A stretch of 64,000 nt of DNA from Chloroflexota bacterium (lineage in GTDB: Bacteria; Chloroflexota; Anaerolineae; B4-G1; SLSP01), in the NCBI GenBank assembly GCA_029555965.1, contig JAKQHY010000136.1, positions 1 through 64,000 of the forward strand, given 5' to 3'. Shown in pieces: positions 1 to 64,000 of the stretch. Below the pieces are notes generated by a model. That model was not told where the DNA came from and did no database searches. It saw only the letters and a program-made list of their open reading frames with translations. Position numbers and translations under genes: made by a program. The stretch's first letter is position 1. The number at the start of each line of letters is the position of its first letter.

Positions 1-306
1 GCTGACAAGCTGGCCGGGCTGGATAGCGGTCGTCATTGGCCGGGAACAGTCCGGGGCGGGCTCGCCGTCCACCGTGTCAATCTGCCAGCGGACGCGCGGG
101 TAGGTCGCTTGAAATTCGGCGAACGACAGACACCGCTGTTCGCCGTCAATCCCCTCGTCGTAAATCTGCCAGTCGGCGACGGCGAGGTGGTGCGTGCAGC
201 GCAGGCCGGGGCGGGGGGAGTAGTGGGCTTCCACCACCGGCGTGCCCGCGTGGGCCGCCAGCCAGCGGAGCAACTCGGTCGTAGTCGCAGGGTTAGGCAG
301 GTTCAT
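1..306 (-). CDS. Hypothetical protein, partial (3' end outside window)
   Basis: An open frame of 102 codons starts at ATG 306 and runs off the left edge without a stop. It begins MNLPNPATTTELLRWLAAH. The start overlaps the stop of the upstream gene (293..1003) by 14 bp, so it looks translationally coupled to it. The visible part is a soluble alpha/beta-like sequence without a motif I recognise. Its function is unknown. Confidence 0.7.
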   Translation of the reverse strand, partial: MNLPNPATTTELLRWLAAHAGTPVVEAHYSPRPGLRCTHHLAVADWQIYDEGIDGEQRCLSFAEFQATYPRVRWQIDTVDGEPAPDCSRPMTTAIQPGQLVS

Positions 307-1003
307 TGCCGACCTCCGTCTGGTCAGCGCGGCCCCAGAACTGTACCTGGTGGCCGCACTTAACACACTTGGCCGTCACGCGGCCTTGCCAATAAGCCTG
401 GCTATGGTCGAAGTCGAAGTCCACCAGATCCCCGTCGTCCCACTTCTCGGTCATCTTGAACACCTGTTGGCCGGTGACATCCCAGGACTGAGTGCCACAT
501 TCGGGGCAGGTGTCAGGGTAGGAGGTAGGACGGTCGGGCGCGGGGTCAGGGAAGGGGACGGCGACCAGCGTGTAGGCCGGCGCGTCGGTATCGGGATCGC
601 TTTTGCGCCAGGCGACGCACTCGAACTGGCCGTACACCGGCTCGTAGCCGGTAGGGACGACGTGGTTGCCGGCGCGGACTGCGTAGCCTAGGTTGGTCAA
701 GCAGAGCGCTACCCGGGTTTCCCAGCCGCGTTCCCGCATAATGTCCATCAGCGCCGTGTCGCGGTCTGTCCAGGGCGAGTGCCCGTCGGGGGAGAGGGTG
801 ATGTCCACATTCTCGGCCAACCACACGAGCTGCCCCTGGGCGTTGACGCCTTGCAGGGACAGGGTGCAGCGGCGAATGGGACTGACGCCGCTCCCAATGC
901 GGCGCTGGCTGAGTTGCAGCCGGACGACATTGCCCGGCTCCACTTCCTGGCAGAAATCCGCCAGGGTCGTCACGTTGATGAGATACAAGGCTAAGTCAGA
1001 CAT
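293..1003 (-). CDS. Hypothetical protein with C-terminal zinc ribbon
   Basis: The product has 236 residues. I chose ATG 1003 because AGGAG lies just upstream; the open frame extends to 1075 but that extension is Arg/Pro-rich and has no ribosome site. The C-terminal third holds two Cys pairs, CPECG (about 166-170) and CVKCG (about 213-217), the spacing of a treble-clef or zinc-ribbon fold that could bind nucleic acid or protein. The N-terminal two thirds are unrecognised. It sits 7 bp downstream of the gene at 1011..1811 and overlaps the next one, so it is part of a leftward operon. Confidence 0.8.
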   Translation of the reverse strand: MSDLALYLINVTTLADFCQEVEPGNVVRLQLSQRRIGSGVSPIRRCTLSLQGVNAQGQLVWLAENVDITLSPDGHSPWTDRDTALMDIMRERGWETRVALCLTNLGYAVRAGNHVVPTGYEPVYGQFECVAWRKSDPDTDAPAYTLVAVPFPDPAPDRPTSYPDTCPECGTQSWDVTGQQVFKMTEKWDDGDLVDFDFDHSQAYWQGRVTAKCVKCGHQVQFWGRADQTEVGNEPA

Positions 1004-1010
1004 AGAACTC

Positions 1011-1811
1011 CTATTGAAGAAAGACTGAGGTAGGGGCTGTCGGCTCCGGCGCGGGGGCAGGGACACGCAGGGCATGGCCGTAGGCCAGATACCATTTGGC
1101 GAACTGCGGATCTTGCCACATCCGTTCCTGCCGTTGACCCCGCCGGCAGCCGCTTGGGCTATTCACGGCCTGGCGCAGGATTTCCAGCACCACGACCGGC
1201 AGCCGTACCGGCTCGTACTCGAACTTGCCGGTGGTGAAAATGGCCGCGACTTCCGGCGCGGCGAGCGAACTCCCCGTATCCAGCCGCCGCCAGATCCAGG
1301 TAGCGGCTTTCTGCTCGTGCAGCGTCGGCGTCGGATCATCCGGCAGCGGGGGGTAAGCGGTGGCGAACCGCGCATCCAGGTCGGCCAGGATTTGGGGGGC
1401 GAGAGCGGTCCCGGAGAAGGCGAAGTCGGGCAGGCTATACCACTGCGCGGGCAGGGGTACGGGGTATTCCCAGGTCAAGCCGAGGTAGGTGTTGTGGCGC
1501 TCCCGCGCGAACCCGGCGCCGTGCCGGGTGAAGAATACGCCATTGGCGTCGTAATACACCTCGCCACACCCGGCGGCTTGGAAGGCCAAGGCCAGGTTGC
1601 AGCAGATGCCCGCGCCGTGTTCGTTTGTCCACGCGGAGGCGGCCGCGTCATACTGCGCTTCCACAGCGTCCAGGGCCTCGCGCAGTTCGCCGAACACAGC
1701 GGCGTCCACCGGGCCGAGGTCGAGATCGCCGCGTCCGGTCAGGGTGATGAGCAGATGGGGCGCGCTGACCGCGCCGGTAGCATTTTGGGTAAATTCGGTA
1801 ATCTTAAACAT
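1011..1811 (-). CDS. Hypothetical protein, 266 aa
   Basis: The start is ATG 1811 with GGGAG upstream. No known family is recognised. The last 70 residues (from about EVAAIFTTGKF to KWYLAYGHALR) resemble the C-terminus of the product of 17568..18671 (VIIALLRQW, then QWYVGYGAALA), which suggests a shared C-terminal module in this gene array. A Cys pair (ICCN) and a further Cys are present but no clear metal site. It precedes the zinc-ribbon gene 293..1003 by 7 bp. Confidence 0.75.
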   Translation of the reverse strand: MFKITEFTQNATGAVSAPHLLITLTGRGDLDLGPVDAAVFGELREALDAVEAQYDAAASAWTNEHGAGICCNLALAFQAAGCGEVYYDANGVFFTRHGAGFARERHNTYLGLTWEYPVPLPAQWYSLPDFAFSGTALAPQILADLDARFATAYPPLPDDPTPTLHEQKAATWIWRRLDTGSSLAAPEVAAIFTTGKFEYEPVRLPVVVLEILRQAVNSPSGCRRGQRQERMWQDPQFAKWYLAYGHALRVPAPAPEPTAPTSVFLQ

Positions 1812-1903
1812 TGCTTTCTCCCGTTTAACTAGATTTTTGAATGGATTAGTAAAGATAAGTCAGCCGGCAGCGCGGGGTAACGCGCCGCCGGGGTGCGTCA
1901 AAG

Positions 1904-2500
1904 TTACTCAAAGGCTTGCGCCCACTCGTGCAGGGTGGCGGCATTGCGCCGGCCACGGCGCTCGACGATCTGCATAACGGTGATGTCGGGATCGTGCCAG
2001 TGGCCACTGCGCCGGGTGGCGACATACGCGCGCCCGCGGCGCGTGGCGGTCACGAGGCCGCGGTACGTGATGTCCCACAGCGTCACTTCCACCACGTCGC
2101 CGCGTTGGAAGGTAGGGGGAGCGGGTTCGGGTTGCGGTACAGCCAACGCCTGGTCAACCTGGCGATTCCAGGCTTGGCGGCGCTCCTGGTACAGAGCATA
2201 GTTCCGGGCGGCCGCTGCGGCCAGGCACTGCCAGTCATAAAGGGTGGCCTCGGCCAACCCGTGCCGGCGGTGGTCTGCGGCGGCGGCCAGCGCGGTTTCG
2301 GCGTTAGCCACCACGCGCCCGGTTTCGATGACGCGCGCCGTGACTTGTGCGCCCAGGGCATCCCACGCGCCACGTTCGGTCTCAAAGTACGAGACATTGA
2401 GACGAGTACGGCGGATGTCGGTGGGGCGTGCTACGGCTACCACCGCGACGTGTTCTTCGTCCACCCACCAGATGAGGGTGGGGGTGAGGTTGTCAGACAT
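1904..2500 (-). CDS. Hypothetical protein with repeated C-terminal domain (copy 1)
   Basis: The product has 198 residues. ATG 2500 follows AGGAG; the ten-residue upstream extension in the same frame has no ribosome site. The C-terminal 75 residues read as FQRGDVVEVTLWD, YRGLVTATRRGRAYV, RRSGHW and ERRGRRNAATLHEWA. They match the C-terminus of the neighbouring gene 2527..3117 nearly residue for residue, so a domain was duplicated in tandem. The RGDVVxV start and beta-rich look suggest a small SH3-like barrel, which is an inference. The N-terminal part differs between the two copies. Confidence 0.8.
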   Translation of the reverse strand: MSDNLTPTLIWWVDEEHVAVVAVARPTDIRRTRLNVSYFETERGAWDALGAQVTARVIETGRVVANAETALAAAADHRRHGLAEATLYDWQCLAAAAARNYALYQERRQAWNRQVDQALAVPQPEPAPPTFQRGDVVEVTLWDITYRGLVTATRRGRAYVATRRSGHWHDPDITVMQIVERRGRRNAATLHEWAQAFE

Positions 2501-2526
2501 AGTAAACTCCTGTAAGTGTTTTGAGG

Positions 2527-3117
2527 TCATTCAAATTCCCGCGCCCACTCGTGCAGCGTGGCGGCATTGCGCCGACCACGGCGCTCGACGAGGGTGATTT
2601 GGGCATTGGCCGGGGTATAGCTGTGGCCGGAATTGCGGGTGATGACGTGGACTTCTCCGCGGCGGACAGAGCGCACGATGCCACGATAGGTGAAGCCGGA
2701 GGAGAACGTCACGTCTACCACGTCACCGCGTTGGAAAGTTTGAGGAGTGGCGGCGGGTTTAGGTTCTGGCGCGGGGCATTCCCCGGCTGTCACAGCATTT
2801 CCGGTGTCCATCCCGTGGTTGAGGAGCAAGTCCGTCAGTTCCTCCAGCGCCGTTATTTGGCGCTCGGCTTCGGCATACCACTCATCCAGCGGCACGAGTT
2901 GGCCGTCGTCGAGGACGTACAGACCTTCCGGCACGGCGTCGCGGGCCGGGTCATAGAGATACCCGTGCTCCACCCGGTAGGTGGAGCGCAGGGCGTAGCG
3001 CGGCGGCGTGACGCCGGCGCGGCTGGCTGTACCAATGACCAGGCGGCCATCGGCGCTAAGTAATTCGATTTCCACCGGGCGCGGGTCCCGTGGATCAAGG
3101 CAGAGGTGGCAGTTCAT
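2527..3117 (-). CDS. Hypothetical protein with repeated C-terminal domain (copy 2)
   Basis: The product has 196 residues, starting MNCHLCLDPRDP after an AGGAG site. Its C-terminal 72 residues (FQRGDVVDVTF, YRGIVRSVRRGEVHV, RNSGH, ERRGRRNAATLHEWA) are a close paralogue of those in 1904..2500, while the N-terminal 120 residues are different. An N-terminal CxxC is present but there is no second pair nearby. Function is unknown. It lies just downstream of the PrimPol gene with 9 bp between them. Confidence 0.8.
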   Translation of the reverse strand: MNCHLCLDPRDPRPVEIELLSADGRLVIGTASRAGVTPPRYALRSTYRVEHGYLYDPARDAVPEGLYVLDDGQLVPLDEWYAEAERQITALEELTDLLLNHGMDTGNAVTAGECPAPEPKPAATPQTFQRGDVVDVTFSSGFTYRGIVRSVRRGEVHVITRNSGHSYTPANAQITLVERRGRRNAATLHEWAREFE

Positions 3118-3126
3118 CGAACTCCT

Positions 3127-4026
3127 TTAAGCAGTGAAGCCCTCCGCGCGCAGGGCGCGGGCGGCTGCGGCGTAATCGCCGCCGTAGTTGAGCAGGGCAT
3201 AGACCGCGAAGCGGCTGTATGCCTGCTCCGGCTCAAACGGGGGCGCGTTCGAGGTGAACACGTAAAACAGGTTGCACCCCCGGTAATTGAACGTCGCGCC
3301 GTGCCCGAAATGCTTGCCGGGGCGGCGCCAGTAGGATTCTGCGGCGACTTCCTTCACAAGTTTCCACCCGTGGTGTAACAACACCGCGTAGACATCGCCG
3401 CGCTGGTTATACACGTCGCCCGGGCGGTCGCCGGCCGTCGGAGTGGCGGGCCGGGGCGCGCGGGCCGTGACGGCCGGGCGGCGGTCATAGCTCTGCGCCA
3501 GGTGCAGCAGCGTCTCGCGCTGCTCCGGCGTCACGGTCGGCACGGCGGTCAGATCGCCGGATAGCATGGTGTAGCCAGCGCTGGGCGGGGCCAGCACGTA
3601 GCCGCCCTCACTCTTGGTCTCGATGAGGGTGTACTTGCCGATGGGTTTGGCCGGGTCGCAGGCCAGTTTCAGGTTGCCCTGGCGGGTGGGGCAGCGGAGA
3701 TAGACGTGGTAGCCGCCACTCTGCGTCCGTACCACCGGCAAGGCCAGGTCGGGATACGCGGCTTGCACCTGGGCTTGCCACTGGGGAAACAACTCCGGCA
3801 AGTCAAAGTCAATGACCTCGAGTTGCCCGCTGACCGCGCCGCCGATGATCGCCACGGCGTCGGCGCGCTCCCAGGGCATAAACCACTGCGCGACTTCGAG
3901 AAAGGTCGGCCGGGTAGTCTGGTACTGCTTCCAGCCCGGCAGAGCTGGTTTTTTCTCCGCGCGATAACAGGGGATAACGGAGAGGTCGGCCGCGCGGTAG
4001 GCTTGGGCGGTAGCGAGGAGGGACAT
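3127..4026 (-). CDS. PrimPol-type bifunctional DNA primase/polymerase
   Basis: The 299-residue protein matches the archaeo-eukaryotic primase superfamily (bifunctional DNA primase/polymerase N-terminal domain). Visible motifs are the catalytic acidic pair in VIDFDLPE (about 71-78), SGGYHVYLR (about 103-111, the nucleotide-binding SGGxH motif) and ETKSEGGYVLAPPS (about 136-149). Such enzymes make primers for plasmid, phage and integrated-element replication. Here the domain stands almost alone, with about 100 further C-terminal residues and no helicase fused. I chose ATG 4026, with AAAGGAG upstream; a GTG lies one codon earlier. Its presence suggests that the element replicates itself. Confidence 0.85.
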   Translation of the reverse strand: MSLLATAQAYRAADLSVIPCYRAEKKPALPGWKQYQTTRPTFLEVAQWFMPWERADAVAIIGGAVSGQLEVIDFDLPELFPQWQAQVQAAYPDLALPVVRTQSGGYHVYLRCPTRQGNLKLACDPAKPIGKYTLIETKSEGGYVLAPPSAGYTMLSGDLTAVPTVTPEQRETLLHLAQSYDRRPAVTARAPRPATPTAGDRPGDVYNQRGDVYAVLLHHGWKLVKEVAAESYWRRPGKHFGHGATFNYRGCNLFYVFTSNAPPFEPEQAYSRFAVYALLNYGGDYAAAARALRAEGFTA

Positions 4027-4060
4027 CACACAACTCCTTTCATTGGGATAACCGCGGCGG

Positions 4061-4079
4061 TGGCCTGGGAATCAGGCCA
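4061..4079. terminator. Short hairpin between genes
   Basis: TGGCCTG, a 5-base loop and CAGGCCA form a perfect 7-bp stem between the genes 4104..4838 and 3127..4026. No T-run follows on either strand, so it may pause transcription or protect an RNA end more than terminate. Confidence 0.35.
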
Positions 4080-4103
4080 CTTAGCGGGGGGTGGGCGCAA
4101 GGG

Positions 4104-4838
4104 TCAGTCTGCGTGCGCCCGGTAGATTTCAAAGACGACAGCCACCTGGTTCGCGGCGTGGCCGGTCGTCTGGTAAATCGCCTGCTTGATCTCCCGCTCT
4201 TTGACGACGTTCCCGCGCCACCCGTCCTTGCGCACCGCGTTAATCGCGGCCTCGAGACGCAGCACGGTCGCGGCATCGCGCAGAAGATCGTACAGGGCGC
4301 GCTGCACCGGCGTGGTCAGGGATTCCGGGTATTCAGGGGCCGGAGCCGGGAAGATCGCGGGAGAGCCGACCAGGTAATCCAGCAGCGCCGAAACGAAGCG
4401 TTCGGCGCACGCGAGGCCATTGGTAGACGTGAGATAATCCCACAGTCCCCATTCGGCGCGCTTCTCCCAGGTCATTACCATGCCTTTCGGGATAGACTGC
4501 CAGAGCTGTATCCCGGCTTCCGGCACGTTGAAGATCAGGGAGAACGTGCCGTGCTGGTAAACATAGTCTATCTGCCCGTCGGCGTCGTTATCCCGCAGCA
4601 TCACCGCGCTGATCCCCGGTGTGCCGGCCAGCAAGTTAAACACGGCTTCGACAAAGGCCGGGACGGCGGCGGCGCAGGGATGTTCCCGGGCTTCGGCAAT
4701 GGCTGTTTGCAGATTCGCCAACAGCCGTTGGGCTTCGTCCAGGGTCAGTGCTGCAACCGGCCGCTCGGCGACGTGCAGTTGGACTTCCTGGTAGGTGTGG
4801 GTGACGGTGAGGTAAGGTTGGGGCGTAGTGAGGGACAT
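4104..4838 (-). CDS. Hypothetical protein, 244 aa
   Basis: ATG 4838 is preceded by AGGTGAA; a longer in-frame start at 4925 lies inside the upstream gene and has no clear ribosome site. The protein is soluble and mostly alpha-helical, without a recognised family. It contains a DNDADGQIDYVY segment and ends EREIKQAIYQTTG. It overlaps the 3' end of nothing but starts 6 bp before the stop of 4844..5287, so the two are likely co-translated. Confidence 0.75.
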   Translation of the reverse strand: MSLTTPQPYLTVTHTYQEVQLHVAERPVAALTLDEAQRLLANLQTAIAEAREHPCAAAVPAFVEAVFNLLAGTPGISAVMLRDNDADGQIDYVYQHGTFSLIFNVPEAGIQLWQSIPKGMVMTWEKRAEWGLWDYLTSTNGLACAERFVSALLDYLVGSPAIFPAPAPEYPESLTTPVQRALYDLLRDAATVLRLEAAINAVRKDGWRGNVVKEREIKQAIYQTTGHAANQVAVVFEIYRAHAD

Positions 4839-4843
4839 AAGGT

Positions 4844-5287
4844 TCACCTCTGCGGCTGCGCGCTGCGGCTTAATTCGGCGGGTTGCCGCCGAGTCTGGTA
4901 CGCGGAAAGCACGGTAATGCTCCACTCGATGCGCTCCAACTTGCGGCGCACATCCAGGTCAAGCGTCGGGAGAGTGCGGGCCAACTGCACCACCGCCTGC
5001 GTTTCCGGCCACAGCGTCGGCTGGCGACCGGTGCCGGTTAGGGTTGTTTGCAGCCGGGTGATCAGGTCAACGCAAATACCGACGGCGACGCGCGCTTCAG
5101 CGGCGGTATCCTCAGATTCCGGCGCCGCCAAAAAAAGCCGGGCCGGGATCAGCAAATCCCAATCCCAGTCCAGCAAGACTCTTTCAATCGCGGCCACCAG
5201 GGCCGTAACGATGGAGTTAACCGCGGTGGCGTTCATCCCGTCACCGCCGTCTGCCGCGCCGTTAGCGCGGCTATTAATGTCGCTCAT
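4844..5287 (-). CDS. Hypothetical protein, 147 aa
   Basis: The start is ATG 5287 with AAGGAG 9 bases upstream. It is a helical soluble protein with no recognised domain. It is the first gene after the structured leader at 5328..5440 and so probably the head of the leftward operon running to the window edge. Confidence 0.75.
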   Translation of the reverse strand: MSDINSRANGAADGGDGMNATAVNSIVTALVAAIERVLLDWDWDLLIPARLFLAAPESEDTAAEARVAVGICVDLITRLQTTLTGTGRQPTLWPETQAVVQLARTLPTLDLDVRRKLERIEWSITVLSAYQTRRQPAELSRSAQPQR

Positions 5288-5327
5288 AGTGTTTTTCTCC
5301 TTTGGTTAAACTAGATAGGATAATGGC

Positions 5328-5440
5328 CGCCGTAGTAATTACCCTTGCCCCGGCGCGGCGGGACGGTGACGGGCAGGGTAGGGGAGCCGGAGCTCCGGCC
5401 AGGGACTTACCCGCGTAAGTCCCTGGCCGCAACCCCGGCT
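5328..5440 (-). promoter_or_regulatory. Structured leader RNA, copy A
   Basis: Read on the minus strand this is one of six related elements. In order it has GCCG-GGUU-GCGGC; a stem AGGGACUUAC / GUAAGUCCCU; GGAGC with a UCCG tetraloop and GCUCC; a long stem ACCCUGCCC / GGGGCAAGGGU enclosing GUCACCGUCC; then AAUUACUACGGCG. It ends about 40 bases before the start of 4844..5287. Copies at 9903, 20722 and 23028 keep the same order with compensating base changes in the stems. It could be a regulatory or stabilising 5' leader. Confidence 0.65.
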
Positions 5441-5447
5441 AAGTTGC

Positions 5448-5508
5448 GTGTTAAAGCCAACGATCACTGATCGTTGGCTTTAACACGGCAAAACGTGGGC
5501 CGTAGCCC
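5448..5508 (-). terminator. Long hairpin with adjacent UNCG hairpin (A')
   Basis: A near-perfect inverted repeat of 18-19 bp (5448..5486, arms beginning GTGTTAAAGCC) lies next to GGGC-CGTA-GCCC (5497..5508). On the minus strand the small hairpin reads GGGC-UACG-GCCC, a C(UNCG)G tetraloop. This composite marks an operon boundary and recurs at 10203, 14838, 20851, 23181 and 26029. Confidence 0.55.
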
Positions 5509-5533
5509 GGGCGCGCTCCGGGCACGCTGTGTT

Positions 5534-5668
5534 TTAGTCTTCGCTGTCGTCGCCGACGATCAAGTTGCGGGCGACTTCGCTGCCGGCCCAGATTTGGCCG
5601 CCGAAGATCACACATCCGATAACCGCGGTGATACCACCCGCGATCAATAAGATTGTTTCGATGTCCAT
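5534..5668 (-). CDS. Small membrane protein, 44 aa
   Basis: The frame starts at ATG 5668 after AAGGAG and encodes MDIETILLIAGGITAVIGCV and so on, ending NLIVGDDSED. It has one hydrophobic segment (about residues 5-25) and an acidic tail, so it is a likely single-pass membrane peptide. It is short but has a good ribosome site and starts shortly after the end of 5710..6075. Function is unknown. Confidence 0.65.
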   Translation of the reverse strand: MDIETILLIAGGITAVIGCVIFGGQIWAGSEVARNLIVGDDSED

Positions 5669-5709
5669 AGGTATTACTCCTTGTATGCACGTCAGCGCCG
5701 TTGGCGGCG

Positions 5710-6075
5710 CTAACGTGGCTTATTAAAAGCGCCGTCGGCGAGTTGCAGCACGGCGTCCAGGCTACCCAACCCCAACGAGGTCAGCAGGTTTATTACCAGC
5801 ACGTCCGCCGGCAACTCCTGATACTGCGCCAGGGTCAGGGACAGCTTCTCCGTTCCGTCCGCCTGGATCAGGCGGATCTGGTCATTGGCCGAGTCAAACA
5901 CGAGTTGGTGGGGCCGGGCCTCATCAGCGAGGTTGACGGTGAAGCTGATGCTATTTTCTTCGTGGCGAATGTCGCTGATAGCTGACAAAGCTGCCAGGCG
6001 GAGGGCAATTTGATTACGATATTCTTCGAGCATAGAGGAATCCTCTCCGGTGTAGACGTTGATGTATTTGACCAT
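5710..6075 (-). CDS. Hypothetical protein, up to 121 aa
   Basis: Two starts are possible. ATG 6075 begins 1 base after the stop of 6077..6529 (coupled translation), and ATG 6033 (MLEEYRNQIALRL) has a GGAG/AGAGGA site upstream. The product is a small acidic alpha/beta protein without recognised family. Confidence 0.7.
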   Translation of the reverse strand: MVKYINVYTGEDSSMLEEYRNQIALRLAALSAISDIRHEENSISFTVNLADEARPHQLVFDSANDQIRLIQADGTEKLSLTLAQYQELPADVLVINLLTSLGLGSLDAVLQLADGAFNKPR

Positions 6076-6076
6076 C

Positions 6077-6529
6077 TCACACCACCAGCATCCGGCTGAA
6101 CCAGATCAGGAAATCGCCGGTGTCGGCGGCGTTGGTCGTGATGTACCACTGCGCGCGTTCCACGCGGTACAGGGTACGGGTGACCATATTGGGGCTGTCC
6201 GGCACGGTGTACAGGACACACCGATTCTCTGGCGTATCCCAGGCCAACTCAAAGCGTTGGTCCTGGTAACGAAAGTCAATGCAGTCGGAGTCATTGCCGA
6301 GGATGTCAGCGTTATACGCCGCCAACCAGGTCAGCACAGCGTCCTTCAGCACGGGCAAGGCTTCGGTCGCGGCCGCGTAGCGCGCCGTTGCAACTTGGGC
6401 CAGGTCGTGCTGCAAGGTGGTGAGTAAGGTTTGAGCCGCCGGCACGGTAAGGCGCAGGCAATGCGTGATACCATCGGCGTCTCCGATTTCTACCCGGATT
6501 TCGCCGGGTGCGGGTATAGGTTGATACAT
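6077..6529 (-). CDS. Hypothetical protein, 150 aa
   Basis: ATG 6529 follows AGGAG. The sequence is soluble, with an N-terminal beta-rich part and a helical middle. No family is recognised. It is followed within 1 bp by 5710..6075. Confidence 0.75.
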   Translation of the reverse strand: MYQPIPAPGEIRVEIGDADGITHCLRLTVPAAQTLLTTLQHDLAQVATARYAAATEALPVLKDAVLTWLAAYNADILGNDSDCIDFRYQDQRFELAWDTPENRCVLYTVPDSPNMVTRTLYRVERAQWYITTNAADTGDFLIWFSRMLVV

Positions 6530-6544
6530 TGGGGTCTCCTAGAT

Positions 6545-6587
6545 AGGCTCCCGGCAAATTTGACAAATTGTCAAATTTGCCGGGAGC
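6545..6587. terminator. Perfect long palindrome
   Basis: GGCTCCCGGCAAATTTGACAA and its reverse complement surround a 2-base centre, a stem of about 20 bp. A closely similar palindrome lies at 6852..6884, so the two flank the small zinc-ribbon gene 6595..6830. A bidirectional terminator or protein-binding site is possible. Confidence 0.5.
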
Positions 6588-6594
6588 CGGTGAA

Positions 6595-6830
6595 TTAACG
6601 CGCCGGTTCGGCCGGCGGCTTATCCGGCGCGTTTGACTGAGAGGTTAAGCGGCGCAGACAGCGCTGGCAAGTCACTACGGACTGTGCCGCAATGTCCGTT
6701 TCCCAGAACGGTGTCACCGGGCAACCACACAGGGTTTTTCCACCCGGCACACTTTGATGTACCGGGCCGATTAGATACCCCCGTGCCAGGGGCGCACGCG
6801 CCAGGCTACAAAAACAAGGGTGTCTTGCAT
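6595..6830 (-). pseudogene. Small zinc-binding protein, start in a different frame
   Basis: The frame ending at 6595 encodes GPVHQSVPGGKTLCGCPVT, then VVTCQRCLRRL. This is the HxxxxxxxTLCG...VTCxxC pattern of small zinc-binding proteins common in actinophages and plasmids. That frame has no ATG, GTG or TTG start. A good start (AGGAG then ATG 6832, MQDTLVFVAWRVRPWHGG) exists in another frame and stops after 19 codons. A frameshift, a sequencing error or a programmed shift near 6775 would join them. Confidence 0.5.
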
Positions 6831-6851
6831 TGGGGCGACTCCTGAGAGGAT

Positions 6852-6884
6852 GGCCGGCAAATATGACAATTTGTCAAATTTGCC
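6852..6884. terminator. Palindrome, second copy
   Basis: CCGGCAAATATGACAA and TTGTCAAATTTGCCGG form an almost perfect inverted repeat, a sister of the palindrome at 6545..6587. It lies between the genes 6899..7105 and 6595..6830. Confidence 0.45.
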
Positions 6885-6898
6885 GGGGTGGAAGCCAG

Positions 6899-7105
6899 TC
6901 AGTTGGCGGATTTCCGCCGTTCCGTCACGGTATGCAAGCGGGTGATCAGGTCGCGGAGGCGATCTTCGTGGATCACGGTTTCTCCATCGCTGTCGGCATA
7001 GCCCGGCTTCAGGTAAAGCCAGTAGCCGTCGTCGGTGTCCCGCTCGTCGTCAAAGTGCTGGATGACGGCGCGCCAGCGGCGCAGGCTGGCCGGCAAGGCG
7101 GTCAT
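6899..7105 (-). CDS. Hypothetical protein, 68 aa
   Basis: MTALPASLRRWRAVIQHFDD and so on is a small charged protein containing YWLYLKPGYADSDGETV. The start at 7105 overlaps nothing and lies 4 bp after the stop of the upstream frame (7109). No family is recognised. Confidence 0.65.
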   Translation of the reverse strand: MTALPASLRRWRAVIQHFDDERDTDDGYWLYLKPGYADSDGETVIHEDRLRDLITRLHTVTERRKSAN

Positions 7106-7108
7106 TGG

Positions 7109-7378
7109 TCAGCTTCCAGCGCATACATACAGCGTGTATTCAGCGGGAAACTCGTACCACGCGCCGCCCGGGTCGTAGTCCAGGTCATAGCCCGCGTGCT
7201 GTGTCGGCGGTTCGACGTGATACGTCAGGCCGGGGAATACCGCCAGGTATTCAGCGGCACAGCTCCGGGTTTCTTCCGCCAAATTCCATAACCAGGGGGG
7301 ATACTGGAGGCTCAGGGTGTCATCCAGATAAGCGAAGGGGAGCTCCGCCAGTACACCACGGGTAGCGGCGAGCCAGAT
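7109..7378 (-). CDS. Open frame without a canonical start, continuing 7379..7600
   Basis: This 89-codon frame has protein-like content (LAELPFAYLDDTLSLQYPPW, then EPPTQHAGYDLDYDPGGAW) and ends with TGA at 7109. It follows in the same frame directly after the TGA that ends 7379..7600, and I find no ATG, GTG or TTG at its beginning. Options are a CTG or ATC start by coupling, TGA read-through, or a nonsense mutation in what was a 163-residue gene. Confidence 0.5.
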   Translation of the reverse strand: MWLAATRGVLAELPFAYLDDTLSLQYPPWLWNLAEETRSCAAEYLAVFPGLTYHVEPPTQHAGYDLDYDPGGAWYEFPAEYTLYVCAGS

Positions 7379-7600
7379 TCACCCACGGCTGACGTGCAGC
7401 GCCAGGCCATCGGGCGGGATCGCGGCGGCGTCAATATCCGCGATGACGGGTAACTCGGTCAGGCGATCCACCCGCACGGTTTGGTTTTGCCGGCGGCCAT
7501 CGCGATTCCACATGCGGATCGTGCCGTATTGCTGGCCCTGGCGTTGGTACGTCAGGGCCAGGAGCGTCACCGGGCGGTTGCGGTACAGGTGCGTCGCCAT
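7379..7600 (-). CDS. Hypothetical protein, 73 aa
   Basis: ATG 7600 overlaps the stop of the upstream TGT-like gene in a TGATG, the mark of coupled translation. The product (MATHLYRNRPVTLLALTYQR) looks like a small beta-rich domain with many basic residues. The frame reopens after its TGA (see 7109..7378). Confidence 0.65.
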   Translation of the reverse strand: MATHLYRNRPVTLLALTYQRQGQQYGTIRMWNRDGRRQNQTVRVDRLTELPVIADIDAAAIPPDGLALHVSRG

Positions 7601-8436
7601 CACGCGCCTCCGGGCAGTACGCCGCGCAGCTTGCCGCCGCAGGCGCATTTACGTTTCGCGGCAGGCAGCAAGCGCATCTGGTGATGGGGCGCGACCGCGC
7701 CACACCGGGTACACGCCCAGGTCACCGGACGGAAGTCGCGCAGCGCCCCGACACTCGCGGTCACGGCGCTTTCGACATCGGGATGTTTCAGGCTGCGCCA
7801 GGGCGCTTCCTGGAGATAGCCGGTGCCGGTGTGAACGTAGGTCGCCATCGCCGTACTGCGGCGAGCTGCCAGCCAGTGCGAGGTGTCGGCGGAGTAGAGC
7901 AATTCCCACAGCGTATCCAGCGCCTTCGCCCAACACAGGCCGAAAGCGTGCAAGCGGCCGGGGTATTCCGCTACCAAGGCGGTCAACTCAGCCAGCACCG
8001 TATCGCGGTCGCTGAGCGGGTTGTCCCGGCGCAGGTGCGGCACAAGGCCGCCGATGCCGACGATCTGCGATGCATCGAGCAGCCGGTGCAGCCGCCACAG
8101 GTCGCTGCCCCAGGGCCATACCGGGACGACCGGCACGGTGACGGGCAAGGTTTGTTTGACGGTTTGATAAACCTGGTAACTCGCCTCGGCGTCGCCGAAC
8201 ACGTCGGCAAACACCATGTCAAACGCGCGGCTGGTGGCCGCATGGAGCAGTGCGGGAAGGTCGAGGGATGTCCCGGCCTTGAAAGCCCGGTACGCGCCGG
8301 AATCCAGCGCGACGTGGGGGAACGCGGCGGCATTGGGCAGGTCGTGCGGGTCCACGAGCACCCGCGTCACGCCCAACGGCTGCAACGTGGCGGCATCTGC
8401 GGTATCCCGCAGGCCGGAAAAGTAGAATTTCAGCAT
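7600..8436 (-). CDS. TGT/DpdA-like transglycosylase with C-terminal zinc ribbon
   Basis: The 278-residue protein has the signature order of the tRNA-guanine transglycosylase superfamily: LDSGAYRAF (about 44-52, compare DSGGFQ with the general acid/base Asp), GIGGLVPH (127-134), LHAFGLCWAKAL (162-173) and SADTSHW (182-188, where TGT enzymes carry the nucleophilic Asp). A CTRCG...CACGG ribbon closes the protein. The family swaps a guanine for a 7-deazaguanine in tRNA, or in DNA for DpdA. The short length and lack of tRNA-recognition parts fit DpdA-like phage and plasmid proteins better. ATG 8436 has AGGAG upstream. The open frame continues far upstream (see 8437..8771). Confidence 0.7.
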   Translation of the reverse strand: MLKFYFSGLRDTADAATLQPLGVTRVLVDPHDLPNAAAFPHVALDSGAYRAFKAGTSLDLPALLHAATSRAFDMVFADVFGDAEASYQVYQTVKQTLPVTVPVVPVWPWGSDLWRLHRLLDASQIVGIGGLVPHLRRDNPLSDRDTVLAELTALVAEYPGRLHAFGLCWAKALDTLWELLYSADTSHWLAARRSTAMATYVHTGTGYLQEAPWRSLKHPDVESAVTASVGALRDFRPVTWACTRCGAVAPHHQMRLLPAAKRKCACGGKLRGVLPGGA

Positions 8437-8771
8437 AGGTTTAACTCCTGGGGTGGTAGCGCCGCGCGCGAGCGCGGCCAGGCGGACGGCGTATTTACGC
8501 CGGATGCGGCGGGCGACGTGGTAATCCCGCGTGTCCAGCGCGCCCAACGCCCGGTCGAGGTAAGTCGCAAATTCGGCGTCGGTGACGGAGGCGACGTGCT
8601 TCCCGATGAAGTGGGAGTGCGTGGAATACGTGTTTTTGTCAAGCGAAAAGGGACGCGTTTGATGGACGAAAAGGGACGCAGACGCTGAACTCCCGCTCCC
8701 GATAAAACGTACAGCCGGGGCCGCGCAGCGGCGTCCAGCAGACGAAGCAGCGACCATAATCGGGCGTTGGC
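8437..8771 (-). other. Gap with a coding remnant and repeat
   Basis: No clean gene is seen in 335 bp. The TGT-like frame stays open upstream and encodes a protein-like stretch (VTDAEFATYLDRALGALD, YHVARRIRRKYAVRLAAL) with no start codon. It then reaches the repeat at 8632..8679. A truncated gene whose 5' end was replaced by recombination at the repeat is a plausible reading. Confidence 0.45.
8632..8679 (+). repeat. CGAAAAGGGA repeat pair, inverted copy of 10119..10168
   Basis: GTTTTTGTCAAGCGAAAAGGG, then GATGGACGAAAAGGGACGC, holds two CGAAAAGGGA units 23 bases apart. The same arrangement, including the TTTTTGTCAAGCGAAAAGGGA start, occurs in opposite orientation at 10119..10168. The pair bounds a 1.4 kb segment. 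The units could be iterons, operators or recombination scars. Confidence 0.6.
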
Positions 8772-9452
8772 TCAAAAAGGCGCGGGTTCTTCTGCGGCGC
8801 AGGCATCTACCGCACTCCAATCCATCTTGGCGGCAAACTCGCGGAACAGTCGCCGACCGGCCGCGCCGATCTGCTCCTCAAGGTCTTCCCGATACTCAGC
8901 CAACAGGGCTTCAATCTGCGGAAGGGTCAGGTCGGACAGTTCGTCCTGGATGTCGGCCAGGCCGAAGTCGCCGAGGTGCAGCGGATCAGCGTCCGCCGGC
9001 GGGGGCAGCAATTCATCTTCTTGGGCGAAGCGCAGCATACTCTGGCGCAGCGCAGCTTTAAGTTGCGATTCCAGTGAGTTGCGGTGGTCGTTCAGGAGTT
9101 CATAGCATTGTCCCGCGGTCAATTCGGGGACAGCGGCGTGGACATCGCCCAAGAGGAACGCGCCAATATAGTCGTTTTCCACCGGCGCGTTTGACGGCAA
9201 GACCGCCGCGGCGGGCAGCTCGGTCGCCCAGGCGATGAAGTCGGTCACGGTCACGTCCAGGGGCAGCAGCACGGTGTCCGGCGGCTGGCCGGGACATTCA
9301 CGGTCAGCGATGACGGCAAGGGCGCGCCGATCATTCTGTTTCTGGTCATAGCCCAGGCAGACGCGCCGCCCGGATGGTTCACGGATAATCGCGCCATTGA
9401 GCAGCGCGGTCAACGCAGCAATAGCTGGGTGGGTAACAGTATTTTCAGACAT
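8772..9452 (-). CDS. Hypothetical protein, 226 aa
   Basis: ATG 9452 follows CAGGAG. The protein is acidic and helical in its C-terminal half (LPPPADADPLHLGDFGLADI, then EALLAEYREDLEEQ). No family is recognised. It lies 16 bp downstream of 9469..9882. Confidence 0.75.
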   Translation of the reverse strand: MSENTVTHPAIAALTALLNGAIIREPSGRRVCLGYDQKQNDRRALAVIADRECPGQPPDTVLLPLDVTVTDFIAWATELPAAAVLPSNAPVENDYIGAFLLGDVHAAVPELTAGQCYELLNDHRNSLESQLKAALRQSMLRFAQEDELLPPPADADPLHLGDFGLADIQDELSDLTLPQIEALLAEYREDLEEQIGAAGRRLFREFAAKMDWSAVDACAAEEPAPF

Positions 9453-9468
9453 AGGTGGGTTCTCCTGA

Positions 9469-9882
9469 TTAAGGTGTAAATAGACTCAGTTGGGGCTGGC
9501 GCATTATCTGCCACCAGCACCGGACCTCTTCCGCGGTGTAATCCAGAGGCGGGTATCTGCCGGCATCCATTGCCGCTTGCCAACGACAGGCGGCGATGGC
9601 CCATGCTGTCCAGAGGATTAAATCGGATTCAGCCTCCGGTGTTTCCGTGTCGGTATCCGGGGTCGGATAGCCGTGGCGATTGGCCAGGTCAATCAACTTG
9701 GGCGCGCGGCGCAGCAGCAGAGAGTGCGGGATGCGGGCGTGCAAATCCCAGGCGATCCGTTCGACGTAGGCATCGCGCTGCGCGGCCCAGGCTTCTTGCA
9801 CCTGGGTTATCAGCCGATTCAGTTCGATACGTGGGTTAGCTTGGAATAGCCCGGTTAGTAGAGCGCGGGTGTTGTGGTTCAT
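9469..9882 (-). CDS. Hypothetical protein with terminal clamp-binding-like motif
   Basis: The 137-residue helical protein starts at ATG 9882 after GGAG and directly follows leader copy B. It ends RQPQLSLFTP. QLSLF is the consensus for binding the bacterial sliding clamp (DnaN), and its place in a terminal tail is typical. The rest is unrecognised. A role near the replication fork is an inference from this motif alone. Confidence 0.7.
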   Translation of the reverse strand: MNHNTRALLTGLFQANPRIELNRLITQVQEAWAAQRDAYVERIAWDLHARIPHSLLLRRAPKLIDLANRHGYPTPDTDTETPEAESDLILWTAWAIAACRWQAAMDAGRYPPLDYTAEEVRCWWQIMRQPQLSLFTP

Positions 9883-9902
9883 AGCCGGTTTCTCCTAAAA
9901 GT

Positions 9903-10012
9903 AGCGCCGTAGTAATTTCTCCCCCGGACGGCGCGGCGGACGGTGACGCCGGGGGGAGCCGTAGCTCTGGCTAGGGCATTACGAGCGTAATGTCCTGGCC
10001 GCAGCCGCGGCA
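9903..10012 (-). promoter_or_regulatory. Structured leader RNA, copy B
   Basis: On the minus strand it reads GCCGC-GGCU-GCGGC, stem AGGACAUUAC / GUAAUGCCCU, GAGC-UACG-GCUC, then the stem CUCCCCCCGG / UCCGGGGGAG enclosing GUCACCGUCC, then AAUUACUACGGCGCUAC. It ends about 20 bases before the start of 9469..9882. It is the closest relative of copy A (5328..5440), with compensatory changes in the last stem. Confidence 0.65.
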
Positions 10013-10051
10013 CCGGGGCAGTCCTGCCCGACTACCCTATGATCCCAGGAG

Positions 10052-10168
10052 GGTTTCCTTTTTCGGGCAGCATCTGTTTCCCTTTTCGGCCATCAATCTC
10101 ACGACCTGACCTGGAAAGCGTTTCCCTTTTCGACCATCAATCGTTTCCCTTTTCGCTTGACAAAAACA
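10052..10168 (-). repeat. Iteron-like repeats (GTTTCCCTTTTCG)
   Basis: On the plus strand the unit GTTTCCCTTTTCG occurs near 10075, 10119 and 10142, with a weaker one near 10052. Two units carry the extension GRCCATCAATC. The last is joined to CTTGACAAAAAC. An inverted partner lies at 8632..8679. The position in a gene-free stretch between a primase-bearing operon and the PAPS-reductase gene fits an operator array or a replication origin. Confidence 0.55.
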
Positions 10169-10202
10169 ACTGTAAACCGGGCGGCGGCGCGGCAGTGGGA
10201 AA

Positions 10203-10262
10203 GTGTTAAAGCCAGCGATCCGTGATCGTTGGCTTTAACACTCAAAACGTGGGCCGTAGCCC
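10203..10262 (-). terminator. Long hairpin with adjacent UNCG hairpin (B')
   Basis: GTGTTAAAGCCAGCGATC and its near reverse complement form a 17-19 bp stem (10203..10241), followed on plus by AAAACGT and GGGC-CGTA-GCCC (10251..10262). The long stem is nearly identical to A' at 5448, with a change at one position. On minus, TTT follows the stem. Confidence 0.55.
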
Positions 10263-10353
10263 ATTACAGATTTCGGCAAATCATTGCAGATTTCCGCTTT
10301 TCGTGGCGGATTTCGGCAAATCATTGCAGATTTCCACAGATCATTGCAGTTCA
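10262..10353. repeat. Tandem repeat of ATTTCGGCAAATCATTGCAG
   Basis: The unit GATTTCGGCAAATCATTGCA occurs twice, about 45 bases apart, with further partial copies (ATTACAGATTTC, ATCATTGCAG). It fills the space between the stop of the PAPS-reductase-like gene (10356) and hairpin B'. No coding frame is supported here. Confidence 0.55.
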
Positions 10354-10355
10354 GC

Positions 10356-11216
10356 TTATATGAGGCGTAGCTGGAACGGACGTTCCGGGTCGAACAACGT
10401 GGTCATAGCCCGCTGCATCCACCAGGTCCGGCCGGTGGTAGTTTCAAAGTATTCGATGTATTGCCGCAACGCCTGGTTCTCGGCGCGCTGCGCCTGGTGG
10501 CACACGTCGCTCTGCGTCGCGTAGATGCAGAAACGACAGCCGGTGCGCGGGCCGCCCTCGGTGTCCTGGTCGTACATCTGCCAGGGCGTCATTCCCTGCG
10601 CGGCATAGGCCGGGTGCGGGGCGACGGTGTGCGCGTGGAGCGTGCGGAAGATGGCGCGCCGGCTCAGGTCGTGAACCGGCTCCCAATTCCAGGCGACAGT
10701 GCCGTCAGCCCAGCGCAAGCGCGGCCAGAGCGTCGGTTTCCGGGCGCGGCGCGGACTTTCGCCGGCGCGCTCGCCCAGGGCGATGATGAGGTCCGGGCCG
10801 AGTTGGACGCGGTGTTGCCGGAGCCAGGCGTCGAGCAGTTCGATTTTTCCATATTTTGTGCAATACCTGGTGGCAGGACTCGGCGGCCATTTTCGGCGAA
10901 ATGCCAGGTCGGTAACGCCGGCGATGACGCCCGGCGTACCGAGCGGCACGATGTCGGCTTCACTGTGGATGTCGCGGATTTCCCGGCGTTTGACGCTGCA
11001 CCTATCCCCCACCGGCTGGTAGAGGATTTGCTGAGCGACCAGGCGCACGCCGAGGTGGGTACACAGTTGTTGCACGTAGGGCAAGGTCTCTGGCCAATCT
11101 TCGGGGAGCACCTGGTAATGGGCAATGACGCGGGCCGCGCCATAGTGCATGACCAGGCGCAAGAGCATGGCGACGGAGTCCTTACCCCCGCTGAGTGAAA
11201 CGACAATTGGGGGCAT
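10356..11216 (-). CDS. PAPS-reductase-family (adenine nucleotide alpha hydrolase) protein
   Basis: The 286-residue protein starts MPPIVVSLSGGKDSVAM; SGGKDS (residues 9-14) is the PP-loop that binds ATP. Further family features are YCTKYGK, GERAGESPRRARK and a CRFC pair near the C-terminus, where phage and element members carry a metal or Fe-S site. Relatives include PAPS reductase and DndC, the ATP-pyrophosphatase of DNA phosphorothioation; this one is not clearly either. I chose ATG 11216, 17 bp past the upstream stop, over the longer frame to 11375 that overlaps it. It may act in nucleic-acid modification together with the TGT-like gene nearby. Confidence 0.75.
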   Translation of the reverse strand: MPPIVVSLSGGKDSVAMLLRLVMHYGAARVIAHYQVLPEDWPETLPYVQQLCTHLGVRLVAQQILYQPVGDRCSVKRREIRDIHSEADIVPLGTPGVIAGVTDLAFRRKWPPSPATRYCTKYGKIELLDAWLRQHRVQLGPDLIIALGERAGESPRRARKPTLWPRLRWADGTVAWNWEPVHDLSRRAIFRTLHAHTVAPHPAYAAQGMTPWQMYDQDTEGGPRTGCRFCIYATQSDVCHQAQRAENQALRQYIEYFETTTGRTWWMQRAMTTLFDPERPFQLRLI

Positions 11217-11232
11217 TGGCGGTCTCCAGCAA

Positions 11233-12363
11233 CTACTCGTCGTCGCCCGCGTCGGGAGCGAAGTCGGCGGGCAGCGCCACCTTTTCGTAGTAGTTGCCCG
11301 GCCCGGAAATCTCCAGGGAGGGGTCCAGGAGATCGGACTCGGCAGCGTGTAGGTACAGCGCCAGGGCAGCGCCAATGGTGGGGGCGCGCCCCATATATTC
11401 GCCGTCCATCACCCACCAGTCATCCGGGACAGCAATGGGCGTTTCGTCTTCATCGTCTTCGGCGTCTTCGTCCAGGTCAGCCGGATCGAAATCGGCGGGC
11501 AGACGGACGAACTCGTGGTAATCCCCGTGTTGGATTTCCAGCAGGCCGTCCTGTATTGCGGTGTTTTTAGCCACGTAGGCATAGACGGCGAGGGCGCCGC
11601 CGATAGTCGCGGCGCGGGCACGGTGTCCTGCGCCGTCCATCACCCACCAGTCGTGCGCTGGTGCCGGCGGCTGGGGTGGGGTAGCTTCTTCCAGGGCCGT
11701 CGGCGTGGCGGCGGGTGGTTCCGAGTTTATCCTGTCTGTCCCCGCCTCGATTTCGGCCATGGTCAGCCGCCTGATCATCAGACGCAGCTTAGGGTCGTCG
11801 CGTACCAGTTGGTCGTAGATAACCCCCGCCGCGGCGCAGGTGGCGGTACGGGCGTGATAATTACCTGCGTCATCCATCACCCACCAATCGGCATCGGCAG
11901 CCGTCGGCGTGACGGCGGGTGGTTCCGAGTTTTCCGGCGCCCCTTCCGGGTGCAGTGTGCCGGTGAAGCACACCCCCGGATTGTGGGCTGGGCGCACTTC
12001 CACGCGCAGCGCCTCGGGCGCGGTGACCTCGCAGGTGACATCGTACAACTCGCCGGGAATGACCGCGTTGGCCAGCGCCAGCCAGCCGAGGCGGGCGGCG
12101 GCTTCGAGAAACGGCTTAGGATCAAGGCCGAGATTAGCGAGGCCATTCGCGGCGGCGGACACGGCCATTGCCTGCCCGTAACGCTCCCAGGTGACGGGAT
12201 CGTAGGTCTCCCACAGCACCGCCGCGGCGGGCGGGTAGTTCGCCGGGGAGTAGATGGTCACGTCCGCCAGGTTAAAGTCTGGCGTGACTTCGATGGAAAA
12301 AGCTGTGTAGGGGAGCAGGTCGCCTTCCGGCTGTAGCCGCTCTATTTGTTTGACGAGTTTCAT
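11233..12363 (-). CDS. Hypothetical protein with three DWWVMD repeats
   Basis: ATG 12363 (MKLVKQIERLQPEGD) follows AAGGAGA; the frame extending to 12561 is not used. The 376-residue product has an N-terminal part of about 180 residues followed by three copies of a module starting D/DD-WWVMD, then about 40 residues with R-A-x-T and hydrophobic helices. The modules are separated by Pro/Thr/Ala or acidic linkers. The modules look like a small repeated binding domain. No family is recognised. Confidence 0.75.
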   Translation of the reverse strand: MKLVKQIERLQPEGDLLPYTAFSIEVTPDFNLADVTIYSPANYPPAAAVLWETYDPVTWERYGQAMAVSAAANGLANLGLDPKPFLEAAARLGWLALANAVIPGELYDVTCEVTAPEALRVEVRPAHNPGVCFTGTLHPEGAPENSEPPAVTPTAADADWWVMDDAGNYHARTATCAAAGVIYDQLVRDDPKLRLMIRRLTMAEIEAGTDRINSEPPAATPTALEEATPPQPPAPAHDWWVMDGAGHRARAATIGGALAVYAYVAKNTAIQDGLLEIQHGDYHEFVRLPADFDPADLDEDAEDDEDETPIAVPDDWWVMDGEYMGRAPTIGAALALYLHAAESDLLDPSLEISGPGNYYEKVALPADFAPDAGDDE

Positions 12364-12414
12364 TGGGGTATCTCCTTCAAGTTGAAATGGTGAATAGATA
12401 TAAGTAAGTGCCAG

Positions 12415-12454
12415 GAGATACCCTGCTAACCCGTCGCCGGGAGCAAGGTATCTC
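12415..12454. terminator. Hairpin GGAGATACC / GGTATCTCC
   Basis: A perfect 9-bp stem with a long GC-rich loop lies between the genes 12473..12682 and 11233..12363. It has no T-run. Confidence 0.35.
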
Positions 12455-12472
12455 CCGGCGGGGTGAAAAGGC

Positions 12473-12682
12473 TTAACGCCCGAGGCGGCCTTGCGGCGGC
12501 ACCTGGTAGTCGTTGCCGACGCCCAGCGCCCGCTTGAGGGCGGTGATGGACATTGAAACAACTTCCCAAGTGCAGTGCTTCGCCCCCATCTGTCGCCGGA
12601 TCTCGTCTTCTGAGAATCCTTGCAGCTTCAGGTTGAGCACGCGGCGCAGCATCTTGGTGTGGCGGTTATCACTATCAGCCAT
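12473..12682 (-). CDS. Small helix-turn-helix-like protein, 69 aa
   Basis: ATG 12682 follows AAGGAG. The product (LNLKLQGFSEDEIRRQMGAK, then ITALKRALG) has the helical pattern and GFSxxEI turn of a small DNA-binding helix-turn-helix protein. It could be a local regulator. This is an inference from pattern only. Confidence 0.6.
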   Translation of the reverse strand: MADSDNRHTKMLRRVLNLKLQGFSEDEIRRQMGAKHCTWEVVSMSITALKRALGVGNDYQVPPQGRLGR

Positions 12683-12752
12683 AGTTAGCTCCTTGTTTAC
12701 GGTGAATTGACCAGGGCGAAGTGTCCCGGATTAAAACATAGGTTAGCATACG

Positions 12753-12775
12753 AAGAAACCGTTGACGGTTTCTTC
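12753..12775 (-). terminator. Hairpin GAAGAAACCGT / ACGGTTTCTTC
   Basis: A perfect inverted repeat sits just downstream of the stop of 12782..13366 on the minus strand. The stem is AT-balanced with a short loop. There is no clear T-run, so termination is likely but not certain. Confidence 0.45.
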
Positions 12776-12781
12776 GCTAGC

Positions 12782-13366
12782 TCAAAACAGCGCCAACTGC
12801 TGGGGCGGGTCTGGGGGCTGGGCCGGGTCGCCCGGGGCCGGTCGCATTGTGAGCGTGCGCTCGGTCAGTACGTAGACCTGGCCCTGGCATTCCACCTGGC
12901 AGCCGCCGTAGCCGTGGGGTCCCCAGTAGGGGTCTTTGCGGCCGCGCACCGGCTCATCCGGGTATTGCGTGGCGAAGATCTCGGGCGTTACCACCTCATC
13001 AGCGTGGATTTCGGCGTGTTCGCCATCGAAGTAGCCCCCGGTGTTAACCCAGAGCCGGCCTTCATAAGCCACGGGTGGGGTTTTGAGGCGATGTGCCATA
13101 ATCTTGTCGGCGCAGTAACCCGGCCGTAGCCGCCGAAACAGCGCCGTGTCGGTGATTTCCAGGTGTAGGCCCTGGTCAGCCAGCCAGGCGCGCCCAGCGT
13201 CAGTCAGGCCGTCATCCGTGAGCCAGCCCAGTTCCACCAGGGCCTGGCGGTCCGTGTCTGACAGTGTTTGTCCAGCGGCGTACCCGTGCAGGTTGGGTGT
13301 CCGCCGTTCGTGGGCGTGTTGCCGCTTTAAGTTATCCCAGAACTCTTGAAATTCCGCTTTGTCCAT
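12782..13366 (-). CDS. Hypothetical protein ending in a clamp-binding-like motif
   Basis: ATG 13366 follows GGAGG and the stop of 13368..14033. The 194-residue product (MDKAEFQEFWDNLKRQHAHE) has a winged-helix-like N-terminal half (LSDTDRQALVELGWLTDDGL, then TDAGRAWL, the pattern seen in small transcription-factor domains). The end is PPQQLALF, close to the QLxLF sliding-clamp motif. Function is unknown. Confidence 0.7.
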   Translation of the reverse strand: MDKAEFQEFWDNLKRQHAHERRTPNLHGYAAGQTLSDTDRQALVELGWLTDDGLTDAGRAWLADQGLHLEITDTALFRRLRPGYCADKIMAHRLKTPPVAYEGRLWVNTGGYFDGEHAEIHADEVVTPEIFATQYPDEPVRGRKDPYWGPHGYGGCQVECQGQVYVLTERTLTMRPAPGDPAQPPDPPQQLALF

Positions 13367-13367
13367 C

Positions 13368-14033
13368 TTAGCCTCCGGTGACGAGGAACACCGGCGCCGC
13401 CGGCCAGGGCACAAACGTCAGGCCGTTGACCGTGAGGGTCGCGCCGGCCTGGAGTGCCGTCTCGATGTCGGAGGTGTCCGGGTGAACAAAGAGGGGCAAG
13501 GGCCGGCGGAAACGCCGAAACTGTTCGCGGATGACCCCCCAGCGCAACGGCCAGGCTTGTTCCGGGTCGCGGCCTTGACGGAGCAGTTCTTGCCGCACGG
13601 CGATGGTAGCCCTGCGTAGTTGCCAACTGCGGCAAGTATTCGCACCGGGGCAGTCGGAGCAGTGCTGGATCGCGGCTATCCGGCGGTCGCGCTCGTGGAT
13701 GAAGTCCCACGTATGGCGCGGCCAACCGGCGGTCTCCAGCGCGGCTTCCACCGCCGTCCAGAGGCATAGCCGGAATTGACCGGCGCTGGCGCCCTCGCTG
13801 TCGTGGGTGAAGCCCAGCAAAGCGGCGACGCTGCCGGTGATGTCCTCCGGCATTGGGGGCAGGAGGGGCACGGCGCGGCTGGGGCCGGGAGCAACGTGGC
13901 TAGAAACGGGGGCCGGCGGCCGGGATGTCCATAACGGGGTTTGTCGGACGGCCGGGGTAACGCGCGGTGCGGGTGGGATAAGGGTACGAATCGGGCGCGG
14001 GACGGCAGCGGGAAGGTCAAAGAGGGTGTCCAT
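13368..14033 (-). CDS. Hypothetical protein, 221 aa
   Basis: The N-terminal 70 residues are Pro/Ala-rich and probably disordered, starting MDTLFDLPAA. The rest is folded, with HCSDCPGANTC (a possible metal site) in the middle and a basic helical stretch after it. No family is recognised. It lies 9 bp downstream of 14043..14687 and abuts 12782..13366. Confidence 0.7.
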   Translation of the reverse strand: MDTLFDLPAAVPRPIRTLIPPAPRVTPAVRQTPLWTSRPPAPVSSHVAPGPSRAVPLLPPMPEDITGSVAALLGFTHDSEGASAGQFRLCLWTAVEAALETAGWPRHTWDFIHERDRRIAAIQHCSDCPGANTCRSWQLRRATIAVRQELLRQGRDPEQAWPLRWGVIREQFRRFRRPLPLFVHPDTSDIETALQAGATLTVNGLTFVPWPAAPVFLVTGG

Positions 14034-14042
14034 TGACGCGCC

Positions 14043-14687
14043 CTATTCAGTCGCCGGTTCTTCCCACGGCCACGTCCAGGTCACATCCGTGACGATCCGG
14101 CAGGTGATGCCCAGGTTGCGGCGACTATCGCGCCAGGCGCGGGCCTGGGCGTAGCTCATGGTGTCGCTAACATAGCCGTCGCGCCCCGTCCAGTCGGTGT
14201 CCACGACCCGGTAGATGGGCCGCAGCGTCGCCAGGAGTTGCACCGGTGTCCCGTCCGGGGCGGTCGTGATAGGGGTTGCTTCGTAGCGCAGCCAATGGCT
14301 GACCGTCTCGCCGGCGGCGTTGAGGACTCGGTACAGCCGGGCCGGGTCAGGATTAGGATCACTGGTTTCGCTGTAGTCCCGCCGCACCTCGCCGGCGGTC
14401 TGCTGCATCCACGCCTGTTCCTCGCCGGAGAGCGGGAACTGCGGGTGGTAGCCGCAGACCGGGCAATAGACCTGGGTGATACGCTCGGTGATTGCCGGAC
14501 CGGTGGTTTCGGTGCGCATCGTGAGGCAGTGATCGGGGTCGCCGGTGATCTGCACGGCGGCGCGGCGGTAAGTGCGCTGCACCATCACGACCATGCGCTG
14601 GCCGCAGGTGCAGTAGATGAGGCCGTCCTCGTCGGCGTAACCCACGAAGAGGCCATTGAAATACACGGGGGTATGGGTGTCGTCCAT
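14043..14687 (-). CDS. Hypothetical protein with zinc-ribbon pairs, 214 aa
   Basis: ATG 14687 follows AAGGAC. CTCGQ near residue 26 and CPVCGYH near residue 75 form a split zinc ribbon; the C-terminal half is beta-rich and Trp-rich (VTWTWPWEEP). No family is recognised. It is the first gene after hairpin E', probably an operon head. Confidence 0.7.
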   Translation of the reverse strand: MDDTHTPVYFNGLFVGYADEDGLIYCTCGQRMVVMVQRTYRRAAVQITGDPDHCLTMRTETTGPAITERITQVYCPVCGYHPQFPLSGEEQAWMQQTAGEVRRDYSETSDPNPDPARLYRVLNAAGETVSHWLRYEATPITTAPDGTPVQLLATLRPIYRVVDTDWTGRDGYVSDTMSYAQARAWRDSRRNLGITCRIVTDVTWTWPWEEPATE

Positions 14688-14837
14688 TAGTAGTGTCCTT
14701 TCTGGTTAGGTTGAGGGTAGGGTATTCGGGTTTAGTGCCTGGGTTCACGGCGCTAAACTGCGGGCAACGGCGGAGTCAGTTCCGTCACTGCCCGCAGTTG
14801 GGCGACGTACAGGTAATTGGCGTGGGGTAGTGAAAAC

Positions 14838-14895
14838 AGGGCTAAAGTCAATGCGTCAGCATTGACTTTAACCCTAACAACGGTGGCCGTAGCCA
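14838..14895 (-). terminator. Rho-independent-like terminator with UNCG hairpin (E')
   Basis: AGGGCTAAAGTCAATGC and GCATTGACTTTAACCCT pair (14838..14875). On minus the stem is followed by GTTTTC. The small hairpin TGGC-CGTA-GCCA (14884..14895) precedes it in transcription. It lies between the stop of 14903..15844 and the head of the next operon. Confidence 0.6.
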
Positions 14896-14902
14896 GGCGC
14901 GG

Positions 14903-15844
14903 TCAGGCCGCGCAAAGTTCAAATTCTGCGTCCGCCGCGCACATCTTGATCGGCGTGTCCGGGCAGCTGTCAAAGCGGAGCGTGACGACGCGCGTGCTGG
15001 GGGTGGCGGTCACTGTTCCTACCTGGTTCAGAATGTCTATCTCCGTGTCCGGCGTCAACAGCACCCTGCGCAGGTTGATGCCGCCACCAACGAAGCGCAG
15101 GCGTTGCCCTACCCGGAATTTCCGGGCCAGATATTCGGCGACGATTGCCGGCACGTCGTCCGGCACAGTGGGATAGGGCACAATCCCCAACTCCCACCAA
15201 GCCACCAATAGGGCTTGTGCCGTAGGGGTGGTTATCCCTGGCGGTGTTTGCGCGTTATGCGGCGTACTGGGGTGGCAGTCCGCTGACGTGCGCATCGTAT
15301 AGTGGTGTTCCGGGGAACCCGGCGTTGCCGGGTCAGGTTCCCCGGCCAGCAGCGTTACGCGGTAGCCGCTCGGCGTCGGCGTGACGTGCGCCTGGTAGGT
15401 GTCGGCGTGCTGCGCGGCGGCGTCTGGTTGGGCTTTCTCCCATTGAGCATACGCCACGTCGGTCAACATCTCGCGCAGCGAATCTTTGCCGGTTTCCCAG
15501 GCCAAGACCGGCGCGTAGCCGATGGTGGTGGCGAACAGCGCGGCCGGCGCGTCAGGATAAGTCCAGCCGCAGGCCGGGTCGCCGCAATAGGCGCTGATGA
15601 GCGTCGTTTCTGTGCCGTCGCTGTCGTCGGGGTCAAATTCGAGGTCGTCAGTGCCGGCGGCGTGGGGGATGACACCGCTATCCCGGCGTTCGATTTCAAG
15701 GTAAATGCCTTTGCCGCAGCGGGGGCAAGTTGGGCGGCCGTCGTGGTCGGCATTGGTTGCGGCCAGGATGTCAGTCGGGCCAATTTCGGGGGCGGTCAGC
15801 TGGGTGGCGGCCGCCGGGTCTTTTAAGACTTGGTTCAGGTTCAT
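14903..15844 (-). CDS. Hypothetical protein with N-terminal zinc ribbon, 313 aa
   Basis: ATG 15844 overlaps the stop of 15841..16284 by ATGA, so translation is coupled. A longer frame to 15928 is unlikely. Residues about 40-95 hold CPRCGKG and CGDPACGW, a zinc ribbon with a long insert. The C-terminal part (FRVGQRLRFVGGGINLRRVL) reads as a beta-barrel-like domain. No family is recognised. Confidence 0.7.
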   Translation of the reverse strand: MNLNQVLKDPAAATQLTAPEIGPTDILAATNADHDGRPTCPRCGKGIYLEIERRDSGVIPHAAGTDDLEFDPDDSDGTETTLISAYCGDPACGWTYPDAPAALFATTIGYAPVLAWETGKDSLREMLTDVAYAQWEKAQPDAAAQHADTYQAHVTPTPSGYRVTLLAGEPDPATPGSPEHHYTMRTSADCHPSTPHNAQTPPGITTPTAQALLVAWWELGIVPYPTVPDDVPAIVAEYLARKFRVGQRLRFVGGGINLRRVLLTPDTEIDILNQVGTVTATPSTRVVTLRFDSCPDTPIKMCAADAEFELCAA

Positions 15845-16284
15845 AGGTAGGGTGCTTGTCCTTTCTTGGTGCTTGCCAGTCGCGGCAAGCGTAAGTTTTC
15901 CGGCACCAGGTCGGGCCGGTAGTAACACATTGAAACGATCAGCGCCGCCGGGTCATAGCCCAACGCCGCCAGCCGGTCGGCGGCGGTCGCCAAGTCGCAA
16001 AAGTCGTCGTCAGGGTGATCGGGCTGCCACTCATAGACACCATCGCGGGGTCGCGCACGCTCGACGTGCCAGCACACGGCCATTCCCTGGGGATTGGTAC
16101 AGTGCGGGCCAGGGCGGACCACGATGATATGTACCCATGTCTCGGGGTCATAGTCGGCATTGAAACTGGTCGGCGGTTCGCGGGTGGCGCGCCAGGTGGC
16201 TACGTCTTCGGCGGTGGGTGGCGGCACATAGAGCGGGCACAAAGCGCGCAGTTCAGCCGGGGTTAAGTCCAGGTATTTCTTCAT
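15841..16284 (-). CDS. Hypothetical protein, paralogue of the 17568..18671 N-terminus
   Basis: The 147-residue product starts MKKYLDLTPAELRALCPLY after GAGGA. Its centre (CWHVERARP, then DHPDDDFCDLATAADRLAAL, GYDPAALIV) matches residues about 35-80 of the product of 17568..18671 (WQVQRE, DHPDNGYLTVVAAARRL, GYNPTNVI). A shared domain in two genes of one operon is likely. Function is unknown. Confidence 0.7.
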   Translation of the reverse strand: MKKYLDLTPAELRALCPLYVPPPTAEDVATWRATREPPTSFNADYDPETWVHIIVVRPGPHCTNPQGMAVCWHVERARPRDGVYEWQPDHPDDDFCDLATAADRLAALGYDPAALIVSMCYYRPDLVPENLRLPRLASTKKGQAPYL

Positions 16285-16287
16285 TGG

Positions 16288-17571
16288 TCATTCCTCATCT
16301 GTCAGCAGCAGCGTGATCACCGGCGCGGCGTCATCGCCGGGGCCGCAGCGCATCGCCACGTCCAGATACACCCGGTTCTGATGGTGCATTATCAACCTGA
16401 AATGCACCGCATCCGCGTCGGGATTGCGGCGGGCCGCGAGATAGGCCATTGAGACCAAATCCCACAGACGCCCCCGTTCCGATTGGTAGCTATGCGCCGG
16501 AGGGATGTCCTCGATGACGGCCCACAACGCGCGGGTGACGGCGACGGGAATCTTGAAGCCGGCCTCGTGGGCCGTGGCGGTAACATCCACCAGGTCGCCG
16601 GCAGTGAGCAGATCGGCGCGGGTATCCTCGCAGTCAATGACGTAGACGTGATCCCAGCCGGTGGGTCTGTCCTCGTCCTCCGGCACGTCTGAGTCGGGCG
16701 ACGCCGGGGCGTACCGCTCCGGCAGGGGCAGATCGCGGAGCTCGAAGTACCAGTGCAGCTTGGTGTGGGGCAGGTCGGCGATAAACGCCGCAGCGCGGTC
16801 GTCGAGCCGGACGTTAGCTTCCTCCCAGGGGAGTTGCTCGTCCGCGCGGCGCACCACCGTTACCACAGCGTTGCCGTCGGTGGGGTAGTTGTGGCGCGTG
16901 GCCGTCTGCCGAAACAGTTCCAGTCCCCAATCGGCGGCGGTGATCACGGTTTGGCCATTGGCGTACACCGTGAGGTTCACCGGCCAGGTATGCCGGGCGG
17001 CGCGGGCGATAGGCGGGGCGTAAGGCTCCGGTGCAACCGGGGCCGGGCATACCACCAAGATGTGGCCCGGATCGGCCTGCGCCAGGGCGGCCAGCTTACT
17101 CGGCGGTTCCGGCGCGGCTTCAGGAGGTGCGGAGCGATTCTGGGAGCGGTTTGTGGAGCGATTCTTGGAGTTACCCCTTGACCGGGGCGCGGTTAGCGTT
17201 TTCGGGTCAAGTTGGGGCGCGGCCTCTGCCGGCGCGGGGTTAGTTTCCGTCACCGTGGTGCGCCACACCTGCAACTCGCGGTCGGGGTGCTGCCGGGCCA
17301 GGTACTTCAGGAACTCGCCGCCGATGTCGCCGAGGGCCGTGTAGCCCACCGGCGCGATCAGCACGGCGTTATCCCGCACGGGCAAACCGACGCTGCGGGC
17401 TGCTTGGAGCAAGAGCTGGGTAGCGAACGGCGCCTTATCACTCGTGAGCAGCGCGTAGTTCTGCTCGCGGTTAACGCGCAAGGTTAGGGGCCAGGGCGTT
17501 TTCCGGGTCGGGGTGGGCGCGGGCAGTGGGGCGCTGGCGGGTGCAGCGAACAGACTCAGTTGCGTGTTCAT
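16288..17571 (-). CDS. DUF6573-like protein with N-terminal clamp-binding-like motif
   Basis: ATG 17571 overlaps the upstream stop by ATGA; the longer frame to 17700 is not used. The 427-residue product starts MNTQLSLFAAP, a QLSLF sliding-clamp motif in a disordered, Pro-rich tail. A second low-complexity linker (Asn/Arg/Ser) lies near residue 135-150. The last 135 residues (GDLVDVTATAHEAGFKIPVAV, RGRLWDLVSMAYLA, CGPGDDAAPVITLLL) match the pattern of the plasmid/mobile-element family DUF6573 as I remember it. Function is unknown. Confidence 0.7.
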   Translation of the reverse strand: MNTQLSLFAAPASAPLPAPTPTRKTPWPLTLRVNREQNYALLTSDKAPFATQLLLQAARSVGLPVRDNAVLIAPVGYTALGDIGGEFLKYLARQHPDRELQVWRTTVTETNPAPAEAAPQLDPKTLTAPRSRGNSKNRSTNRSQNRSAPPEAAPEPPSKLAALAQADPGHILVVCPAPVAPEPYAPPIARAARHTWPVNLTVYANGQTVITAADWGLELFRQTATRHNYPTDGNAVVTVVRRADEQLPWEEANVRLDDRAAAFIADLPHTKLHWYFELRDLPLPERYAPASPDSDVPEDEDRPTGWDHVYVIDCEDTRADLLTAGDLVDVTATAHEAGFKIPVAVTRALWAVIEDIPPAHSYQSERGRLWDLVSMAYLAARRNPDADAVHFRLIMHHQNRVYLDVAMRCGPGDDAAPVITLLLTDEE

Positions 17572-18671
17572 GCTGCGCCTCCGGCGAATAGGGGTAATTC
17601 GGCCACAGCGGTAGCCAGAGCCGCACCATAGCCCACATACCACTGCGTCAGCAGTTTCAGCTCGCGCGGCGGCAAAACGGCGTGAGGCACGGCGTGCCAC
17701 TGGCGGAGCAGGGCAATGATGACCGCTGTGGCGCGCAGCACCTTACCGTAGTAGGAGATGCCCTCGCAAAAAGCTTCGCACTCGCGGCTATCACTCTGCC
17801 CGATCTGGAACAGCCGCCACATCTGCGCGGCGGCCTGCTGCTCGGCATAGTTAGGGACGGGGAACACTTGGGGCGGCGCGGCGACATCCGGGAACCACTG
17901 ATAAAGCCATGCCAGCAGTTCGGCGCGGAGCTGGCGTTGCCGGTCCGCTGTTTGGGCCTGCCACCAGTGTTGGTTTTCCCATTCGTGGACACTGTCCAGC
18001 AGCACCAGTATATCCTGCCAGTTCACCGCCGTCATTTGCGGGGCGGTAACGGCGCGATATGTTTCCAGGCCGTGCGCTACGCCGTCAGTGGTGAGGTTAA
18101 TCCGCAAGCGGACTCCGCACACCCGACAGGTAGTCCAGGTGGTGGCGGGGAACACGCCGGTGCAGGACTCTACGCGCAACGTCTCCGGCGCGGCCCATTG
18201 CCAGCGAGGTGGGCGGTAATACTCTGGCAGTGTATCCGCGCCCAGATGATATTGCCGGACTTTTTCCGCACACACCGGACAGTAATCATCCGACTCCCCT
18301 TGGCCGCGCTCCGTGTCATTCAGCCAACTGACCGGCTGGCGTTCCGAGGCAGTCGCCGCCAGGGCCGCGATCCGTTCGCGGAAATCCAGCAGATCGCCAG
18401 TATAGGCGACATCTACCGGACATACCGCCAATGCTGCGGCGATGACGTTAGTCGGGTTGTAGCCCAGACACAGCAAGCGCCGCGCAGCGGCGACGACAGT
18501 GAGGTAGCCATTATCGGGATGGTCAATATCCAAGCATTCGCGCTGCACCTGCCACCGCACTACGGCGTGGTCCGGCGCAGCCGGGTCAACGATCAGGTGG
18601 GCTTGGGTAGCTCCACCGTAGCCCACCATGAACCAGGTGGGGGCGGTAGTCGGGCGTAGCGGCGTGAACAT
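17568..18671 (-). CDS. Hypothetical protein with zinc-ribbon pairs, 367 aa
   Basis: The N-terminal 90 residues share a module with 15841..16284. The middle holds CPVCAEK and CRVCGVR pairs, likely a zinc ribbon. The C-terminal 60 residues share a pattern with 1011..1811 and end VAELPLFAGGAA. So the protein looks like a mosaic of modules used elsewhere in this array. It is coupled to the downstream gene by ATGA and 1 bp from 18673..18870. Function is unknown. Confidence 0.7.
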   Translation of the reverse strand: MFTPLRPTTAPTWFMVGYGGATQAHLIVDPAAPDHAVVRWQVQRECLDIDHPDNGYLTVVAAARRLLCLGYNPTNVIAAALAVCPVDVAYTGDLLDFRERIAALAATASERQPVSWLNDTERGQGESDDYCPVCAEKVRQYHLGADTLPEYYRPPRWQWAAPETLRVESCTGVFPATTWTTCRVCGVRLRINLTTDGVAHGLETYRAVTAPQMTAVNWQDILVLLDSVHEWENQHWWQAQTADRQRQLRAELLAWLYQWFPDVAAPPQVFPVPNYAEQQAAAQMWRLFQIGQSDSRECEAFCEGISYYGKVLRATAVIIALLRQWHAVPHAVLPPRELKLLTQWYVGYGAALATAVAELPLFAGGAA

Positions 18672-18672
18672 C

Positions 18673-18870
18673 TCACACCAGCCCGCGCAACCAGCGCCGG
18701 CATTCCTGCCGGGCGTAAGCGCGACTGCGGCGGGCGTGAACCCGTTTCACGGTCTGCCGTTGCCGGTCGGACATCCAGGCGCGCAGGGCGCTGTGGGGGA
18801 TGAGCTTGCCGGTGGGATAAGCCCGCTTGATGACCTTGCGGGTAGGTTGGGTAGATGCTGCGAGATTCAT
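18673..18870 (-). CDS. Small basic protein, 65 aa
   Basis: ATG 18870 follows AAGGAG. The product is very rich in Arg and Lys (QRQTVKRVHARRSRAYARQE) and probably binds nucleic acid. No family is recognised. Confidence 0.65.
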   Translation of the reverse strand: MNLAASTQPTRKVIKRAYPTGKLIPHSALRAWMSDRQRQTVKRVHARRSRAYARQECRRWLRGLV

Positions 18871-18901
18871 TGATAGTCTCCTTAGTCGAATGGTGAAGTA
18901 A

Positions 18902-19003
18902 GTACAGCCGGAGACCGGACTTCCTGGCCGGAAGTCGGTCTCCGGCCGGGAATGTCATTCAAAATGACAATGTCATTTGACATTGTCATTTTTTGTCATT
19001 GAC
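18902..19003. terminator. Two adjacent inverted repeats
   Basis: GGAGACCGGACTTCC with GGAAGTCGGTCTCC forms a 14-bp stem (about 18907..18942). Next to it, AATGACAATGTCATT and related units (about 18955..19003) give several overlapping palindromes. They separate 18996..19418 from the operon head 18673..18870. Confidence 0.45.
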
Positions 19004-19418
19004 TTTTCAGTGCTGCGCGTAACCAGGCGCTGCGCTGGCCGATGCCCATACCGGCGAGTGGCTCCACTATCTGGCGGTTTGCCAGCAGCGGACGCACCAG
19101 GTCGCAGTACGCGGCGCTGGCCAGGAGCGTCACGGTTTCGTAGCCCAGGCTGTCCAAGCACGGCGCGATCTGCGCCAGCAGTGCCTGGCGTTCCGCCGCA
19201 TTCAGGCGCGGCAGGTACACATCGTAAGGCTCAATGACGTGCTCCGGGTGTACCAGGCCGTACTTGGCCGACAGGATGTACCAGGCGTCAGCGTGGGTTT
19301 CAGCGTAGGCGCGGGCGGCGCGGAACAGCGGCCCGGTGTAGAGGTCTTTGGCCGGCGCCGCGTGCGGCAGTTTCCGCGCGCCGCAGCCAACCAGGATGAG
19401 GCGGGGGAGGCGGTTCAT
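18996..19418 (-). CDS. DUF6884-like protein
   Basis: The 140-residue product has ILVGCGARKLPHAAPAKDLY (about 8-27), YTGPLFRAARAYAE, then WYILSAKYGLVHPEHVIEPY. These are the hallmarks of the small DUF6884 family found in phages and mobile elements, which also resembles a module in archaeosine-type enzymes (inference). The conserved Cys and Lys near the N-terminus suggest a catalytic site. The start at 19418 overlaps the upstream stop by ATGA. With a TGT-like protein in the same array, a link to modified-base chemistry is possible but unproven. Confidence 0.65.
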   Translation of the reverse strand: MNRLPRLILVGCGARKLPHAAPAKDLYTGPLFRAARAYAETHADAWYILSAKYGLVHPEHVIEPYDVYLPRLNAAERQALLAQIAPCLDSLGYETVTLLASAAYCDLVRPLLANRQIVEPLAGMGIGQRSAWLRAALKSQ

Positions 19419-19999
19419 CGGTATTCTCCCCGGATGATGCGGTAATAGTACGCCAGCGCGCAGCCGTGGCTATCGGCAGCGGTGAGCAACCAGGTTGCGC
19501 CGGCGCGGTTTAGACATTCCGTTTCCGGTGTCACCGGGCGGCGCTCACCCCAAAAGCACGTAGCGTTGATCCGCACCCGGCACTCTTGCCGGGCGGCATC
19601 AAAGTACAGGCAGGGTGTGCCTTGTCCATCCACTGCGCCGCAGCGGATAGTCCAGGGCGCGGCGGCAACGAGAGTTTGATGCCGGGTCAGCCATTCCTGG
19701 CCTAGCCGGGTGAAGGCTTGGGACATGCGCCGGCGTTCTGCCGGGTTGCTGCGCAGATAGCTGCTTTCGCCCCAGGCGTTGCGGGGCGTTTGGGGGTGCT
19801 GGGTGATGTACCACCGCGGTACCCAGACGAAGTGTCCAGGACTAAACCCGGGCTCCCGCCGTTCCACCGGCCAGGCCGGTTCGATCTCCCAGCAGTGATA
19901 GTCGGTATAGTCATCTTCAGCACAGCGCCTTTGGCGCTCGCGGACGATGCGCCAGTCGCCGGCCTGCCAGAGGATGGCGGTGCGTGCCGGGCGGCTCAT
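19415..19999 (-). CDS. Hypothetical protein, 194 aa
   Basis: Rich in Trp, Arg and Cys, with a CAEDDYTDYHCWEI stretch near the N-terminus and DSHGCALAYYYRI at the end. No family is recognised. It overlaps 19996..20367 and 18996..19418 by 4 bp each. Confidence 0.7.
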   Translation of the reverse strand: MSRPARTAILWQAGDWRIVRERQRRCAEDDYTDYHCWEIEPAWPVERREPGFSPGHFVWVPRWYITQHPQTPRNAWGESSYLRSNPAERRRMSQAFTRLGQEWLTRHQTLVAAAPWTIRCGAVDGQGTPCLYFDAARQECRVRINATCFWGERRPVTPETECLNRAGATWLLTAADSHGCALAYYYRIIRGEYR

Positions 20000-20367
20000 T
20001 GCAGGTACTCCGAGCGGTGGGCGGTCAGCAGCGCATCGAGTTGCGCCAGCAACGCTGGCTGTGACGCCGCGAGGATGTCACGGAGCACGGCCAGCGGTTC
20101 GCGATCCTCAATGGCGGCGGCCAGTTCGACGGTATAGCGGAACTGGCGTGGTAATTCCACCTGTGGGCCAATAACGAAAGTTTCCAGGAGTTGGCCGTCA
20201 TTGTCCGGCACCGGCGCGACGAAGCGCCGACCGCTGGTCGCGGTTACCGGATGATGCTGGGCTTGCCAACCCCGGCCGACCAGGTAAGTTTCCAGGGCGG
20301 GCAGGGTGAGGTAGTAGTACAACCAATGGGTGAGGGCTTTGTCGTGTAACAGTTGGCGGGTGTGCAT
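19996..20367 (-). CDS. Hypothetical protein, 123 aa
   Basis: A helical protein (MHTRQLLHDKALTHWLYYYL) coupled to its neighbours: its start shares a base with the upstream stop at 20367 and its stop overlaps the next start. No family is recognised. Confidence 0.7.
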   Translation of the reverse strand: MHTRQLLHDKALTHWLYYYLTLPALETYLVGRGWQAQHHPVTATSGRRFVAPVPDNDGQLLETFVIGPQVELPRQFRYTVELAAAIEDREPLAVLRDILAASQPALLAQLDALLTAHRSEYLQ

Positions 20368-20693
20368 TACCGACCTCCGCTAAATTCAGGCAGGAGTTGG
20401 CGCAAATCAGCCGCGAGCGTTTCGGCCACGGCCCGCACTTCCGCCGGCGTTGGTGGCGGCGGCGTGTATTCAGCTTCCAGTTCCAGGTAGTAGGCGACAA
20501 AGGCCGGAATGGTCTCCAATACTCCGTTTTCATCCGCACACCCGGCTTCCTCCAGGTGATCGCCCATCCCATCATCCACGAAGATGACAAAGGGACAGTC
20601 GTCGTCGCGCGTAGTTCTTACGGTGAGGGAATACCGACTTTTTCGTAGTCGTTGATTGGCTGCTCGCACAGCACTTTTAATAGCGGGTGACAT
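20367..20693 (-). CDS. Hypothetical protein, 108 aa
   Basis: ATG 20693 follows AAGGAG and is the first gene after leader copy C. It starts with a basic stretch (KSAVRAANQRLRKSRYSLTV) and then a more acidic, beta-strand-like segment. No family is recognised. Confidence 0.7.
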   Translation of the reverse strand: MSPAIKSAVRAANQRLRKSRYSLTVRTTRDDDCPFVIFVDDGMGDHLEEAGCADENGVLETIPAFVAYYLELEAEYTPPPPTPAEVRAVAETLAADLRQLLPEFSGGR

Positions 20694-20721
20694 AGTAATT
20701 TACTCCTTGTCTAAGCAGGAT

Positions 20722-20833
20722 AGCGCCGCAATGTCATTCCCACGCGGGCGGCGGCGGGCGGGGCCGCGTGGGGTGGAGAGCCGTAGCTCCGGCCTGGGGC
20801 CTACCGGGTAAGCCCTAGGCCGCAACCGCGGCT
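20722..20833 (-). promoter_or_regulatory. Structured leader RNA, copy C
   Basis: On minus: GCCGC-GGUU-GCGGC, stem with UUAC...GUAG ends, GGAGC/GAGC-UACG-GCUC, then CCCACGC / GCGUGGG, then AAUGACAUUGCGGCG. The last hairpin has a UGCG loop where copies A and B have UACG. It lies about 30 bases before the start of 20367..20693. Confidence 0.65.
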
Positions 20834-20850
20834 ATCACGAAAAAGGGTAA

Positions 20851-20932
20851 AGGGAACAGCAATGAGCTGTTCCCTTCAAAACGTGCGCCGTAGCGCGAAC
20901 TGGGTCCGTAGACCGAACGTGGGCCGTAGCCC
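20851..20932 (-). terminator. Terminator with three tandem UNCG hairpins (C')
   Basis: AGGGAACAGC / GCTGTTCCCT (20851..20875) is followed on minus by TTTACCCTTTTT, a rho-independent pattern. Before it in transcription come three small hairpins at 20885, 20903 and 20921, exactly 18 bases apart: GCGC, GGTC and GGGC stems, all with the CGTA loop (UACG on minus). Confidence 0.65.
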
Positions 20933-21118
20933 GGGCTCAAGACGGAGCCGGAGGATAATGCCAGTGTTCCAGGACAGGTCGCGGCATTAGCGATACCTGT
21001 CACGGCGATTTAGATGCCTGCCGGGTCAGGCGCTCTCCCGGTTAATTTGAGTAATTTTTGTCCAGTTGGATCGAATCCGGGAAGCTGGACTATATGCAGT
21101 TGTTAAAGTGCAGTTTTG

Positions 21119-21271
21119 TTAGGCATACACCTGGCGCGCCCAACGGCGGCGCGTGGCCTGGTGTTTCGCCAGGGCGCGGTCGGTGCGGTGGCGGCGGACA
21201 TGCCGGGCATAGCGCAGGGCTACGCCGACGGTAAGAAGGATGGTCGCCAGGACGAAAAATCCGGCGGTCAT
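21119..21271 (-). CDS. Small membrane protein, 50 aa
   Basis: MTAGFFVLATILLTVGVALR gives one membrane segment, followed by a strongly basic tail (RHVRRHRTDRALAKHQATR). It starts 2 bp after the stop of 21274..21435. Function is unknown. Confidence 0.6.
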   Translation of the reverse strand: MTAGFFVLATILLTVGVALRYARHVRRHRTDRALAKHQATRRRWARQVYA

Positions 21272-21273
21272 CG

Positions 21274-21435
21274 CTAGAACCGCCGACTGGACACCTGGGC
21301 CTGTCCGGTGCTGTTGAGCACCAGCAAGCCGATGACAACGACCACGACCAACAGCAAGGCGTAGCCGCCGAATTCAACGACGGCCCCCATCAATTCCGCA
21401 TCCGAAGCTGTTTCCAAAAACTTAATCAGGTCCAT
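21274..21435 (-). CDS. Small membrane protein, 53 aa
   Basis: ATG 21435 follows AAGGAG. A hydrophobic segment (YALLLVVVVVIGLLVLN) sits in the middle with short hydrophilic ends. It is one of a cluster of small membrane proteins (21.1-23.8 kb). Function is unknown. Confidence 0.6.
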   Translation of the reverse strand: MDLIKFLETASDAELMGAVVEFGGYALLLVVVVVIGLLVLNSTGQAQVSSRRF

Positions 21436-21497
21436 TTCCTTTCTCCTTGTCTAAGTAATGTGAAAGGCTGGAACCGCGTCATAGTTTCCCCGGTGGG

Positions 21498-21526
21498 GAG
21501 CTACGACGCAGCTCCCCGCCAAGAAA
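21498..21526 (-). terminator. Hairpin GGGGAGCT / AGCTCCCC
   Basis: A perfect 8-bp stem with a 7-base loop lies between 21568..21774 and 21274..21435. Read on minus, the stem comes after a TTTTTT run and not before it, so it is probably a structural element more than a terminator. Confidence 0.35.
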
Positions 21527-21567
21527 AAACCGCTCTTACAATTCGTAAGGCCCCGTAAGGCCCTTTC

Positions 21568-21774
21568 TTACAACTTTGCCGGGTAATACGCACACAGATC
21601 GCAGATGCGAAACCCGGTGGGTATCACGAAGCATAACAGCAGGCCGACTACCAGGGTCAGCCAGAACGAGCCGCTACCAGCCGCCACCAACCACATTGAA
21701 GCCAACATGGTCAGCGCGGCAAAAACCAGGTACAGAACGAGGAACGTCCAGTGCATCTTGAGGCGCTTTTTCAT
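21568..21774 (-). CDS. Small membrane protein, 68 aa
   Basis: Two hydrophobic segments (about 8-28 and 36-55), a basic N-terminus (MKKRLKMHW) and a CDLC near the end. The start overlaps the upstream stop by ATGA. Function is unknown. Confidence 0.65.
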   Translation of the reverse strand: MKKRLKMHWTFLVLYLVFAALTMLASMWLVAAGSGSFWLTLVVGLLLCFVIPTGFRICDLCAYYPAKL

Positions 21775-22055
21775 CGCAGCACCCCGCGCAATTGCCGGCG
21801 TACCTGGTCAGCATTGGCGACGGCGCGCTCCACGGCTGCCCCCTGGCGCAACGCTGCGCCCATCAGGGCAAAAGCGCCGAGGTCGTCCAGGGTGATTTCG
21901 ATGGTAGTAGCATCGGTAATGTGGCCCGCGGCAATCGCCTGGGCGGTATGCAGGGTCGTCACGGCGCGCTTGTCGCGCATCCCGTGGCCGATCTGCGCCA
22001 TGAACGCGAGTTGCCCGGCCGCAGCCTGGGCCTGGGATAAGAGTGAAGCGGGCAT
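21771..22055 (-). CDS. Hypothetical Ala-rich protein, 94 aa
   Basis: A soluble helical protein (LLSQAQAAAGQLAFMAQIG, then ITLDDLGAFALMGAALRQGA). ATG 22055 follows AAGGAGA. It is coupled to the small membrane protein downstream. No family is recognised. Confidence 0.65.
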   Translation of the reverse strand: MPASLLSQAQAAAGQLAFMAQIGHGMRDKRAVTTLHTAQAIAAGHITDATTIEITLDDLGAFALMGAALRQGAAVERAVANADQVRRQLRGVLR

Positions 22056-22082
22056 TGATTCTCTCCTTGTGGTTTATGTAGA

Positions 22083-22133
22083 TGCGGAGAGACGGCGCGA
22101 CGGTGGTTCCCCGCAGGGAGTCGCGCCATCTCC
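22083..22133 (-). other. Inverted repeat with UGCG tetraloop
   Basis: GGAGAGACGGCGCGAC pairs with GTCGCGCCATCTCC, and inside lies TCCC-TGCG-GGGA on the minus strand, another C(UNCG)G hairpin. It sits between 22158..22406 and 21771..22055. Confidence 0.45.
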
Positions 22134-22157
22134 CTACGGAAAAACAGTGAGGTTACT

Positions 22158-22406
22158 TTACTTAGGCCACGCCAGCAGGACGCCGGCGGTCAGCGCCGCG
22201 ACGAGCAGACAGAGCACATTGATCAGCGCCGTGAGAGACGGGGCGACGTAGACGAAAAACGCCAGCATTTCCAGCGCGGCAACGAGCAACAGCACGAAAA
22301 TGACCAGGTAAGCCAGGTTGCGCCGTTGCGCGGCCTGGTCGCGGCGGATGGCCTGCACGCAGGTCGTCAAATCTTGCCGGTGACGTGGTTGATGCAGTAA
22401 GTACAT
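22158..22406 (-). CDS. Small two-segment membrane protein, 82 aa
   Basis: ATG 22406 follows AGGAGGA. A polar N-terminus of about 30 residues precedes two membrane segments (LAYLVIFVLLLVAALEML and LINVLCLLVAALTAGVLL). Function is unknown. Confidence 0.7.
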   Translation of the reverse strand: MYLLHQPRHRQDLTTCVQAIRRDQAAQRRNLAYLVIFVLLLVAALEMLAFFVYVAPSLTALINVLCLLVAALTAGVLLAWPK

Positions 22407-22426
22407 TGTTTTCCTCCTGAATTGAA

Positions 22427-22984
22427 TTAGATCACGTAATCATCCCCGGCGGCCGGAGCAGTCACCGGGGCATCTACGACAACCTGAACCAGGTCGGCAT
22501 CAGCGTCGCCGTCGGCACTGTCCGGCATCAAGCCATCCAGCAGATCGGGCATGGCGTGGCGGCGCAGAAAGCGCGGGCCAGCGCCATTGTCCGGGTTTGG
22601 CGGGGTGGGCGTAGTCGTAGCGATGGCCAGCGTGGTGGCCGGGTCTGGTGTGGTGAGTGTAGCCGGGGTAGCGGCGGCCGGCTGCGCGGGCGTAGCCGAG
22701 TCGGTGGCGGCGGCCGGCTGCGCGGCGTGATCAGCGGCCTTGCGCCGCCGTTCCGCGCTGCGCTGCCGTTCCTTGCGTTTCCGCTCGCGCTCCTTGCGCC
22801 AGCGGGCAAAGGTCTGCGCGGCCAGCGCCATCCACAAGAAGATCACGGCGCCGCTCACGGCGAGCAGCAGCAGCGGATCGGCGCGGCGCATGGCGCGCAC
22901 ACAGCCGGCGACGCCGAAACGATCCACCAGCAAATACAGGGCTACGAATAACCCCAAGACTAATTCGATAAAGCGCGTAAACAT
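22427..22984 (-). CDS. Membrane protein with charged and Pro/Thr-rich tail, 185 aa
   Basis: Two membrane segments (about 5-20 and 39-58) are followed by a very basic helix (RWRKERERKRKERQRSAERR) and a low-complexity Ala/Thr/Pro stretch, ending acidic. The topology suggests a cytoplasmic or surface-exposed tail. ATG 22984 follows AGGAGG; it is the first gene after leader copy D. Function is unknown. Confidence 0.7.
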   Translation of the reverse strand: MFTRFIELVLGLFVALYLLVDRFGVAGCVRAMRRADPLLLLAVSGAVIFLWMALAAQTFARWRKERERKRKERQRSAERRRKAADHAAQPAAATDSATPAQPAAATPATLTTPDPATTLAIATTTPTPPNPDNGAGPRFLRRHAMPDLLDGLMPDSADGDADADLVQVVVDAPVTAPAAGDDYVI

Positions 22985-23027
22985 AGCTATCCTCCTGGTC
23001 TAAGTAATGTGGATTTGAATAAAGTAA

Positions 23028-23172
23028 TCCGCCGAAGATTCCCACGCGGGCGCGGCGGGCGCGGGGGCGTGGGGTGAGGGAGCCGTAGCTCCGGCAGGGG
23101 TTTTACCGGATAGCACTTTCGCCGGTTTCTGCGCTAGTGACCTGGTAAAGCCGCTGCCGCAACTGCGGCCGG
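23028..23172 (-). promoter_or_regulatory. Structured leader RNA, copy D
   Basis: On minus: GCCGC-AGUU-GCGGC, a long variable arm with UUUACC / GGUAAA, GGAGC-UACG-GCUCC, CCCACGC / GCGUGGG, then AAUCUUCGGCGGA. The last hairpin has a UUCG loop. The middle arm is about 40 bases longer than in the other copies. It precedes 22427..22984. Confidence 0.6.
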
Positions 23173-23180
23173 GGCATAAA

Positions 23181-23237
23181 AAAAGAGACCGTGGCGTTTG
23201 GGGCCCTGGTCTCTTTTCTGAACTGGGACCGTAGTCC
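23181..23237 (-). terminator. Rho-independent terminator with UNCG hairpin (D')
   Basis: AAAAGAGACC / GGTCTCTTTT (23181..23217) continues on minus into a run of seven T. The hairpin GGAC-CGTA-GTCC (23226..23237) comes first in transcription, preceded on plus by GAACTG as in C'. It follows the stop of 23260..23475. Confidence 0.7.
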
Positions 23238-23259
23238 ACCAGGCTGGAACCCACGTTGC

Positions 23260-23475
23260 TTAACACGCCAACATCCAGATGTACGGCGAGGCATCGCCGC
23301 CGCGCCCCACCAGGCTGTGGAGCAGGTTTTGCCCCCGGCTGCCCAGGCTGGCCGGCTCCGGTTGTTCCGGCGTCAGCCCCCAGGCTTCCAGATCACGCAG
23401 CCATTGCGCGTAGCGGCGCTGAATTGCCGCCGTAAGGTGTTTGATTTCTTGGCGGTTAGAGTGTTTGGCGTTCAT
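23260..23475 (-). CDS. Hypothetical protein, 71 aa
   Basis: MNAKHSNRQEIKHLTAAIQR reads as a helical, charged N-terminus, then EPASLGSRGQNLLHSLV. No family is recognised. It ends just before the terminator D'. No strong ribosome site is visible. Confidence 0.55.
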   Translation of the reverse strand: MNAKHSNRQEIKHLTAAIQRRYAQWLRDLEAWGLTPEQPEPASLGSRGQNLLHSLVGRGGDASPYIWMLAC

Positions 23476-23574
23476 GTCAGCTTCCTGGCTGAGGTCGCCG
23501 TGGATAGCCGGGTCAGCCGCGTAGTGGCTCCGTTGCCGGAGCCGCCACGCAGCGCTCTGGCAAGGGGAAAAAGT

Positions 23575-23751
23575 TCAGTGGTGTATCTTACCGTCGGCGG
23601 CCCACGCCAGTACGACGGCGGCCAACAGGCCGAGCGCCGTCAGGCCGGCGTGGAGTGGCTGCTGCCAACCCCAGGCCAGCAACGGGCTGGCGTAACCGAG
23701 CAGGACGCCGCCGATGATACTGAGCAGGGTCAGTCGAGTAAAGGTGCGCAT
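23575..23751 (-). CDS. Small two-segment membrane protein, 58 aa
   Basis: ATG 23751 follows GGAGG. Two hydrophobic segments (LTLLSIIGGVLLGYASPLL and ALGLLAAVVLAWAA). It overlaps the 3' end of 23588..24061 by 164 bp in another frame, an unusually long overlap. The membrane-protein reading is the more natural one for this stretch. Function is unknown. Confidence 0.6.
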   Translation of the reverse strand: MRTFTRLTLLSIIGGVLLGYASPLLAWGWQQPLHAGLTALGLLAAVVLAWAADGKIHH

Positions 23752-24061
23752 AGGTATGCCTCCAGATTTCGGTCAATTTGCCGATCATCGTATGTGCCAC
23801 AGTGGCTGGGATGCGCCGCTGTTGATACTCAGCCAGCGCCCAGGTGAAGTGCGTGGACACGCGACTCCAGGTAGGCGCGGGGCGGTATTGCAACCCGCCG
23901 ACGATATACTCCTCATCGCGGGCCGCCAGCCATAGCTCGCCGCCGGCCTCCTGCCAATACAAGGTATCGCCACGCCGATACACCCGGTAGCCTTGCCGCC
24001 GGAGTTGGGCGCGGACGGCGCGCAAGACGCGCGTCGCGGGGGAAGTACGGATAGTAGTCAT
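23588..24061 (-). CDS. Hypothetical protein, 157 aa, with a suspect 3' part
   Basis: The start is ATG 24061, overlapping the upstream stop by ATGA. The first 105 residues look like a real protein (YRVYRRGDTLYWQEAGGELW, then WLSxx-like and helical parts). After about residue 105 the frame becomes Arg/Pro-rich and overlaps 23575..23751, so the original stop may have been lost. No family is recognised. Confidence 0.55.
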   Translation of the reverse strand: MTTIRTSPATRVLRAVRAQLRRQGYRVYRRGDTLYWQEAGGELWLAARDEEYIVGGLQYRPAPTWSRVSTHFTWALAEYQQRRIPATVAHTMIGKLTEIWRHTYAHLYSTDPAQYHRRRPARLRQPVAGLGLAAATPRRPDGARPVGRRRTGVGRRR

Positions 24062-24378
24062 ACAGGTTTTCCTTGCGGGTAGGGGGAGATGGTGAAACGA
24101 TACAGTCCTTGCCAGCCACCCCGGCGGCGGGAGGTAACAATATCGGGGGACGACACCTGGTAGTCCTGTTCCTGAATGTAATCCAGGAGTTGCTCCCAGG
24201 TCATCCCGTTGCGCGGCGGGCGAAAGGTTGCGTCGTCCGGCCACTGTACCTGCCATTCGGGATCTTGCGCCAGCGTGACGGCGTACAGGAAGTCAAATGC
24301 TTTTTCGGGATCACGCCCCGGCCACCAGAGTTGCACCCGAAAGGCGGGCGGGGGGGTAGTTGATGGATTAGTCGCCAT
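24058..24378 (-). CDS. Hypothetical protein, 106 aa
   Basis: ATG 24378 follows GGAGA; the frame to 24423 passes through the palindrome at 24403. It contains WPGRDPEKAFDFLYAVTLAQ and WEQLLDYIQEQDY. No family is recognised. Coupled to 23588..24061. Confidence 0.65.
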   Translation of the reverse strand: MATNPSTTPPPAFRVQLWWPGRDPEKAFDFLYAVTLAQDPEWQVQWPDDATFRPPRNGMTWEQLLDYIQEQDYQVSSPDIVTSRRRGGWQGLYRFTISPYPQGKPV

Positions 24379-24402
24379 TGAGAGTCTCCAGGGTAAAGCG
24401 AA

Positions 24403-24426
24403 ATTGCATCCCGCAGGATGCAATTA
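24403..24426. repeat. 24-bp palindrome, copy 1
   Basis: AATTGCATCC, a 4-base centre and GGATGCAATT, the least conserved of four copies (centre CGCA, with one changed arm base). The stop of 24424..25116 (TAA) lies in the outer bases. Other copies are at 49873, 52029 and 53826, in or next to the Wadjet genes. Confidence 0.7.
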
Positions 24427-25116
24427 GGCCGTTGTCATTGCTTGCGCCACGGCCCAGCGGGAGTCGCTGAAGCGGGCATACCAGAGGTGTTGCCGAACCG
24501 ACCAACGGAAGCCGTGGGCCTTCAGCCGGGCCAGTACGTCGGGAGCGGGCTTGGCAGAAAAGCGGATTTCCACGCCGTCCATTTCCTGGTTGTGGGCCAC
24601 GATGATGCCGGTGGCATTCCCTGGATTCTGCGCTTCAGCGGGGGCCGGGGCAGCGCCGGTTGTGAGGTAACACTGCATCGTCGCGCGGATGCGTTCCAGG
24701 ATGGGGGCGAGGGCGCGCTCGCGCTCCTCCACGCTCCACCCACCGGCCTTGCCGATCCCCTGGCCTTTGGCAATGATTTGGCCCTGGTATTCCAGATGCC
24801 AGTTGTAACGGGGCGGGTTGCCCAACCACGTCACACCGGCGGCGCAAGCCTCGATGGGGGCGCTGAATGTCGGGCGCACGGTGCGCCCTTCGTGGTTGAC
24901 CTGGTGTTCACCGTTCCACCCGTAGTCGCGGTTGACGACCAGGGTGAACTCGTCGTTACGGGCGACGCCCTCCCAATGAGCGGGGGCGTAGTAGTCGGTC
25001 ATTACGTCGGATTGATCGGGGTGGTAATCGTAGACCGTCCAGGCGGGGTCAGTGCGCAGGGCTTCGGCCAACGCCGCCGTGCCGCGCGCGCGTTCGTAGT
25101 AGCTGGCGGTACTCAT
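24424..25116 (-). CDS. Hypothetical protein with mobile-element-type C-terminal domain, 230 aa
   Basis: The C-terminal 50 residues (GVEIRFSAKPAPDVLARLK, then AHGFRWSVRQHLWYARFSD) match a short domain often appended to plasmid and phage proteins such as ArdC- or DUF3560-type antirestriction or polyvalent proteins; this is a pattern judgement. The N-terminal 170 residues (DYYAPAHWEGVARNDEFTLV) are unrecognised. Start ATG 25116 overlaps the upstream stop by ATGA. Confidence 0.65.
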   Translation of the reverse strand: MSTASYYERARGTAALAEALRTDPAWTVYDYHPDQSDVMTDYYAPAHWEGVARNDEFTLVVNRDYGWNGEHQVNHEGRTVRPTFSAPIEACAAGVTWLGNPPRYNWHLEYQGQIIAKGQGIGKAGGWSVEERERALAPILERIRATMQCYLTTGAAPAPAEAQNPGNATGIIVAHNQEMDGVEIRFSAKPAPDVLARLKAHGFRWSVRQHLWYARFSDSRWAVAQAMTTA

Positions 25117-25520
25117 TGGTTCATCTCCGTGAAAGTGATCATTGGGGCCGGCCGAACGTAAGCCGCCGGGTCAGACCAGAAAGCGTGTTCGCAGCTCTCG
25201 CTGCAAAACTCAGCTCCCTGGTAGCGCTTTAGCAGCGCGGGATCAATGCCCTGGGCTTTAGTCCAGGGATCGTCTTCGTCGTCATCAGCAACGATATGGC
25301 CATCGCAATCAGCGTCGAATAACTCACCGCAGATGCAGCACTGCTCGATGTGATCGGGCAGCACGCGCAAATATTCCTGGAGATACCAGATCACCGCGAA
25401 GGCCGCGGTTGGCGTCAAGGCGGGTTGCTCGGGCATTACCAGTCCTTCCGGCAGTTCGCCGCTGGTGAGCATCGTCATAAACTCCTGGACTTGTTCCAGG
25501 GTGATTTTGTTGTTAGACAT
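25113..25520 (-). CDS. Hypothetical protein with Cys-rich metal site, 135 aa
   Basis: The N-terminus is helical (ITLEQVQEFMTMLTSGELPE). The second half holds CCICGELFDADCDGH and FCSESCEHAF, a probable zinc site of the treble-clef type. No family is recognised. Confidence 0.65.
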   Translation of the reverse strand: MSNNKITLEQVQEFMTMLTSGELPEGLVMPEQPALTPTAAFAVIWYLQEYLRVLPDHIEQCCICGELFDADCDGHIVADDDEDDPWTKAQGIDPALLKRYQGAEFCSESCEHAFWSDPAAYVRPAPMITFTEMNQ

Positions 25521-25558
25521 CGTAGCACCTCAGTTCGATTAGTTAGTGTGTGTCGGTC

Positions 25559-25768
25559 TTAGCCAGGCGGCGGTGTAAATAGCCCCTCGCTAATCAATAT
25601 CCGTTCCGCCGCGAGATAATCGGCTTCCGGGTCCTCTGAGTGAATTTCGGCCAGCCTGATTCTGGCGGGGACGGTCAAGTGTTCCAGAGATTCTGAGTCA
25701 TAGAACACCGCGCCGCCAGTCTCACAGATTTCACCATCTACGTAAATCAGGGTAATTCGGCGTTGCAG
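25559..25768 (-). CDS. Open frame with probable CTG start, 69 aa
   Basis: RRITLIYVDGEICETGGAVF, then VPARIRLAEIHSEDPEADYL is clearly protein-like. The frame has no ATG, GTG or TTG; CTG 25768 is preceded by GAGGTG at a good distance. It lies in the same frame right after the TGA of 25778..26002, as in the pair at 7109..7600. Confidence 0.55.
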   Translation of the reverse strand: MQRRITLIYVDGEICETGGAVFYDSESLEHLTVPARIRLAEIHSEDPEADYLAAERILISEGLFTPPPG

Positions 25769-25777
25769 AGTGTCACC

Positions 25778-26002
25778 TCAACTGGGTTTGAAAACGTCGC
25801 CGCTATAAATGATTGCCAGACATTCACCGTCGGGCCAAGACCACACGGCGACGGCGCGGGGATAGATGACGCTGTGGTTGATCCGGTCGTGCAGGGCTTG
25901 GGCCGCCATCAGCGCGGCATCCCACTCCACATAGCCGGGGTCGGCGGGGTCGGGGCTTTCCAGCGCGCCGACCTGGTACTTAGGTTCCGGGTTTTCAGGC
26001 AT
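25778..26002 (-). CDS. Hypothetical protein, 74 aa
   Basis: ATG 26002 follows AGGAGG; the frame to 26431 is not supported. It contains PADPGYVEWDAALMAAQALH and VWSWPDGECLAIIYSGDV. No family is recognised. It follows the terminator F' and starts an operon. Confidence 0.65.
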   Translation of the reverse strand: MPENPEPKYQVGALESPDPADPGYVEWDAALMAAQALHDRINHSVIYPRAVAVWSWPDGECLAIIYSGDVFKPS

Positions 26003-26331
26003 TAGAGTCCTCCTGGGGGGGTATGGTAAAAGAGCCTGGTCAATTTGCACTGACCAGGCTCTTTGTAGAACGATGGCCGTAGCCAATTTTGCCGGCCTGT
26101 GCATCGGACCGGCGGCGATATATGGGTTGTATAACCTGGTAACAAGCCCATGCAGGACAGCGCGAAGCATAGTCATTTGACTGCACCGGGCGGGCCAGGA
26201 GTAGCCAGCAAAGTCGCTGGTGTAAACAGACCGGCATTTCCCGAGCCGGTCTGGAAGTTTTTGGAGACGCCGCCGCTGCGTGAGGTTCACACAGCGGCGG
26301 GGAAGCGCCTCTGGAATTGTCGTTATCCGAT
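26003..26331. other. Gene-free spacer with hairpins
   Basis: Contains the terminator F' (26029..26085) and two further inverted repeats: AGACCGGC / GCCGGTCT (about 26229..26250) and CCGCCGCTG / CAGCGGCGG (about 26272..26300). No coding frame is supported. Confidence 0.5.
26029..26085 (-). terminator. Terminator with UNCG hairpin (F')
   Basis: AAAGAGCCTGGTCA / TGACCAGGCTCTTT (26029..26064) continues on minus into CTTTTACC. TGGC-CGTA-GCCA (26074..26085) precedes it, with GAACGA as the linker. Confidence 0.6.
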
Positions 26332-27345
26332 TTAGAACGGGGTCGCCGTGGTCGTCTTCGCGGCCTGCAACGCTTTCAGCGCAGCTTCCGCCGCCGTTTT
26401 GACGGTGACGTGTTCCGGCTTCTCGCCGCACCAGTCCACCGTCGCCTTCAGCGCCGCCTCGTCCCCAGCGTCGTACAGTTTGCGAATCGTGCCGCCGGGG
26501 TACTTGGTGGAGTTGAACGGCAAGGCCGCCGCGTAGGGGTCGGTGGCCGGCACGCTGGCCGGGCCAGCGGGCAAGGCGGACTTGGCGGGCGCGCCGGGCG
26601 CGCTGGCGGGCTTGGTAGCCACCGGCGCAGTCTCAGCTTCTTCGGTGCCCGGCACTTCGCCGTCACCGTTAGGGCCGCCCTTGACGCCTTTCCAGGCCTC
26701 GCGCCAGGCGAGGAACTCTGGATGCCGCGCCTCGATGTCATCAGCAATGGCGTCGCCCACGTAGTCGCGGTCGGGGTCAAGGTCTTTGACCAACGCGATG
26801 GGGGTGGCGTAGTTCTGGTTGGAACCACTGCCCACCAGGCGGGTTTCGCCCATCTGCAACTGCATTCCGAAGTACGCGCCGCTGGCCTGGCCTTTGGTGG
26901 CCTTGTTGACGGCGGCCTTGTGCGCCTTGATGGCGTCGCTGGCCTCTTTCGAGTTCGTGCCGGTGGCGGTGATCATCGCCGGGCCGTGGTAGCCCCCGTC
27001 TTCGCCCTTGAAGTAGCCGACGACCTGCAACTTGCCGCGCGCGCCCTCCACGTACTCGTGGAGGCGATTGCCGTCCTTGATCCACGCAAAGCGGGTCACG
27101 ACGGGCGCGAAGGTCAACTTGTCCGTCACGAACACCGGGGTAGCGTCGCCGCTGCGGAAGACGAGGTTGGCGATCTCGCTACCTTCGAGGGCCGCGCCGA
27201 ACACCTCGCCGTAGTCTGCCACCAGCGCGAACTTGCCGTTCTTGGCGCGGGGGTCGAGGTTCTGGCCGTTGTTGACGACCTGGATGAACGGGTAGCTAGG
27301 CCCGTCCGAGTCCTTAATCGGGTTTTCACGATCTTTCCAAGACAT
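26332..27345 (-). CDS. Hypothetical protein with disordered linker, 337 aa
   Basis: ATG 27345 (MSWKDRENPIKDSDGPSYPF) follows TAGGAGA; the frame to 27429 is not used. About 220 residues of folded, beta-rich sequence (YPFIQVVNNGQNLDPRAKNG, VSRFAWIKDGNRLHEY-like stretches) are followed by an Ala/Pro-rich linker and a C-terminal helical domain of about 70 residues (STKYPGGTIRKLYDAGD...). The layout (folded core, long linker, terminal domain) resembles ssDNA-binding or scaffold proteins but I cannot name a family. It lies downstream of a large structured RNA region. Confidence 0.7.
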   Translation of the reverse strand: MSWKDRENPIKDSDGPSYPFIQVVNNGQNLDPRAKNGKFALVADYGEVFGAALEGSEIANLVFRSGDATPVFVTDKLTFAPVVTRFAWIKDGNRLHEYVEGARGKLQVVGYFKGEDGGYHGPAMITATGTNSKEASDAIKAHKAAVNKATKGQASGAYFGMQLQMGETRLVGSGSNQNYATPIALVKDLDPDRDYVGDAIADDIEARHPEFLAWREAWKGVKGGPNGDGEVPGTEEAETAPVATKPASAPGAPAKSALPAGPASVPATDPYAAALPFNSTKYPGGTIRKLYDAGDEAALKATVDWCGEKPEHVTVKTAAEAALKALQAAKTTTATPF

Positions 27346-28161
27346 AGTTGTGTGTCTCCTAAGTAGAGTGTACCCAGGAGCGCAGCTACGGCGCAGCGCC
27401 GGCTTCCCCACCGGGAAGCGCCGTAGCACGTTCCCAGGGGGATGTCGGGGTAACCGCCCCGTAGCGGTTTAAAACAAAAAACAGCAGCTACCACACAGGG
27501 GCGCGCGGCGGGACCCCGCTCCGCTAAACGGGAGACGGCGGTGCGCCGGCGCTACTCAGGGGAAGGGCCGCGCCTGGCGCGGCAGAGTGAGTGCTGTGGG
27601 TGCTGCTGTTCGCAGGTAATAGCCGCAAAGTGGGCGGCGAGGATCACAGTCGGGCGGCTCTCACGCCCCACTGAATGCGGCCAAACCCGGGAATGGGGGG
27701 GCAGGGGAGGCAGGCAGGTCGGGGGAGAGCGGCCCAAAGTGAAAAACAGCCCGGCGGTGCGTCGCCGGAACTGATCAGGTCATTCCCAACGGGACGCACG
27801 ACCGGGTGAAGCCATGGGGCAATGGCCCACCAGGTTAATCCGGGTGGGCCCACCGCGTCAGCTAACTATCAGGCTGCTCCGCGCCTGACAGAGGAGGGCG
27901 TCACCCACAGCCGAAGCTGCGGATGCTTAGTCATCAGGTCAGGGGAGCCGCCCGGTTGGTCGCCGGGTATCCAATGCGGAGACCCAGGGTTAAGCGCAAC
28001 AGCCGTGAGCTGTGCTCACGGCGCTGCGGTGCATCATAGCTCTAAGAATATACACTTGTTAAGGTTCCCGGCCTTACTCCTGTAACGCCGGGGGCAGCTC
28101 CGCAGCCTTGATGACGCTGCCCAACGTGGGCCGTAGCCCTGGGGCATTGCTCGGTCTAGCT

Positions 28162-28220
28162 GGTGGCGTAGCCCCGGTCTGGCGACTACCAGGTAATCGC
28201 CAGGCCGCGACCGCGCCGCC
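28162..28220 (-). promoter_or_regulatory. Leader-core element, copy G
   Basis: On minus: GGCGCGGUCGCGGCC, stem UGGCGAUUAC / GUAGUCGCCA with a 3-base loop, GACC, then GGGGC-UAC-GCC. The stem bases differ from copies A-D but pair, and the UUAC / GUAG inner end is kept. Confidence 0.55.
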
Positions 28221-28510
28221 GGGGGGAGAGAACGGTAGCAGTCAGGGAGGAGGGCTGACTGCTACCGGGAACTGGGGCCGCAGCCCGCAGTGGGTGACGA
28301 TCAGACACTTGACCCGGCGCTGAGTCGTCACCGCAGGTGCAGGAGGAGGAACGGAGCATGTAGCCCCAGGTACGGGGTCAGCGTACCGGGGCGCAGGTCA
28401 GGGCTGAGGAGGTGGCAGCCCCTGGCTAAAACGCGGACGATGCCGCGCCTTAGCCAGAGACTGCCGCCACTCGTCCTGCGACCAACTCCGTGCCTGCTCC
28501 AAACCCACGC

Positions 28511-28570
28511 ATGGGGCCGTAGCCCCGGTCAACGGTCTACCGACGTAAACCGCTGGCCGCGACTACGGGA
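28511..28570 (-). promoter_or_regulatory. Leader-core element, copy H
   Basis: On minus: GUAGUCGCGGCC, stem AGCGGUUUAC / GUAGACCGUU with a short loop, GACC, then GGGGC-UACG-GCCCC. It is the first structure after the stop of the KH-domain gene. Confidence 0.55.
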
Positions 28571-28622
28571 GCCAGTGGGCTGGGGCGCCGGCCGGATACC
28601 GGCGCCCCACCGGAGTTAACGC

Positions 28623-28898
28623 CTACTCCACCAATTCGACGCTGGCGCGCATTTCGTGCTTGGCAGCGAGCAGACCGGCCAGGGTGCGGATGGCGTTGAT
28701 GGTGCGCCCTTGCTTGCCGATGATGCGGCCCATGTCGTCAGGATGTAAGGTCAGGGTGACCTCCACCTTCTCTTGCTGCGTCTGCGCGTCCACATTCATC
28801 GCAGCCGAGACCGTGACCTCGTCCGGGTGATCGGCGAGGGCTTTGACGATGCCCTCCACCAAATTGCCAATTTGTATCTGCACTGGGTTGACGTTCAT
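28623..28898 (-). CDS. KH-domain RNA-binding protein (KhpA-like)
   Basis: The 91-residue protein has the KH signature DDMGRIIGKQGRTINAIRTL, with the GKQG nucleic-acid-binding loop at residues 61-64, the size and sequence style of KhpA/YlqC proteins. ATG 28898 follows AGGAGG. KhpA proteins bind RNA, often with KhpB. Its place directly upstream of a 1.28 kb structured non-coding region is suggestive: it may bind these RNAs (inference). Confidence 0.85.
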   Translation of the reverse strand: MNVNPVQIQIGNLVEGIVKALADHPDEVTVSAAMNVDAQTQQEKVEVTLTLHPDDMGRIIGKQGRTINAIRTLAGLLAAKHEMRASVELVE

Positions 28899-29330
28899 TG
28901 CTTGTAACCTCCTGGGTAAACTTAACGTCGTAAAACTATGCTGCTAAACTAGGGCGTACAACGGGCCTTGTATGGCGCTTCTGCGCCCCAAACTACCCCC
29001 AAACCCCCGTTTTTCAGGGGTGGATCTCACTTGAAAAACGTCGCAAAACGTTTTTAGGATCAGTTATCTACTGTCATATAATTATGACTGAGTATTACAT
29101 ATTGTGAAATATGGATTGTATCAAGCTTCTACCGCATCCCCCTCTATGTCCTCAGTCACTCTGCCCATAGCCGGCCCTGCTCATACGGCGGGATGTCGGC
29201 CGGCGACCGCGCCAGCGGCAAGACGCGCCGCCGCCGGTCACGGATCGGACGTGGTTTGTGCGCGGGGCGCGGCCGCAGCAATCCCGGCCACAGTTCGCCC
29301 TGGCAATAGGCCCCTGGCGCAGCCGCCGCT
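28899..29330. other. Intergenic region with AT-rich regulatory patch
   Basis: No gene is supported. The stretch 29030-29130 is strikingly AT-rich for this replicon. It includes AAAAACG / CGTTTTT (29034..29057), the palindrome GTCATATAATTATGAC (29073..29088) and, on minus, TTGATA about 19 bases before TGTAAT (about 29124 to 29094). A promoter for the KH-domain gene with an operator is likely. Confidence 0.5.
29073..29088. promoter_or_regulatory. Palindromic operator candidate
   Basis: GTCATA, four bases, TATGAC: a perfect 6-bp inverted repeat just downstream of the putative -10 of the leftward promoter. A dimeric repressor site is the natural reading. Confidence 0.45.
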
Positions 29331-29903
29331 TTACGCCGGTGTGTCGGCGGTGAGGAGCGGGACATCATGCTCTCCAGGGGCTGGCATAGACTCTGATACC
29401 GGGGCTGGGCGCGGTTCCCGGCGGCCGCGGCGGGCCCGCCCGCGCCGTTCCGGTTCGGGCAGCAGTTCCCAACCCAACGCGACCACCTCGGTGGTCGCGG
29501 ACCTCAGAGTCAAGTCCAATAATTCGCCCAGGGCGGCGCGGACGGCGTCCAGTTGCGTGGTTTGCACCAGGTGCGTCAGAGCCTGCGCCAGGGTTTCTTC
29601 CCCCTCCGGCTGCTGCAAGAAGCCGCGCACGCGGCACAGCTGGCTGCGTTCCGGTAGTGGGGCGGTCTGGGCGAGGAAGTAGTTGATGCGCACCACCAGC
29701 ACATCGCCGCGCCGGCCGTCGGGCGCCGGGGGAAAGCCGCGGGGCCGGAGCGCCACGAGGCGCAGGTAGGTATCGCCTTCAAACACCCAGCGGGCGATCA
29801 CCCGCCCGGCCAGCGTGACGGCATTGGACGTCCCTGGCGCCGGGGCTGGCGCGGCTGGGCGGCGCGCGGCCGAGGTTTCCATCATTGTCGTGGTTTCTGT
29901 CAT
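29331..29903 (-). CDS. Putative OB-fold (SSB-like) protein, 190 aa
   Basis: Residues about 27-85 (SNAVTLAGRVIARWVFEGDT, YLRLVALRP, DVLVVRINYFLAQ) show the N-x-V-x-L-x-G-x-V start and strand spacing of single-stranded-DNA-binding OB folds. The N-terminus and C-terminus are low complexity (Ala/Pro, Arg-rich), and the typical SSB acidic tip is absent. ATG 29903 follows GGAG. Could serve ssDNA during replication or transfer; unproven. Confidence 0.6.
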   Translation of the reverse strand: MTETTTMMETSAARRPAAPAPAPGTSNAVTLAGRVIARWVFEGDTYLRLVALRPRGFPPAPDGRRGDVLVVRINYFLAQTAPLPERSQLCRVRGFLQQPEGEETLAQALTHLVQTTQLDAVRAALGELLDLTLRSATTEVVALGWELLPEPERRGRARRGRREPRPAPVSESMPAPGEHDVPLLTADTPA

Positions 29904-29944
29904 TCTGAGTTTCTCCTTACAGTGATTGAGCTAAAGCGTGTTGA

Positions 29945-30274
29945 TCAAATCCCGTGCAGGCAGTGGTCCGGGTGGAATTCATCGCGCGGCACCTCCTGGT
30001 CGTTCTGGGTGCGGGGATAGAGCGCGTGAGCTAACACCTGCGCGTCATCCACCGAAAGCGGTTCGGCGTCGGCGCCGGCCAGGTGCAGCCAACCCTGCCC
30101 CCATCCCCAGGCGTGGGTGGGGGGCAGGCGCACCTCCACCACATAGAGCAGATTGATGTAGCGCCGGGCGTCCGGCAGGTAGACATAGTGCTGGCCTTTC
30201 AACCCTGGCGCGCGTGGGCCAAATTCGGCAGGTCTCCCTAGATGATTAGCCGTAGGCGCGGCATTGGTTACCAT
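29945..30274 (-). CDS. Hypothetical protein, 109 aa
   Basis: MVTNAAPTANHLGRPAEFGP, then YLPDARRYINLLYVVEVRLP and WLHLAGADAEPLSVDDAQVL. The pattern of an interrupted small beta domain is seen. ATG 30274 overlaps the upstream stop at 30268. No family is recognised. Confidence 0.65.
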   Translation of the reverse strand: MVTNAAPTANHLGRPAEFGPRAPGLKGQHYVYLPDARRYINLLYVVEVRLPPTHAWGWGQGWLHLAGADAEPLSVDDAQVLAHALYPRTQNDQEVPRDEFHPDHCLHGI

Positions 30275-30801
30275 AGACCCCACCCCCGTAGCCCGCCATA
30301 CAGCCCTAAGCCCACGAGCAACCAGGGCCAGCGCCAGGCAACCGCGTTGAATGGTTGAGTGTCACCGCGCCGTAACCGGCCCAGCCCCCACCCCAGGCCG
30401 GTGGCGGCCAACAACAGCCATGCCAGGCACGGATCTGGACACACCGTCAAGGCGGTGATGGCCAGTACCCGTTCCCCGGCGGGCCAGGGCAAGAGCCAGC
30501 CAATGATCCAGGCCGCGCTCACGGTGAGCGCCGCCGGGCCAGAGGCCGTGGCGCACAAGGTCGCGGCGCCGGCCAACAAGGCCCCCATCCCCGCGTGATC
30601 ACTGAACGTCACCATCCCCAACAGACACAGGACGGCGAGGCCGCCCCACACCCGGTCATCGGGCGGCAGACAGATACGGGCCAGGCCCACGAACAGGAGC
30701 AACCCGCGCCAAACCGGATCGCGCGCCTGGGTGCGCAATTGCCAGAGTAACCAACTGAAAACCGGCACGGTGGTCAGCGACCACCAGGACATAACGGGCA
30801 T
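30268..30801 (-). CDS. Polytopic membrane protein, 177 aa
   Basis: Five or six hydrophobic segments and many Trp. ATG 30801 follows GGAG. It stands beside the Tad pilus genes, after the small membrane protein 30811..31095. No family is recognised; a membrane part of the pilus machinery is possible. Confidence 0.65.
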   Translation of the reverse strand: MPVMSWWSLTTVPVFSWLLWQLRTQARDPVWRGLLLFVGLARICLPPDDRVWGGLAVLCLLGMVTFSDHAGMGALLAGAATLCATASGPAALTVSAAWIIGWLLPWPAGERVLAITALTVCPDPCLAWLLLAATGLGWGLGRLRRGDTQPFNAVAWRWPWLLVGLGLYGGLRGWGLW

Positions 30802-30810
30802 GGGGTGCTC

Positions 30811-31095
30811 CTACGCGGCGACTAACCGCTCCCGGCGGCGTTGGCGCCAGTACAGGACGAACAGCGTCGTGCCGGTGATCACCAACAGTGCGCCGACGAT
30901 CAACACCGTCAATGCCAGGGACAAGCTCTCAATGGTCAACGCCTGGAGCAACAACAATGCCCCGGCCACACTCAGGAGGCTCACGCCCAACAACCGGATA
31001 TGCCACACTGGCGGTACGACCCGGCGTTGCGTCCACATACAGTACCAGCCCATGCCGGCCAGCAGGCCGGCCAATAACCATATCAACCCACTCAT
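30811..31095 (-). CDS. Small membrane protein, 94 aa
   Basis: ATG 31095 (MSGLIWLLAGLLAGMGWYCM) follows TTGGAGG; the frame to 31302 is not used. Three hydrophobic segments and a basic end (YWRQRRRERLV). It lies in the Tad locus. Function is unknown. Confidence 0.65.
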   Translation of the reverse strand: MSGLIWLLAGLLAGMGWYCMWTQRRVVPPVWHIRLLGVSLLSVAGALLLLQALTIESLSLALTVLIVGALLVITGTTLFVLYWRQRRRERLVAA

Positions 31096-31183
31096 CGTTT
31101 TTACCTCCAATAGTTCCGTGATTTTTGCCAGGCCGCCGGATGCCCGAGCCCAGCTGCGCCGTTCACCAGGCCGCTGTCCGCCG

Positions 31184-31756
31184 CTACAGCCAACGGACAA
31201 TCTCCAGCACGACCCCGGCAGCCGCCAGCGCGGTCGCGGCGGGCATTTCATGTTCCGGGCGGCCCGGGCCGGAGATGGTGACGGGCCGCGCCGCCAACAC
31301 ATCGGTCATGGCCGGCAGCAGCGTCAACAGTTGCTGCCGGGCGACGAGCACGGTGATCCCAAAGATGGCCATCGTGATCCCGCCGCCGACCATCCCGGCA
31401 GTGTCATAGCGCAAGGCCAACGCGGCCAGCAAGGCGGCGTCTGCGCCACCCCACCAGCCGTAGGCCCAGGCCACAAGGCCGGCACTCAGCACCAGGGCCG
31501 GGGCGCTGTTTCCGGTGAGCCAGCCCACGCCAATGATTGCCGGCAGCATTAGCGGCGCGGCCTCTTTGCGCCACGGCCACCAGACACAGAGGCCGACCAC
31601 CGGCCACCACCAGGGATTACGATGCAGCAAACTGAGCGCGCAGATCAAGAGCAGCGGCCAGAGACTCAAGGCGCGGCGGCGCAGGTCTTGCCAGGCTACC
31701 ACACCGTAAGCCGCGCCCAAGGCCAGGGAGATACCGAGGTGCAGCCAGGTAGGCAT
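31184..31756 (-). CDS. A24-type prepilin peptidase (TadV/CpaA-like)
   Basis: The 190-residue protein is almost entirely hydrophobic. It carries the two Asp motifs of type IV prepilin peptidases: AWQDLRRRALSLWP (Asp about 24) and WWGGADAALL (Asp about 106, in the GxGD-like position). The lack of the large N-terminal Cys domain is usual for the Tad-type enzyme. It would cleave the Flp and TadE-type leaders in the inner membrane. ATG 31756 follows AAGGAG. Confidence 0.75.
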   Translation of the reverse strand: MPTWLHLGISLALGAAYGVVAWQDLRRRALSLWPLLLICALSLLHRNPWWWPVVGLCVWWPWRKEAAPLMLPAIIGVGWLTGNSAPALVLSAGLVAWAYGWWGGADAALLAALALRYDTAGMVGGGITMAIFGITVLVARQQLLTLLPAMTDVLAARPVTISGPGRPEHEMPAATALAAAGVVLEIVRWL

Positions 31757-31764
31757 CGCACTCC

Positions 31765-33204
31765 TTACGGCACGCCCACCGGCTGCACTTCGATGACCGG
31801 CACGCCGACTGGGCCGTAGCTGCCGGTGGTACACTGATTGCCATTGGCATCCGCGCCGACCTGCGTGGCGATGAACCAGGGGATCACCGGTTGGTAGCCC
31901 AGCAAACTCAGGTTGTATTTCTGCCAGCCTTCAGTCTTACTCTCCCACTTGTACTCCGTGCAGACTTCGATTTTGTAATAGTCGGGGGTGGCGCAGTTAC
32001 TGTAGGACAGGCCGGTCGGCGGACTCTCCCGCCAGAAGCAGTCGCTCCATTTCCGGGTGGCGCACACCATTTCGTCGTACTTGAAGGTGTATTCGGGATA
32101 CCACCAGGTGGTGAGCGTCACGTCGTAGGCGGGCATATCCAGGCTGGCGACACGCGTATCACAATCGCAGTCCTGATCCTGACAGGCCGGATTCCAGCGC
32201 GTGCCGAATTCCTCCAACCCATACGAACTGGTCTGGAACGTGTGCTCGATGCTGTAATCGTGGTAGATGGCGGTGCCGCCGTTCCACTCCCGGTCGGCAA
32301 TGGCCCAGGTTACCTCGTGTTCCGGCGTGAAGCCAAAGATCGCGCCGCGGGTGGGATTCCAGTGCCGCCAGGCGACGCCAATCTGGTAGTTGACGCGCGT
32401 GCCATTGGTGGTCTGGCCCACCGGCGCGGGACATTCCGGCAAGTCGTCGTCCGGATACCGCGCGCCGTAGTCCACCGTACACGGCCGGGCTTTGGTGGCC
32501 GAGAATTGTTCCAAATCGGGCGCGCCGCCGTACCAGAGTTTGGTCGGCAGGCCCACGAGGCTGCGCGGCCAGGGGTAGCGCCGCACAATGGCGCCAGGGA
32601 TACAGGCCTCGGCGAACAAATCCCAGCCCGGCCAGTCGTCGCAGCCCTGCATGAGTACGCCGTTTTCAAAGCGGGGTACGATGTCACACGGCCAGGTGCG
32701 CGCCTGGGGCGTCACGACGGCGCGCGGCGTAGGCGTCACCGGGGTACATTCCCCGGCAGCGGCGCAACGCGAGCGGGCCGGATAAGTGGCCGGGTAGCCG
32801 AGGGCGGGATTGGGTACGACCCACGTCCAGATGATGGCGTAGCCCGTGCCGCCGCAGCCGGTTTCCCCGGCGCCGCCGCCGTGTTCGCCGCCCACCTGGA
32901 CACATTGCACACTCCAATAGCCATCCCCCGGCCCTAACGCGGCGGGCGGGGCCGGCGTCCCGGCCGGCGGCGGGGTCGCGCCGGGATTGTCCGGCGGGGT
33001 ATCCGGGGGCGGTTGAGTAGCGCCCGGCGGCGGCGTGGGATTGGGCTGGGTGCCGCTGTCGCCGGGTTGGCCGGTACAAAAGCGAAAACACGGGGGCGCG
33101 GGATTACACGTCCCACACCCCTCTTGCGCACCGACCAGCAACGTCACAGCCCACAGCAGCCATAAGCCCAGGGCGAGTCCCAGGCACCATTGGATTCGTT
33201 TCAT
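31765..33204 (-). CDS. Secreted Cys-rich protein of the Tad locus, 479 aa
   Basis: A signal peptide (KRIQWCLGLALGLWLLWAVTLL) is followed by CGTCNPAPPCFRFC, a Pro/Thr/Gly-rich linker of about 60 residues, and a large beta-rich, Trp- and Cys-rich exported part with about 20 Cys in total. This looks like a disulfide-stabilised surface or pilus-tip protein. No family is recognised. The position between TadG-like pseudopilins and the peptidase gene suggests it belongs to the pilus. ATG 33204 follows TAGGAGG. Confidence 0.7.
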   Translation of the reverse strand: MKRIQWCLGLALGLWLLWAVTLLVGAQEGCGTCNPAPPCFRFCTGQPGDSGTQPNPTPPPGATQPPPDTPPDNPGATPPPAGTPAPPAALGPGDGYWSVQCVQVGGEHGGGAGETGCGGTGYAIIWTWVVPNPALGYPATYPARSRCAAAGECTPVTPTPRAVVTPQARTWPCDIVPRFENGVLMQGCDDWPGWDLFAEACIPGAIVRRYPWPRSLVGLPTKLWYGGAPDLEQFSATKARPCTVDYGARYPDDDLPECPAPVGQTTNGTRVNYQIGVAWRHWNPTRGAIFGFTPEHEVTWAIADREWNGGTAIYHDYSIEHTFQTSSYGLEEFGTRWNPACQDQDCDCDTRVASLDMPAYDVTLTTWWYPEYTFKYDEMVCATRKWSDCFWRESPPTGLSYSNCATPDYYKIEVCTEYKWESKTEGWQKYNLSLLGYQPVIPWFIATQVGADANGNQCTTGSYGPVGVPVIEVQPVGVP

Positions 33205-33278
33205 CCTTGCCTCCTACGGTATAGGTGGGGAGAGCGGTACGAGCCGCCGCTCTCCCCGGTGAAAGTTTTGCTGCGCCG

Positions 33279-33944
33279 TTACGGCGTGGTGTACTCCGGC
33301 AGTTCTGGCAGGACCGTCACGGTCATTTCCGTAACGATCCACCGGGCGGTGGCGGGACGATAGGCCACCTTACCGACCAGCAAGCGGAATGGGACAGGAT
33401 CGGTCCATTCCGGGTGCTCGGCCTGACGGTGCAACTGTGGCCCGGCGACGCCTTCCCAGAAGCCGTAGACACCTACGCTGGTGACACTGACGGACGCGAC
33501 ACACACCATGCCGTCACACTGGAGTTGGCGCGGCCCAAACTCGGCCAGGCGGCGCATCCAGCACTGATAGCCGGCAGCCACGCAGTCCGGGTGGGGTTCT
33601 GTGCCCCAGGCAATCCACACAGTATCGGTGGTCACGTTCGTGAGGCCGGCGGAGAGAGCGGCTTGGGTGGCGGGATACTGGCTGAGGTCACTCCCATAGT
33701 CGGGAATGGCGTCGGCCAGGTACACGGCCTGCATGAAGGTCTCCCAGGCGGCCTCCGTGTCCAGTTCCGGTGTCGGCGGTACGGTGGCGGTGGGCGCGGG
33801 TGTACCGGTGGGCGCCAGCGTCGGCAGAGCCTGGGGCTTGTCCGGCGCCACGCCGCGGCCTAGCAAACCCAGGCCACTCAACCCCAGCACGCTGACAACG
33901 ACCAGGGCCAATACTCCGGCGGGTTTCAAGTTTTTCATAGTCAT
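33279..33944 (-). CDS. Membrane-anchored exported protein, 221 aa
   Basis: One N-terminal membrane segment (GVLALVVVSVLGLSGLGLLG), a Thr/Pro linker (TLAPTGTPAPTATVPPTPEL) and a folded extracytoplasmic part with several Cys. It may start at ATG 33944 or, two codons on, at 33938. It is in the Tad locus; no family is recognised. Confidence 0.7.
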   Translation of the reverse strand: MTMKNLKPAGVLALVVVSVLGLSGLGLLGRGVAPDKPQALPTLAPTGTPAPTATVPPTPELDTEAAWETFMQAVYLADAIPDYGSDLSQYPATQAALSAGLTNVTTDTVWIAWGTEPHPDCVAAGYQCWMRRLAEFGPRQLQCDGMVCVASVSVTSVGVYGFWEGVAGPQLHRQAEHPEWTDPVPFRLLVGKVAYRPATARWIVTEMTVTVLPELPEYTTP

Positions 33945-33973
33945 CGCTCCTTCACGATCAAGTTAGTTGGGGG

Positions 33974-34426
33974 CTATTCCCCCGCGCTCACGACGCCCCA
34001 CGCGGGGCGTTCGACGGCGCGGACGGTGGCCCGAAACCCGGTCACGCCGAACATGCGCAGAAAAACTGGCTCGATCTGCGTATACCCTTCCGCGACAATC
34101 TGTTGGGTGGCGTTTTCTTCGCGAACATACACACTGGTCAGGTACAAGTCCGGGTCGTTCCAGGCAGCGTAGTTGAAGGCCGTTTGGGGCGCCTCCGGCA
34201 GTTTCAGCACCATGCGCCCGGTGTCCTGGAACACTTGCGGATCAATCTCCGAGGCGGCGGCGACACAGCCGGCCGAAGCGGCCCAGCGGGCGCGCATATA
34301 CTGCTGCCACATGATGCCGCCGTCGAACACCAACCCGGTCAGCGCCAAAAACAGCGGCAGCAAAATCGCCACCCACACCAACACCTGGCCGCGCTCCCGG
34401 CGCGGGATCGGTTTCAGTTTACTCAT
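33974..34426 (-). CDS. TadG/TadE-like pseudopilin
   Basis: The 150-residue product starts with a basic stretch and RGQVLVWVAILLPLFLALTG, the single N-terminal membrane helix of TadE/TadG-like proteins, followed by a small exported domain. It would sit in the inner membrane as a minor pilin or assembly factor. The ribosome site (GGAGGTG) abuts a heptamer tandem array. Confidence 0.75.
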   Translation of the reverse strand: MSKLKPIPRRERGQVLVWVAILLPLFLALTGLVFDGGIMWQQYMRARWAASAGCVAAASEIDPQVFQDTGRMVLKLPEAPQTAFNYAAWNDPDLYLTSVYVREENATQQIVAEGYTQIEPVFLRMFGVTGFRATVRAVERPAWGVVSAGE

Positions 34427-34438
34427 CGTTCACCTCCA

Positions 34439-34525
34439 GGATGCAGGATGCAAGATGCAGGATACAGGATGCAGGATGCAGGATGCAGGATTCTTGCCTC
34501 TTGCTTCTTGCCTCTTGCCTCTTGC
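34439..34525. repeat. Heptamer tandem arrays (GGATGCA and CTTGCCT)
   Basis: About seven copies of GGATGCA with variants, followed by about five copies of CTTGCCT, fill the space between two pilin genes. They resemble the short tandemly repeated repetitive (STRR) heptamers of cyanobacteria. Copy number is likely to vary between strains. Confidence 0.8.
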
Positions 34526-34942
34526 TCACCACTTGGCCTTCCACTTGTAGGTGGGCATCAGCGTCTGGGAGCAGATATTTGTCGGGATGAGCCGGTCGCC
34601 GAAAGGCACGGGCGGGGCGGGCACGGGATAGCAAACCTGCACCTGCACATTCGTCCCGCGGCCCCACACGTCTGCCGCCACCGTCACCTGGGCAGTCTCC
34701 GGGTTAACGCCGAAGCCGGCCAGGGTATAGCGCGGGGCGGTATAGCCCTGCCACACGCCGCGCTGCCCATTGACGGTTGCAATCGCGTGGCGCGCGCCGG
34801 ACCAGGCAGCGGCCTGTGTCGCCAGCTTGACGTAAAAGGCTTGCCCGAAGGCAATCACCCCGGCCACCAACAGCAACAGCAGCGGCAGCACGAGGACAAA
34901 TTCTACGTAGCTTTGACCCGGGCGTTTTTTCCGTCCTAACAT
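34526..34942 (-). CDS. TadE-like pseudopilin
   Basis: The 138-residue product starts MLGRKKRPGQSYVEFVLVLP: the RxxGQxxVEF motif before a membrane helix is the mark of TadE proteins (prepilin peptidase substrates). A small exported domain with two Cys follows. ATG 34942 follows GAGGTG. Confidence 0.8.
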   Translation of the reverse strand: MLGRKKRPGQSYVEFVLVLPLLLLLVAGVIAFGQAFYVKLATQAAAWSGARHAIATVNGQRGVWQGYTAPRYTLAGFGVNPETAQVTVAADVWGRGTNVQVQVCYPVPAPPVPFGDRLIPTNICSQTLMPTYKWKAKW

Positions 34943-34950
34943 AGCGCACC

Positions 34951-35388
34951 TCACTCAAACGTGTCCGGCGGGCCGGGGTAGAACTCTTCCAGCCGGAAGA
35001 AGGCGCTGGCCTGCAAGTCCAGATCCATTCCCCCGCTCATCAGCGCGCCCAGGCCGGTCGGCCAGCGATAGGGTACGCGGGTCGTGCCCTGAATGGAACG
35101 GCGTTGGCGATCAACTTCCAGGCGGAATGGGCGGCTAAATTCGCGTTGGGTGGACATCTGCCCTAATCCGGTGGCCAGGATACTGTTAAACACTGCATGT
35201 CCTTCCTGGGGAGAGCGGCCCACGGCCACCTGGCGCGCGCCCTCAAAGGTGGCCGTGGACACGATGGTGCGCGCCCACCAAAAGTAGGCGAACTCCCAAA
35301 TCAAGAGGGTACAGAGCAAGACGCCCGGCAGCACAATGATGAACTCCGTGAAGGCTTGCCCCCGCAACGGTCGCGCGCGCCGTAACAT
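34951..35388 (-). CDS. TadE-like pseudopilin
   Basis: The 145-residue product starts MLRRARPLRGQAFTEFIIVL: GQAFTEF is the TadE-type processing motif before the membrane helix. It is followed by a FEGARQVAVGR stretch typical of TadE proteins. ATG 35388 is chosen; the frame to 35562 overlaps the Flp pilin gene. It lies 8 bp upstream of 34526..34942. Confidence 0.8.
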   Translation of the reverse strand: MLRRARPLRGQAFTEFIIVLPGVLLCTLLIWEFAYFWWARTIVSTATFEGARQVAVGRSPQEGHAVFNSILATGLGQMSTQREFSRPFRLEVDRQRRSIQGTTRVPYRWPTGLGALMSGGMDLDLQASAFFRLEEFYPGPPDTFE

Positions 35389-35396
35389 CGTCCCCC

Positions 35397-35552
35397 CTAC
35401 GGCAGCGCGTTGATGCGGCCTTGCTGCCGTTGGTAGACGTTTCCGACGAGCTGGATCGTCGCCACCACGATGGCGGCGATGGCCAACACGGCGGCCAAAA
35501 TCACGACGTATTCGGTGTAGCCCTGTCCTTGCCGATTCTGCTTGCGTAACAT
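35397..35552 (-). CDS. Flp-type pilin
   Basis: The 51-residue product (MLRKQNRQGQGYTEYVVILA) has the short basic leader, GQGYTEY cleavage region and one hydrophobic helix of Flp/Fap pilins, the major subunit of Tad pili. ATG 35552 follows AAGGAG. The prepilin peptidase 31184..31756 would cleave it after the Gly. Confidence 0.75.
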   Translation of the reverse strand: MLRKQNRQGQGYTEYVVILAAVLAIAAIVVATIQLVGNVYQRQQGRINALP

Positions 35553-35577
35553 CTGCGATCATCTCCTTTGCGGTAAA

Positions 35578-35886
35578 CTAAAAAGTCAAACCAGACGCCG
35601 GGCGCCCGTTTTGCTGTAATGCCAACGTGACCGTGGGTAAATCGTCAATGATAAACACATTGCTACACCGCTGGCGCGGCCACACCGCCAGCAGCACATC
35701 CCCGTCGCGCCAACGCGCGAGTAACCGGCGCTTATCCGGGAGGGTCTGGGCCAGATAGAGATTGCCGCCGGGCGTCACCAGGAGGAACGGCGTGGTAGGC
35801 GCACCGTAGGGAAACTCCGGCTCCAGACTGGCTAACTGGAACCCCCCCGCCTGTAACGCGGTCAATTTCGCCTGACTGCTCACCAT
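35578..35886 (-). CDS. Hypothetical protein, 102 aa
   Basis: A small soluble beta-rich protein (FQLASLEPEFPYGAPTTPFL, then YLAQTLPDKRRLLARWRDGD). It shares one base with the start/stop of TadC and lies just ahead of the pilin gene. No family is recognised. Confidence 0.65.
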   Translation of the reverse strand: MVSSQAKLTALQAGGFQLASLEPEFPYGAPTTPFLLVTPGGNLYLAQTLPDKRRLLARWRDGDVLLAVWPRQRCSNVFIIDDLPTVTLALQQNGRPASGLTF

Positions 35887-36794
35887 TACCCTCCCAACAC
35901 CTGCATCATCTGCACCGCGCCGGGGGCAATGAGGATCAGCGCTATGGCAATGATGGCGAAGAAGGCCGGGATCACCATCATCACGGCATTTTTGTACCCC
36001 CGCTCAGTGAGGATCAACCGGATGCGGATGCGGGCGTCCTGGGACATCCGCCGCAGCGTTTGGGCAATCCCCCCGCCGCCCATCTCGTAGGCGGCCTTGA
36101 GCCGTTCCGTGACGCGCACGATTTCGGGCAAGCGCCCATTGCGCTCGCCGGCGTGATCCAGCGCCGCGGGAAAGTCGCCGGTGACGGCATACTCGCCGGC
36201 GATCTGGCGCATCTCCGCGATCCACGCGCCGCCCGGTCGTTGCGCCAAATCGCGCAGGGACACCGGCAGAGCATAGCCGGCGGCGACATAGATCGCCAGC
36301 CGGTCGAGGGTGGAGGCCGCGTCGAGCGTCAATTGTTCCTGGCGTTGGGCGATGGTATTGTTGATCGTCTTTTGCGGCATCACAAAGCCCAACGCGCCGA
36401 CGCCCAGGGCTAATGGCAGGACAAAGCCCAATGCGCCCGCGCCGACCAGCAAGGATAGCACCAGGCCAAACAGCCCGACCATCCCCGCGAAGATAGCGGC
36501 AGTGAACAACTGGTAGCCCAGCACATTTTCCGGTGAGGTGAACGGGGACGGATACGCGGCCTGGGCCAGGCGCGTGGCGAGGTCAGTTTGCTGGGCTTGC
36601 ATGTCGCGGCGGCCAATCCGGGACAACCGCTGGGCCGCCGGGACGAAGAAGGTGGTCAACAGCCGGTCGGCCAGCGGGCGCGTATCGGCTTGGAGCAGTT
36701 GCACCCGCGCACGGCGCGGCGCGAGCGCGTTAACGGTTAACACCGCGCCCCCGGCGGCGATTAAGGCGAACAGTAAAATCATTGGGGTAGACAT
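35886..36794 (-). CDS. tadC: TadC-like inner-membrane platform protein
   Basis: The 302-residue product has the type II secretion F-domain layout: N-terminal membrane segment, cytoplasmic helical domain (LDRLAIYVAAGYALPVSLRD, then YEMGGGGIAQTLRRMSQDAR) and C-terminal membrane segment. It follows TadB by 2 bp. TadB and TadC form the platform on which TadA acts. Confidence 0.8.
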   Translation of the reverse strand: MSTPMILLFALIAAGGAVLTVNALAPRRARVQLLQADTRPLADRLLTTFFVPAAQRLSRIGRRDMQAQQTDLATRLAQAAYPSPFTSPENVLGYQLFTAAIFAGMVGLFGLVLSLLVGAGALGFVLPLALGVGALGFVMPQKTINNTIAQRQEQLTLDAASTLDRLAIYVAAGYALPVSLRDLAQRPGGAWIAEMRQIAGEYAVTGDFPAALDHAGERNGRLPEIVRVTERLKAAYEMGGGGIAQTLRRMSQDARIRIRLILTERGYKNAVMMVIPAFFAIIAIALILIAPGAVQMMQVLGG

Positions 36795-36796
36795 GG

Positions 36797-37696
36797 TTAA
36801 GCTCCCTTAGCTCCCACCGGAATCTCTTTGACTTCCAAATCCAGGCCCTTGCTGGCCATGCGGCGGCTCAGAACGTAGGACACGACGGAAAACACCATCG
36901 CGACCAGCACGACGATCTGGCCCAAAGTGGTGCTATAGAACCCGCCCTCATACTCGTGCATCCAGGGGGCGACCTTGACGAGCAGAAAGAAGCCCACCGG
37001 CGCGAGACTGACAATCATAGCTTCCAACCGCGCCTGGCTCTGCTTGGCGGCGATTTCCTTGCGCAGCGCGGTCTGCTCGCGGATCATATTCTCCAGGCCG
37101 AGCAAGACTTCGCCGGCGTTGCCGCCCTGCTGCGCTTTGAGGGTCAGGGCTTCGACGACCATATTCAGGTAGGGGTCGTGACGACGGTCCAGGATGGGCG
37201 CGAAGGCGGCGTCCAGTTCTTCGCCCAGGTCGTGGCGGCCGGCGGCCTCGCGGAAATCGGCGGCGGCGGGGTCGGGGCCGTTGTCTACCGCGTTGCGCAT
37301 GGCGTCGCGCAGCGCGCCGGTGGCCGCAAAGCCCTCGCGCATCAGGGACACCACTTCGGCCAAACTCTCCGCGTAGGCTTTCTTGTAGGCTTCGCGTTTC
37401 CCCTCCAGGCTCTGCCACAAGAGCAGCGGGACAATGACCATGCCCACGAGCGCCAGGACGGGTGTGCCGAGGATCACGGCGATCAGCCCCACCAGTAATA
37501 CGCCGCCCAGACAAGTCAGCGCAAACTCTTTGGCGCTGATCGGTAACTCCGCGGCGGCAAGTTTTTGTTGCAGCCGCATCAGCGGCCCCAGTTGCGCCGC
37601 TTGCAGGCGCGTGGTGCGCGGAAATACCAACGCCGCAAACGCCAGAAAGATGCCGGCGGCGCCGATCAAACCGGGAAGCAGTAACGTGGGATCCAT
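36797..37696 (-). CDS. tadB: TadB-like inner-membrane platform protein
   Basis: The 299-residue product has an N-terminal membrane segment, the F-domain (YAESLAEVVSLMREGFAATG, LGLENMIREQTALRKEIAAK) and two C-terminal segments. It lies between TadA and TadC with 2-bp gaps, the standard tadABC order. Confidence 0.8.
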   Translation of the reverse strand: MDPTLLLPGLIGAAGIFLAFAALVFPRTTRLQAAQLGPLMRLQQKLAAAELPISAKEFALTCLGGVLLVGLIAVILGTPVLALVGMVIVPLLLWQSLEGKREAYKKAYAESLAEVVSLMREGFAATGALRDAMRNAVDNGPDPAAADFREAAGRHDLGEELDAAFAPILDRRHDPYLNMVVEALTLKAQQGGNAGEVLLGLENMIREQTALRKEIAAKQSQARLEAMIVSLAPVGFFLLVKVAPWMHEYEGGFYSTTLGQIVVLVAMVFSVVSYVLSRRMASKGLDLEVKEIPVGAKGA

Positions 37697-37698
37697 AG

Positions 37699-39060
37699 CT
37701 ATCTCCTGAAGAAGCTCTGCATGAGCGGGACGTTACGTTCCTTCATCACGGCCGCCAGGCGTTCCGGGAAGTACCCCGTCCAGGTCATCCCGTGCCCCTT
37801 GTCCTCAAAGATGCTCTGGACAATCACCCGGTCGCCTTCCATATATTGGCTGGGTGAGATTTCCGCGATGTCGGTGACGAAGCGGCGCTGCACGTTGCCG
37901 AGCAGCACCCGCTTGAGGTACAGCACCAGGTTGAAGGCATCGGCGATCTGTCGCCGCACGGCGAGGGTCGGGACTTCGATGCCCTTCATCAAGTACATGG
38001 TCTCCATCCGCTGGATGATGTCGCGGGTGGAGTTGGCGTGGATGGTGAGCATCTGTCCGTCGTGGCCGGTGTTGGCGGCCGCCAAGACATCCACAATCTC
38101 CGGGCCGCGCGCCTCGCCGGTGATGATCCGGTCAGGACGCATCCGCAGCGCCTCGATGACCAGATCGGCCATCGTGAAGGCTTTTGCTTCTTCGGCCTGG
38201 TCGCGGGTGGTGAGTTGCACCACGTCCGGCTTGGTGATCTGAATCTCCGGTGTATCCTCAACGGTCACGAAGCGGTCGCCCTCATTGGCGGCATTGGCCA
38301 GTGCATTAAGGAAATTCGTCTTGCCGGAGGCCGTGCCCCCGGCGATGACGAGGTTGAGCCGCGCCTGCACCGCCAACTCCAAAAAGGCTTTGGCGGCCGG
38401 GGTGATCGTGCCGAGCCGCTCCAGGTCATCCAACGTGCGCGCCACGAGCCGGTGGCGGCGAATGGTGACGGCCATCGGGATGTTGGCGACGAGGGGTTCC
38501 ATAATCGCGTGCAACCGCGAACCGTCGCGCATTTGGGCGTCGAGCTTGGGTTTGGCGCGGTTGATCTCGCGCCCGCCGGCGATGCGGTTGACGAAGTGCC
38601 GCAATTCCTGGCCGTCGCGGAAGCGCGCCGTAGTCTTGACCTTGCCCTGTTGGGCGTGGATCAGCCAGATGTCCCACGGCCCGTTGCAGATGATTTCTTC
38701 AACGGCTTCGTCGTTGAGGTACGGCGCGAGCGGGCCGTAGCCGAAGATACTGTCCAGCATCTCGCGTACCATTGTGCCAGCCTCGAGGGTGACCGTCTCG
38801 CCATTGGCGCGGGCCTGTGCCAGGGCGGTTTCCACCAGGGGCCGGATGATGGCTTCGGCGGTTTTCAAATCCTCCGCTGAGGGATCGTCAATCTGCGCGG
38901 GCGTCAACTGTCCCTGGATGCGGCTGCGGGCTTCGGTGAGCAGGCCGGCGGTGCGGTCGGCAACGGGCTGTTTGGCGACTTGCGCGGCAATGGCGGCGGC
39001 CGCCGGTGAAAAACCGGGGCCGGCCGGGCGGGAGTGGGTAGGACTAAACGGCAGGCCCAT
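37699..39060 (-). CDS. tadA: TadA/CpaF secretion ATPase
   Basis: The 453-residue product belongs to the type II/IV secretion ATPase family: Walker A GGTASGKTNFLNAL (about residue 240), TVEDTPEIQ (Asp box region), RMRPDRIITGEARGPEIVDVL (Walker B region) and GHDGQMLTIHA. It drives pilin polymerisation at the inner membrane. ATG 39060 follows GGGGAGG; a frame start at 39075 is less likely. Confidence 0.9.
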   Translation of the reverse strand: MGLPFSPTHSRPAGPGFSPAAAAIAAQVAKQPVADRTAGLLTEARSRIQGQLTPAQIDDPSAEDLKTAEAIIRPLVETALAQARANGETVTLEAGTMVREMLDSIFGYGPLAPYLNDEAVEEIICNGPWDIWLIHAQQGKVKTTARFRDGQELRHFVNRIAGGREINRAKPKLDAQMRDGSRLHAIMEPLVANIPMAVTIRRHRLVARTLDDLERLGTITPAAKAFLELAVQARLNLVIAGGTASGKTNFLNALANAANEGDRFVTVEDTPEIQITKPDVVQLTTRDQAEEAKAFTMADLVIEALRMRPDRIITGEARGPEIVDVLAAANTGHDGQMLTIHANSTRDIIQRMETMYLMKGIEVPTLAVRRQIADAFNLVLYLKRVLLGNVQRRFVTDIAEISPSQYMEGDRVIVQSIFEDKGHGMTWTGYFPERLAAVMKERNVPLMQSFFRR

Positions 39061-39472
39061 CGGACCCCTCCCCATTGCGTCGCATGGCGGCCCCCCAGGC
39101 GCGCGCCTGGGCGCCGGCGTCCCAGGTCTGGCGCAGCGCGGTCACATACTGCGTCTGCTGCGCCGACGGGAACTGGTGGGGCGTCACAAAGACGTGCCAG
39201 GCGGCGTCCCAGCCCAGAGCGTCCCCAATGACCGCCTGCACGGTGTACAACGTGATCGGCAGCGGCTCCGTCGCCGGGGGCAGTAAGGCCTGGCTGGTGA
39301 GACATTCCCCGACGGCGGGGACGCGCGGCCATTCCCGCCGATCCCACAGGATGCCGTCCAGGTAGAGATACACGTCAAACGCCAGGTAGTTCCCCAGTTC
39401 TGCCAGCGCCGGACACGGGTTGGCCCGTGTCGCCGGTGGGGTGATAGTAATGGTCAAGATGCCCTCAGCCAT
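39044..39472 (-). CDS. Hypothetical protein, 142 aa
   Basis: A soluble beta-rich protein (LTITITPPATRANPCPALAE, then WDAGAQARAWGAAMRRNGEG). It sits between CpaE and TadA and overlaps the start of TadA by 17 bp. No family is recognised. Confidence 0.65.
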   Translation of the reverse strand: MAEGILTITITPPATRANPCPALAELGNYLAFDVYLYLDGILWDRREWPRVPAVGECLTSQALLPPATEPLPITLYTVQAVIGDALGWDAAWHVFVTPHQFPSAQQTQYVTALRQTWDAGAQARAWGAAMRRNGEGSDGPAV

Positions 39473-39482
39473 AGTTGATCTC

Positions 39483-40862
39483 CTAACTCACAAAGGTCTC
39501 TTTGACTTTGCTGAACAGGCCCCCCTTCTTCACCGGGCGTTTGCGCAGCAAGGTATCCAGCGGCGGGTAGAACGTCGCCGCCAGTTTGATTAAGCCCTCG
39601 CCCAACTCGGTCAGGGGCTTCTGCAACGTCAGGGGTTGCCCCTGATTGATGGCGAGACGCGCGGCGTTGGGATCCCAGGGTAACGTCGCTACCACCGGCA
39701 CTTTGCCGCCGAGATATTTGACGACATCCTTCGGGGCAATCCCAAAGGCTTCGTCAAAACCGTTGAGGACGATGCGGAACCGCTGTAAGGTCCCAAAGGC
39801 TTTCTCCAGGGCCGGTAAGATGTTGTGCACGTCACTCAGGGCGGTGCGCTCCGGTGTGACAACGAGCAGCACAGTATCTACGTTGGACAAAGCCGCCCAG
39901 TGGATCGGCATATTGAAGTCCGGCCCGATGTCCACCACGCGGAACTCATAGTAACCCCGCGCCTCGCGCAGGAGGTCGGCGAAGATGTCCAGCGTGCGCT
40001 GCATATCGGCGGTGAACTCCGGCAGGCCGGCCATGTGCATCTGTGGGATGCCGGGCAAAACGGCCAGCTTGTTCTGGTACGGGCGGATGTGCATTTGCAG
40101 CGTTTGGGCGCGCACGACGTAGCGGTTCACGCGCGTCCCTTCGCTGACCACGCGCTCGTAAAAAGAGAACAGGTTGGCCTGCGGCGCCTGGTCAATTTCC
40201 ATCCCCAAGAAAACGTGGGAATTAGCGCGGCTCATATCGCCGTCAATCAACAAGGTGGGGCGTTGGGCAATCGTCCCCAGCGCACAGGCCAGGTTGACCG
40301 ATACAGTGGACTTCCCTGCGCCGCCTTTGGGCGAGAAGACGCCGATACTCTGTTGTTGCCAGCCGCCGCTATCCAGGATCGCCAGCGCGTCTTGGGCGGT
40401 GATGGGGGTGAAGGTGCGGGCAGCGCGTTCGCTGCGGGCGGCGTCCACGCTGGTGCGCACGATGTCGGGCAGACGCTGCACCTGCACGGCGTCCAATGGC
40501 GTGGTGACGAAGCCCTTCATCCCGAAGCGCTGGTACTCCGGCGCATACGTCGAGCCGGCGGGAATCAGACCCACGGCGGCAATGCCGTGTTCTTCGTTAA
40601 CCAGCAATTCCTGGATCAAAGCCGGGTTCATCCCCGGCAAGGTTGGGGAGAACAGGATGCAGTCGGCTTTGTAGCTGCGCGCTTGATCGGCCAGACTGGT
40701 GATGTCGCTGACCAGGGCCAGGATGTTGATCCCGGCTTGCGTCAGCGCCTGGGTCATCAGGGAAATATCTTGCCAGCCGGAGTAGCCGATGACGACCCCC
40801 AGGGCGGTATCCCCGGCGCCGCCCGCTGGGGCCGCCGGAGTGGGATTCGCGGGATTCCACAT
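39483..40862 (-). CDS. cpaE: CpaE-like pilus localisation ATPase
   Basis: The 459-residue product has an N-terminal receiver-like domain (about 1-140), then a MinD/ParA ATPase domain with a full Walker A (FSPKGGAGKSTVSVNLACAL, about 178-197), DIGPDFNMP and LVVTPERTAL. CpaE-type proteins place the Tad machine. ATG 40862 follows AGGAG. Unlike the two smaller MinD-like genes upstream, its P-loop lysines are present. Confidence 0.8.
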   Translation of the reverse strand: MWNPANPTPAAPAGGAGDTALGVVIGYSGWQDISLMTQALTQAGINILALVSDITSLADQARSYKADCILFSPTLPGMNPALIQELLVNEEHGIAAVGLIPAGSTYAPEYQRFGMKGFVTTPLDAVQVQRLPDIVRTSVDAARSERAARTFTPITAQDALAILDSGGWQQQSIGVFSPKGGAGKSTVSVNLACALGTIAQRPTLLIDGDMSRANSHVFLGMEIDQAPQANLFSFYERVVSEGTRVNRYVVRAQTLQMHIRPYQNKLAVLPGIPQMHMAGLPEFTADMQRTLDIFADLLREARGYYEFRVVDIGPDFNMPIHWAALSNVDTVLLVVTPERTALSDVHNILPALEKAFGTLQRFRIVLNGFDEAFGIAPKDVVKYLGGKVPVVATLPWDPNAARLAINQGQPLTLQKPLTELGEGLIKLAATFYPPLDTLLRKRPVKKGGLFSKVKETFVS

Positions 40863-40877
40863 AGGCAATGCTCCTGA

Positions 40878-41900
40878 TCAGGGCTGCGCGGGAACGGCCG
40901 CCGGATCCACCGGAGCGGCCTCCGGCGTGACCATCGGCGTCACTGGTTGTGCCGTGGCGGCGGTGGGCTGATGGCCCTCCAACGCCTTTTGCTGTTCGGC
41001 CTGTAACTCCTGCATCCGCGGCGCGAAGAACATCTCTTCGACATCCGACCAGGTGACGCCCTGGCTTTCCGTGAGCGTCCCGGCCTGCAACTGCGGAATG
41101 GCGACGGCGGGCAAGACCCCCAACTGCACCTTGCCGTGCGCCAGCGCGTAGGCCACCCACTCGGCCACATCTACGTGAACCACGACATCAATACTGGTGA
41201 CGGCCCCTTCGACGTACTGCGGCTCATTCTCCGCGCCGGCCGCGCCGTAGTTGGGGTTCTCGATGAGTTCCCGATTCAGGCGATAGACCAACCCTTCCGC
41301 GATCCGTTTGGTAAGCGGCAGGCGCAGGCGGGCCGTATCGGTGAAGGCTTCCGCCTGTTCCCGGATGATCGGCTGCTGCAAGACCGGCGGCGCATTCACG
41401 GTAGCTGGCAGCACGGTAATCACGTCGGTGGTGATTTCCTGCACCTGCAACTGGCCCGCGCTGAAGAACAGCGCGACCGCATCGCCGGCGTAGATCGCGG
41501 GCATGGTGTCGGCGTCTACGGGCACGGCCAGCACTGTCAGATCCGGGTCGGTCAGCGCCACGGCGAGGCGGCGCACCTTGTAGGCGTTCTCGCCGGTGGC
41601 AATGGTTTCGCGCAACAGCGGCTCGCCGGTGTGCAGCGGCTCGACGGCCACCACCATGCCGGCAGCCAGCATTGCCTGCCATTCTTCAGCCAGGATATAT
41701 TTGTCGGCGATTGCGCCGGACACCGATTGGGTGTCTACCGCAACCATCTCCGCCGTCATTTGTGTGTATGGCGGCACGTCAGCCATCACCACCGCCACAT
41801 CATAGGTGGTGGGCCGCATCAAGAATCCAAACGCCACGACCCCCACAAAGGCCAACCCGGCCAATATCAATCCCAAGATGAACTGTATAGAACGTTTCAT
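40878..41900 (-). CDS. cpaB: CpaB/RcpC-like (SAF-domain) pilus protein
   Basis: The 340-residue product has one N-terminal membrane segment, then a SAF-like domain (VVMADVPPYTQMTAEMVAVD, LHTGEPLLRE) and an RcpC-type region (GDAVALFFSAGQLQVQEITT). A Pro-rich tail ends it. It would sit in the periplasmic side of the Tad machine. Confidence 0.75.
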   Translation of the reverse strand: MKRSIQFILGLILAGLAFVGVVAFGFLMRPTTYDVAVVMADVPPYTQMTAEMVAVDTQSVSGAIADKYILAEEWQAMLAAGMVVAVEPLHTGEPLLRETIATGENAYKVRRLAVALTDPDLTVLAVPVDADTMPAIYAGDAVALFFSAGQLQVQEITTDVITVLPATVNAPPVLQQPIIREQAEAFTDTARLRLPLTKRIAEGLVYRLNRELIENPNYGAAGAENEPQYVEGAVTSIDVVVHVDVAEWVAYALAHGKVQLGVLPAVAIPQLQAGTLTESQGVTWSDVEEMFFAPRMQELQAEQQKALEGHQPTAATAQPVTPMVTPEAAPVDPAAVPAQP

Positions 41901-41912
41901 TGTTTTTCTCCT

Positions 41913-42068
41913 AGTTCCAAGTCCTTAGTCCGAAGTCCTGAGTGCTGGGTTCTGGGTTTTGGGTTTTGAGTTCTGGGTTTTGGGTGCTCAGTGCTCATCA
42001 GTGCTCAATCTTCAGCACTTAGCACTCAGCACTCAATTCCCTTAACCCTCAACCCATAACCCACAACC
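41913..42068. repeat. Heptamer tandem arrays (GGGTTTT, AGTGCTC, AACCC types)
   Basis: Units such as GGGTTCT/GGGTTTT, CAGTGCT, AGCACTC and TTAACCC/CAACCC follow each other in short runs. It is a second STRR-like block in the Tad locus, between CpaB and the small MinD-like gene. Confidence 0.75.
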
Positions 42069-42069
42069 C

Positions 42070-42612
42070 CTAACTCTGCTTCCACCAACTCAAGTTCCAA
42101 CGCGGCGTCGGGCGCGGCAGCAGTTCGGCGGCTAATGCGGCGCCGGCGGCTTTGAGTTGGCCGCTGACCAGGCGCAGATGCGGGTGGGCGCGCTTGAGTT
42201 GCATCTCGTGCCAATGCACGACGACGTTGGCGTTTTCGCCATCGCGGGTGACGCCGAGAGTCACATCGGCCAGTTGCCAGGCCGGTTCCGCCGGGTTCAG
42301 CCCGCCGTCAATCACTAGGCTGGTGCGCTGCGCCACTTCGCGGAGCAGGCCCCAGGCGGTGTCCGGCGCAGTTTGACAGCCAAGCGTCCAGAGCAGTACC
42401 GGGCGCTGCGCGACGATCTCATCAATGATCTGTGGGCGCGGGCGCCGGGCGAAAATGGCGGCGTCCAGCGGATACATTTTTCGGTCTACGCACCCGCTCA
42501 GGCTACCGTCCGCCAGGTCCAGGCCCACGGCTGACCCGCCGGCTTTCAGGATTTCCGTCGCCAGAGTGGTTGCGCCCACCCCGCCGACAATGCCCACGAT
42601 TAAGATGACCAA
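42070..42612 (-). CDS. Small MinD/ParA-like protein with degenerate P-loop
   Basis: The 180-residue product begins MVILIVGIVGGVGATTLATE. The glycine pattern of a MinD/ParA Walker A is there but both lysines are replaced. Similar lysine-less loops are known in actinobacterial Ssd/CpaE-like proteins. A TTG start at 42612 follows GGAGG at the end of the upstream gene. It may act as a partner of CpaE without its own hydrolysis. Confidence 0.65.
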   Translation of the reverse strand: MVILIVGIVGGVGATTLATEILKAGGSAVGLDLADGSLSGCVDRKMYPLDAAIFARRPRPQIIDEIVAQRPVLLWTLGCQTAPDTAWGLLREVAQRTSLVIDGGLNPAEPAWQLADVTLGVTRDGENANVVVHWHEMQLKRAHPHLRLVSGQLKAAGAALAAELLPRPTPRWNLSWWKQS

Positions 42613-42613
42613 A

Positions 42614-43345
42614 TTAGCGACCCTCCACCAATGCCAACAGCTCGTTCTCTTTGAGTGGCGTGGTCACCTGCACCCAGCGCGCATTGAAATTCCCGCGTTC
42701 CCGGCCCCCATCAATGAGAATGGCGGTATACGGCGCCACCAGTTCTTCGGTCGGCGTGCCGGGATAGACCATAATGCCCTGGATGGTTTGCGGTTGATCG
42801 CTCGGCGTCCCGTCCAGGTACAAAGCCACGTCACCGCGGCGCGGCGCATCAAAAACGATCACGCGCGTCCCACTTTTTACCAGGTCGCGGGCCAGCAGCG
42901 CAATGGCGGTCGAGACGCCCACGCCGCCGCGCGCGCCCCACAAGCCGAGGCGCAATGTCGGCGCGCGGCGCGGCAAATTCAGCACCGGCGCTGCTGGTGG
43001 GGTCACCGGCGGCGCCGCCGGGGGGCGTTGGACAGCCGGGGACGGGTGCTGCGTTGGCGGTGTACTTAAGGTGGCTTGATAGGCAGTCAACACCTGGTGG
43101 GCGTGCGGTGGCGTCGTATAGCGCAACTGCGATACAGCCACATCCGGCAATTCCGGGAAGGACGCCGGCAGCAGCACTACCTGGGCGTCAAACGCCGCGA
43201 CCCCCTCGGCGACTTTATCGGCCTGCCACACTCCGCCCACGACGCGCACATGGGGAGTGCCTTGAATTTCCGCACAGAGCGCGTCGCCGGCGGCCTCGTC
43301 CACGGCGGCCAACAATACTCTCAGTCTGACCGGGGGGTTCGCCAT
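42614..43345 (-). CDS. CpaE-like protein with degenerate P-loop, 243 aa
   Basis: The N-terminal 100 residues look receiver-like (RLRVLLAAVDEAAGDALCAE). After a Pro-rich linker comes RLGLWGARGGVGVSTAIALL, a MinD-type loop with the usual lysines changed to Arg and Val. ATG 43345 overlaps the upstream stop in TGATG. Confidence 0.65.
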   Translation of the reverse strand: MANPPVRLRVLLAAVDEAAGDALCAEIQGTPHVRVVGGVWQADKVAEGVAAFDAQVVLLPASFPELPDVAVSQLRYTTPPHAHQVLTAYQATLSTPPTQHPSPAVQRPPAAPPVTPPAAPVLNLPRRAPTLRLGLWGARGGVGVSTAIALLARDLVKSGTRVIVFDAPRRGDVALYLDGTPSDQPQTIQGIMVYPGTPTEELVAPYTAILIDGGRERGNFNARWVQVTTPLKENELLALVEGR

Positions 43346-43866
43346 CAATCTAACTCCTGCGGCAACGAAACCAGAAAGCCTTGCGGATAACGCCAGGCCA
43401 TGCGCACCGGGCTTTGCACGGTAGCGACATCGAACACCAGGGCGGCAGTCACGATAGCGCCCGGCGGAAGGGGAGCGGCCGGCAGCGTGTTGCCACCGCC
43501 GGTACGCAGGACAAACTCCGCGTGCAGTGACCGGGGGAATGCCGTGTCGGCGGCATCCAGCAGCACTAATTCACCCACTCCTAATTCCAATGGAGAACGT
43601 CCGGTGTTTTGTAGCGTGGCAGTGACCACGACGAAGCTCGTGCCCACGGGCGTCGTAGTAAAAATCTCGGTGGTGATCAATTCCACCCGCTGCGCCCCGG
43701 TAATGGTGAGTTGCCCGGCCACTGGCGTGGGTGTCGCCACTACTAACGGCGATGTGGCCCAACCGGACGGCGGCACGCGCGCCGGCGCCAGCCCGGCGCA
43801 CGCCGCTAACAGTAATCCCACGGCCAATATTCCCAATATGACTAAGCCCCATTTTCCGGATCTCAT
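43345..43866 (-). CDS. Lipoprotein with DUF4352-like domain
   Basis: The 173-residue product (MRSGKWGLVILGILAVGLLL) has a lipobox LLAAC at about 20-24. The rest (GTSFVVVTATLQNTGRSPLE, LGVGELVLLDAADTAFPRSL) is the immunoglobulin-like pattern of DUF4352 extracellular domains. It would be anchored at the outer face of the membrane. ATG 43866 is chosen; the frame to 43887 is possible. Confidence 0.7.
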   Translation of the reverse strand: MRSGKWGLVILGILAVGLLLAACAGLAPARVPPSGWATSPLVVATPTPVAGQLTITGAQRVELITTEIFTTTPVGTSFVVVTATLQNTGRSPLELGVGELVLLDAADTAFPRSLHAEFVLRTGGGNTLPAAPLPPGAIVTAALVFDVATVQSPVRMAWRYPQGFLVSLPQELD

Positions 43867-43909
43867 CCTATTTCCTGCCGCTGGCATCCTGCCGTCTATT
43901 TCCTATCTC

Positions 43910-46900
43910 CTATTTCAGTAGCCCGTCCACTTGCGGCTGTAACGCCGTATGCACCTGTGCCCAGGTTTCCCGCTGTTGTAGGGTCAGGCTGTCTGCGTTC
44001 TGGAGTAACATATCCAATTGGCGATCCGTGGGCGGTTCGATGCCCGAAATGTCGGGGAACAACACCGCCACGGGCTTTTGGCGTTCTTCGGATGGTTTGG
44101 GCAAGCGTTTCCGCTTGAAAATCCCCGCGCCGACGGGCATATCCAGCAGTTTGTCGAGTACCTGCGTCACGTCGTCCATCGCGCTGCGGCCGGGCCGGAT
44201 ACCGAGGGCTGCGGCGGCGGTCTCGGCGTCCTTCAGAGTATTCACTCCCTGGGCAATGACGATCTTCGCCGAACCGACGATGCCGTCCGGCAAGCCTTCC
44301 CAATGTTGCGCGACGGTCAGGGCATACAGCCCGTACTTACGGCCCCGGTCGGCGATGTTGTCCCACAGGCTGGCCGTCTTTTCCACGGCGGCTTCGGCCT
44401 CGGTTTTGTCACCGCCGCTCATAATGACGTGCGCTTCTTCAAAGACCAGCAAATGCCGGCGGGGATGCAAGCTGCCTTGTTGCTTGATGGTGGCCTTGTA
44501 CTGGTTGGCCGCGTGCTGGTACGTCGCCATCCCCAGCAGGCCGATGACGAAAGATTTCAGCATTTCGTCGTCGCCAAAGTCGCCTTCCAAAATGGTGACG
44601 CCGTAGGGCCACAGCCACTCGGCGACGTTGATCTGGTCCGGTTGCCCGAAGGCCGCATAGTGCAGGCCGCCGGGAGCGAACTCCTCCATCTTGTCCAGGA
44701 TGCGTTTCAAAATGCCGGGTGAGATATTGTCCACCTGTTTGTTCTTCACCATTTCTGCGAATACCAGTTGCGCCTGTGCGTAGAGATCAGAAAGCGTGAG
44801 CTGCTGCGACTGGCCGGGATAGTGAAACACATCGCGGGACTCGTAGAGCTGGCGCAAGGCGCGCCGCATCAAGGCCACCCCAGTCGCGCCGGTGGCATAC
44901 GCCAGCGCCCAGCGTTTGGCGACGATGCCGATCCACTCGGCGGGTTCAATGTACGCGCTCGGAATGGCGACGGGATTGAAATGCAGGCCGTGGAAGTTGG
45001 GATCGGTCAGGGACATAAAGCGGAACTCGGTGGGCAGTATCAGGTGCGCTAACCGCCGCCACTCGCCGGTGGGGTCGAACACGGTCACGCCCAACGCTGG
45101 GCGGCCAGCGGGGACGCAGACCTGCTGCGGCCCGGTCGTGGGCATCGGCAAAGGATCGCCAGTGTCGGTTTCCCGTAAGCGATTGATCACCTGGCTGACC
45201 AGGTAGATGGCGCTGTTGGACTTGCCGGAGCCAGACGCACCGACAATGAGCATGTGCATCAGGTCTTGGGGGGATAGGCGGGCCACCAGATCGGTGGTGG
45301 CGTCGGTGGTGGGCGAAATCTGCAAGCCCAGTTCAATTTCGCCGGGGCTGCGGTCGAGGCCCAGCACATCGGGCCAACCTTTGAGACTGGCGCTGCTGCC
45401 GCCCTTGCCTTCCACGCGCACGGGATGGACGAGCGGCGCGACTTCGTTGCTGGTCATGCCTTGTTGGAACGCAAAGGGATGGAGTGGGTTATTCTCGCGG
45501 CGTTCGTCGAAGACAAAGCGGGTCGCGGCGTGCCACAGCGCCGCATCGCCGGTGATGACGGTCACGGGGGTGACGACTTCTTCTTCGCGCCAGGCAGAGA
45601 CGGCGGCGCCGACGAGGCGTTCCAACGTCAAAGCATCGGGGGCCAGCAACACGGTTTGCACGCGGAAGAAGCCGGTGTCGCGTCCCCGGTTCAGGCGCTG
45701 CACCTGCTGGTCCAGCAGATTGGCCAGGGTCTGGTACATCGCGTTGAGCGTCTGGCGGGAAACGCCGAGACCGATGAACAGGCCGGCGCCGGATGGCCCG
45801 GCGTAGCCACGCGTGACGGTGGTGGAGGCCCCGGCAAACGAGCCGGTCTCCGCGCCCTGGGAGGCGGCCTGGTTGCGGGCATAGCTGTCGGCAGCGGTCA
45901 ACTGTTCCTGCTGGGAACGCAGGTCGCCCTGATCGGCGGATTGGCGGTTTTGCCAACCGCTCTGATCCTCGCTACGCCAGCCGGACTCGTTGCGGTCGGT
46001 GGTGCGCTGCACGTCGCTGTCGGTGACGATCTGATCTTGTTGGGATAAGTGCCCCTGCCGCTGCCCGGTTTCGTCGTAAGTGCCGGCATAGGATTTCATA
46101 TACAGTTGGCTGTTCTGGGCCTGTTCGACGGTTTGCTGTTTCCAGTCGCTGTCCTGAGCTACCTGGCTTTGCCAGGTGCGGTCGGTATCGCGGTCGGTGT
46201 GGTGCTGATCGCTGTAGTTCTCGCCGTAGTTGTACTGCGTGCTGGTCTGTCGGCTGCCGCTCCCACTGCGCCACTCGGAACCAGACGTGGTTTCGGCGCC
46301 GCCCCAGGTGCGGGTAGTGGCGTCCTGACTCTGCCCGGCATTGGCATATTCGCTGTCCTGGTTGTTGTAACCACTGCCATGGCTCATCTCTCCCACGTTC
46401 TGCTCGGTGTAGCTGTCGCCGCTACGTTCGGCAGTACTGATCTGGCGCGCATCGCCGTGAGACGCCTGCACCACGGCGCTTTCCTGCACCCCCGATCCCA
46501 TCGCCACCAGCCCGGCGCTCTCGGATTGGCGCGCCTCGGTTTGGTGGTTGAAATTCGTATCCCGCACGTCGCTCTGCCCGCCAGCGCGGTACTCCTCGGT
46601 GGTTTGGCGTCCGGTAACTTCCATCCCGCCAGTGTGATAGTCCGTGTCGCGGCTCTGATCCCCGCCCTCGCTGAAAGTGCGGGTGGTCTCTGACCCTTCA
46701 CTGCCGCCCCAGGACTTGCTGCTCCCAAAGCTGGCGCCCTCGGCAAAACTGTATTGCTGATTCTCGTTGCGAAAGCCATTCCCGGCGCGGTAGCCTTGGG
46801 TGCTTTCATCAATGCGATCGTGGGTCTGTGACTGGCCGGTCTCGGCGGTGTTAGTCTGCCGGTCGCCGGTTTGCTGTACCTGGCGACTGTCCTGGGTGCG

Positions 46901-47944
46901 CAGCGCCCCCTGGTCTACGCCGGTGAACGACTTGTGCTGGACGTACTGCTCGGCGTAGTCACGTTGTAAGTCCACTTTTTCTTCGGCGTGGGATACGGTG
47001 TGCTCCTCGACATGACTGCCGCCGCTGTAGTTGGTATCAGTGTGCCCCGCGTAAGACTCCTGGCTGGCGGCGGTGCGATCCCAGGTGGCGTGCGCCTGCT
47101 GGCGGCTCGCGGCGAGTTCTTCCGCCTGCGATTCCAGGACGGTGCGTCGCTCGACGTGGCTGATGCCGGTCGAACGGACGTTCTGCTGCATCACGGCGCT
47201 CAGGGGCGTCAATAGCGAACCAGGGCTGATGGAGATGTTCAGGCTGTCGCTGCCCTTGACCTGCGAGGCAAACCGCGAGAGTTCTTCGGCAGTGGCGCGC
47301 AGCAAGGCGGTGATTTCCAGGGCGGCATACGGGGCTAAGGTACATTGGATGGCAAACGGTACGTCTTCCAGGCCGGCGACGATGGTTTCCAGTTGTTCCT
47401 GGGCGTCGGCGGCGACCAGTTGTCCGATGCCATCGGTGCTCACTGCACCGGAAGTCATCCGGCGCACGGGTTGGCCTAACAAGGCGGCGACGTGGCGACA
47501 ATTGAGCAGGTGGTAGTAGTAGGCGGTGGCTTCGGGCACGGTCAACGGCGAGATGACAGATTTGCGGTAGCGGCCTTTGAGGGCCGTGACCAGCCGCGCC
47601 GAACTGGCTTCGGCCAATGCCGAAGCCGTATCGCGGTCCGGGTGTACGGCGCGCCCGCCGTAGAGTTGTAGCAAGCCCAGGTCGGTCACGTTGGCGAGGG
47701 AGTACACGGCGGCGGTGTTGCGGACATCGCGGGGATCGTACAACGTGCTTACCACATCATCGGCCAGGTCCAGGTGCGAGCGCAGCGCCCGCGCCTGGCG
47801 GCGCAGGATGCGGAAAAAGTACGGCGCCCACGCCACCCACATCCCATCCGGGGCGCGCGTCACGTAGGCCCGCAGCGTCGTCTGGCCGGGGTCGAGCACC
47901 AGGTCAAAGTCAGTCTCAATGCCGTTTGAGTTGGTCAAGGACAT
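43910..47944 (-). CDS. HerA/VirB4-like ATPase with a giant hydrophilic insert, about 1344 aa
   Basis: The C-terminal third is a HerA/FtsK-superfamily ATPase: Walker A LIVGASGSGKSNS (about residue 898) and Walker B HLLVFEEAHVI (about 1168), plus VTVFDPTGEWRRL. The N-terminal 260 residues are folded and unrecognised. From about residue 270 to 700 the protein is almost all Ser, Thr, Gln, Gly, Asp, Glu and Arg, with few hydrophobic residues, so it is disordered or a long fibrous spacer. Such ATPases pump DNA or protein. The start could be ATG 47944 or TTG 47968; GAGG is close to the former. It opens the Tad locus. Confidence 0.7.
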   Translation of the reverse strand: MSLTNSNGIETDFDLVLDPGQTTLRAYVTRAPDGMWVAWAPYFFRILRRQARALRSHLDLADDVVSTLYDPRDVRNTAAVYSLANVTDLGLLQLYGGRAVHPDRDTASALAEASSARLVTALKGRYRKSVISPLTVPEATAYYYHLLNCRHVAALLGQPVRRMTSGAVSTDGIGQLVAADAQEQLETIVAGLEDVPFAIQCTLAPYAALEITALLRATAEELSRFASQVKGSDSLNISISPGSLLTPLSAVMQQNVRSTGISHVERRTVLESQAEELAASRQQAHATWDRTAASQESYAGHTDTNYSGGSHVEEHTVSHAEEKVDLQRDYAEQYVQHKSFTGVDQGALRTQDSRQVQQTGDRQTNTAETGQSQTHDRIDESTQGYRAGNGFRNENQQYSFAEGASFGSSKSWGGSEGSETTRTFSEGGDQSRDTDYHTGGMEVTGRQTTEEYRAGGQSDVRDTNFNHQTEARQSESAGLVAMGSGVQESAVVQASHGDARQISTAERSGDSYTEQNVGEMSHGSGYNNQDSEYANAGQSQDATTRTWGGAETTSGSEWRSGSGSRQTSTQYNYGENYSDQHHTDRDTDRTWQSQVAQDSDWKQQTVEQAQNSQLYMKSYAGTYDETGQRQGHLSQQDQIVTDSDVQRTTDRNESGWRSEDQSGWQNRQSADQGDLRSQQEQLTAADSYARNQAASQGAETGSFAGASTTVTRGYAGPSGAGLFIGLGVSRQTLNAMYQTLANLLDQQVQRLNRGRDTGFFRVQTVLLAPDALTLERLVGAAVSAWREEEVVTPVTVITGDAALWHAATRFVFDERRENNPLHPFAFQQGMTSNEVAPLVHPVRVEGKGGSSASLKGWPDVLGLDRSPGEIELGLQISPTTDATTDLVARLSPQDLMHMLIVGASGSGKSNSAIYLVSQVINRLRETDTGDPLPMPTTGPQQVCVPAGRPALGVTVFDPTGEWRRLAHLILPTEFRFMSLTDPNFHGLHFNPVAIPSAYIEPAEWIGIVAKRWALAYATGATGVALMRRALRQLYESRDVFHYPGQSQQLTLSDLYAQAQLVFAEMVKNKQVDNISPGILKRILDKMEEFAPGGLHYAAFGQPDQINVAEWLWPYGVTILEGDFGDDEMLKSFVIGLLGMATYQHAANQYKATIKQQGSLHPRRHLLVFEEAHVIMSGGDKTEAEAAVEKTASLWDNIADRGRKYGLYALTVAQHWEGLPDGIVGSAKIVIAQGVNTLKDAETAAAALGIRPGRSAMDDVTQVLDKLLDMPVGAGIFKRKRLPKPSEERQKPVAVLFPDISGIEPPTDRQLDMLLQNADSLTLQQRETWAQVHTALQPQVDGLLK

Positions 47945-48323
47945 CCTCACTGCGGGTGCGCGGGCCAAACAGCGGGCCAGTGCGCTCCCAGAAGATGAAG
48001 CGGATCACGTAGACGAGATAGCCCAGGTAGGTGACGCCGGCCAGTCCCAAAGCCCACAACGCAAAGCTGTAGAGCATTGCGCCTTCCGGGTCGGGGGTGT
48101 CGGCGGATAAGACGCTCAACACCTTGTAAATTAGCGCCAATGCGGAAGACACGCCGATTAGTCCCAGGACGTACGGCGTGGTTTCACCCTGGTCATTGGG
48201 CCGCTGGTAACGTAACAGCGCCGCGACCGGGAAGGCTGTGGCGAGTACCCACTGAAAGCCCGGCGGTAATACCGCGAGGGCTAACAGGTGTAACAGCGTA
48301 ATGACAATGAAGCGCGCGTCCAT
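47916..48323 (-). CDS. Membrane protein, 135 aa
   Basis: Four hydrophobic segments (VITLLHLLALAVLPPGFQWV, VLGLIGVSSALALIYKVLSV and two more), then a polar tail. ATG 48323 follows AGGAG. It overlaps the HerA-like gene by 29 bp and is the first gene after the two terminators. No family is recognised. Confidence 0.7.
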   Translation of the reverse strand: MDARFIVITLLHLLALAVLPPGFQWVLATAFPVAALLRYQRPNDQGETTPYVLGLIGVSSALALIYKVLSVLSADTPDPEGAMLYSFALWALGLAGVTYLGYLVYVIRFIFWERTGPLFGPRTRSEDVLDQLKRH

Positions 48324-48349
48324 CTTCTCCTGGTTTAAAATCAAAAAAA

Positions 48350-48387
48350 GGGAGTGGCAGCCTGACCTGTGATCAGCTACCACTCCC
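48350..48387 (-). terminator. Rho-independent terminator 2
   Basis: On minus: GGGAGTGGTAGC pairs with GCTGCCACTCCC and is followed by seven T. It sits 27 bases before the start of 47916..48323, downstream of terminator 1. Confidence 0.75.
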
Positions 48388-48411
48388 CCTTAATTCCCAA
48401 CATTGGCAAAC

Positions 48412-48447
48412 AAAAAGGGGGAGATGCAAGGTTATTGCATCTCCCCC
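48412..48447 (-). terminator. Rho-independent terminator 1
   Basis: On minus: GGGGGAGATGCAA pairs with TTGCATCTCCCCC (13 bp, 5-base loop) and is followed by TTTTTG. It lies 170 bases after the promoter at 48590..48618, so the two bound a short RNA. Confidence 0.8.
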
Positions 48448-48589
48448 TTCATTCCCGATTGGGCGAGCACAGCGGCGAAACTCTGCGCTCCTGACTGATC
48501 TTGCCGAAGCAAGACTCCCTGCCCTTTACGGCGGCGGGACCTCCGTAGCGATATTTAACTGGTTTATGACTTAACTGCGAACCAGGGTT
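48448..48589 (-). ncRNA. Candidate short leader RNA between promoter and terminators
   Basis: On minus this 140-base stretch has CUUGC-UUCG-GCAAG (about 48510..48523), GGGC...GCCC arms and other stems, and no open frame with a ribosome site. It matches no riboswitch I can recall. It may be a regulatory leader of the pilus operon (attenuation) or a stand-alone small RNA. Confidence 0.45.
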
Positions 48590-48618
48590 ATATTAACACA
48601 AACCGAAAAATATGTCAA
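48590..48618 (-). promoter_or_regulatory. Sigma70-type promoter for the pilus region
   Basis: On minus: TTGACA (48613..48618), a 17-base spacer, TAATAT (48590..48595), in an AT-rich patch. It points toward the two terminators and the gene 47916..48323. Confidence 0.65.
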
Positions 48619-48710
48619 GCAAGTGGGCGCTTGTCGCCTGTAGCGGCGCTTGTACGCAGTCAGTAACGCTGAGTTTATCATAACCAGTATTATCCTCAGA
48701 AAACACTGTG

Positions 48711-49838
48711 TTACGTTGGTGAATCCATATTAACAGCCAACGCCTCTTGCTCACCTACTGCGCCATGTTGTAGCATTGCATGACGTAATGCCTCTAGATC
48801 GGGCGCTACGCGCATTTCTAAAAGTTGTTGACGTTGTTGCATGTCGAGGGGACGCAGTTTTTGCTCGGCCAACACCAGGGCTGTCAGACGATCTAACACC
48901 GTCTCATCCATTTGCCGGTAGGCGGGAGTTCCCCCCAAGTCTTCCACCCACTGATAAGCATTTTGCGCTATCCGCAAGCCAGCGGGATCAGGATCACACC
49001 AAATCCAGGTAACTAACCCAGGATTCGCAGAGAATACGATGTGTAGGAAGTTGCCCAATGCACTACTTTCTCCGCGTTCAAAGTGCGTTTCCCCGTGCAG
49101 ACAAACCAGAGTTATAGACTGCCCCTGCCAGCGTCGCAGCAGTTCCCACATCGGGTATGGGTTCTCCACCAGCAACAAACGTTCCCCCACACTTGTCAAT
49201 TGCAAGCATTCTACATCCCATGGCCAGAGATAATAACCTGGCGGTATCCAACGTGGTCCCAGGGTGGCTCCTGGATAATAACCAGTCAGGTAACCTCCCA
49301 CACGGACAATGTTACCCGTGTCGCGGTCGGCCGCGTCGGCCTGGACCCAGCAGTCCCCGCGTTCCAATCCCAGGCGATTGACAAGTTGTTCTTGGGTTAA
49401 ACTGCGCCAGTTGTCGAGCCGATGAGAGTCGCCAAATGCCAAGTGTGCCAAAGTCCGCAGTCCTAGCGGGCCATACGCGGCGACGGCAGCCCTACAGCGA
49501 GCTTGATCTTCTACATTGATAATATCGGACGGAGAAGAATCACGCGGCGCCAAATCGGTTGGGCCATAACGACGTAAAAAATCTTCCAGTTGGGGCGCTT
49601 CGATACACCGCGTGATCCATCTCAGTTGCGTTTTGCTTTTGGAGTCTTCCCACCTCACTGCAACCCAGTCTTTTAACTCTTCCAATCCGGCGTGGAAGAA
49701 TTCACGGTCGGCATAGGGGGTAGTATATTCTGGACATAAGCTGGGTTGGAGGCGCACGCGTTGCTGTTGCGTGAGTTTCCATAGCACTATCCAGAACTCA
49801 CGCGATTGTAAATTCCACCAAGCAGAGGGTTTGTTCAT
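48711..49838 (-). CDS. jetD: Wadjet nuclease subunit JetD
   Basis: The 375-residue product has an N-terminal unrecognised half (DUF3322-like position) and a C-terminal Toprim domain (DUF2220-like): LLLVENPYPMW with Glu 225, and WIWCDPDPAGLRIA with Asp 282 and 284. These are the acidic residues of topoisomerase-type nucleases. JetD cuts small circular plasmids after JetABC has loop-extruded them. ATG 49838 follows GGGAGAG; the frame to 49922 passes through a palindrome. It is the last Wadjet gene, 84 bp after jetC. Confidence 0.85.
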   Translation of the reverse strand: MNKPSAWWNLQSREFWIVLWKLTQQQRVRLQPSLCPEYTTPYADREFFHAGLEELKDWVAVRWEDSKSKTQLRWITRCIEAPQLEDFLRRYGPTDLAPRDSSPSDIINVEDQARCRAAVAAYGPLGLRTLAHLAFGDSHRLDNWRSLTQEQLVNRLGLERGDCWVQADAADRDTGNIVRVGGYLTGYYPGATLGPRWIPPGYYLWPWDVECLQLTSVGERLLLVENPYPMWELLRRWQGQSITLVCLHGETHFERGESSALGNFLHIVFSANPGLVTWIWCDPDPAGLRIAQNAYQWVEDLGGTPAYRQMDETVLDRLTALVLAEQKLRPLDMQQRQQLLEMRVAPDLEALRHAMLQHGAVGEQEALAVNMDSPT

Positions 49839-49872
49839 AGGCTCTCCCGATAAATAGGGGTTTGGCGATTTT

Positions 49873-49896
49873 AATTGCATCCTGTAGGATGCAATT
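49873..49896. repeat. 24-bp palindrome, copy 2
   Basis: AATTGCATCC, TGTA, GGATGCAATT between jetC and jetD. It is identical to the copy inside jetC at 52029..52052. Confidence 0.85.
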
Positions 49897-49922
49897 ATGG
49901 AATGAGGGTTGGTGGCCTTCAA

Positions 49923-52900
49923 CTACAACCGGCTTACATACTGCGGCGTATAGTCTTCATGAAAACGCGCTTTGATGTAGCGCGCTCCATCGGAGGCACG
50001 CAATACGTAGACCGTACCGCCCATTACCTCACTCAAGGCAGTATTGCCTGTCGGTGTGACGATTAAGGGCTGTAAGCCCAAGTCAAGCATCAAGCGCACC
50101 CCCTCAGTACCCACAATCGGGGCTTTGCTGAACCCTTCATCAAACGCCAGGATGCGCGGGCGGTCAGGAACATCGCCATAGACTTCAGCCATCGCCGCAA
50201 TAAGCACGATATAGTTGGGTAACTGTTGCTCACCGCCGCTACCGGCCGCGATGTGCTGCGTGAGATTATGCCATCGCACGCCATCTTCAATGCCTTGATA
50301 TTCCACTTGAAAATCATAGTAAAGCGCCGGTTCTAACAGGATTTCACGTACGCGCAATTCCTCTGCCGACAACTCGCTTTCTTCTTTAGCCAGAAAAGCC
50401 GCCAACTGGTCTAAAACCGCGCCGTGGTCGCGGCGTAAATATTCCAACAGCATAGATTCCAATGCGCCGTAATTTCGGATGGCTTCCTGGTACGTCGCTA
50501 AAAGCTCTCTAACTTGCCGCACTAAGATAGGATTGTCTTCACGGAACTGTGGCGGCGCAAACCGATAGCGACGCGAACCAAGTGGCACCTCCTGGATCGC
50601 GCGATTCAGGTTTTTGATCGCGCGGTTATGCGCGTTCGTTAAATTTAACACCCGATCCACGAAATGCCGTACCAGGGCCGCATCTGCGCGTTGCTGGCTT
50701 TCATGGAGTTGAACCCGTAGTTGAGGCAATTCTTGCTCCTTGAAGGTAGTGTAAGCCTGCCAGCAAATTGCAATTTGTGTTTCTACGTTTTCAGTAGCAG
50801 AAGGGGGGTACTGTTCACTTATATACGCTGTAACCTGAGCAGTGAACAGCCTGTACAGGGTATGGGCTTCGTTTTCAGTCATAGTGACGGTACTGGATAG
50901 ACGCGCGATGAGTTCTTCAAGTGTACTTTCTTGCGATTGGTATGTCTGATACGTCGTTTGCCAATCCACCAGACACTTATCTACTTCAGCTTGCTGCACA
51001 GTGAGGCTCATTTCCTGAGCAGCGATTTCGGCAACTGTCTGTGCCAAGCGTTGTTGGAACTGATCCAACCGCTCCTGAATTTGTGCCTGGTCCTTAGCCG
51101 CATTTTCGCGGGCATTCCATAATGTTTGTAAAGGATTTTGATCAATGAACAGAGACCCTTGAGGTTGCGCTGCAATGGCTACCTGGATGGCTTGTAAATC
51201 TGCCTGAATTCGTTCCTGCTCGCGCAACACCTGCACATCACAGATAGCCGTAAAATCCTGCGTCAAACTCTCCAGTGCGGTTTGGTAGCGTTTCACGACT
51301 TGGGCTTCTTGGGTAAGTGTTTGAAGTTCCTGAGCCAATTCCGCAATACGCGCCTGACGTTCTTGCTGCTGGGCCACACGCGCCAGTTGCCCAAATACGC
51401 ATTTGTGTGGTGCTAACGGCGCGTGCCGATAGAGTGTACCTCCGGAAATTTGTAACCCCCGACTGACCACGCGGCTCGCTCGCTCGGCGACTGCGGCGCT
51501 TTCATCGGGCTCCCAACGCCATTGACCGAGATGCAAATTGAGCAAACCACGCGCCAAGGAGTTTGCCGTCTGAATTAACTCGGCCATACTCCCTGGTGGT
51601 ACTCGCTGATATTTTTCAACATCAGAAGGACGTACCAGGTGAATATTCTCAGTTTGATCCCGTGGCAAGTCCCGGTAGATTTGCTGGCAACGCTCAAAGT
51701 CTGTCTCTGGCGGAATCAGTGTCCAACGCCGGGCGCCCAACAACCCTTCAAGCATTCCCTGGGCCACGCTGTCCAGTGCCGTGGTAGGTTCTACCAGATC
51801 GGCCAGGATTGTAATATTGGCAATATGCCCCTGCTCTTCCAGTTGTGTTTTTACATATTCTGCGGCACGTTGTTCCGGTAGTGCCGGACGGCACTCGGCG
51901 ATTTCACGGCGCAGTTGCTGCAACACGGTTTCGCTGTGAGCAATTTGTTCAGCGAGTTTGTTCTCGACGACAGCCAGCCAGCGCTGTAAAGCATTTTGCG
52001 CCGGCCAAATTGAAGTATTCAGCGTAATAATTGCATCCTGTAGGATGCAATTATGGACGATGAACTCTTGCCAGTCGCCCGGCACCGCCAGGTCCAGAGC
52101 TACTGCCAGAGTAGCCATAACGTTCTGCCATGTTTCCTCAAAGTACCGCAGTTGTGCTAAAGCTCGCTGGGAAGCTTCCAACCGCGCGATTACTTGCTGT
52201 AACTCACGTTTGAGTTGCCGTTGTTCACTCAATAATCCACTAAAGGACTGCGCAGCATCTTGGGCGCGCTCATGAGCAAGACGGGCTTGTTGATAAGCTG
52301 TGGTGCAGTGTTGGACTTGTTCTTTCAGATCGTTCAATTGTTGCAGTTCAGCCGCGTAGTGGTTTTTAGCGGTCGCCAACTCTGCTCGTGCATGTTCCAA
52401 TTTGGCTTGGTGGAGGCAGGCAGCAAAAACCGCGTGTTCGTGCTGCTTGTTTTGGTACTGTTTATGAGCATCTATCACAGCTTCCAGTTTTTTCAACTGC
52501 TGTTCAGCCTGTTCGCAACGCACCTGCGCCTGTTGCACCTCATGTACATAGGTGCGCAGCGGTGTCACCTCAATAACTTCACATCCGATTACCAAATCCC
52601 GTACTACGCGCGTCAAGTTACTGGTATCAATGTTGCCCAGCGCGCGGGTTAGAATCTCGAACCAACGTTCAGACAAATTCCCGAGCTTCTGGGCTAATTT
52701 TTGCCGATACTCGGTGGCGCTAGACAGTAAATTCCAGACACCGGGTGCTTGAGTGTGATTCAGATGTTCGCGCAGCTCTTTGAGTTTATACATTTGGTAG
52801 GCGTCGCCTTCGACCGCATACCCCACCAATTCCAAAGATAAGGCACTATCCACCAACAGAAAATTCGCTCTGATTGTGGTGGGGTTGTAATCCCACACGA

Positions 52901-53252
52901 CGCCACACACGAATCGTTTGCCGGTTTTAATATGAGTCCATTCCATCAATACATGGGCTTGCCCGGTATCGGTGCGTTGCGGTTGGCCGTTCTTGTGCCA
53001 GCGAATGTAAGTAGTGACGTGGCGGCTGCTACCTGGGCCGGCCATCGCATTAAAGCGAATTTTGGTTTCGTCGCCCACCAATGCATATAGCCAACCGTCT
53101 AATAGTGTGGTTTTCCCCACACCGGTATCTCCTGAGATGTGCAGGGGTTGGCCCAAAGGGATGTCAATCCGGTGCATTTTAAACTCATGCCAGTTGTAGT
53201 ACTGAATAGCTGTTAACCAGTAGCCGGTTTTATTCGTCGTTTTCAGATTCAT
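49923..53252 (-). CDS. jetC: Wadjet SMC-like ATPase JetC
   Basis: The 1109-residue product has an N-terminal Walker A GDTGVGKTT (residues 41-49), long coiled-coil regions in the middle, the ABC signature SGGEQ (about 1005-1009) and Walker B ILAFDEG (about 1034-1040). It is the MukB/SbcC-type subunit of Wadjet that extrudes DNA loops. No zinc hook is seen. A 24-bp palindrome is inserted in frame at 52029..52052, giving IVHNCILQDAIITL. The ORF is intact. Confidence 0.9.
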   Translation of the reverse strand: MNLKTTNKTGYWLTAIQYYNWHEFKMHRIDIPLGQPLHISGDTGVGKTTLLDGWLYALVGDETKIRFNAMAGPGSSRHVTTYIRWHKNGQPQRTDTGQAHVLMEWTHIKTGKRFVCGVVWDYNPTTIRANFLLVDSALSLELVGYAVEGDAYQMYKLKELREHLNHTQAPGVWNLLSSATEYRQKLAQKLGNLSERWFEILTRALGNIDTSNLTRVVRDLVIGCEVIEVTPLRTYVHEVQQAQVRCEQAEQQLKKLEAVIDAHKQYQNKQHEHAVFAACLHQAKLEHARAELATAKNHYAAELQQLNDLKEQVQHCTTAYQQARLAHERAQDAAQSFSGLLSEQRQLKRELQQVIARLEASQRALAQLRYFEETWQNVMATLAVALDLAVPGDWQEFIVHNCILQDAIITLNTSIWPAQNALQRWLAVVENKLAEQIAHSETVLQQLRREIAECRPALPEQRAAEYVKTQLEEQGHIANITILADLVEPTTALDSVAQGMLEGLLGARRWTLIPPETDFERCQQIYRDLPRDQTENIHLVRPSDVEKYQRVPPGSMAELIQTANSLARGLLNLHLGQWRWEPDESAAVAERASRVVSRGLQISGGTLYRHAPLAPHKCVFGQLARVAQQQERQARIAELAQELQTLTQEAQVVKRYQTALESLTQDFTAICDVQVLREQERIQADLQAIQVAIAAQPQGSLFIDQNPLQTLWNARENAAKDQAQIQERLDQFQQRLAQTVAEIAAQEMSLTVQQAEVDKCLVDWQTTYQTYQSQESTLEELIARLSSTVTMTENEAHTLYRLFTAQVTAYISEQYPPSATENVETQIAICWQAYTTFKEQELPQLRVQLHESQQRADAALVRHFVDRVLNLTNAHNRAIKNLNRAIQEVPLGSRRYRFAPPQFREDNPILVRQVRELLATYQEAIRNYGALESMLLEYLRRDHGAVLDQLAAFLAKEESELSAEELRVREILLEPALYYDFQVEYQGIEDGVRWHNLTQHIAAGSGGEQQLPNYIVLIAAMAEVYGDVPDRPRILAFDEGFSKAPIVGTEGVRLMLDLGLQPLIVTPTGNTALSEVMGGTVYVLRASDGARYIKARFHEDYTPQYVSRL
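52029..52052. repeat. 24-bp palindrome, copy 3 (inside jetC)
   Basis: Same 24 bases as at 49873..49896. It is translated as NCILQDAI in the middle of JetC, without breaking the frame. Confidence 0.85.
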
Positions 53253-53817
53253 CGGCGGTCCCTCCCAATGGTTGTTGGCGCAGCGCTTCCATCCGCTCTA
53301 CGCTCAGGACAATCGCTAAAAACGGAAGAATGGTGATGTAGGTATCACCAGAACGGGGATTGTCCTGGTAAGTCACTAGCTTGCAACGTTTGAGTGTGTT
53401 TAGAATTTCCACCAGGCGGCTGCGGGAGAGGTTCTCTAACCGGCGCCGACAGCGTCGTTCTAGATCATGTATTTCTATTCCGGCAACCATCTGACCTTGC
53501 TGGCGCTGAACCTCCAATTCTTCGCGCAACGCCAATAGCACCACCAGGTTAGCATAACCCCGAATACGGATTAGCCCTTCGTTTTCCGCGTTGACCCAAT
53601 ACATTACCCGCTCTTCCACCCTCAACTCGGCATTCATCATGCTGAAGAAAAAATTTGCCGGTATCGGATGGGTCTGAATGGCTAAAAAGTGTTCCCGGTC
53701 GGTAGGTAGATCCAACTGCAAACTACCTTCGCGCACTAACTTGGACAACCCGGCATGCAGGCGCCCTTGTTCCGTCGGACTGAGATCCGTATAACCTGGC
53801 AAAGAATAGATTGACAT
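53230..53817 (-). CDS. jetB: Wadjet subunit JetB (DUF4194-like)
   Basis: The 195-residue product (MSIYSLPGYTDLSPTEQGRL) has the size and features of the MukE-like kleisin-associated winged-helix subunit: VNAENEGLIRIRGYANLVVL, then DLERRCRRRLENLSRSRLVE. It overlaps jetC by 23 bp. ATG 53817 follows TTGAGGA. The frame to 53847 would run into the palindrome at 53826. Confidence 0.8.
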   Translation of the reverse strand: MSIYSLPGYTDLSPTEQGRLHAGLSKLVREGSLQLDLPTDREHFLAIQTHPIPANFFFSMMNAELRVEERVMYWVNAENEGLIRIRGYANLVVLLALREELEVQRQQGQMVAGIEIHDLERRCRRRLENLSRSRLVEILNTLKRCKLVTYQDNPRSGDTYITILPFLAIVLSVERMEALRQQPLGGTADESENDE

Positions 53818-53822
53818 ATTCC

Positions 53823-54071
53823 TCAAATTGCATCCTGTGGGATGCAATTAGCTGGGCGACCAGGTTCACGGCGCTGACTAAGCCACTGCTCAATAGCTAC
53901 CCCTGTAGTTAGTAACAGTGAGCGTCCGACGCGATACGTTAATAGCTGATTGCGTCGCGCGGCGGCTTGCAATGTACGAAACTTGATATGGTACTTCAAA
54001 CTCGCGTAGGAAAGGGTGATAGCTTCTTCTTGATGCCCATCCAGAGTTTCTAATAGTAATCGCGTAAACAT
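53823..54071 (-). CDS. Excisionase-like helix-turn-helix protein in the Wadjet operon
   Basis: The 82-residue product (LSYASLKYHIKFRTLQAAAR, then YRVGRSLLLTTGVAIEQWLS) has the pattern of small HTH_17-type (MerR/excisionase-like) DNA-binding proteins. It lies between the jetA fragments and jetB. Its last eight residues (NCIPQDAI) come from the palindrome at 53826, which probably replaced the original stop. Its role is unknown; a regulator is likely. Confidence 0.6.
   Translation of the reverse strand: MFTRLLLETLDGHQEEAITLSYASLKYHIKFRTLQAAARRNQLLTYRVGRSLLLTTGVAIEQWLSQRREPGRPANCIPQDAI
53826..53849. repeat. 24-bp palindrome, copy 4
   Basis: AATTGCATCC, TGTG, GGATGCAATT. It lies at the 3' end of the HTH gene just before jetB. 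Confidence 0.85.
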
Positions 54072-54081
54072 AGAACCTCCG

Positions 54082-54888
54082 TCACTCAGCCTGTCGAATC
54101 ACCACAGCGCTGGCTGAAATCAATGTGTTTCCCACCTCAGCTGGCAGAGTGATCACATTCGTAGCCAGTTCGGTAAATTCCACCCTAAATGGGAACGGTA
54201 ATGAGCGCGAAGCCGCGAATTCCAACAAACGCACCAGCATGTACGCATCGTAGGAAGTGGTGCCTAATAGGTCACCGACCGCCATGACTTCGCGTCCTTC
54301 AAACAACTGCATAAAGTGGGCTGCAACTTCTCTGGCTGTTGGTGGTTCAATTTGGTATAAAAGCATTTCCAAATCGGGAGGCAATGTGATCAGGTTTACC
54401 GGTCCCGAGATTTGCGCTTCGGTAGTCAGAGCCCCAATGACAGATTCCGGACTCACAGACAAAGCACGGTTTTCCAGCGCAATCCCGGCTTTATCGTATT
54501 CTGGCCGCCGTGGAAAATGCATGTAGAGTTCGGCGGCCAGTGTCAGGATTTTTCCGGCAGCCGGTTCGCCAAACAACGCTTGACTTCTACGCCCAAAGGC
54601 GATCCAAACTTCGCTGACAATGCGGTCCAGGCGCTCCATCAAAGCTCGTAATATTCCCAGATGGTTTTCGATACTGCGCAAGAGCTGTGTCAGATGCTCT
54701 TCCTCTAATGCTGGGCTGAGTATCTCCGAGGTTTCCTGGTGTATGGCGTTGGCGGCAATCTGGGGCGTTTGGAACAAAAGATCATCCAGAACATTTTTCA
54801 AAGGATCATACCAGCGTTCAGGGGAGTGGCCGCACTTGAGTGCGTGGTAACGGGCTTCCAACACTTTGTAGGTCTCCATCCAGGCAGG
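54082..54888 (-). pseudogene. jetA: Wadjet JetA, C-terminal fragment
   Basis: The open frame METYKVLEARYHALKCGHSP to VVIRQAE (265 residues, from ATG 54879) continues the JetA frame upstream as PAW. The fragment is cut off from the rest by the insertion sequence at 54892..56191. JetA is the kleisin subunit (MukF-like) of Wadjet. The three fragments, joined without the insertion sequences, give about 461 residues. Confidence 0.85.
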
Positions 54889-54891
54889 TAA

Positions 54892-56191
54892 GGCGTTTCC
54901 AGAGAAATAATCATCCCCAAAGCGGCGGTGGGACAGGGACGATTTTCACGAACCATTGGCCCAAGTTCGGCAAACGTTCCAAGCGTTTTTCTAACTCCGC
55001 CATGGCTTTCTTCGTTAACTTGACGCCTTTCTCATAGGTCTTCTGCACCAAGGTCACGACGGGGTGTCGTCCCTTCCAGGTCATCGTCCGGGCAAACTGG
55101 AGCACGGTATCCACGGTGTCCAGCAAACTCCCATTCCAATGCTGTTCCAGGACGCCCCAGACGCGCTCAATGGGATTGTATTTGCTGTGGTACGGTGGGT
55201 AATAGGCCAACTGAAGGGTGAGTTGCGCTTGATCCGCGAAGGCGGTTAGGCGGTGCATAAACTGAGTACTCCGGCTGTGGTTTTGCGGCCCATTGTCTTG
55301 ATTGATGAGCCACATGGTGACTTGCGGGAAACGGGCGCGCTGCGCGGCCCAGAAATCCTGGAGACAATCCACGATGAAATCGGCGGTCACGGCGGAGGGG
55401 GTGAAGTACAAATACAACTCATTGTAGTCGGGCAAGAAGATGCCCCACGGCGTCACAGTTTGGTCGGGGCGGAAATCGTGATCCAAGGCACGGACCGGCA
55501 GGCGCGTCTGCCCATGCCGGGAGAAAGGCCCCACGGCAATGGTGGCTTTGGCATCCAACGACAGCCGCAAGATGTGCGGATCTGCTTGCGCGGCGGTATG
55601 GAGGTGGGTCAACTGCGCGAAAATGGCATCCGTCTCCAGGCGCTTCTTCTTGGGACGGCTTTTCTGCACCGTGTGCAGGCGATAGTCCAATTGGTTAGTC
55701 TTGACGCGCAGGGTTTCCGCACTGGGCAAGGTCTCGGCGCGATAGCCCTTCTGTTGCTCCAACTGGCGCCCAATCTCGGCCGCGGTCAGCCGTGTATACA
55801 AGTGCGTCGTGGTAAAGGTCGAATCCGTCTGACTCTGCGCATCCGCAATCGCCCGAATGTCCGTTAACAAGTCCGGCAACCGCTCTTCCGCCCGGTGCCG
55901 CCCCCGGGCGGCGAAGTCGTCGACACAGGCCACGCCACTGGCCAATTCGTGCTGCCCTTTCCGCACCGTGCCGCGGTTCCACCCGAATTCGGTTTCCGCC
56001 CGGCGTTGTCCACCTTTGCCGAGGATCTGAACTACGCCCGCCATAAACACGCGCCGCGCACTGCCCGTCAGCGCCGTCTCCGTCCGCATGAAGAGTTGCT
56101 TGAGTTCTGTGCTCAGTTCCATACCGTTCCTCCCGGTCATCATGGGAGAGAGTGTACCCGATTTTGGGATGATTTAAATTCTGGAAACGCC
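54892..56191 (-). mobile_element. ISAzo13-like insertion sequence in jetA
   Basis: 1300 bp with inverted ends GGCGTTTCCAGA...ATCATCCC and its reverse complement at the other end. Flanked by TAA on both sides (54889..54891 and 56192..56194), a likely target duplication. It carries one transposase. Confidence 0.85.
54911..56122 (-). CDS. ISAzo13-family transposase
   Basis: The 403-residue product starts MELSTELKQLFMRTETALTG (ATG 56122 after GGGAGG). It has LSLDAKATIAVGPFSRHG, then ALDHDFRP and YYPPYHSKYNPIERVWGVLE, the DDE motifs of ISAzo13-type (Rhodopirellula-type) transposases. The frame is intact. Confidence 0.85.
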   Translation of the reverse strand: MELSTELKQLFMRTETALTGSARRVFMAGVVQILGKGGQRRAETEFGWNRGTVRKGQHELASGVACVDDFAARGRHRAEERLPDLLTDIRAIADAQSQTDSTFTTTHLYTRLTAAEIGRQLEQQKGYRAETLPSAETLRVKTNQLDYRLHTVQKSRPKKKRLETDAIFAQLTHLHTAAQADPHILRLSLDAKATIAVGPFSRHGQTRLPVRALDHDFRPDQTVTPWGIFLPDYNELYLYFTPSAVTADFIVDCLQDFWAAQRARFPQVTMWLINQDNGPQNHSRSTQFMHRLTAFADQAQLTLQLAYYPPYHSKYNPIERVWGVLEQHWNGSLLDTVDTVLQFARTMTWKGRHPVVTLVQKTYEKGVKLTKKAMAELEKRLERLPNLGQWFVKIVPVPPPLWG

Positions 56192-56444
56192 TAATGAAGT
56201 GATAAGCAAGGTTTGGTCACGTAACACTCGTAACTCTTGCAGAAAAGCACGTAAGCTGCCGACTACTTCCTGGATTTGACGCTGTGCGACCGCAATTGCC
56301 ATGTGGCGGGGGTAACGGTCGGTGGTTAAGGTTTGGTAGACCTGCCAGATTTGCGCTTCAGTGATCGTGGGATCAAAATTCAACAGGGTCACTAAAGCCT
56401 GTAAAAGTATTTCACCGGCCAGGGTAAATTCTAGTACTATGTAA
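56192..56444 (-). pseudogene. jetA: Wadjet JetA, middle fragment
   Basis: IVLEFTLAGEILLQALVTLL to LRDQTLLITSL (83 residues) lies between two insertion sequences. Upstream in the ancestral frame comes GDY, downstream PAWMETYKV. The 4-base GTAA duplication on one side and TAA on the other allow precise joining. Confidence 0.85.
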
Positions 56445-58007
56445 CTCGACAATGTTAGATTAGGTTTGAGTTCGCTGGCTGCGTTGGGCTTTCAGGCGAC
56501 AGCGAGTAGAGCGGGAGCGTTTGACCAAATGTTTGACCACCAAACGAGCGGCTTGTTTTTGCGACAACTGCGGCAGAGGCATCACCGCCTGCAACAGTTC
56601 GCGCACATTGGCGACAGACAAGGAAGGCAAAACCGTCAGTTCCATTTGGTGCGCCAATTGGGGGTCTTGAGGGTGGGTGCGCCCCCACTCGTACTTGGTT
56701 TGGGCGATGAACCACGTCGCCAGAATGGTCAAAGCCAGTTGAGGCTCCCAGGCCCGGTACTTTTGCGCCTGAAATTCATCCCACCCGGTTTCAGATTTGG
56801 CGTCCTGATTGGCGCGTTCGACGAAATGGCGCACGCACTTCAGCCAGGCCAGGCGCGCATGAGCGGTGTTGGCGGGCGCGTTGCTCAAAGCATACGTATA
56901 GCGTTTGCCATATTCATGCCGGATGACCAGCCATTCTTCAGTCAGTTCAGCATCCCGGAGCGTCCACACCCGGCGCATGGCAAACGGGTCATCCAAGAGG
57001 CCGCGTTCGGTGGGGCGCACCTCAAAACGTGCCCAGCGGGTATCGGGATGCGCAACGATTTGCCGGACGGCGATTGGTTTCTCGGCACTCAAGACTTGCG
57101 GGCGCGTGCAGGGGCGTCCGGGCTTGTCAGGGTCCGCCAGGGGCAGCCCAAAATCAGGTTGGGTCAGGTAAACCTGGGTGTCTTCGGGGATTTCAGCCAT
57201 GTAGAGCATCCCCGCCTGATCCATCTGGTGACGCAACCAACCACTGCGGCCATACAAGTCATCCATCGCCACCGCCGCAAAGGGCACGGTGGCCCGTTGC
57301 AACATGCGCCAACCCAACTCAATCTTAGTCGCAAACTCCCGCTTTTCCGGCACACCCACCCGCTGCCGTTCCGCGGCCATCTCCGGGGTGAACCAGTGTC
57401 GCGGCAAATACAACTCGCCATCCACCCAGGTCCATACGGGCGCTTGGTAGTAAGCCAAAAACACACCAACCTGGCTCATCTCCACTTTCCCCAAGCGCCC
57501 ATTGTGTTGCCGCCCGGCCCCGGCGCTTTTGTCTCCCGCTTTCTCGTCGGCACTTTCGTCCAACAACAACACGCCGCCTTGCGCCAAGCCCGGGGTCTGC
57601 GTGATCTCAGCTTGCACCTGCCCGATCACTGTCTGCGCTTCCCATGGCGAATCCGACATAAACTGTTGCAAGTTCTGCCCATCCCCGTCAGGGGCGTTGA
57701 CCCGCCGATCAATATTGGCAAAGTTGCGCTTGGTGTTCAGCAGCAAAAGCCCTTTCAGGTAAGTCCAGGCGTGTTTAGCCACATCGCGCGTGGTGGTCTT
57801 GAAGCAGTGGCGATAACGTTCCCAGCAACGTTGCAAACGGTCTCCCAAATCGGCTATCGCTTCCTCGGACAGTCCCCAACGGTGAGGCGCCTCAAGGTCT
57901 CGCGGCGTTTCGTCATTCATTGATATCATCCTCCTTTCATCAAGATTGGAATGAATGATACCCGATACCTGAGTTTAGAACAACCGTGCTAATTTAACAT
58001 TGTCGAG
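56445..58007 (-). mobile_element. IS701-like insertion sequence in jetA
   Basis: 1563 bp with 19-bp inverted ends, CTCGACAATGTTARATTAG (one mismatch). Flanked by the 4-bp duplication GTAA (56441..56444 and 58008..58011), a length known for the IS701 family. Confidence 0.85.
56460..57929 (-). CDS. IS701-family transposase
   Basis: The 489-residue product (MISMNDETPRDLEAPHRWGL) has LLDESADEKAGDKSAGAGRQ and HNGRLGKVEMSQVGVFLAYY, the DDE_5-type core of IS701 transposases, and AMDDLYGRSGWLRHQMDQAG. The frame is intact. The start may be the second Met (MNDETP). Confidence 0.85.
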   Translation of the reverse strand: MISMNDETPRDLEAPHRWGLSEEAIADLGDRLQRCWERYRHCFKTTTRDVAKHAWTYLKGLLLLNTKRNFANIDRRVNAPDGDGQNLQQFMSDSPWEAQTVIGQVQAEITQTPGLAQGGVLLLDESADEKAGDKSAGAGRQHNGRLGKVEMSQVGVFLAYYQAPVWTWVDGELYLPRHWFTPEMAAERQRVGVPEKREFATKIELGWRMLQRATVPFAAVAMDDLYGRSGWLRHQMDQAGMLYMAEIPEDTQVYLTQPDFGLPLADPDKPGRPCTRPQVLSAEKPIAVRQIVAHPDTRWARFEVRPTERGLLDDPFAMRRVWTLRDAELTEEWLVIRHEYGKRYTYALSNAPANTAHARLAWLKCVRHFVERANQDAKSETGWDEFQAQKYRAWEPQLALTILATWFIAQTKYEWGRTHPQDPQLAHQMELTVLPSLSVANVRELLQAVMPLPQLSQKQAARLVVKHLVKRSRSTRCRLKAQRSQRTQT

Positions 58008-58337
58008 GTAATCACCCTCTTCGCTGTGTCGTGGTTGTAACCAACGCGCCTTCTCCAAGCGCCGGAGCAATTTGCTTCCTACCCCAATGCTGGCATCCGC
58101 TTCATAATCGTGGTCCGCAAATTCATCTTCTGGTAAAGATGTCAGGCCCGATTTCTTGAAAACCTGTTCGGCAAGCTGTTTACCACGCTCCCGTTCCAAT
58201 CCCAGGGCGGCATATTGCAACCCGTGTTCGTACAAGTTCAATAAAACTTCCAGGTAGATCGGATACAGTTCTGGAGAACGTCCACTTCCCAGCAAAGAGA
58301 ACAAGGAACGCGGTAGAATTTCATTCCAATCGTGCAT
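58008..58337 (-). pseudogene. jetA: Wadjet JetA, N-terminal fragment
   Basis: MHDWNEILPRSLFSLLGSGR to PRHSEEGDY (110 residues) is the JetA start. The frame then runs ten codons into the IS701-like element and stops at 57975. A type II- or III-like Wadjet JetA (DUF5716/DUF3375-like) is the best fit by neighbourhood. Confidence 0.85.
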
Positions 58338-58401
58338 TATTGCCCCTTAGTGCCTGTGTTTACATTAACCACTCGCTCAAATTGGGCATTTGACAAAAAA
58401 A

Positions 58402-59277
58402 TCAGAATAATCCTAGCTGGCCAGGGGGTATAGGTGATGAAACATTGAAAACTGCATAAACCTTGCCTTTGTAGTAAAAGGCTTCACATTCACATTTCCA
58501 CTCCCGGTTTCCACTACGGAAGAGGATGGGAGCCACATCCTTGATCATGCATTGTGTTTCGTAAGCCAGGGATATCACATGGTCAGACGGGACTGGCACA
58601 AAACGCCCGATAGCATATTTCGTAGAAGGTGAGCGCGCGGCGTAGAGTACATACAATTGTGGTCTTTGGGGTGTGGATGAAATAAAAGCGGTTTGTGGGG
58701 TGGGTTTTCGCGGTGGTTCTCCCCACTCACAGACCACCACAAAACATTGATGTGTGGCGCAGTGGGCTAATTGGATGGCAATGGCCGGTTTAGATGCTGG
58801 ACACAAGGATTCCAAATCCTCAATAAGGCGTATGCTGAACCCTCTTTGATCGATTAATTCACGGATGGTAACGGCCGGCATTAAAAATTCAGCAGCGCCC
58901 ATATTGCAATACTGTTCGATTACGGTATCAAAACACTGGTCATCAGTAGCTGCATACTCGTGCAAGAATGAGTATAGTGAGTCATCTGTGCGTAGCAGAT
59001 GGTGGGCAATTTCATGGAAAAAGGTGAAATTGCGGCGCTCTGGATCGCCAATCGCCGAGTTTATCACGATACAGGGTGGGGTGCCAGGTATATATTGTCC
59101 TTCATCTCCAAGTGGTAGGCCCGTTTCTTTAATCACAATGCCCAAATGATTGGCTATGGGGTGTTCTCCGCCAGTGTACGGTGGCATCTCAGTCAACCCT
59201 GCTGCCGCCTGGGTACATCGTACCAAGTCACGAATTCGTTGGCGAGCTGCTTGTTCGGTGTATAGTTGCATCTTCAT
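58402..59277 (-). CDS. ImmA/IrrE-like metallopeptidase
   Basis: The 291-residue product has the HEIAHHLL zinc motif (HExxH, residues 88-92) and a following glutamate in MGAAEFLMP (about 130), as in ImmA/IrrE proteases. These often cleave a partner XRE repressor in answer to DNA damage or phage infection. The start abuts the stop of the XRE gene (TGAATG), so they are one unit. The C-terminus ends PPGQLGLF, a possible clamp-binding tail. It lies 64 bp upstream of jetA. Confidence 0.85.
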   Translation of the reverse strand: MKMQLYTEQAARQRIRDLVRCTQAAAGLTEMPPYTGGEHPIANHLGIVIKETGLPLGDEGQYIPGTPPCIVINSAIGDPERRNFTFFHEIAHHLLRTDDSLYSFLHEYAATDDQCFDTVIEQYCNMGAAEFLMPAVTIRELIDQRGFSIRLIEDLESLCPASKPAIAIQLAHCATHQCFVVVCEWGEPPRKPTPQTAFISSTPQRPQLYVLYAARSPSTKYAIGRFVPVPSDHVISLAYETQCMIKDVAPILFRSGNREWKCECEAFYYKGKVYAVFNVSSPIPPGQLGLF

Positions 59278-59658
59278 TCAGCGACCAAGTATGGTCTTTA
59301 ATGAGTAATAGTATTGCAACCAGTCTTCTTTGGTTGTGGCAGGCCGGGTAGCACGGCGTTCTATCTTTAACAGCAAGTCCACCAACTCTGGCTCAATCTC
59401 GGTATCTCGGAGAAATTCATCAAAACCAGGTGGATACGCCTGCCCCGAGGCAAGGGCATCACCGTCCATATTATCCAGCATATCATTGAGGGGCACTTGA
59501 TAACAATTGGATAATTTTTCTAAGGTATCTAAAGAGGGCTGTGTACGCCCCCTTTCAATATCCGATAAGAATGATACCGATAGCCCTGTCTGGTTTCCCA
59601 CTTCTGCTAGAGTATAGGCTTTCTTTTTTCGGATAACCCGCAATCTCGCTCCCAGCAT
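59278..59658 (-). CDS. XRE-family transcriptional regulator
   Basis: The 126-residue product has an N-terminal HTH_3 domain (LAEVGNQTGLSVSFLSDIER, then GRTQPSLDTLEKLSNCYQVP), the Cro/CI pattern. The C-terminus is the likely target of the partner metallopeptidase. It is the first gene of the leftward defence operon. Confidence 0.85.
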   Translation of the reverse strand: MLGARLRVIRKKKAYTLAEVGNQTGLSVSFLSDIERGRTQPSLDTLEKLSNCYQVPLNDMLDNMDGDALASGQAYPPGFDEFLRDTEIEPELVDLLLKIERRATRPATTKEDWLQYYYSLKTILGR

Positions 59659-59712
59659 TTTTACCTTCTTTATCCTTCAGGATTTGAGTGATGACTTACC
59701 CACTCATCTTAA

Positions 59713-59741
59713 ATTATAACTGACGAGAATTTTTCTGTCAA
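59713..59741 (-). promoter_or_regulatory. Consensus sigma70 promoter of the leftward operon
   Basis: On minus: TTGACA (59736..59741), 17 bases, TATAAT (59713..59718), both perfect. It would drive the XRE, metallopeptidase and Wadjet genes. CGTAAT and ATTACG inverted units (59744..59766) lie just upstream and may be an operator shared with the rightward promoter. Confidence 0.8.
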
Positions 59742-59768
59742 TACGTAATAAGCACTTTAATTACGCCT

Positions 59769-59797
59769 TGACAGTAATCATGTATTGTGGTACGATT
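59769..59797 (+). promoter_or_regulatory. Sigma70-type promoter of the CBASS operon
   Basis: On plus: TTGACA (59769..59774), 17 bases, TACGAT (59792..59797). It points to the zinc-ribbon gene at 59852. ATTACG units around it could allow control by the XRE protein. Confidence 0.7.
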
Positions 59798-59851
59798 ACG
59801 TTTAGAGCGTAAAAAGCCCAATCTTTTCTGAAGAATCTAATAGGGGGGGAA

Positions 59852-60055
59852 GTGAAACTACAGTTTGATTTGGAATGTCCCAATTGTCATCGAGAGTTTA
59901 AGCAAGCGGTGGCCGAAATACGTCCTGGCACTTCTCGGCACTGTCCTTATTGCGATGCGGAGATTAGATTCACTGGCGATGATGGGCGTCAGGCGCAACA
60001 AGCAGTTGATAACTTGACGCGCACCCTCAAGAAATTGTCGGGCAAGATCGGATAG
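59852..60055 (+). CDS. Small zinc-ribbon protein heading the CBASS operon, 67 aa
   Basis: GTG 59852 follows AGGGGGGA. CPNCHREF and CPYCDAEI form a zinc ribbon (about residues 9-35); the last 25 residues are a basic helix (QAVDNLTRTLKKLSGKIG). It stops just before the start of the phosphorylase-SAVED gene. No described CBASS part is known to me with this form; a regulatory or nucleic-acid-binding role is a guess. Confidence 0.75.
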   Translation: MKLQFDLECPNCHREFKQAVAEIRPGTSRHCPYCDAEIRFTGDDGRQAQQAVDNLTRTLKKLSGKIG

Positions 60056-60061
60056 GTGGTT

Positions 60062-61681
60062 ATGGAGAGTGCTGTTGAAAGTCTCAAACCAGTAGATTTT
60101 CTGATAGTGACAGCCCTACAAGAGGAACGAGAAGCTGTACTCCAGCAACTTGAACCGTTTGAACCAGTGCGGGGAGGTGAATCACCTATCTATTACTTTT
60201 GTACACTTCCCGCCGCTCACAATGTGTACAAAATTGCCATCATGCAACTGCCTCAGATGGGCAATGTCACAGCTGCTGTTGATGTCACGCAAGCCATTGC
60301 GGAGCTAAACCCTGCCTGTGTACTGATGGTGGGGATTGCGGCTGGTATCCGGGGTAAGGTCGACCTCGGCGATGTGATTATTGCTACCCAGCTTATCTAC
60401 TATGAACAGGGAAGGATAATACCCAAAGAACTTGAGATTCGCCCTCTTACTATTCCTGCCGACGTTGTTTTGTTGCACAGCGTAGAGAATTACAGTGCAG
60501 ACGAGTGTTGGAATGACACGCTGTGTGAACATACTCCCAATTCAAGAGGAATCCCAACCATCCACTTTGGGCCTTTTGCGGTCGGTGAAAAAGTCGTGGC
60601 AGCTGGTAGCTATGTCGTTAATTTGGTGAAATTACATCCCAAGTTAATCGGCGTCGAGATGGAGTCATACGGGGTGGCGGCAGCCGCGGCATCTGCTTTT
60701 AGCCGCCCCCGCTTTTTAGCGATCCGTGGGGTGAGTGATTTTGCAGATGAACAAAAGAGCGATGAGTATCGCCAATATGCAACCACGGCCGCGGCAACTT
60801 TCGCTATCAGTTTTTTAAGTTCGGGGATCATTCCCCCAAGCATTATCCATACTGCGGCTTCTCCAAAAGTCGGTACGCTGATCGCTATTCGGCACTTGTC
60901 AATGGAGCATATTCCCTCACATACTATCGTCGCATCGCTACCCCCAAAGTTTGCGAGTTTAGATGTCACTGAAATCCTGATCAATCAGACTGACTTGTAC
61001 ATAGAGGACCGACTGTCCGATCCACTTGCTGCTGTGCGGCGTCAAACATTGCTGGCATCCCACCTGGATGATCTGCTCAATGCTTACCCGGCGACTCCTG
61101 TAGCCTACTTCGGAATTGCACACATCCCATTGTTATTCTATTTGGGATATAGTTTGACTACCAAACGTCAATTACACCTCTTTGAATTTGACCGGTATGC
61201 CAGCCGGTGGAACTACTTGCACGGAAAGCAAAGAGGCCCACGATTACAACTAGAGGGAATGCCGGCTCTGCCGATTAATGAAGCTGGCGACGTGCTGATC
61301 CGCGTCAGTATCACGCACACAATCAGGTTGCCGGAAGTGTCCGAAATCATACCCTCACCAATAGTCTCTGTGCATCTTTACCTCGAGCCTCCCAAACGCG
61401 ACGCAGTGGTTAGTGAATATCAGCTTCATAATTATGGTATCCAGTTTCGCCAGATGCTTGACGATGTTCACGAGCTTTTACCTAATCGGAGATGTACCCA
61501 CATTTTTTATGCTGGTCCAGCATCTCTGGCCGTTTACTTTGGTCAGCTGATTAGCCATACTGTTGACCGTGACATTGTAGTTTATAACTATACAGCTAAA
61601 GATTCTCCCGGATATTCTTGGGGATTGGAGATTACTGCCTCTTCAGAGGCGTCAGGTTTTTTGATAAGGTATCGAAAGTAA
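60062..61681 (+). CDS. CBASS effector: nucleoside phosphorylase fused to SAVED
   Basis: The 539-residue product has an N-terminal PNP/MTAN-like domain: VGIAAGI (90-96), GVEMESYGVAAAA (about 197-209) and IRGVSDFAD (221-229). The C-terminal half (about 265-539) fits a SAVED cyclic-oligonucleotide sensor, including FYAGPASLAVYFGQLIS (from about 482). SAVED binds the CD-NTase signal and would switch on the N-terminal enzyme, which may deplete a nucleoside or nucleotide. ATG 60062 is preceded by TAGGTGG; a GTG lies 2 codons before it. Confidence 0.8.
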   Translation: MESAVESLKPVDFLIVTALQEEREAVLQQLEPFEPVRGGESPIYYFCTLPAAHNVYKIAIMQLPQMGNVTAAVDVTQAIAELNPACVLMVGIAAGIRGKVDLGDVIIATQLIYYEQGRIIPKELEIRPLTIPADVVLLHSVENYSADECWNDTLCEHTPNSRGIPTIHFGPFAVGEKVVAAGSYVVNLVKLHPKLIGVEMESYGVAAAAASAFSRPRFLAIRGVSDFADEQKSDEYRQYATTAAATFAISFLSSGIIPPSIIHTAASPKVGTLIAIRHLSMEHIPSHTIVASLPPKFASLDVTEILINQTDLYIEDRLSDPLAAVRRQTLLASHLDDLLNAYPATPVAYFGIAHIPLLFYLGYSLTTKRQLHLFEFDRYASRWNYLHGKQRGPRLQLEGMPALPINEAGDVLIRVSITHTIRLPEVSEIIPSPIVSVHLYLEPPKRDAVVSEYQLHNYGIQFRQMLDDVHELLPNRRCTHIFYAGPASLAVYFGQLISHTVDRDIVVYNYTAKDSPGYSWGLEITASSEASGFLIRYRK

Positions 61682-61703
61682 GCAGGGAGAGAGGACAGAG
61701 AAA

Positions 61704-62777
61704 ATGTGGAACATGCACACACAACTCAACCAATTCTATGATCAACATATTCGATTGGGTCAGGAACGGCAGATTCTAGCTGAACATCGGGATGCTAATA
61801 TAGCTCGCCTCAAAGCCGGCCTGGAAAAACTCGACTACTCAAGTCACTTTGAGTATCGTAATCAGGGCAGTTACGCAATGCATACTCTTAATCAGCACCC
61901 TAAGAAAGACTACGACATTGACATTGCCATTATTTTTTCCAGGGATGATTTGCCAGGCAGCGCCTTGGATACCCGGAAGCGGATTGAACAGGCGATGCTT
62001 GAAAGTGGCGATATTTTTAGCCACCCTCCTGAAGCCAAGACTAATGCTGTGCGAGTCTATTATGCTGAAGGACATCATGTTGATCTGGCAATCTACCGCT
62101 GGTATGCAGATAACCTTGGCAATCCTGTTTACGAACATGCCGGCGGCGAGTGGTCTTGCCGCAATCCAATGGCAATCACCGACTGGTTCAACACTACTGT
62201 GCGTGAGCGTAGTCCATCTAAAGACTTGGGCGCAAGCGTTGCCGGAAATCAGATGCGGCGAGTGGTGCGCTGGCTAAAAGCTTTTGCCAAATCCCGCGAG
62301 CATTGGAACTTGCCAGGCGGCTTGATCATCTCGACCCTTGTCGCCGAGTGTTACCGGCCCAACTTTTATAGAGATGATATTTGTCTTTGTGACACCATAG
62401 TAGCAGTTCATGACCGCCTTTGCTTAAATGAAGGTGTGGAGAACCCGATGGATGCTTCACAAACACTAACATACCGGCCTGTGGACCGTGGGCGGGTTCA
62501 CCGCTTTAAGGAAAATTTGGAAAGGGCTATCGCTGAACTGTCGATATTGTATCGCTCTGATTGCACTGAGGAACAAGCGTTGAAAGCCTGGTGGTGGGTT
62601 TTCCAACATTCTTTTTGGGACACTAGTGAAAGTAGCGATGAACGCGGTAAACGGCTAGGGGAGGCTGCACGTATCGGTTCTGTTTTTATCACACCGATGG
62701 GTGGGGTTACTACCACAGAACCGATAGGGCATCACGTAAAAGCACCAATCTCGCGCTTTTATGGACAGGAAGAGTGA
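61704..62777 (+). CDS. CD-NTase (cGAS/DncV-like nucleotidyltransferase)
   Basis: The 357-residue product carries the signature NQGSYAM (Gly55-Ser56), then DYDIDIAIIF with Asp 71 and 73, and HHVDLAIY with the third Asp 127: the metal-binding triad of CD-NTases. These synthesise cyclic di- or trinucleotides upon phage infection. The last residues may be a target for conjugation in type II CBASS. ATG 61704 follows an AGGGAGAGAGG stretch. Confidence 0.85.
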   Translation: MWNMHTQLNQFYDQHIRLGQERQILAEHRDANIARLKAGLEKLDYSSHFEYRNQGSYAMHTLNQHPKKDYDIDIAIIFSRDDLPGSALDTRKRIEQAMLESGDIFSHPPEAKTNAVRVYYAEGHHVDLAIYRWYADNLGNPVYEHAGGEWSCRNPMAITDWFNTTVRERSPSKDLGASVAGNQMRRVVRWLKAFAKSREHWNLPGGLIISTLVAECYRPNFYRDDICLCDTIVAVHDRLCLNEGVENPMDASQTLTYRPVDRGRVHRFKENLERAIAELSILYRSDCTEEQALKAWWWVFQHSFWDTSESSDERGKRLGEAARIGSVFITPMGGVTTTEPIGHHVKAPISRFYGQEE

Positions 62778-63199
62778 TGGGCAAAACCCTGTCTCCTCGC
62801 CAACCGTTGACCATTGGTCAGCAAATTGCGGAGATGGAGCGGCACTTTCCATCATTCAAGTATAGTCGGCCACACAACCTGGCCACCTGGAATGGTTCAT
62901 TACAACCTATCGAAACCTCGCCAGTATATACCATCAAAATCACATATCCATTTGCCGGACGCTATTCTCTATCCCCAAGCGTGTGGATTGTATCACCCGA
63001 AATACATTCAAATGCCCCGCATCGTTACGCGGATAAATCCCTGTGTTTATACTTCCCACCAGAAAGAAGTTGGACACCAACACGGTTTATTGCTTTGACT
63101 ATTGTCCCTTGGGCTGCATTATGGCTGGCATTTTATGAAATTTGGCTCGACACCAATCATTGGTACGGACCGGAAGCACTACATACAGGTGCAAAGTAA
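62777..63199 (+). CDS. Stand-alone E2-like conjugating protein of type II-short CBASS
   Basis: The 140-residue product matches prokaryotic E2-like proteins: PHRYADKSLCLYFPPERSWT with the candidate catalytic Cys 90, and IVPWAALWLAFYEIWLDTNH with the conserved Trp/Glu pattern. In short type II CBASS a single E2-like protein replaces the E1-E2 fusion Cap2, and a Cap3 protease is absent, as here. ATG 62777 overlaps the CD-NTase stop in TGATG, so the two are coupled. Confidence 0.75.
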   Translation: MGKTLSPRQPLTIGQQIAEMERHFPSFKYSRPHNLATWNGSLQPIETSPVYTIKITYPFAGRYSLSPSVWIVSPEIHSNAPHRYADKSLCLYFPPERSWTPTRFIALTIVPWAALWLAFYEIWLDTNHWYGPEALHTGAK

Positions 63200-63372
63200 C
63201 CATTTAAGGATGTATTAAGGTAGCAAACGGCAATAATAGTGTTGTCAAGAAGACTAAGGGGATGGTTCACAAATAGGTTGACACATTAACAACTGAATAG
63301 ACTTGCCAGGGACCTCCAAATCTGGGAAGATTAGGTTGTCTAAGACCTTCAACCCAGAAGAGGAGGCCCCCT

Positions 63373-64000
63373 ATGGCATATTATCGTACATCTGAACTGG
63401 ATTTGTCAACTCGTACCGCTTTGGCTATCGAGATGCTCCAGCCCCTTCCCGCGCGGGAGTGGGGACGCGCAACCGAACTAGCGCGCCGCTACCATGTGTC
63501 TCGCCAATGGCGGTATCAGTTGCGTGAGCGGGCGCTCGACGCGTTGCGTGAATCCCTCACCCCACGTCAGCCTGGGTCTCAGCCACGGGCGCAGCCCTTG
63601 TGCATCGACCAGGAGCATGCCATCGCCGTGCTGCCCTTGCTCAAAGGTACGGTTCGGGATATTCAACAAGGGCTGCATGGGTGGTTCGGCGTTCATCGCT
63701 CGCTAGGCTATATCAGCGAGACACTCACCGCCATTGGGCAACAGGCAGAAGCCCGCAATCGCGGGCTGGCTGTGCCACTCCCCATCCTGGGAGAAGCCGA
63801 CGAGATCTTTCAAGGGCAGCAGCCTTGTCTCACCTTGGTCGATGGCCGTTCGTTCCTGGTATTGAACTTAACGCCGGCGCAATCGCGGGACGGCACGAGC
63901 TGGGGGGTGACGTATCTGGACCTCGTCGAGCGCGGCATCCAATTCCACGACTTGGCTTGTGATGGCGGTACGGGACTGCGGGCGGGTGTGAAAGAGGCCG
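63373..64000 (+). CDS. Transposase-like protein, partial
   Basis: An open frame of 209 codons starts at ATG 63373 after AGAGGAGG and runs off the right edge. It has an N-terminal helix-turn-helix (GRATELARRYHVSRQWRYQL) and, further on, LTLVDGRSFLVLNLT and HDLACDGGTGL, which look like parts of a DDE catalytic core. The family cannot be named from the part seen. The stretch 63200..63372 has no gene and may hold the left end of this element. Confidence 0.65.
   Translation, partial: MAYYRTSELDLSTRTALAIEMLQPLPAREWGRATELARRYHVSRQWRYQLRERALDALRESLTPRQPGSQPRAQPLCIDQEHAIAVLPLLKGTVRDIQQGLHGWFGVHRSLGYISETLTAIGQQAEARNRGLAVPLPILGEADEIFQGQQPCLTLVDGRSFLVLNLTPAQSRDGTSWGVTYLDLVERGIQFHDLACDGGTGLRAGVKEA

Follow-up and report, generated by a model that had tools for sequence, protein, structure and literature searches.

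What could a bacterial genome encode in a stretch of 1.28 kb where no convincing gene was seen? This question was raised by positions 27346-28622 of DNA from a Chloroflexota bacterium, within the whole stretch of 64,000 nucleotides that was analysed (the window, G000:C34:1-64000). The window belonged to contig C34, which was 114.8 kb long and had no detectable terminal overlap. Together with a second contig that carried related sequence (C138, 20 kb), it was binned in a draft genome of 4.9 Mb in 237 contigs, 85% complete. The genes surrounding the stretch were on the minus strand. Namely, khpA (28898-28623) was followed by the gene-free stretch and by a 337-aa gene starting at 27345 (26332-27345), whose product had no Pfam or PHROGs family. 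The wider surroundings on C34 included Tad-type secretion, primase-polymerase and SMC-like genes, and no tRNA was found in the window. The Tad-type pilus/secretion cluster, with T2SSE and CpaE-like ATPases, was located at 35886-40868. Four adjacent minus-strand genes at 48711-54879 resembled a Wadjet-type defence system; one encoded an SbcC/MukB-like ATPase of 1,109 aa according to Pfam, and its neighbours were presumably the other genes of a JetABCD set.

The first-pass annotation had described this stretch as free of genes, and we found no credible reading frame in it. The open reading frames were at most 109 aa long and overlapped on both strands, and none contained a Pfam family above the cut-off. 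Moreover, a second copy of the sequence was present on C138 (1227-2247, minus strand), with 83% identity to positions 27551-28568 of the window (1,018 nt, blastn, E = 3e-289). These were the only two full copies, both from the same draft genome. The indels between them were 1-2 nt long and not multiples of three, every frame had 7-18 stops, and the substitutions showed no third-position excess or codon periodicity. As a coding contrast, the khpA genes of the same two contigs differed by 25 changes at codon position 3 versus 9 and 9 at the other two. The absence of an intact reading frame could also be expected from decayed genes or assembly debris, but such an origin was highly improbable given that the two copies were 83% identical, had compensatory changes and lacked a coding signature. 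Broken genes in particular were rejected in view of the absence of any Pfam remnant or codon signature.

Folding confirmed that the hairpins of this region were unusually dense, as had been claimed initially. The minimum free energy (MFE) on the minus strand was -695 kcal/mol versus -574 +/- 10 for dinucleotide shuffles (z = -11.7), and 180-nt windows had a mean z of -3.4 inside the region versus -0.8 in the rest of the window (p = 6e-6). Extreme hairpins were also seen in two other non-coding stretches, 18901-19080 and 14701-14880 (z of -13.1 and -11.9), which included two long stem-loops in a row. When the two copies were compared on the MFE structure of the window, 20 pairs were changed on both sides, with 6.2 expected if the changes were independent, and 15 of the 20 still paired, versus 0-2 in slid controls. 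Substitutions affected 13% of the paired versus 27% of the unpaired sites. It was concluded that the region very probably encoded a conserved, heavily folded RNA.

The strand of this RNA was approached separately. The plus strand also folded with high stability (z = -10.8), the compensatory counts were alike for both strands and the plus-strand fold performed equally; therefore, the compensatory tests supported selected base pairing and did not by themselves indicate the strand. Over the whole region, G-U versus C-A changes were about balanced and did not separate the strands: helices that occurred in both folds gave 17 versus 17, and further counts were 22 versus 11 and 26 versus 26. On the other hand, the MFE pairs common to both copies numbered 200 of 347 on the minus strand versus 144 of 362 on the plus strand. 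In the conserved core all five one-sided changes passed through G-U, a result that leaned toward the minus strand since the core structure had been predicted on it. Altogether, the direction of khpA, the shared MFE pairs, the G-U changes of the core, the exchanges in the M2 hairpins and the signals around the C138 copy (both described below) spoke for the minus strand. Judging from the sequence evidence, the RNA was likely to be transcribed and to function at the RNA level.

Read in the minus-strand sense, the locus contained a candidate promoter of khpA (TTCACA-16-CATAAT, 29081-29108), a consensus match only, which agreed at 10 of 12 positions. The khpA stop was separated from the RNA by a strong hairpin, TGGGGCGCCGG-7-CCGGCGCCCCA, with a perfect stem of 11 bp (28581-28609). 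Within the RNA, a 26-bp hairpin at 28411-28468 had four G-U pairs, and C-G replaced A-U in its counterpart on C138; a 13-bp stem-loop at 28233-28267, in the interval from an M1 element to the second M2 hairpin, showed a G-C to A-U exchange in that copy. The most conserved domain, with about 90% identity, was a multi-stem core at 27794-27992 with an unpaired AUAGUUAGCUGA; model R1 was made from this domain and matched only its two training copies in the genome. The 3' end was closed by a terminator-like helix, AACAGCAGCACCCACA / TGTGGTAGCTGCTGTT and then TTTTGTTTT, that corresponded to an inverted repeat at 27472-27610 (I1), 88% complementary and present in the MFE fold. This hairpin and its U-tract suggested that the transcript may end near 27472. 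Thus, the limits proposed at first, 27346-28622, were found to be wider than the conserved part, 27551-28568, and than a transcript with this predicted end. Transcription would start at the khpA promoter, read through khpA into the RNA and stop at the hairpin with the U-tract, and would yield a minus-strand RNA of about 1.0-1.1 kb that is structured and non-coding.

Is this RNA a member of a known family? The first-pass annotation had compared its size with GOLLD and ROOL and could match it to no family. Accordingly, the region had no Rfam match at the gathering score, and the matches obtained at E <= 10 were all weak, concerned mostly microRNA-like hairpins and fell far short of their gathering scores. 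GOLLD, ROOL, OLE and group I/II introns (catalytic core or domain V) were rejected as candidates, without an Rfam match even at E <= 10. The original suggestion of a large RNA beside a KH-domain gene was partly supported: the compensatory changes in the second copy and the co-occurrence with khpA spoke for a large, structured, apparently non-coding RNA next to the gene of an RNA-binding protein, but this RNA was neither GOLLD nor ROOL. GOLLD and ROOL RNAs are found in phages or prophages, frequently close to tRNA islands, and assemble into cages made of RNA alone; no protein partner has been identified for ROOL (PMC12286853). The RNA described here was similar to them in size class, dense structure and carriage by an accessory element, but it differed in having a candidate partner gene and hairpins shared with leaders, and in lacking both an Rfam match and a tRNA in the window. 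Its surroundings of Tad-type secretion, primase-polymerase and SMC-like genes also differed from the phage and tRNA-island setting of GOLLD.

Relatives outside this genome were searched for in several ways. There were none in INPHARED or PLSDB by blastn, and none as DNA in 60 related genomes, while 400 genomes of the phylum gave only chance-like matches of 26-50 nt. Model R1 found no relatives among genomes of the class (396) or of the order (48), and model R2 (the M2 hairpin, see below) had no matches in the relatives and phylum genomes. Searches of IMG/VR and GTDB contigs with exact patterns returned nothing, or 16-mer matches without an R1 match. The genome searches used first-look filters of limited sensitivity, so distant homologues may be missed. 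For the 337-aa downstream protein, one further genome of the phylum encoded distantly related proteins (about 42%); the contigs that carried them had no match to R1 or R2.

The gene 5' of the RNA provided the first indication of a possible partner. It encoded a protein of 91 aa (28623-28898, minus strand) with a KH_KhpA-B domain (PF13083, 78.3 bits versus a cut-off of 32.1, E = 4e-22) that included the GxxG loop in the form GKQG; the neighbour had thus been correctly recognized as a KhpA-like RNA-binding protein. Both contigs had a khpA gene 5' of the RNA and on its strand; the two were adjacent on C34 and separated by 11.3 kb on C138. Apart from the RNA, khpA and one M2 match, the two contigs had nothing in common as DNA. 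The two khpA genes were 85% identical over 277 bp (82% at the amino acid level), and this divergence, similar to that of the RNA (83%), fitted joint descent. The third KhpA of the genome was the housekeeping copy from an rpsP-khpA-rimM operon. The element-borne protein belonged to the same family; unlike the housekeeping one, with which it shared 48% aa identity, it represented a second lineage outside this operon. The element type was not found in viral contigs, nor in other genomes of the class at >53% identity and E <= 1e-15. In Streptococcus pneumoniae, KhpA and KhpB were reported to bind tRNAs and sRNAs (PMC7196914). A partial literature search returned no previous description of a large RNA that accompanies an element-borne KhpA. 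Based on the co-occurrence, which is an association, we slightly favoured the view that KhpA partners the RNA, and the two would then act as a ribonucleoprotein (RNP). The presence of a housekeeping KhpA in the same cell counted against this view.

The closest parallel in arrangement was OLE, where a large ornate RNA gene and the gene of its dedicated RNA-binding partner, oapA, are in tandem (PMC9723947). However, OLE is about 600 nt long and belongs to Gram-positive extremophiles, and OapA is a membrane protein rather than a KH protein; our RNA was flanked by khpA and by the gene of a protein that belonged to no known family. The likeness of the khpA co-occurrence to the ole-oapA tandem (PMC9723947) would also suit a free-standing large RNA of the OLE, GOLLD or ROOL sort, with a scaffold or assembly function and KhpA as a folding chaperone; M2 would then be just a stable hairpin that leaders use again, with no regulatory link. 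The size of the RNA and its one strongly conserved domain (about 200 nt) pointed in this direction, and so did the signals around the C138 copy. Namely, a perfect promoter, TTGACA-16-TATAAT, was located 5' of it (L003:2376-2349, minus strand), and an M1 element and a hairpin with TTTTTG, at about L003:1066-1010, provided a terminator 3' of it (the terminator itself at about L003:1050-1010). With its own promoter and terminator signals the C138 copy could form an independent unit. A tyrosine recombinase gene, likewise preceded by a perfect promoter, was located 3' of the copy and its terminator. Nevertheless, M2 was limited to the RNA and to leaders on the same contig, which free reuse explains poorly, and no Rfam family was matched; we considered a free-standing RNA of this kind rather unlikely.

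A strong hairpin with seven U was present at L003 2336-2258 (minus strand), between the perfect sigma-70 promoter and the C138 copy. Unless the polymerase reads through it, most transcripts were predicted to end there with a length of roughly 85 nt; the hairpin would serve as an attenuator or belong to a small RNA of its own, about 85 nt long. Expression of the C138 copy may therefore be conditional. This interposed hairpin, together with the distance of 11.3 kb to khpA, counted against the RNA and khpA being a joint unit.

The second clue to function came from two short hairpins that recurred in the RNA and in the leaders of genes. The first one, M2, had the consensus GGUYGCGGCC...UUAC...GGUA...GRCCGGRGCUACGG and occurred twice in each RNA copy; in the window, copy a was located at 28514-28572 (74.7 bits with model R2) and copy b at 28163-28220 (78.3 bits). 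Model R2 was built from six M2 sites, including these two and the leaders of the genes starting at 20693 (20778-20835, 78.1 bits) and 5287 (5384-5442, 75.3 bits). A search of the genome revealed two additional C34 sites outside the training set, in the leaders of the genes starting at 22984 (23080-23172, 41.5 bits, E = 9e-5) and 9882 (9956-10014, 53 bits, E = 2.9e-7 for the genome), and the remaining matches were opposite-strand mirrors only. Thus, in 4.9 Mb, M2 was confined to C34 and C138. All these hairpins were on the minus strand of the window, and the four leaders had the same order of M2, a GC-rich hairpin, a ribosome-binding site and ATG, with M2 starting 132-188 nt 5' of the ATG. Seven M2 sites contained 17 double-change cells versus 6.4 +/- 1.8 after shuffling, and their covariation score was 0.389 versus at most 0.075 for slid versions. 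M2 varied by G-U/Watson-Crick exchanges in the minus-strand sense.

The other hairpin, M1, had the form NNNC-UACG-GNNN followed by ACGUU or similar, and preceded long stem-loops, often near gene ends. Its short core (GGGCTACGGCCC + ACGTT/CAGTT) was found inside the region at 28139, as the exact motif GGGC-UACG-GCCC + ACGUU (28123-28139), and at 28286 as a UGCG variant, GGGC-UGCG-GCCC + CAGUU (28270-28286, with UACG in the C138 copy, L003:1963), both on the minus strand. With up to 1 mismatch, the 17-nt core had 6 sites in the genome, all on C34 or C138 and in one orientation. The two copies of a leader core that the initial reading had noticed inside the stretch corresponded to the two M2 hairpins, with the M1 core also inside, and the recurrence of M2 and M1 in the RNA and in leaders indicated that this element was real. 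Three tandem UACG-tetraloop hairpins (GGGC/GGUC/GCGC), each with ACGUU or CAGUU directly after it, were seen at 20880-20932 (minus strand), 5' of a long stem-loop, and short repeats (AATGATTTGCCGAAATCTG and variants) at 10262-10380, from a gene end to an M1 element. Integron attC sites were dropped by eye, as most M1 sites had no R-box consensus.

These hairpins helped to evaluate two other explanations. The similar behaviour of both strands in stability and compensatory counts, as well as the tyrosine recombinase gene beside the C138 copy, could indicate an element that acts as DNA, such as a palindrome-rich origin, a recombination site or a cluster of mobile palindromic repeats. Such an element was improbable, however, because every M1 core and M2 copy had one orientation that matched the genes, M2 outside the RNA began 132-188 nt 5' of start codons, and M2 varied through G-U on the minus strand. 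M2 also differed from palindromic repeats of the REP or MITE type in its single-strand orientation, its restriction to two contigs and its tie to gene starts. Alternatively, M1, a long hairpin and M2 could divide the region into a chain of untranslated linker modules, giving two or more RNAs, possibly through processing by RNase III, or just long UTRs. Long perfect hairpins are typical substrates of RNase III, and those seen here would suit it; moreover, the order M1, long hairpin, M2 was found at gene boundaries near 5.5, 10.2, 20.9 and 23.2 kb as well as inside the RNA at 28286-28163. We regarded the linker chain as unlikely, since the pieces between linkers were themselves conserved (about 90% in the core) and non-coding, and since the whole 1 kb was kept as a unit on C138, where the surrounding genes of C34 were absent.

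Returning to a structured RNA that partners KhpA, its likeliest role would be control of the M2-led leaders, given the two M2 copies in the RNA and the M2 hairpins that open four leaders. In CsrB/CsrC and RsmY/Z, decoy RNAs repeat a CsrA-bound hairpin that is also found in mRNA leaders. The logic proposed here was similar, and copies of the RNA hairpin were indeed found in candidate target leaders (two M2 in the RNA and four in leaders). On the other hand, the present system had a KH protein instead of CsrA, only two M2 copies and a far larger RNA. KhpA, or another factor reading M2, would bind both the RNA and the four leaders, and the RNA would then serve as a hub or decoy for M2-led mRNAs, by analogy with CsrB and CsrA. 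Such a role would account for the occurrence of one hairpin both in the RNA and in the leaders, although our analysis left it possible rather than probable; C138, which had no M2 leader outside the RNA, counted against M2-mediated control. The complete reading, in which the structured non-coding RNA and the element-borne KhpA form an RNP that controls M2-led leaders, was put forward tentatively.

If this reading is true, an accessory element of this bacterium would have its own regulon run by a large RNA. Large structured RNAs of bacteria are few and their functions are mostly unknown. The RNA described here had a candidate partner gene 5' of it on two otherwise unrelated contigs, as well as candidate targets marked by a shared hairpin, and its function is therefore directly testable. 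A new class of element-encoded RNP, in which an RNA of ~1.1 kb and its own KhpA control the mRNAs of the element via a shared hairpin, was a doubtful proposal at this stage, but with it the KhpA proteins would gain a dedicated RNA.
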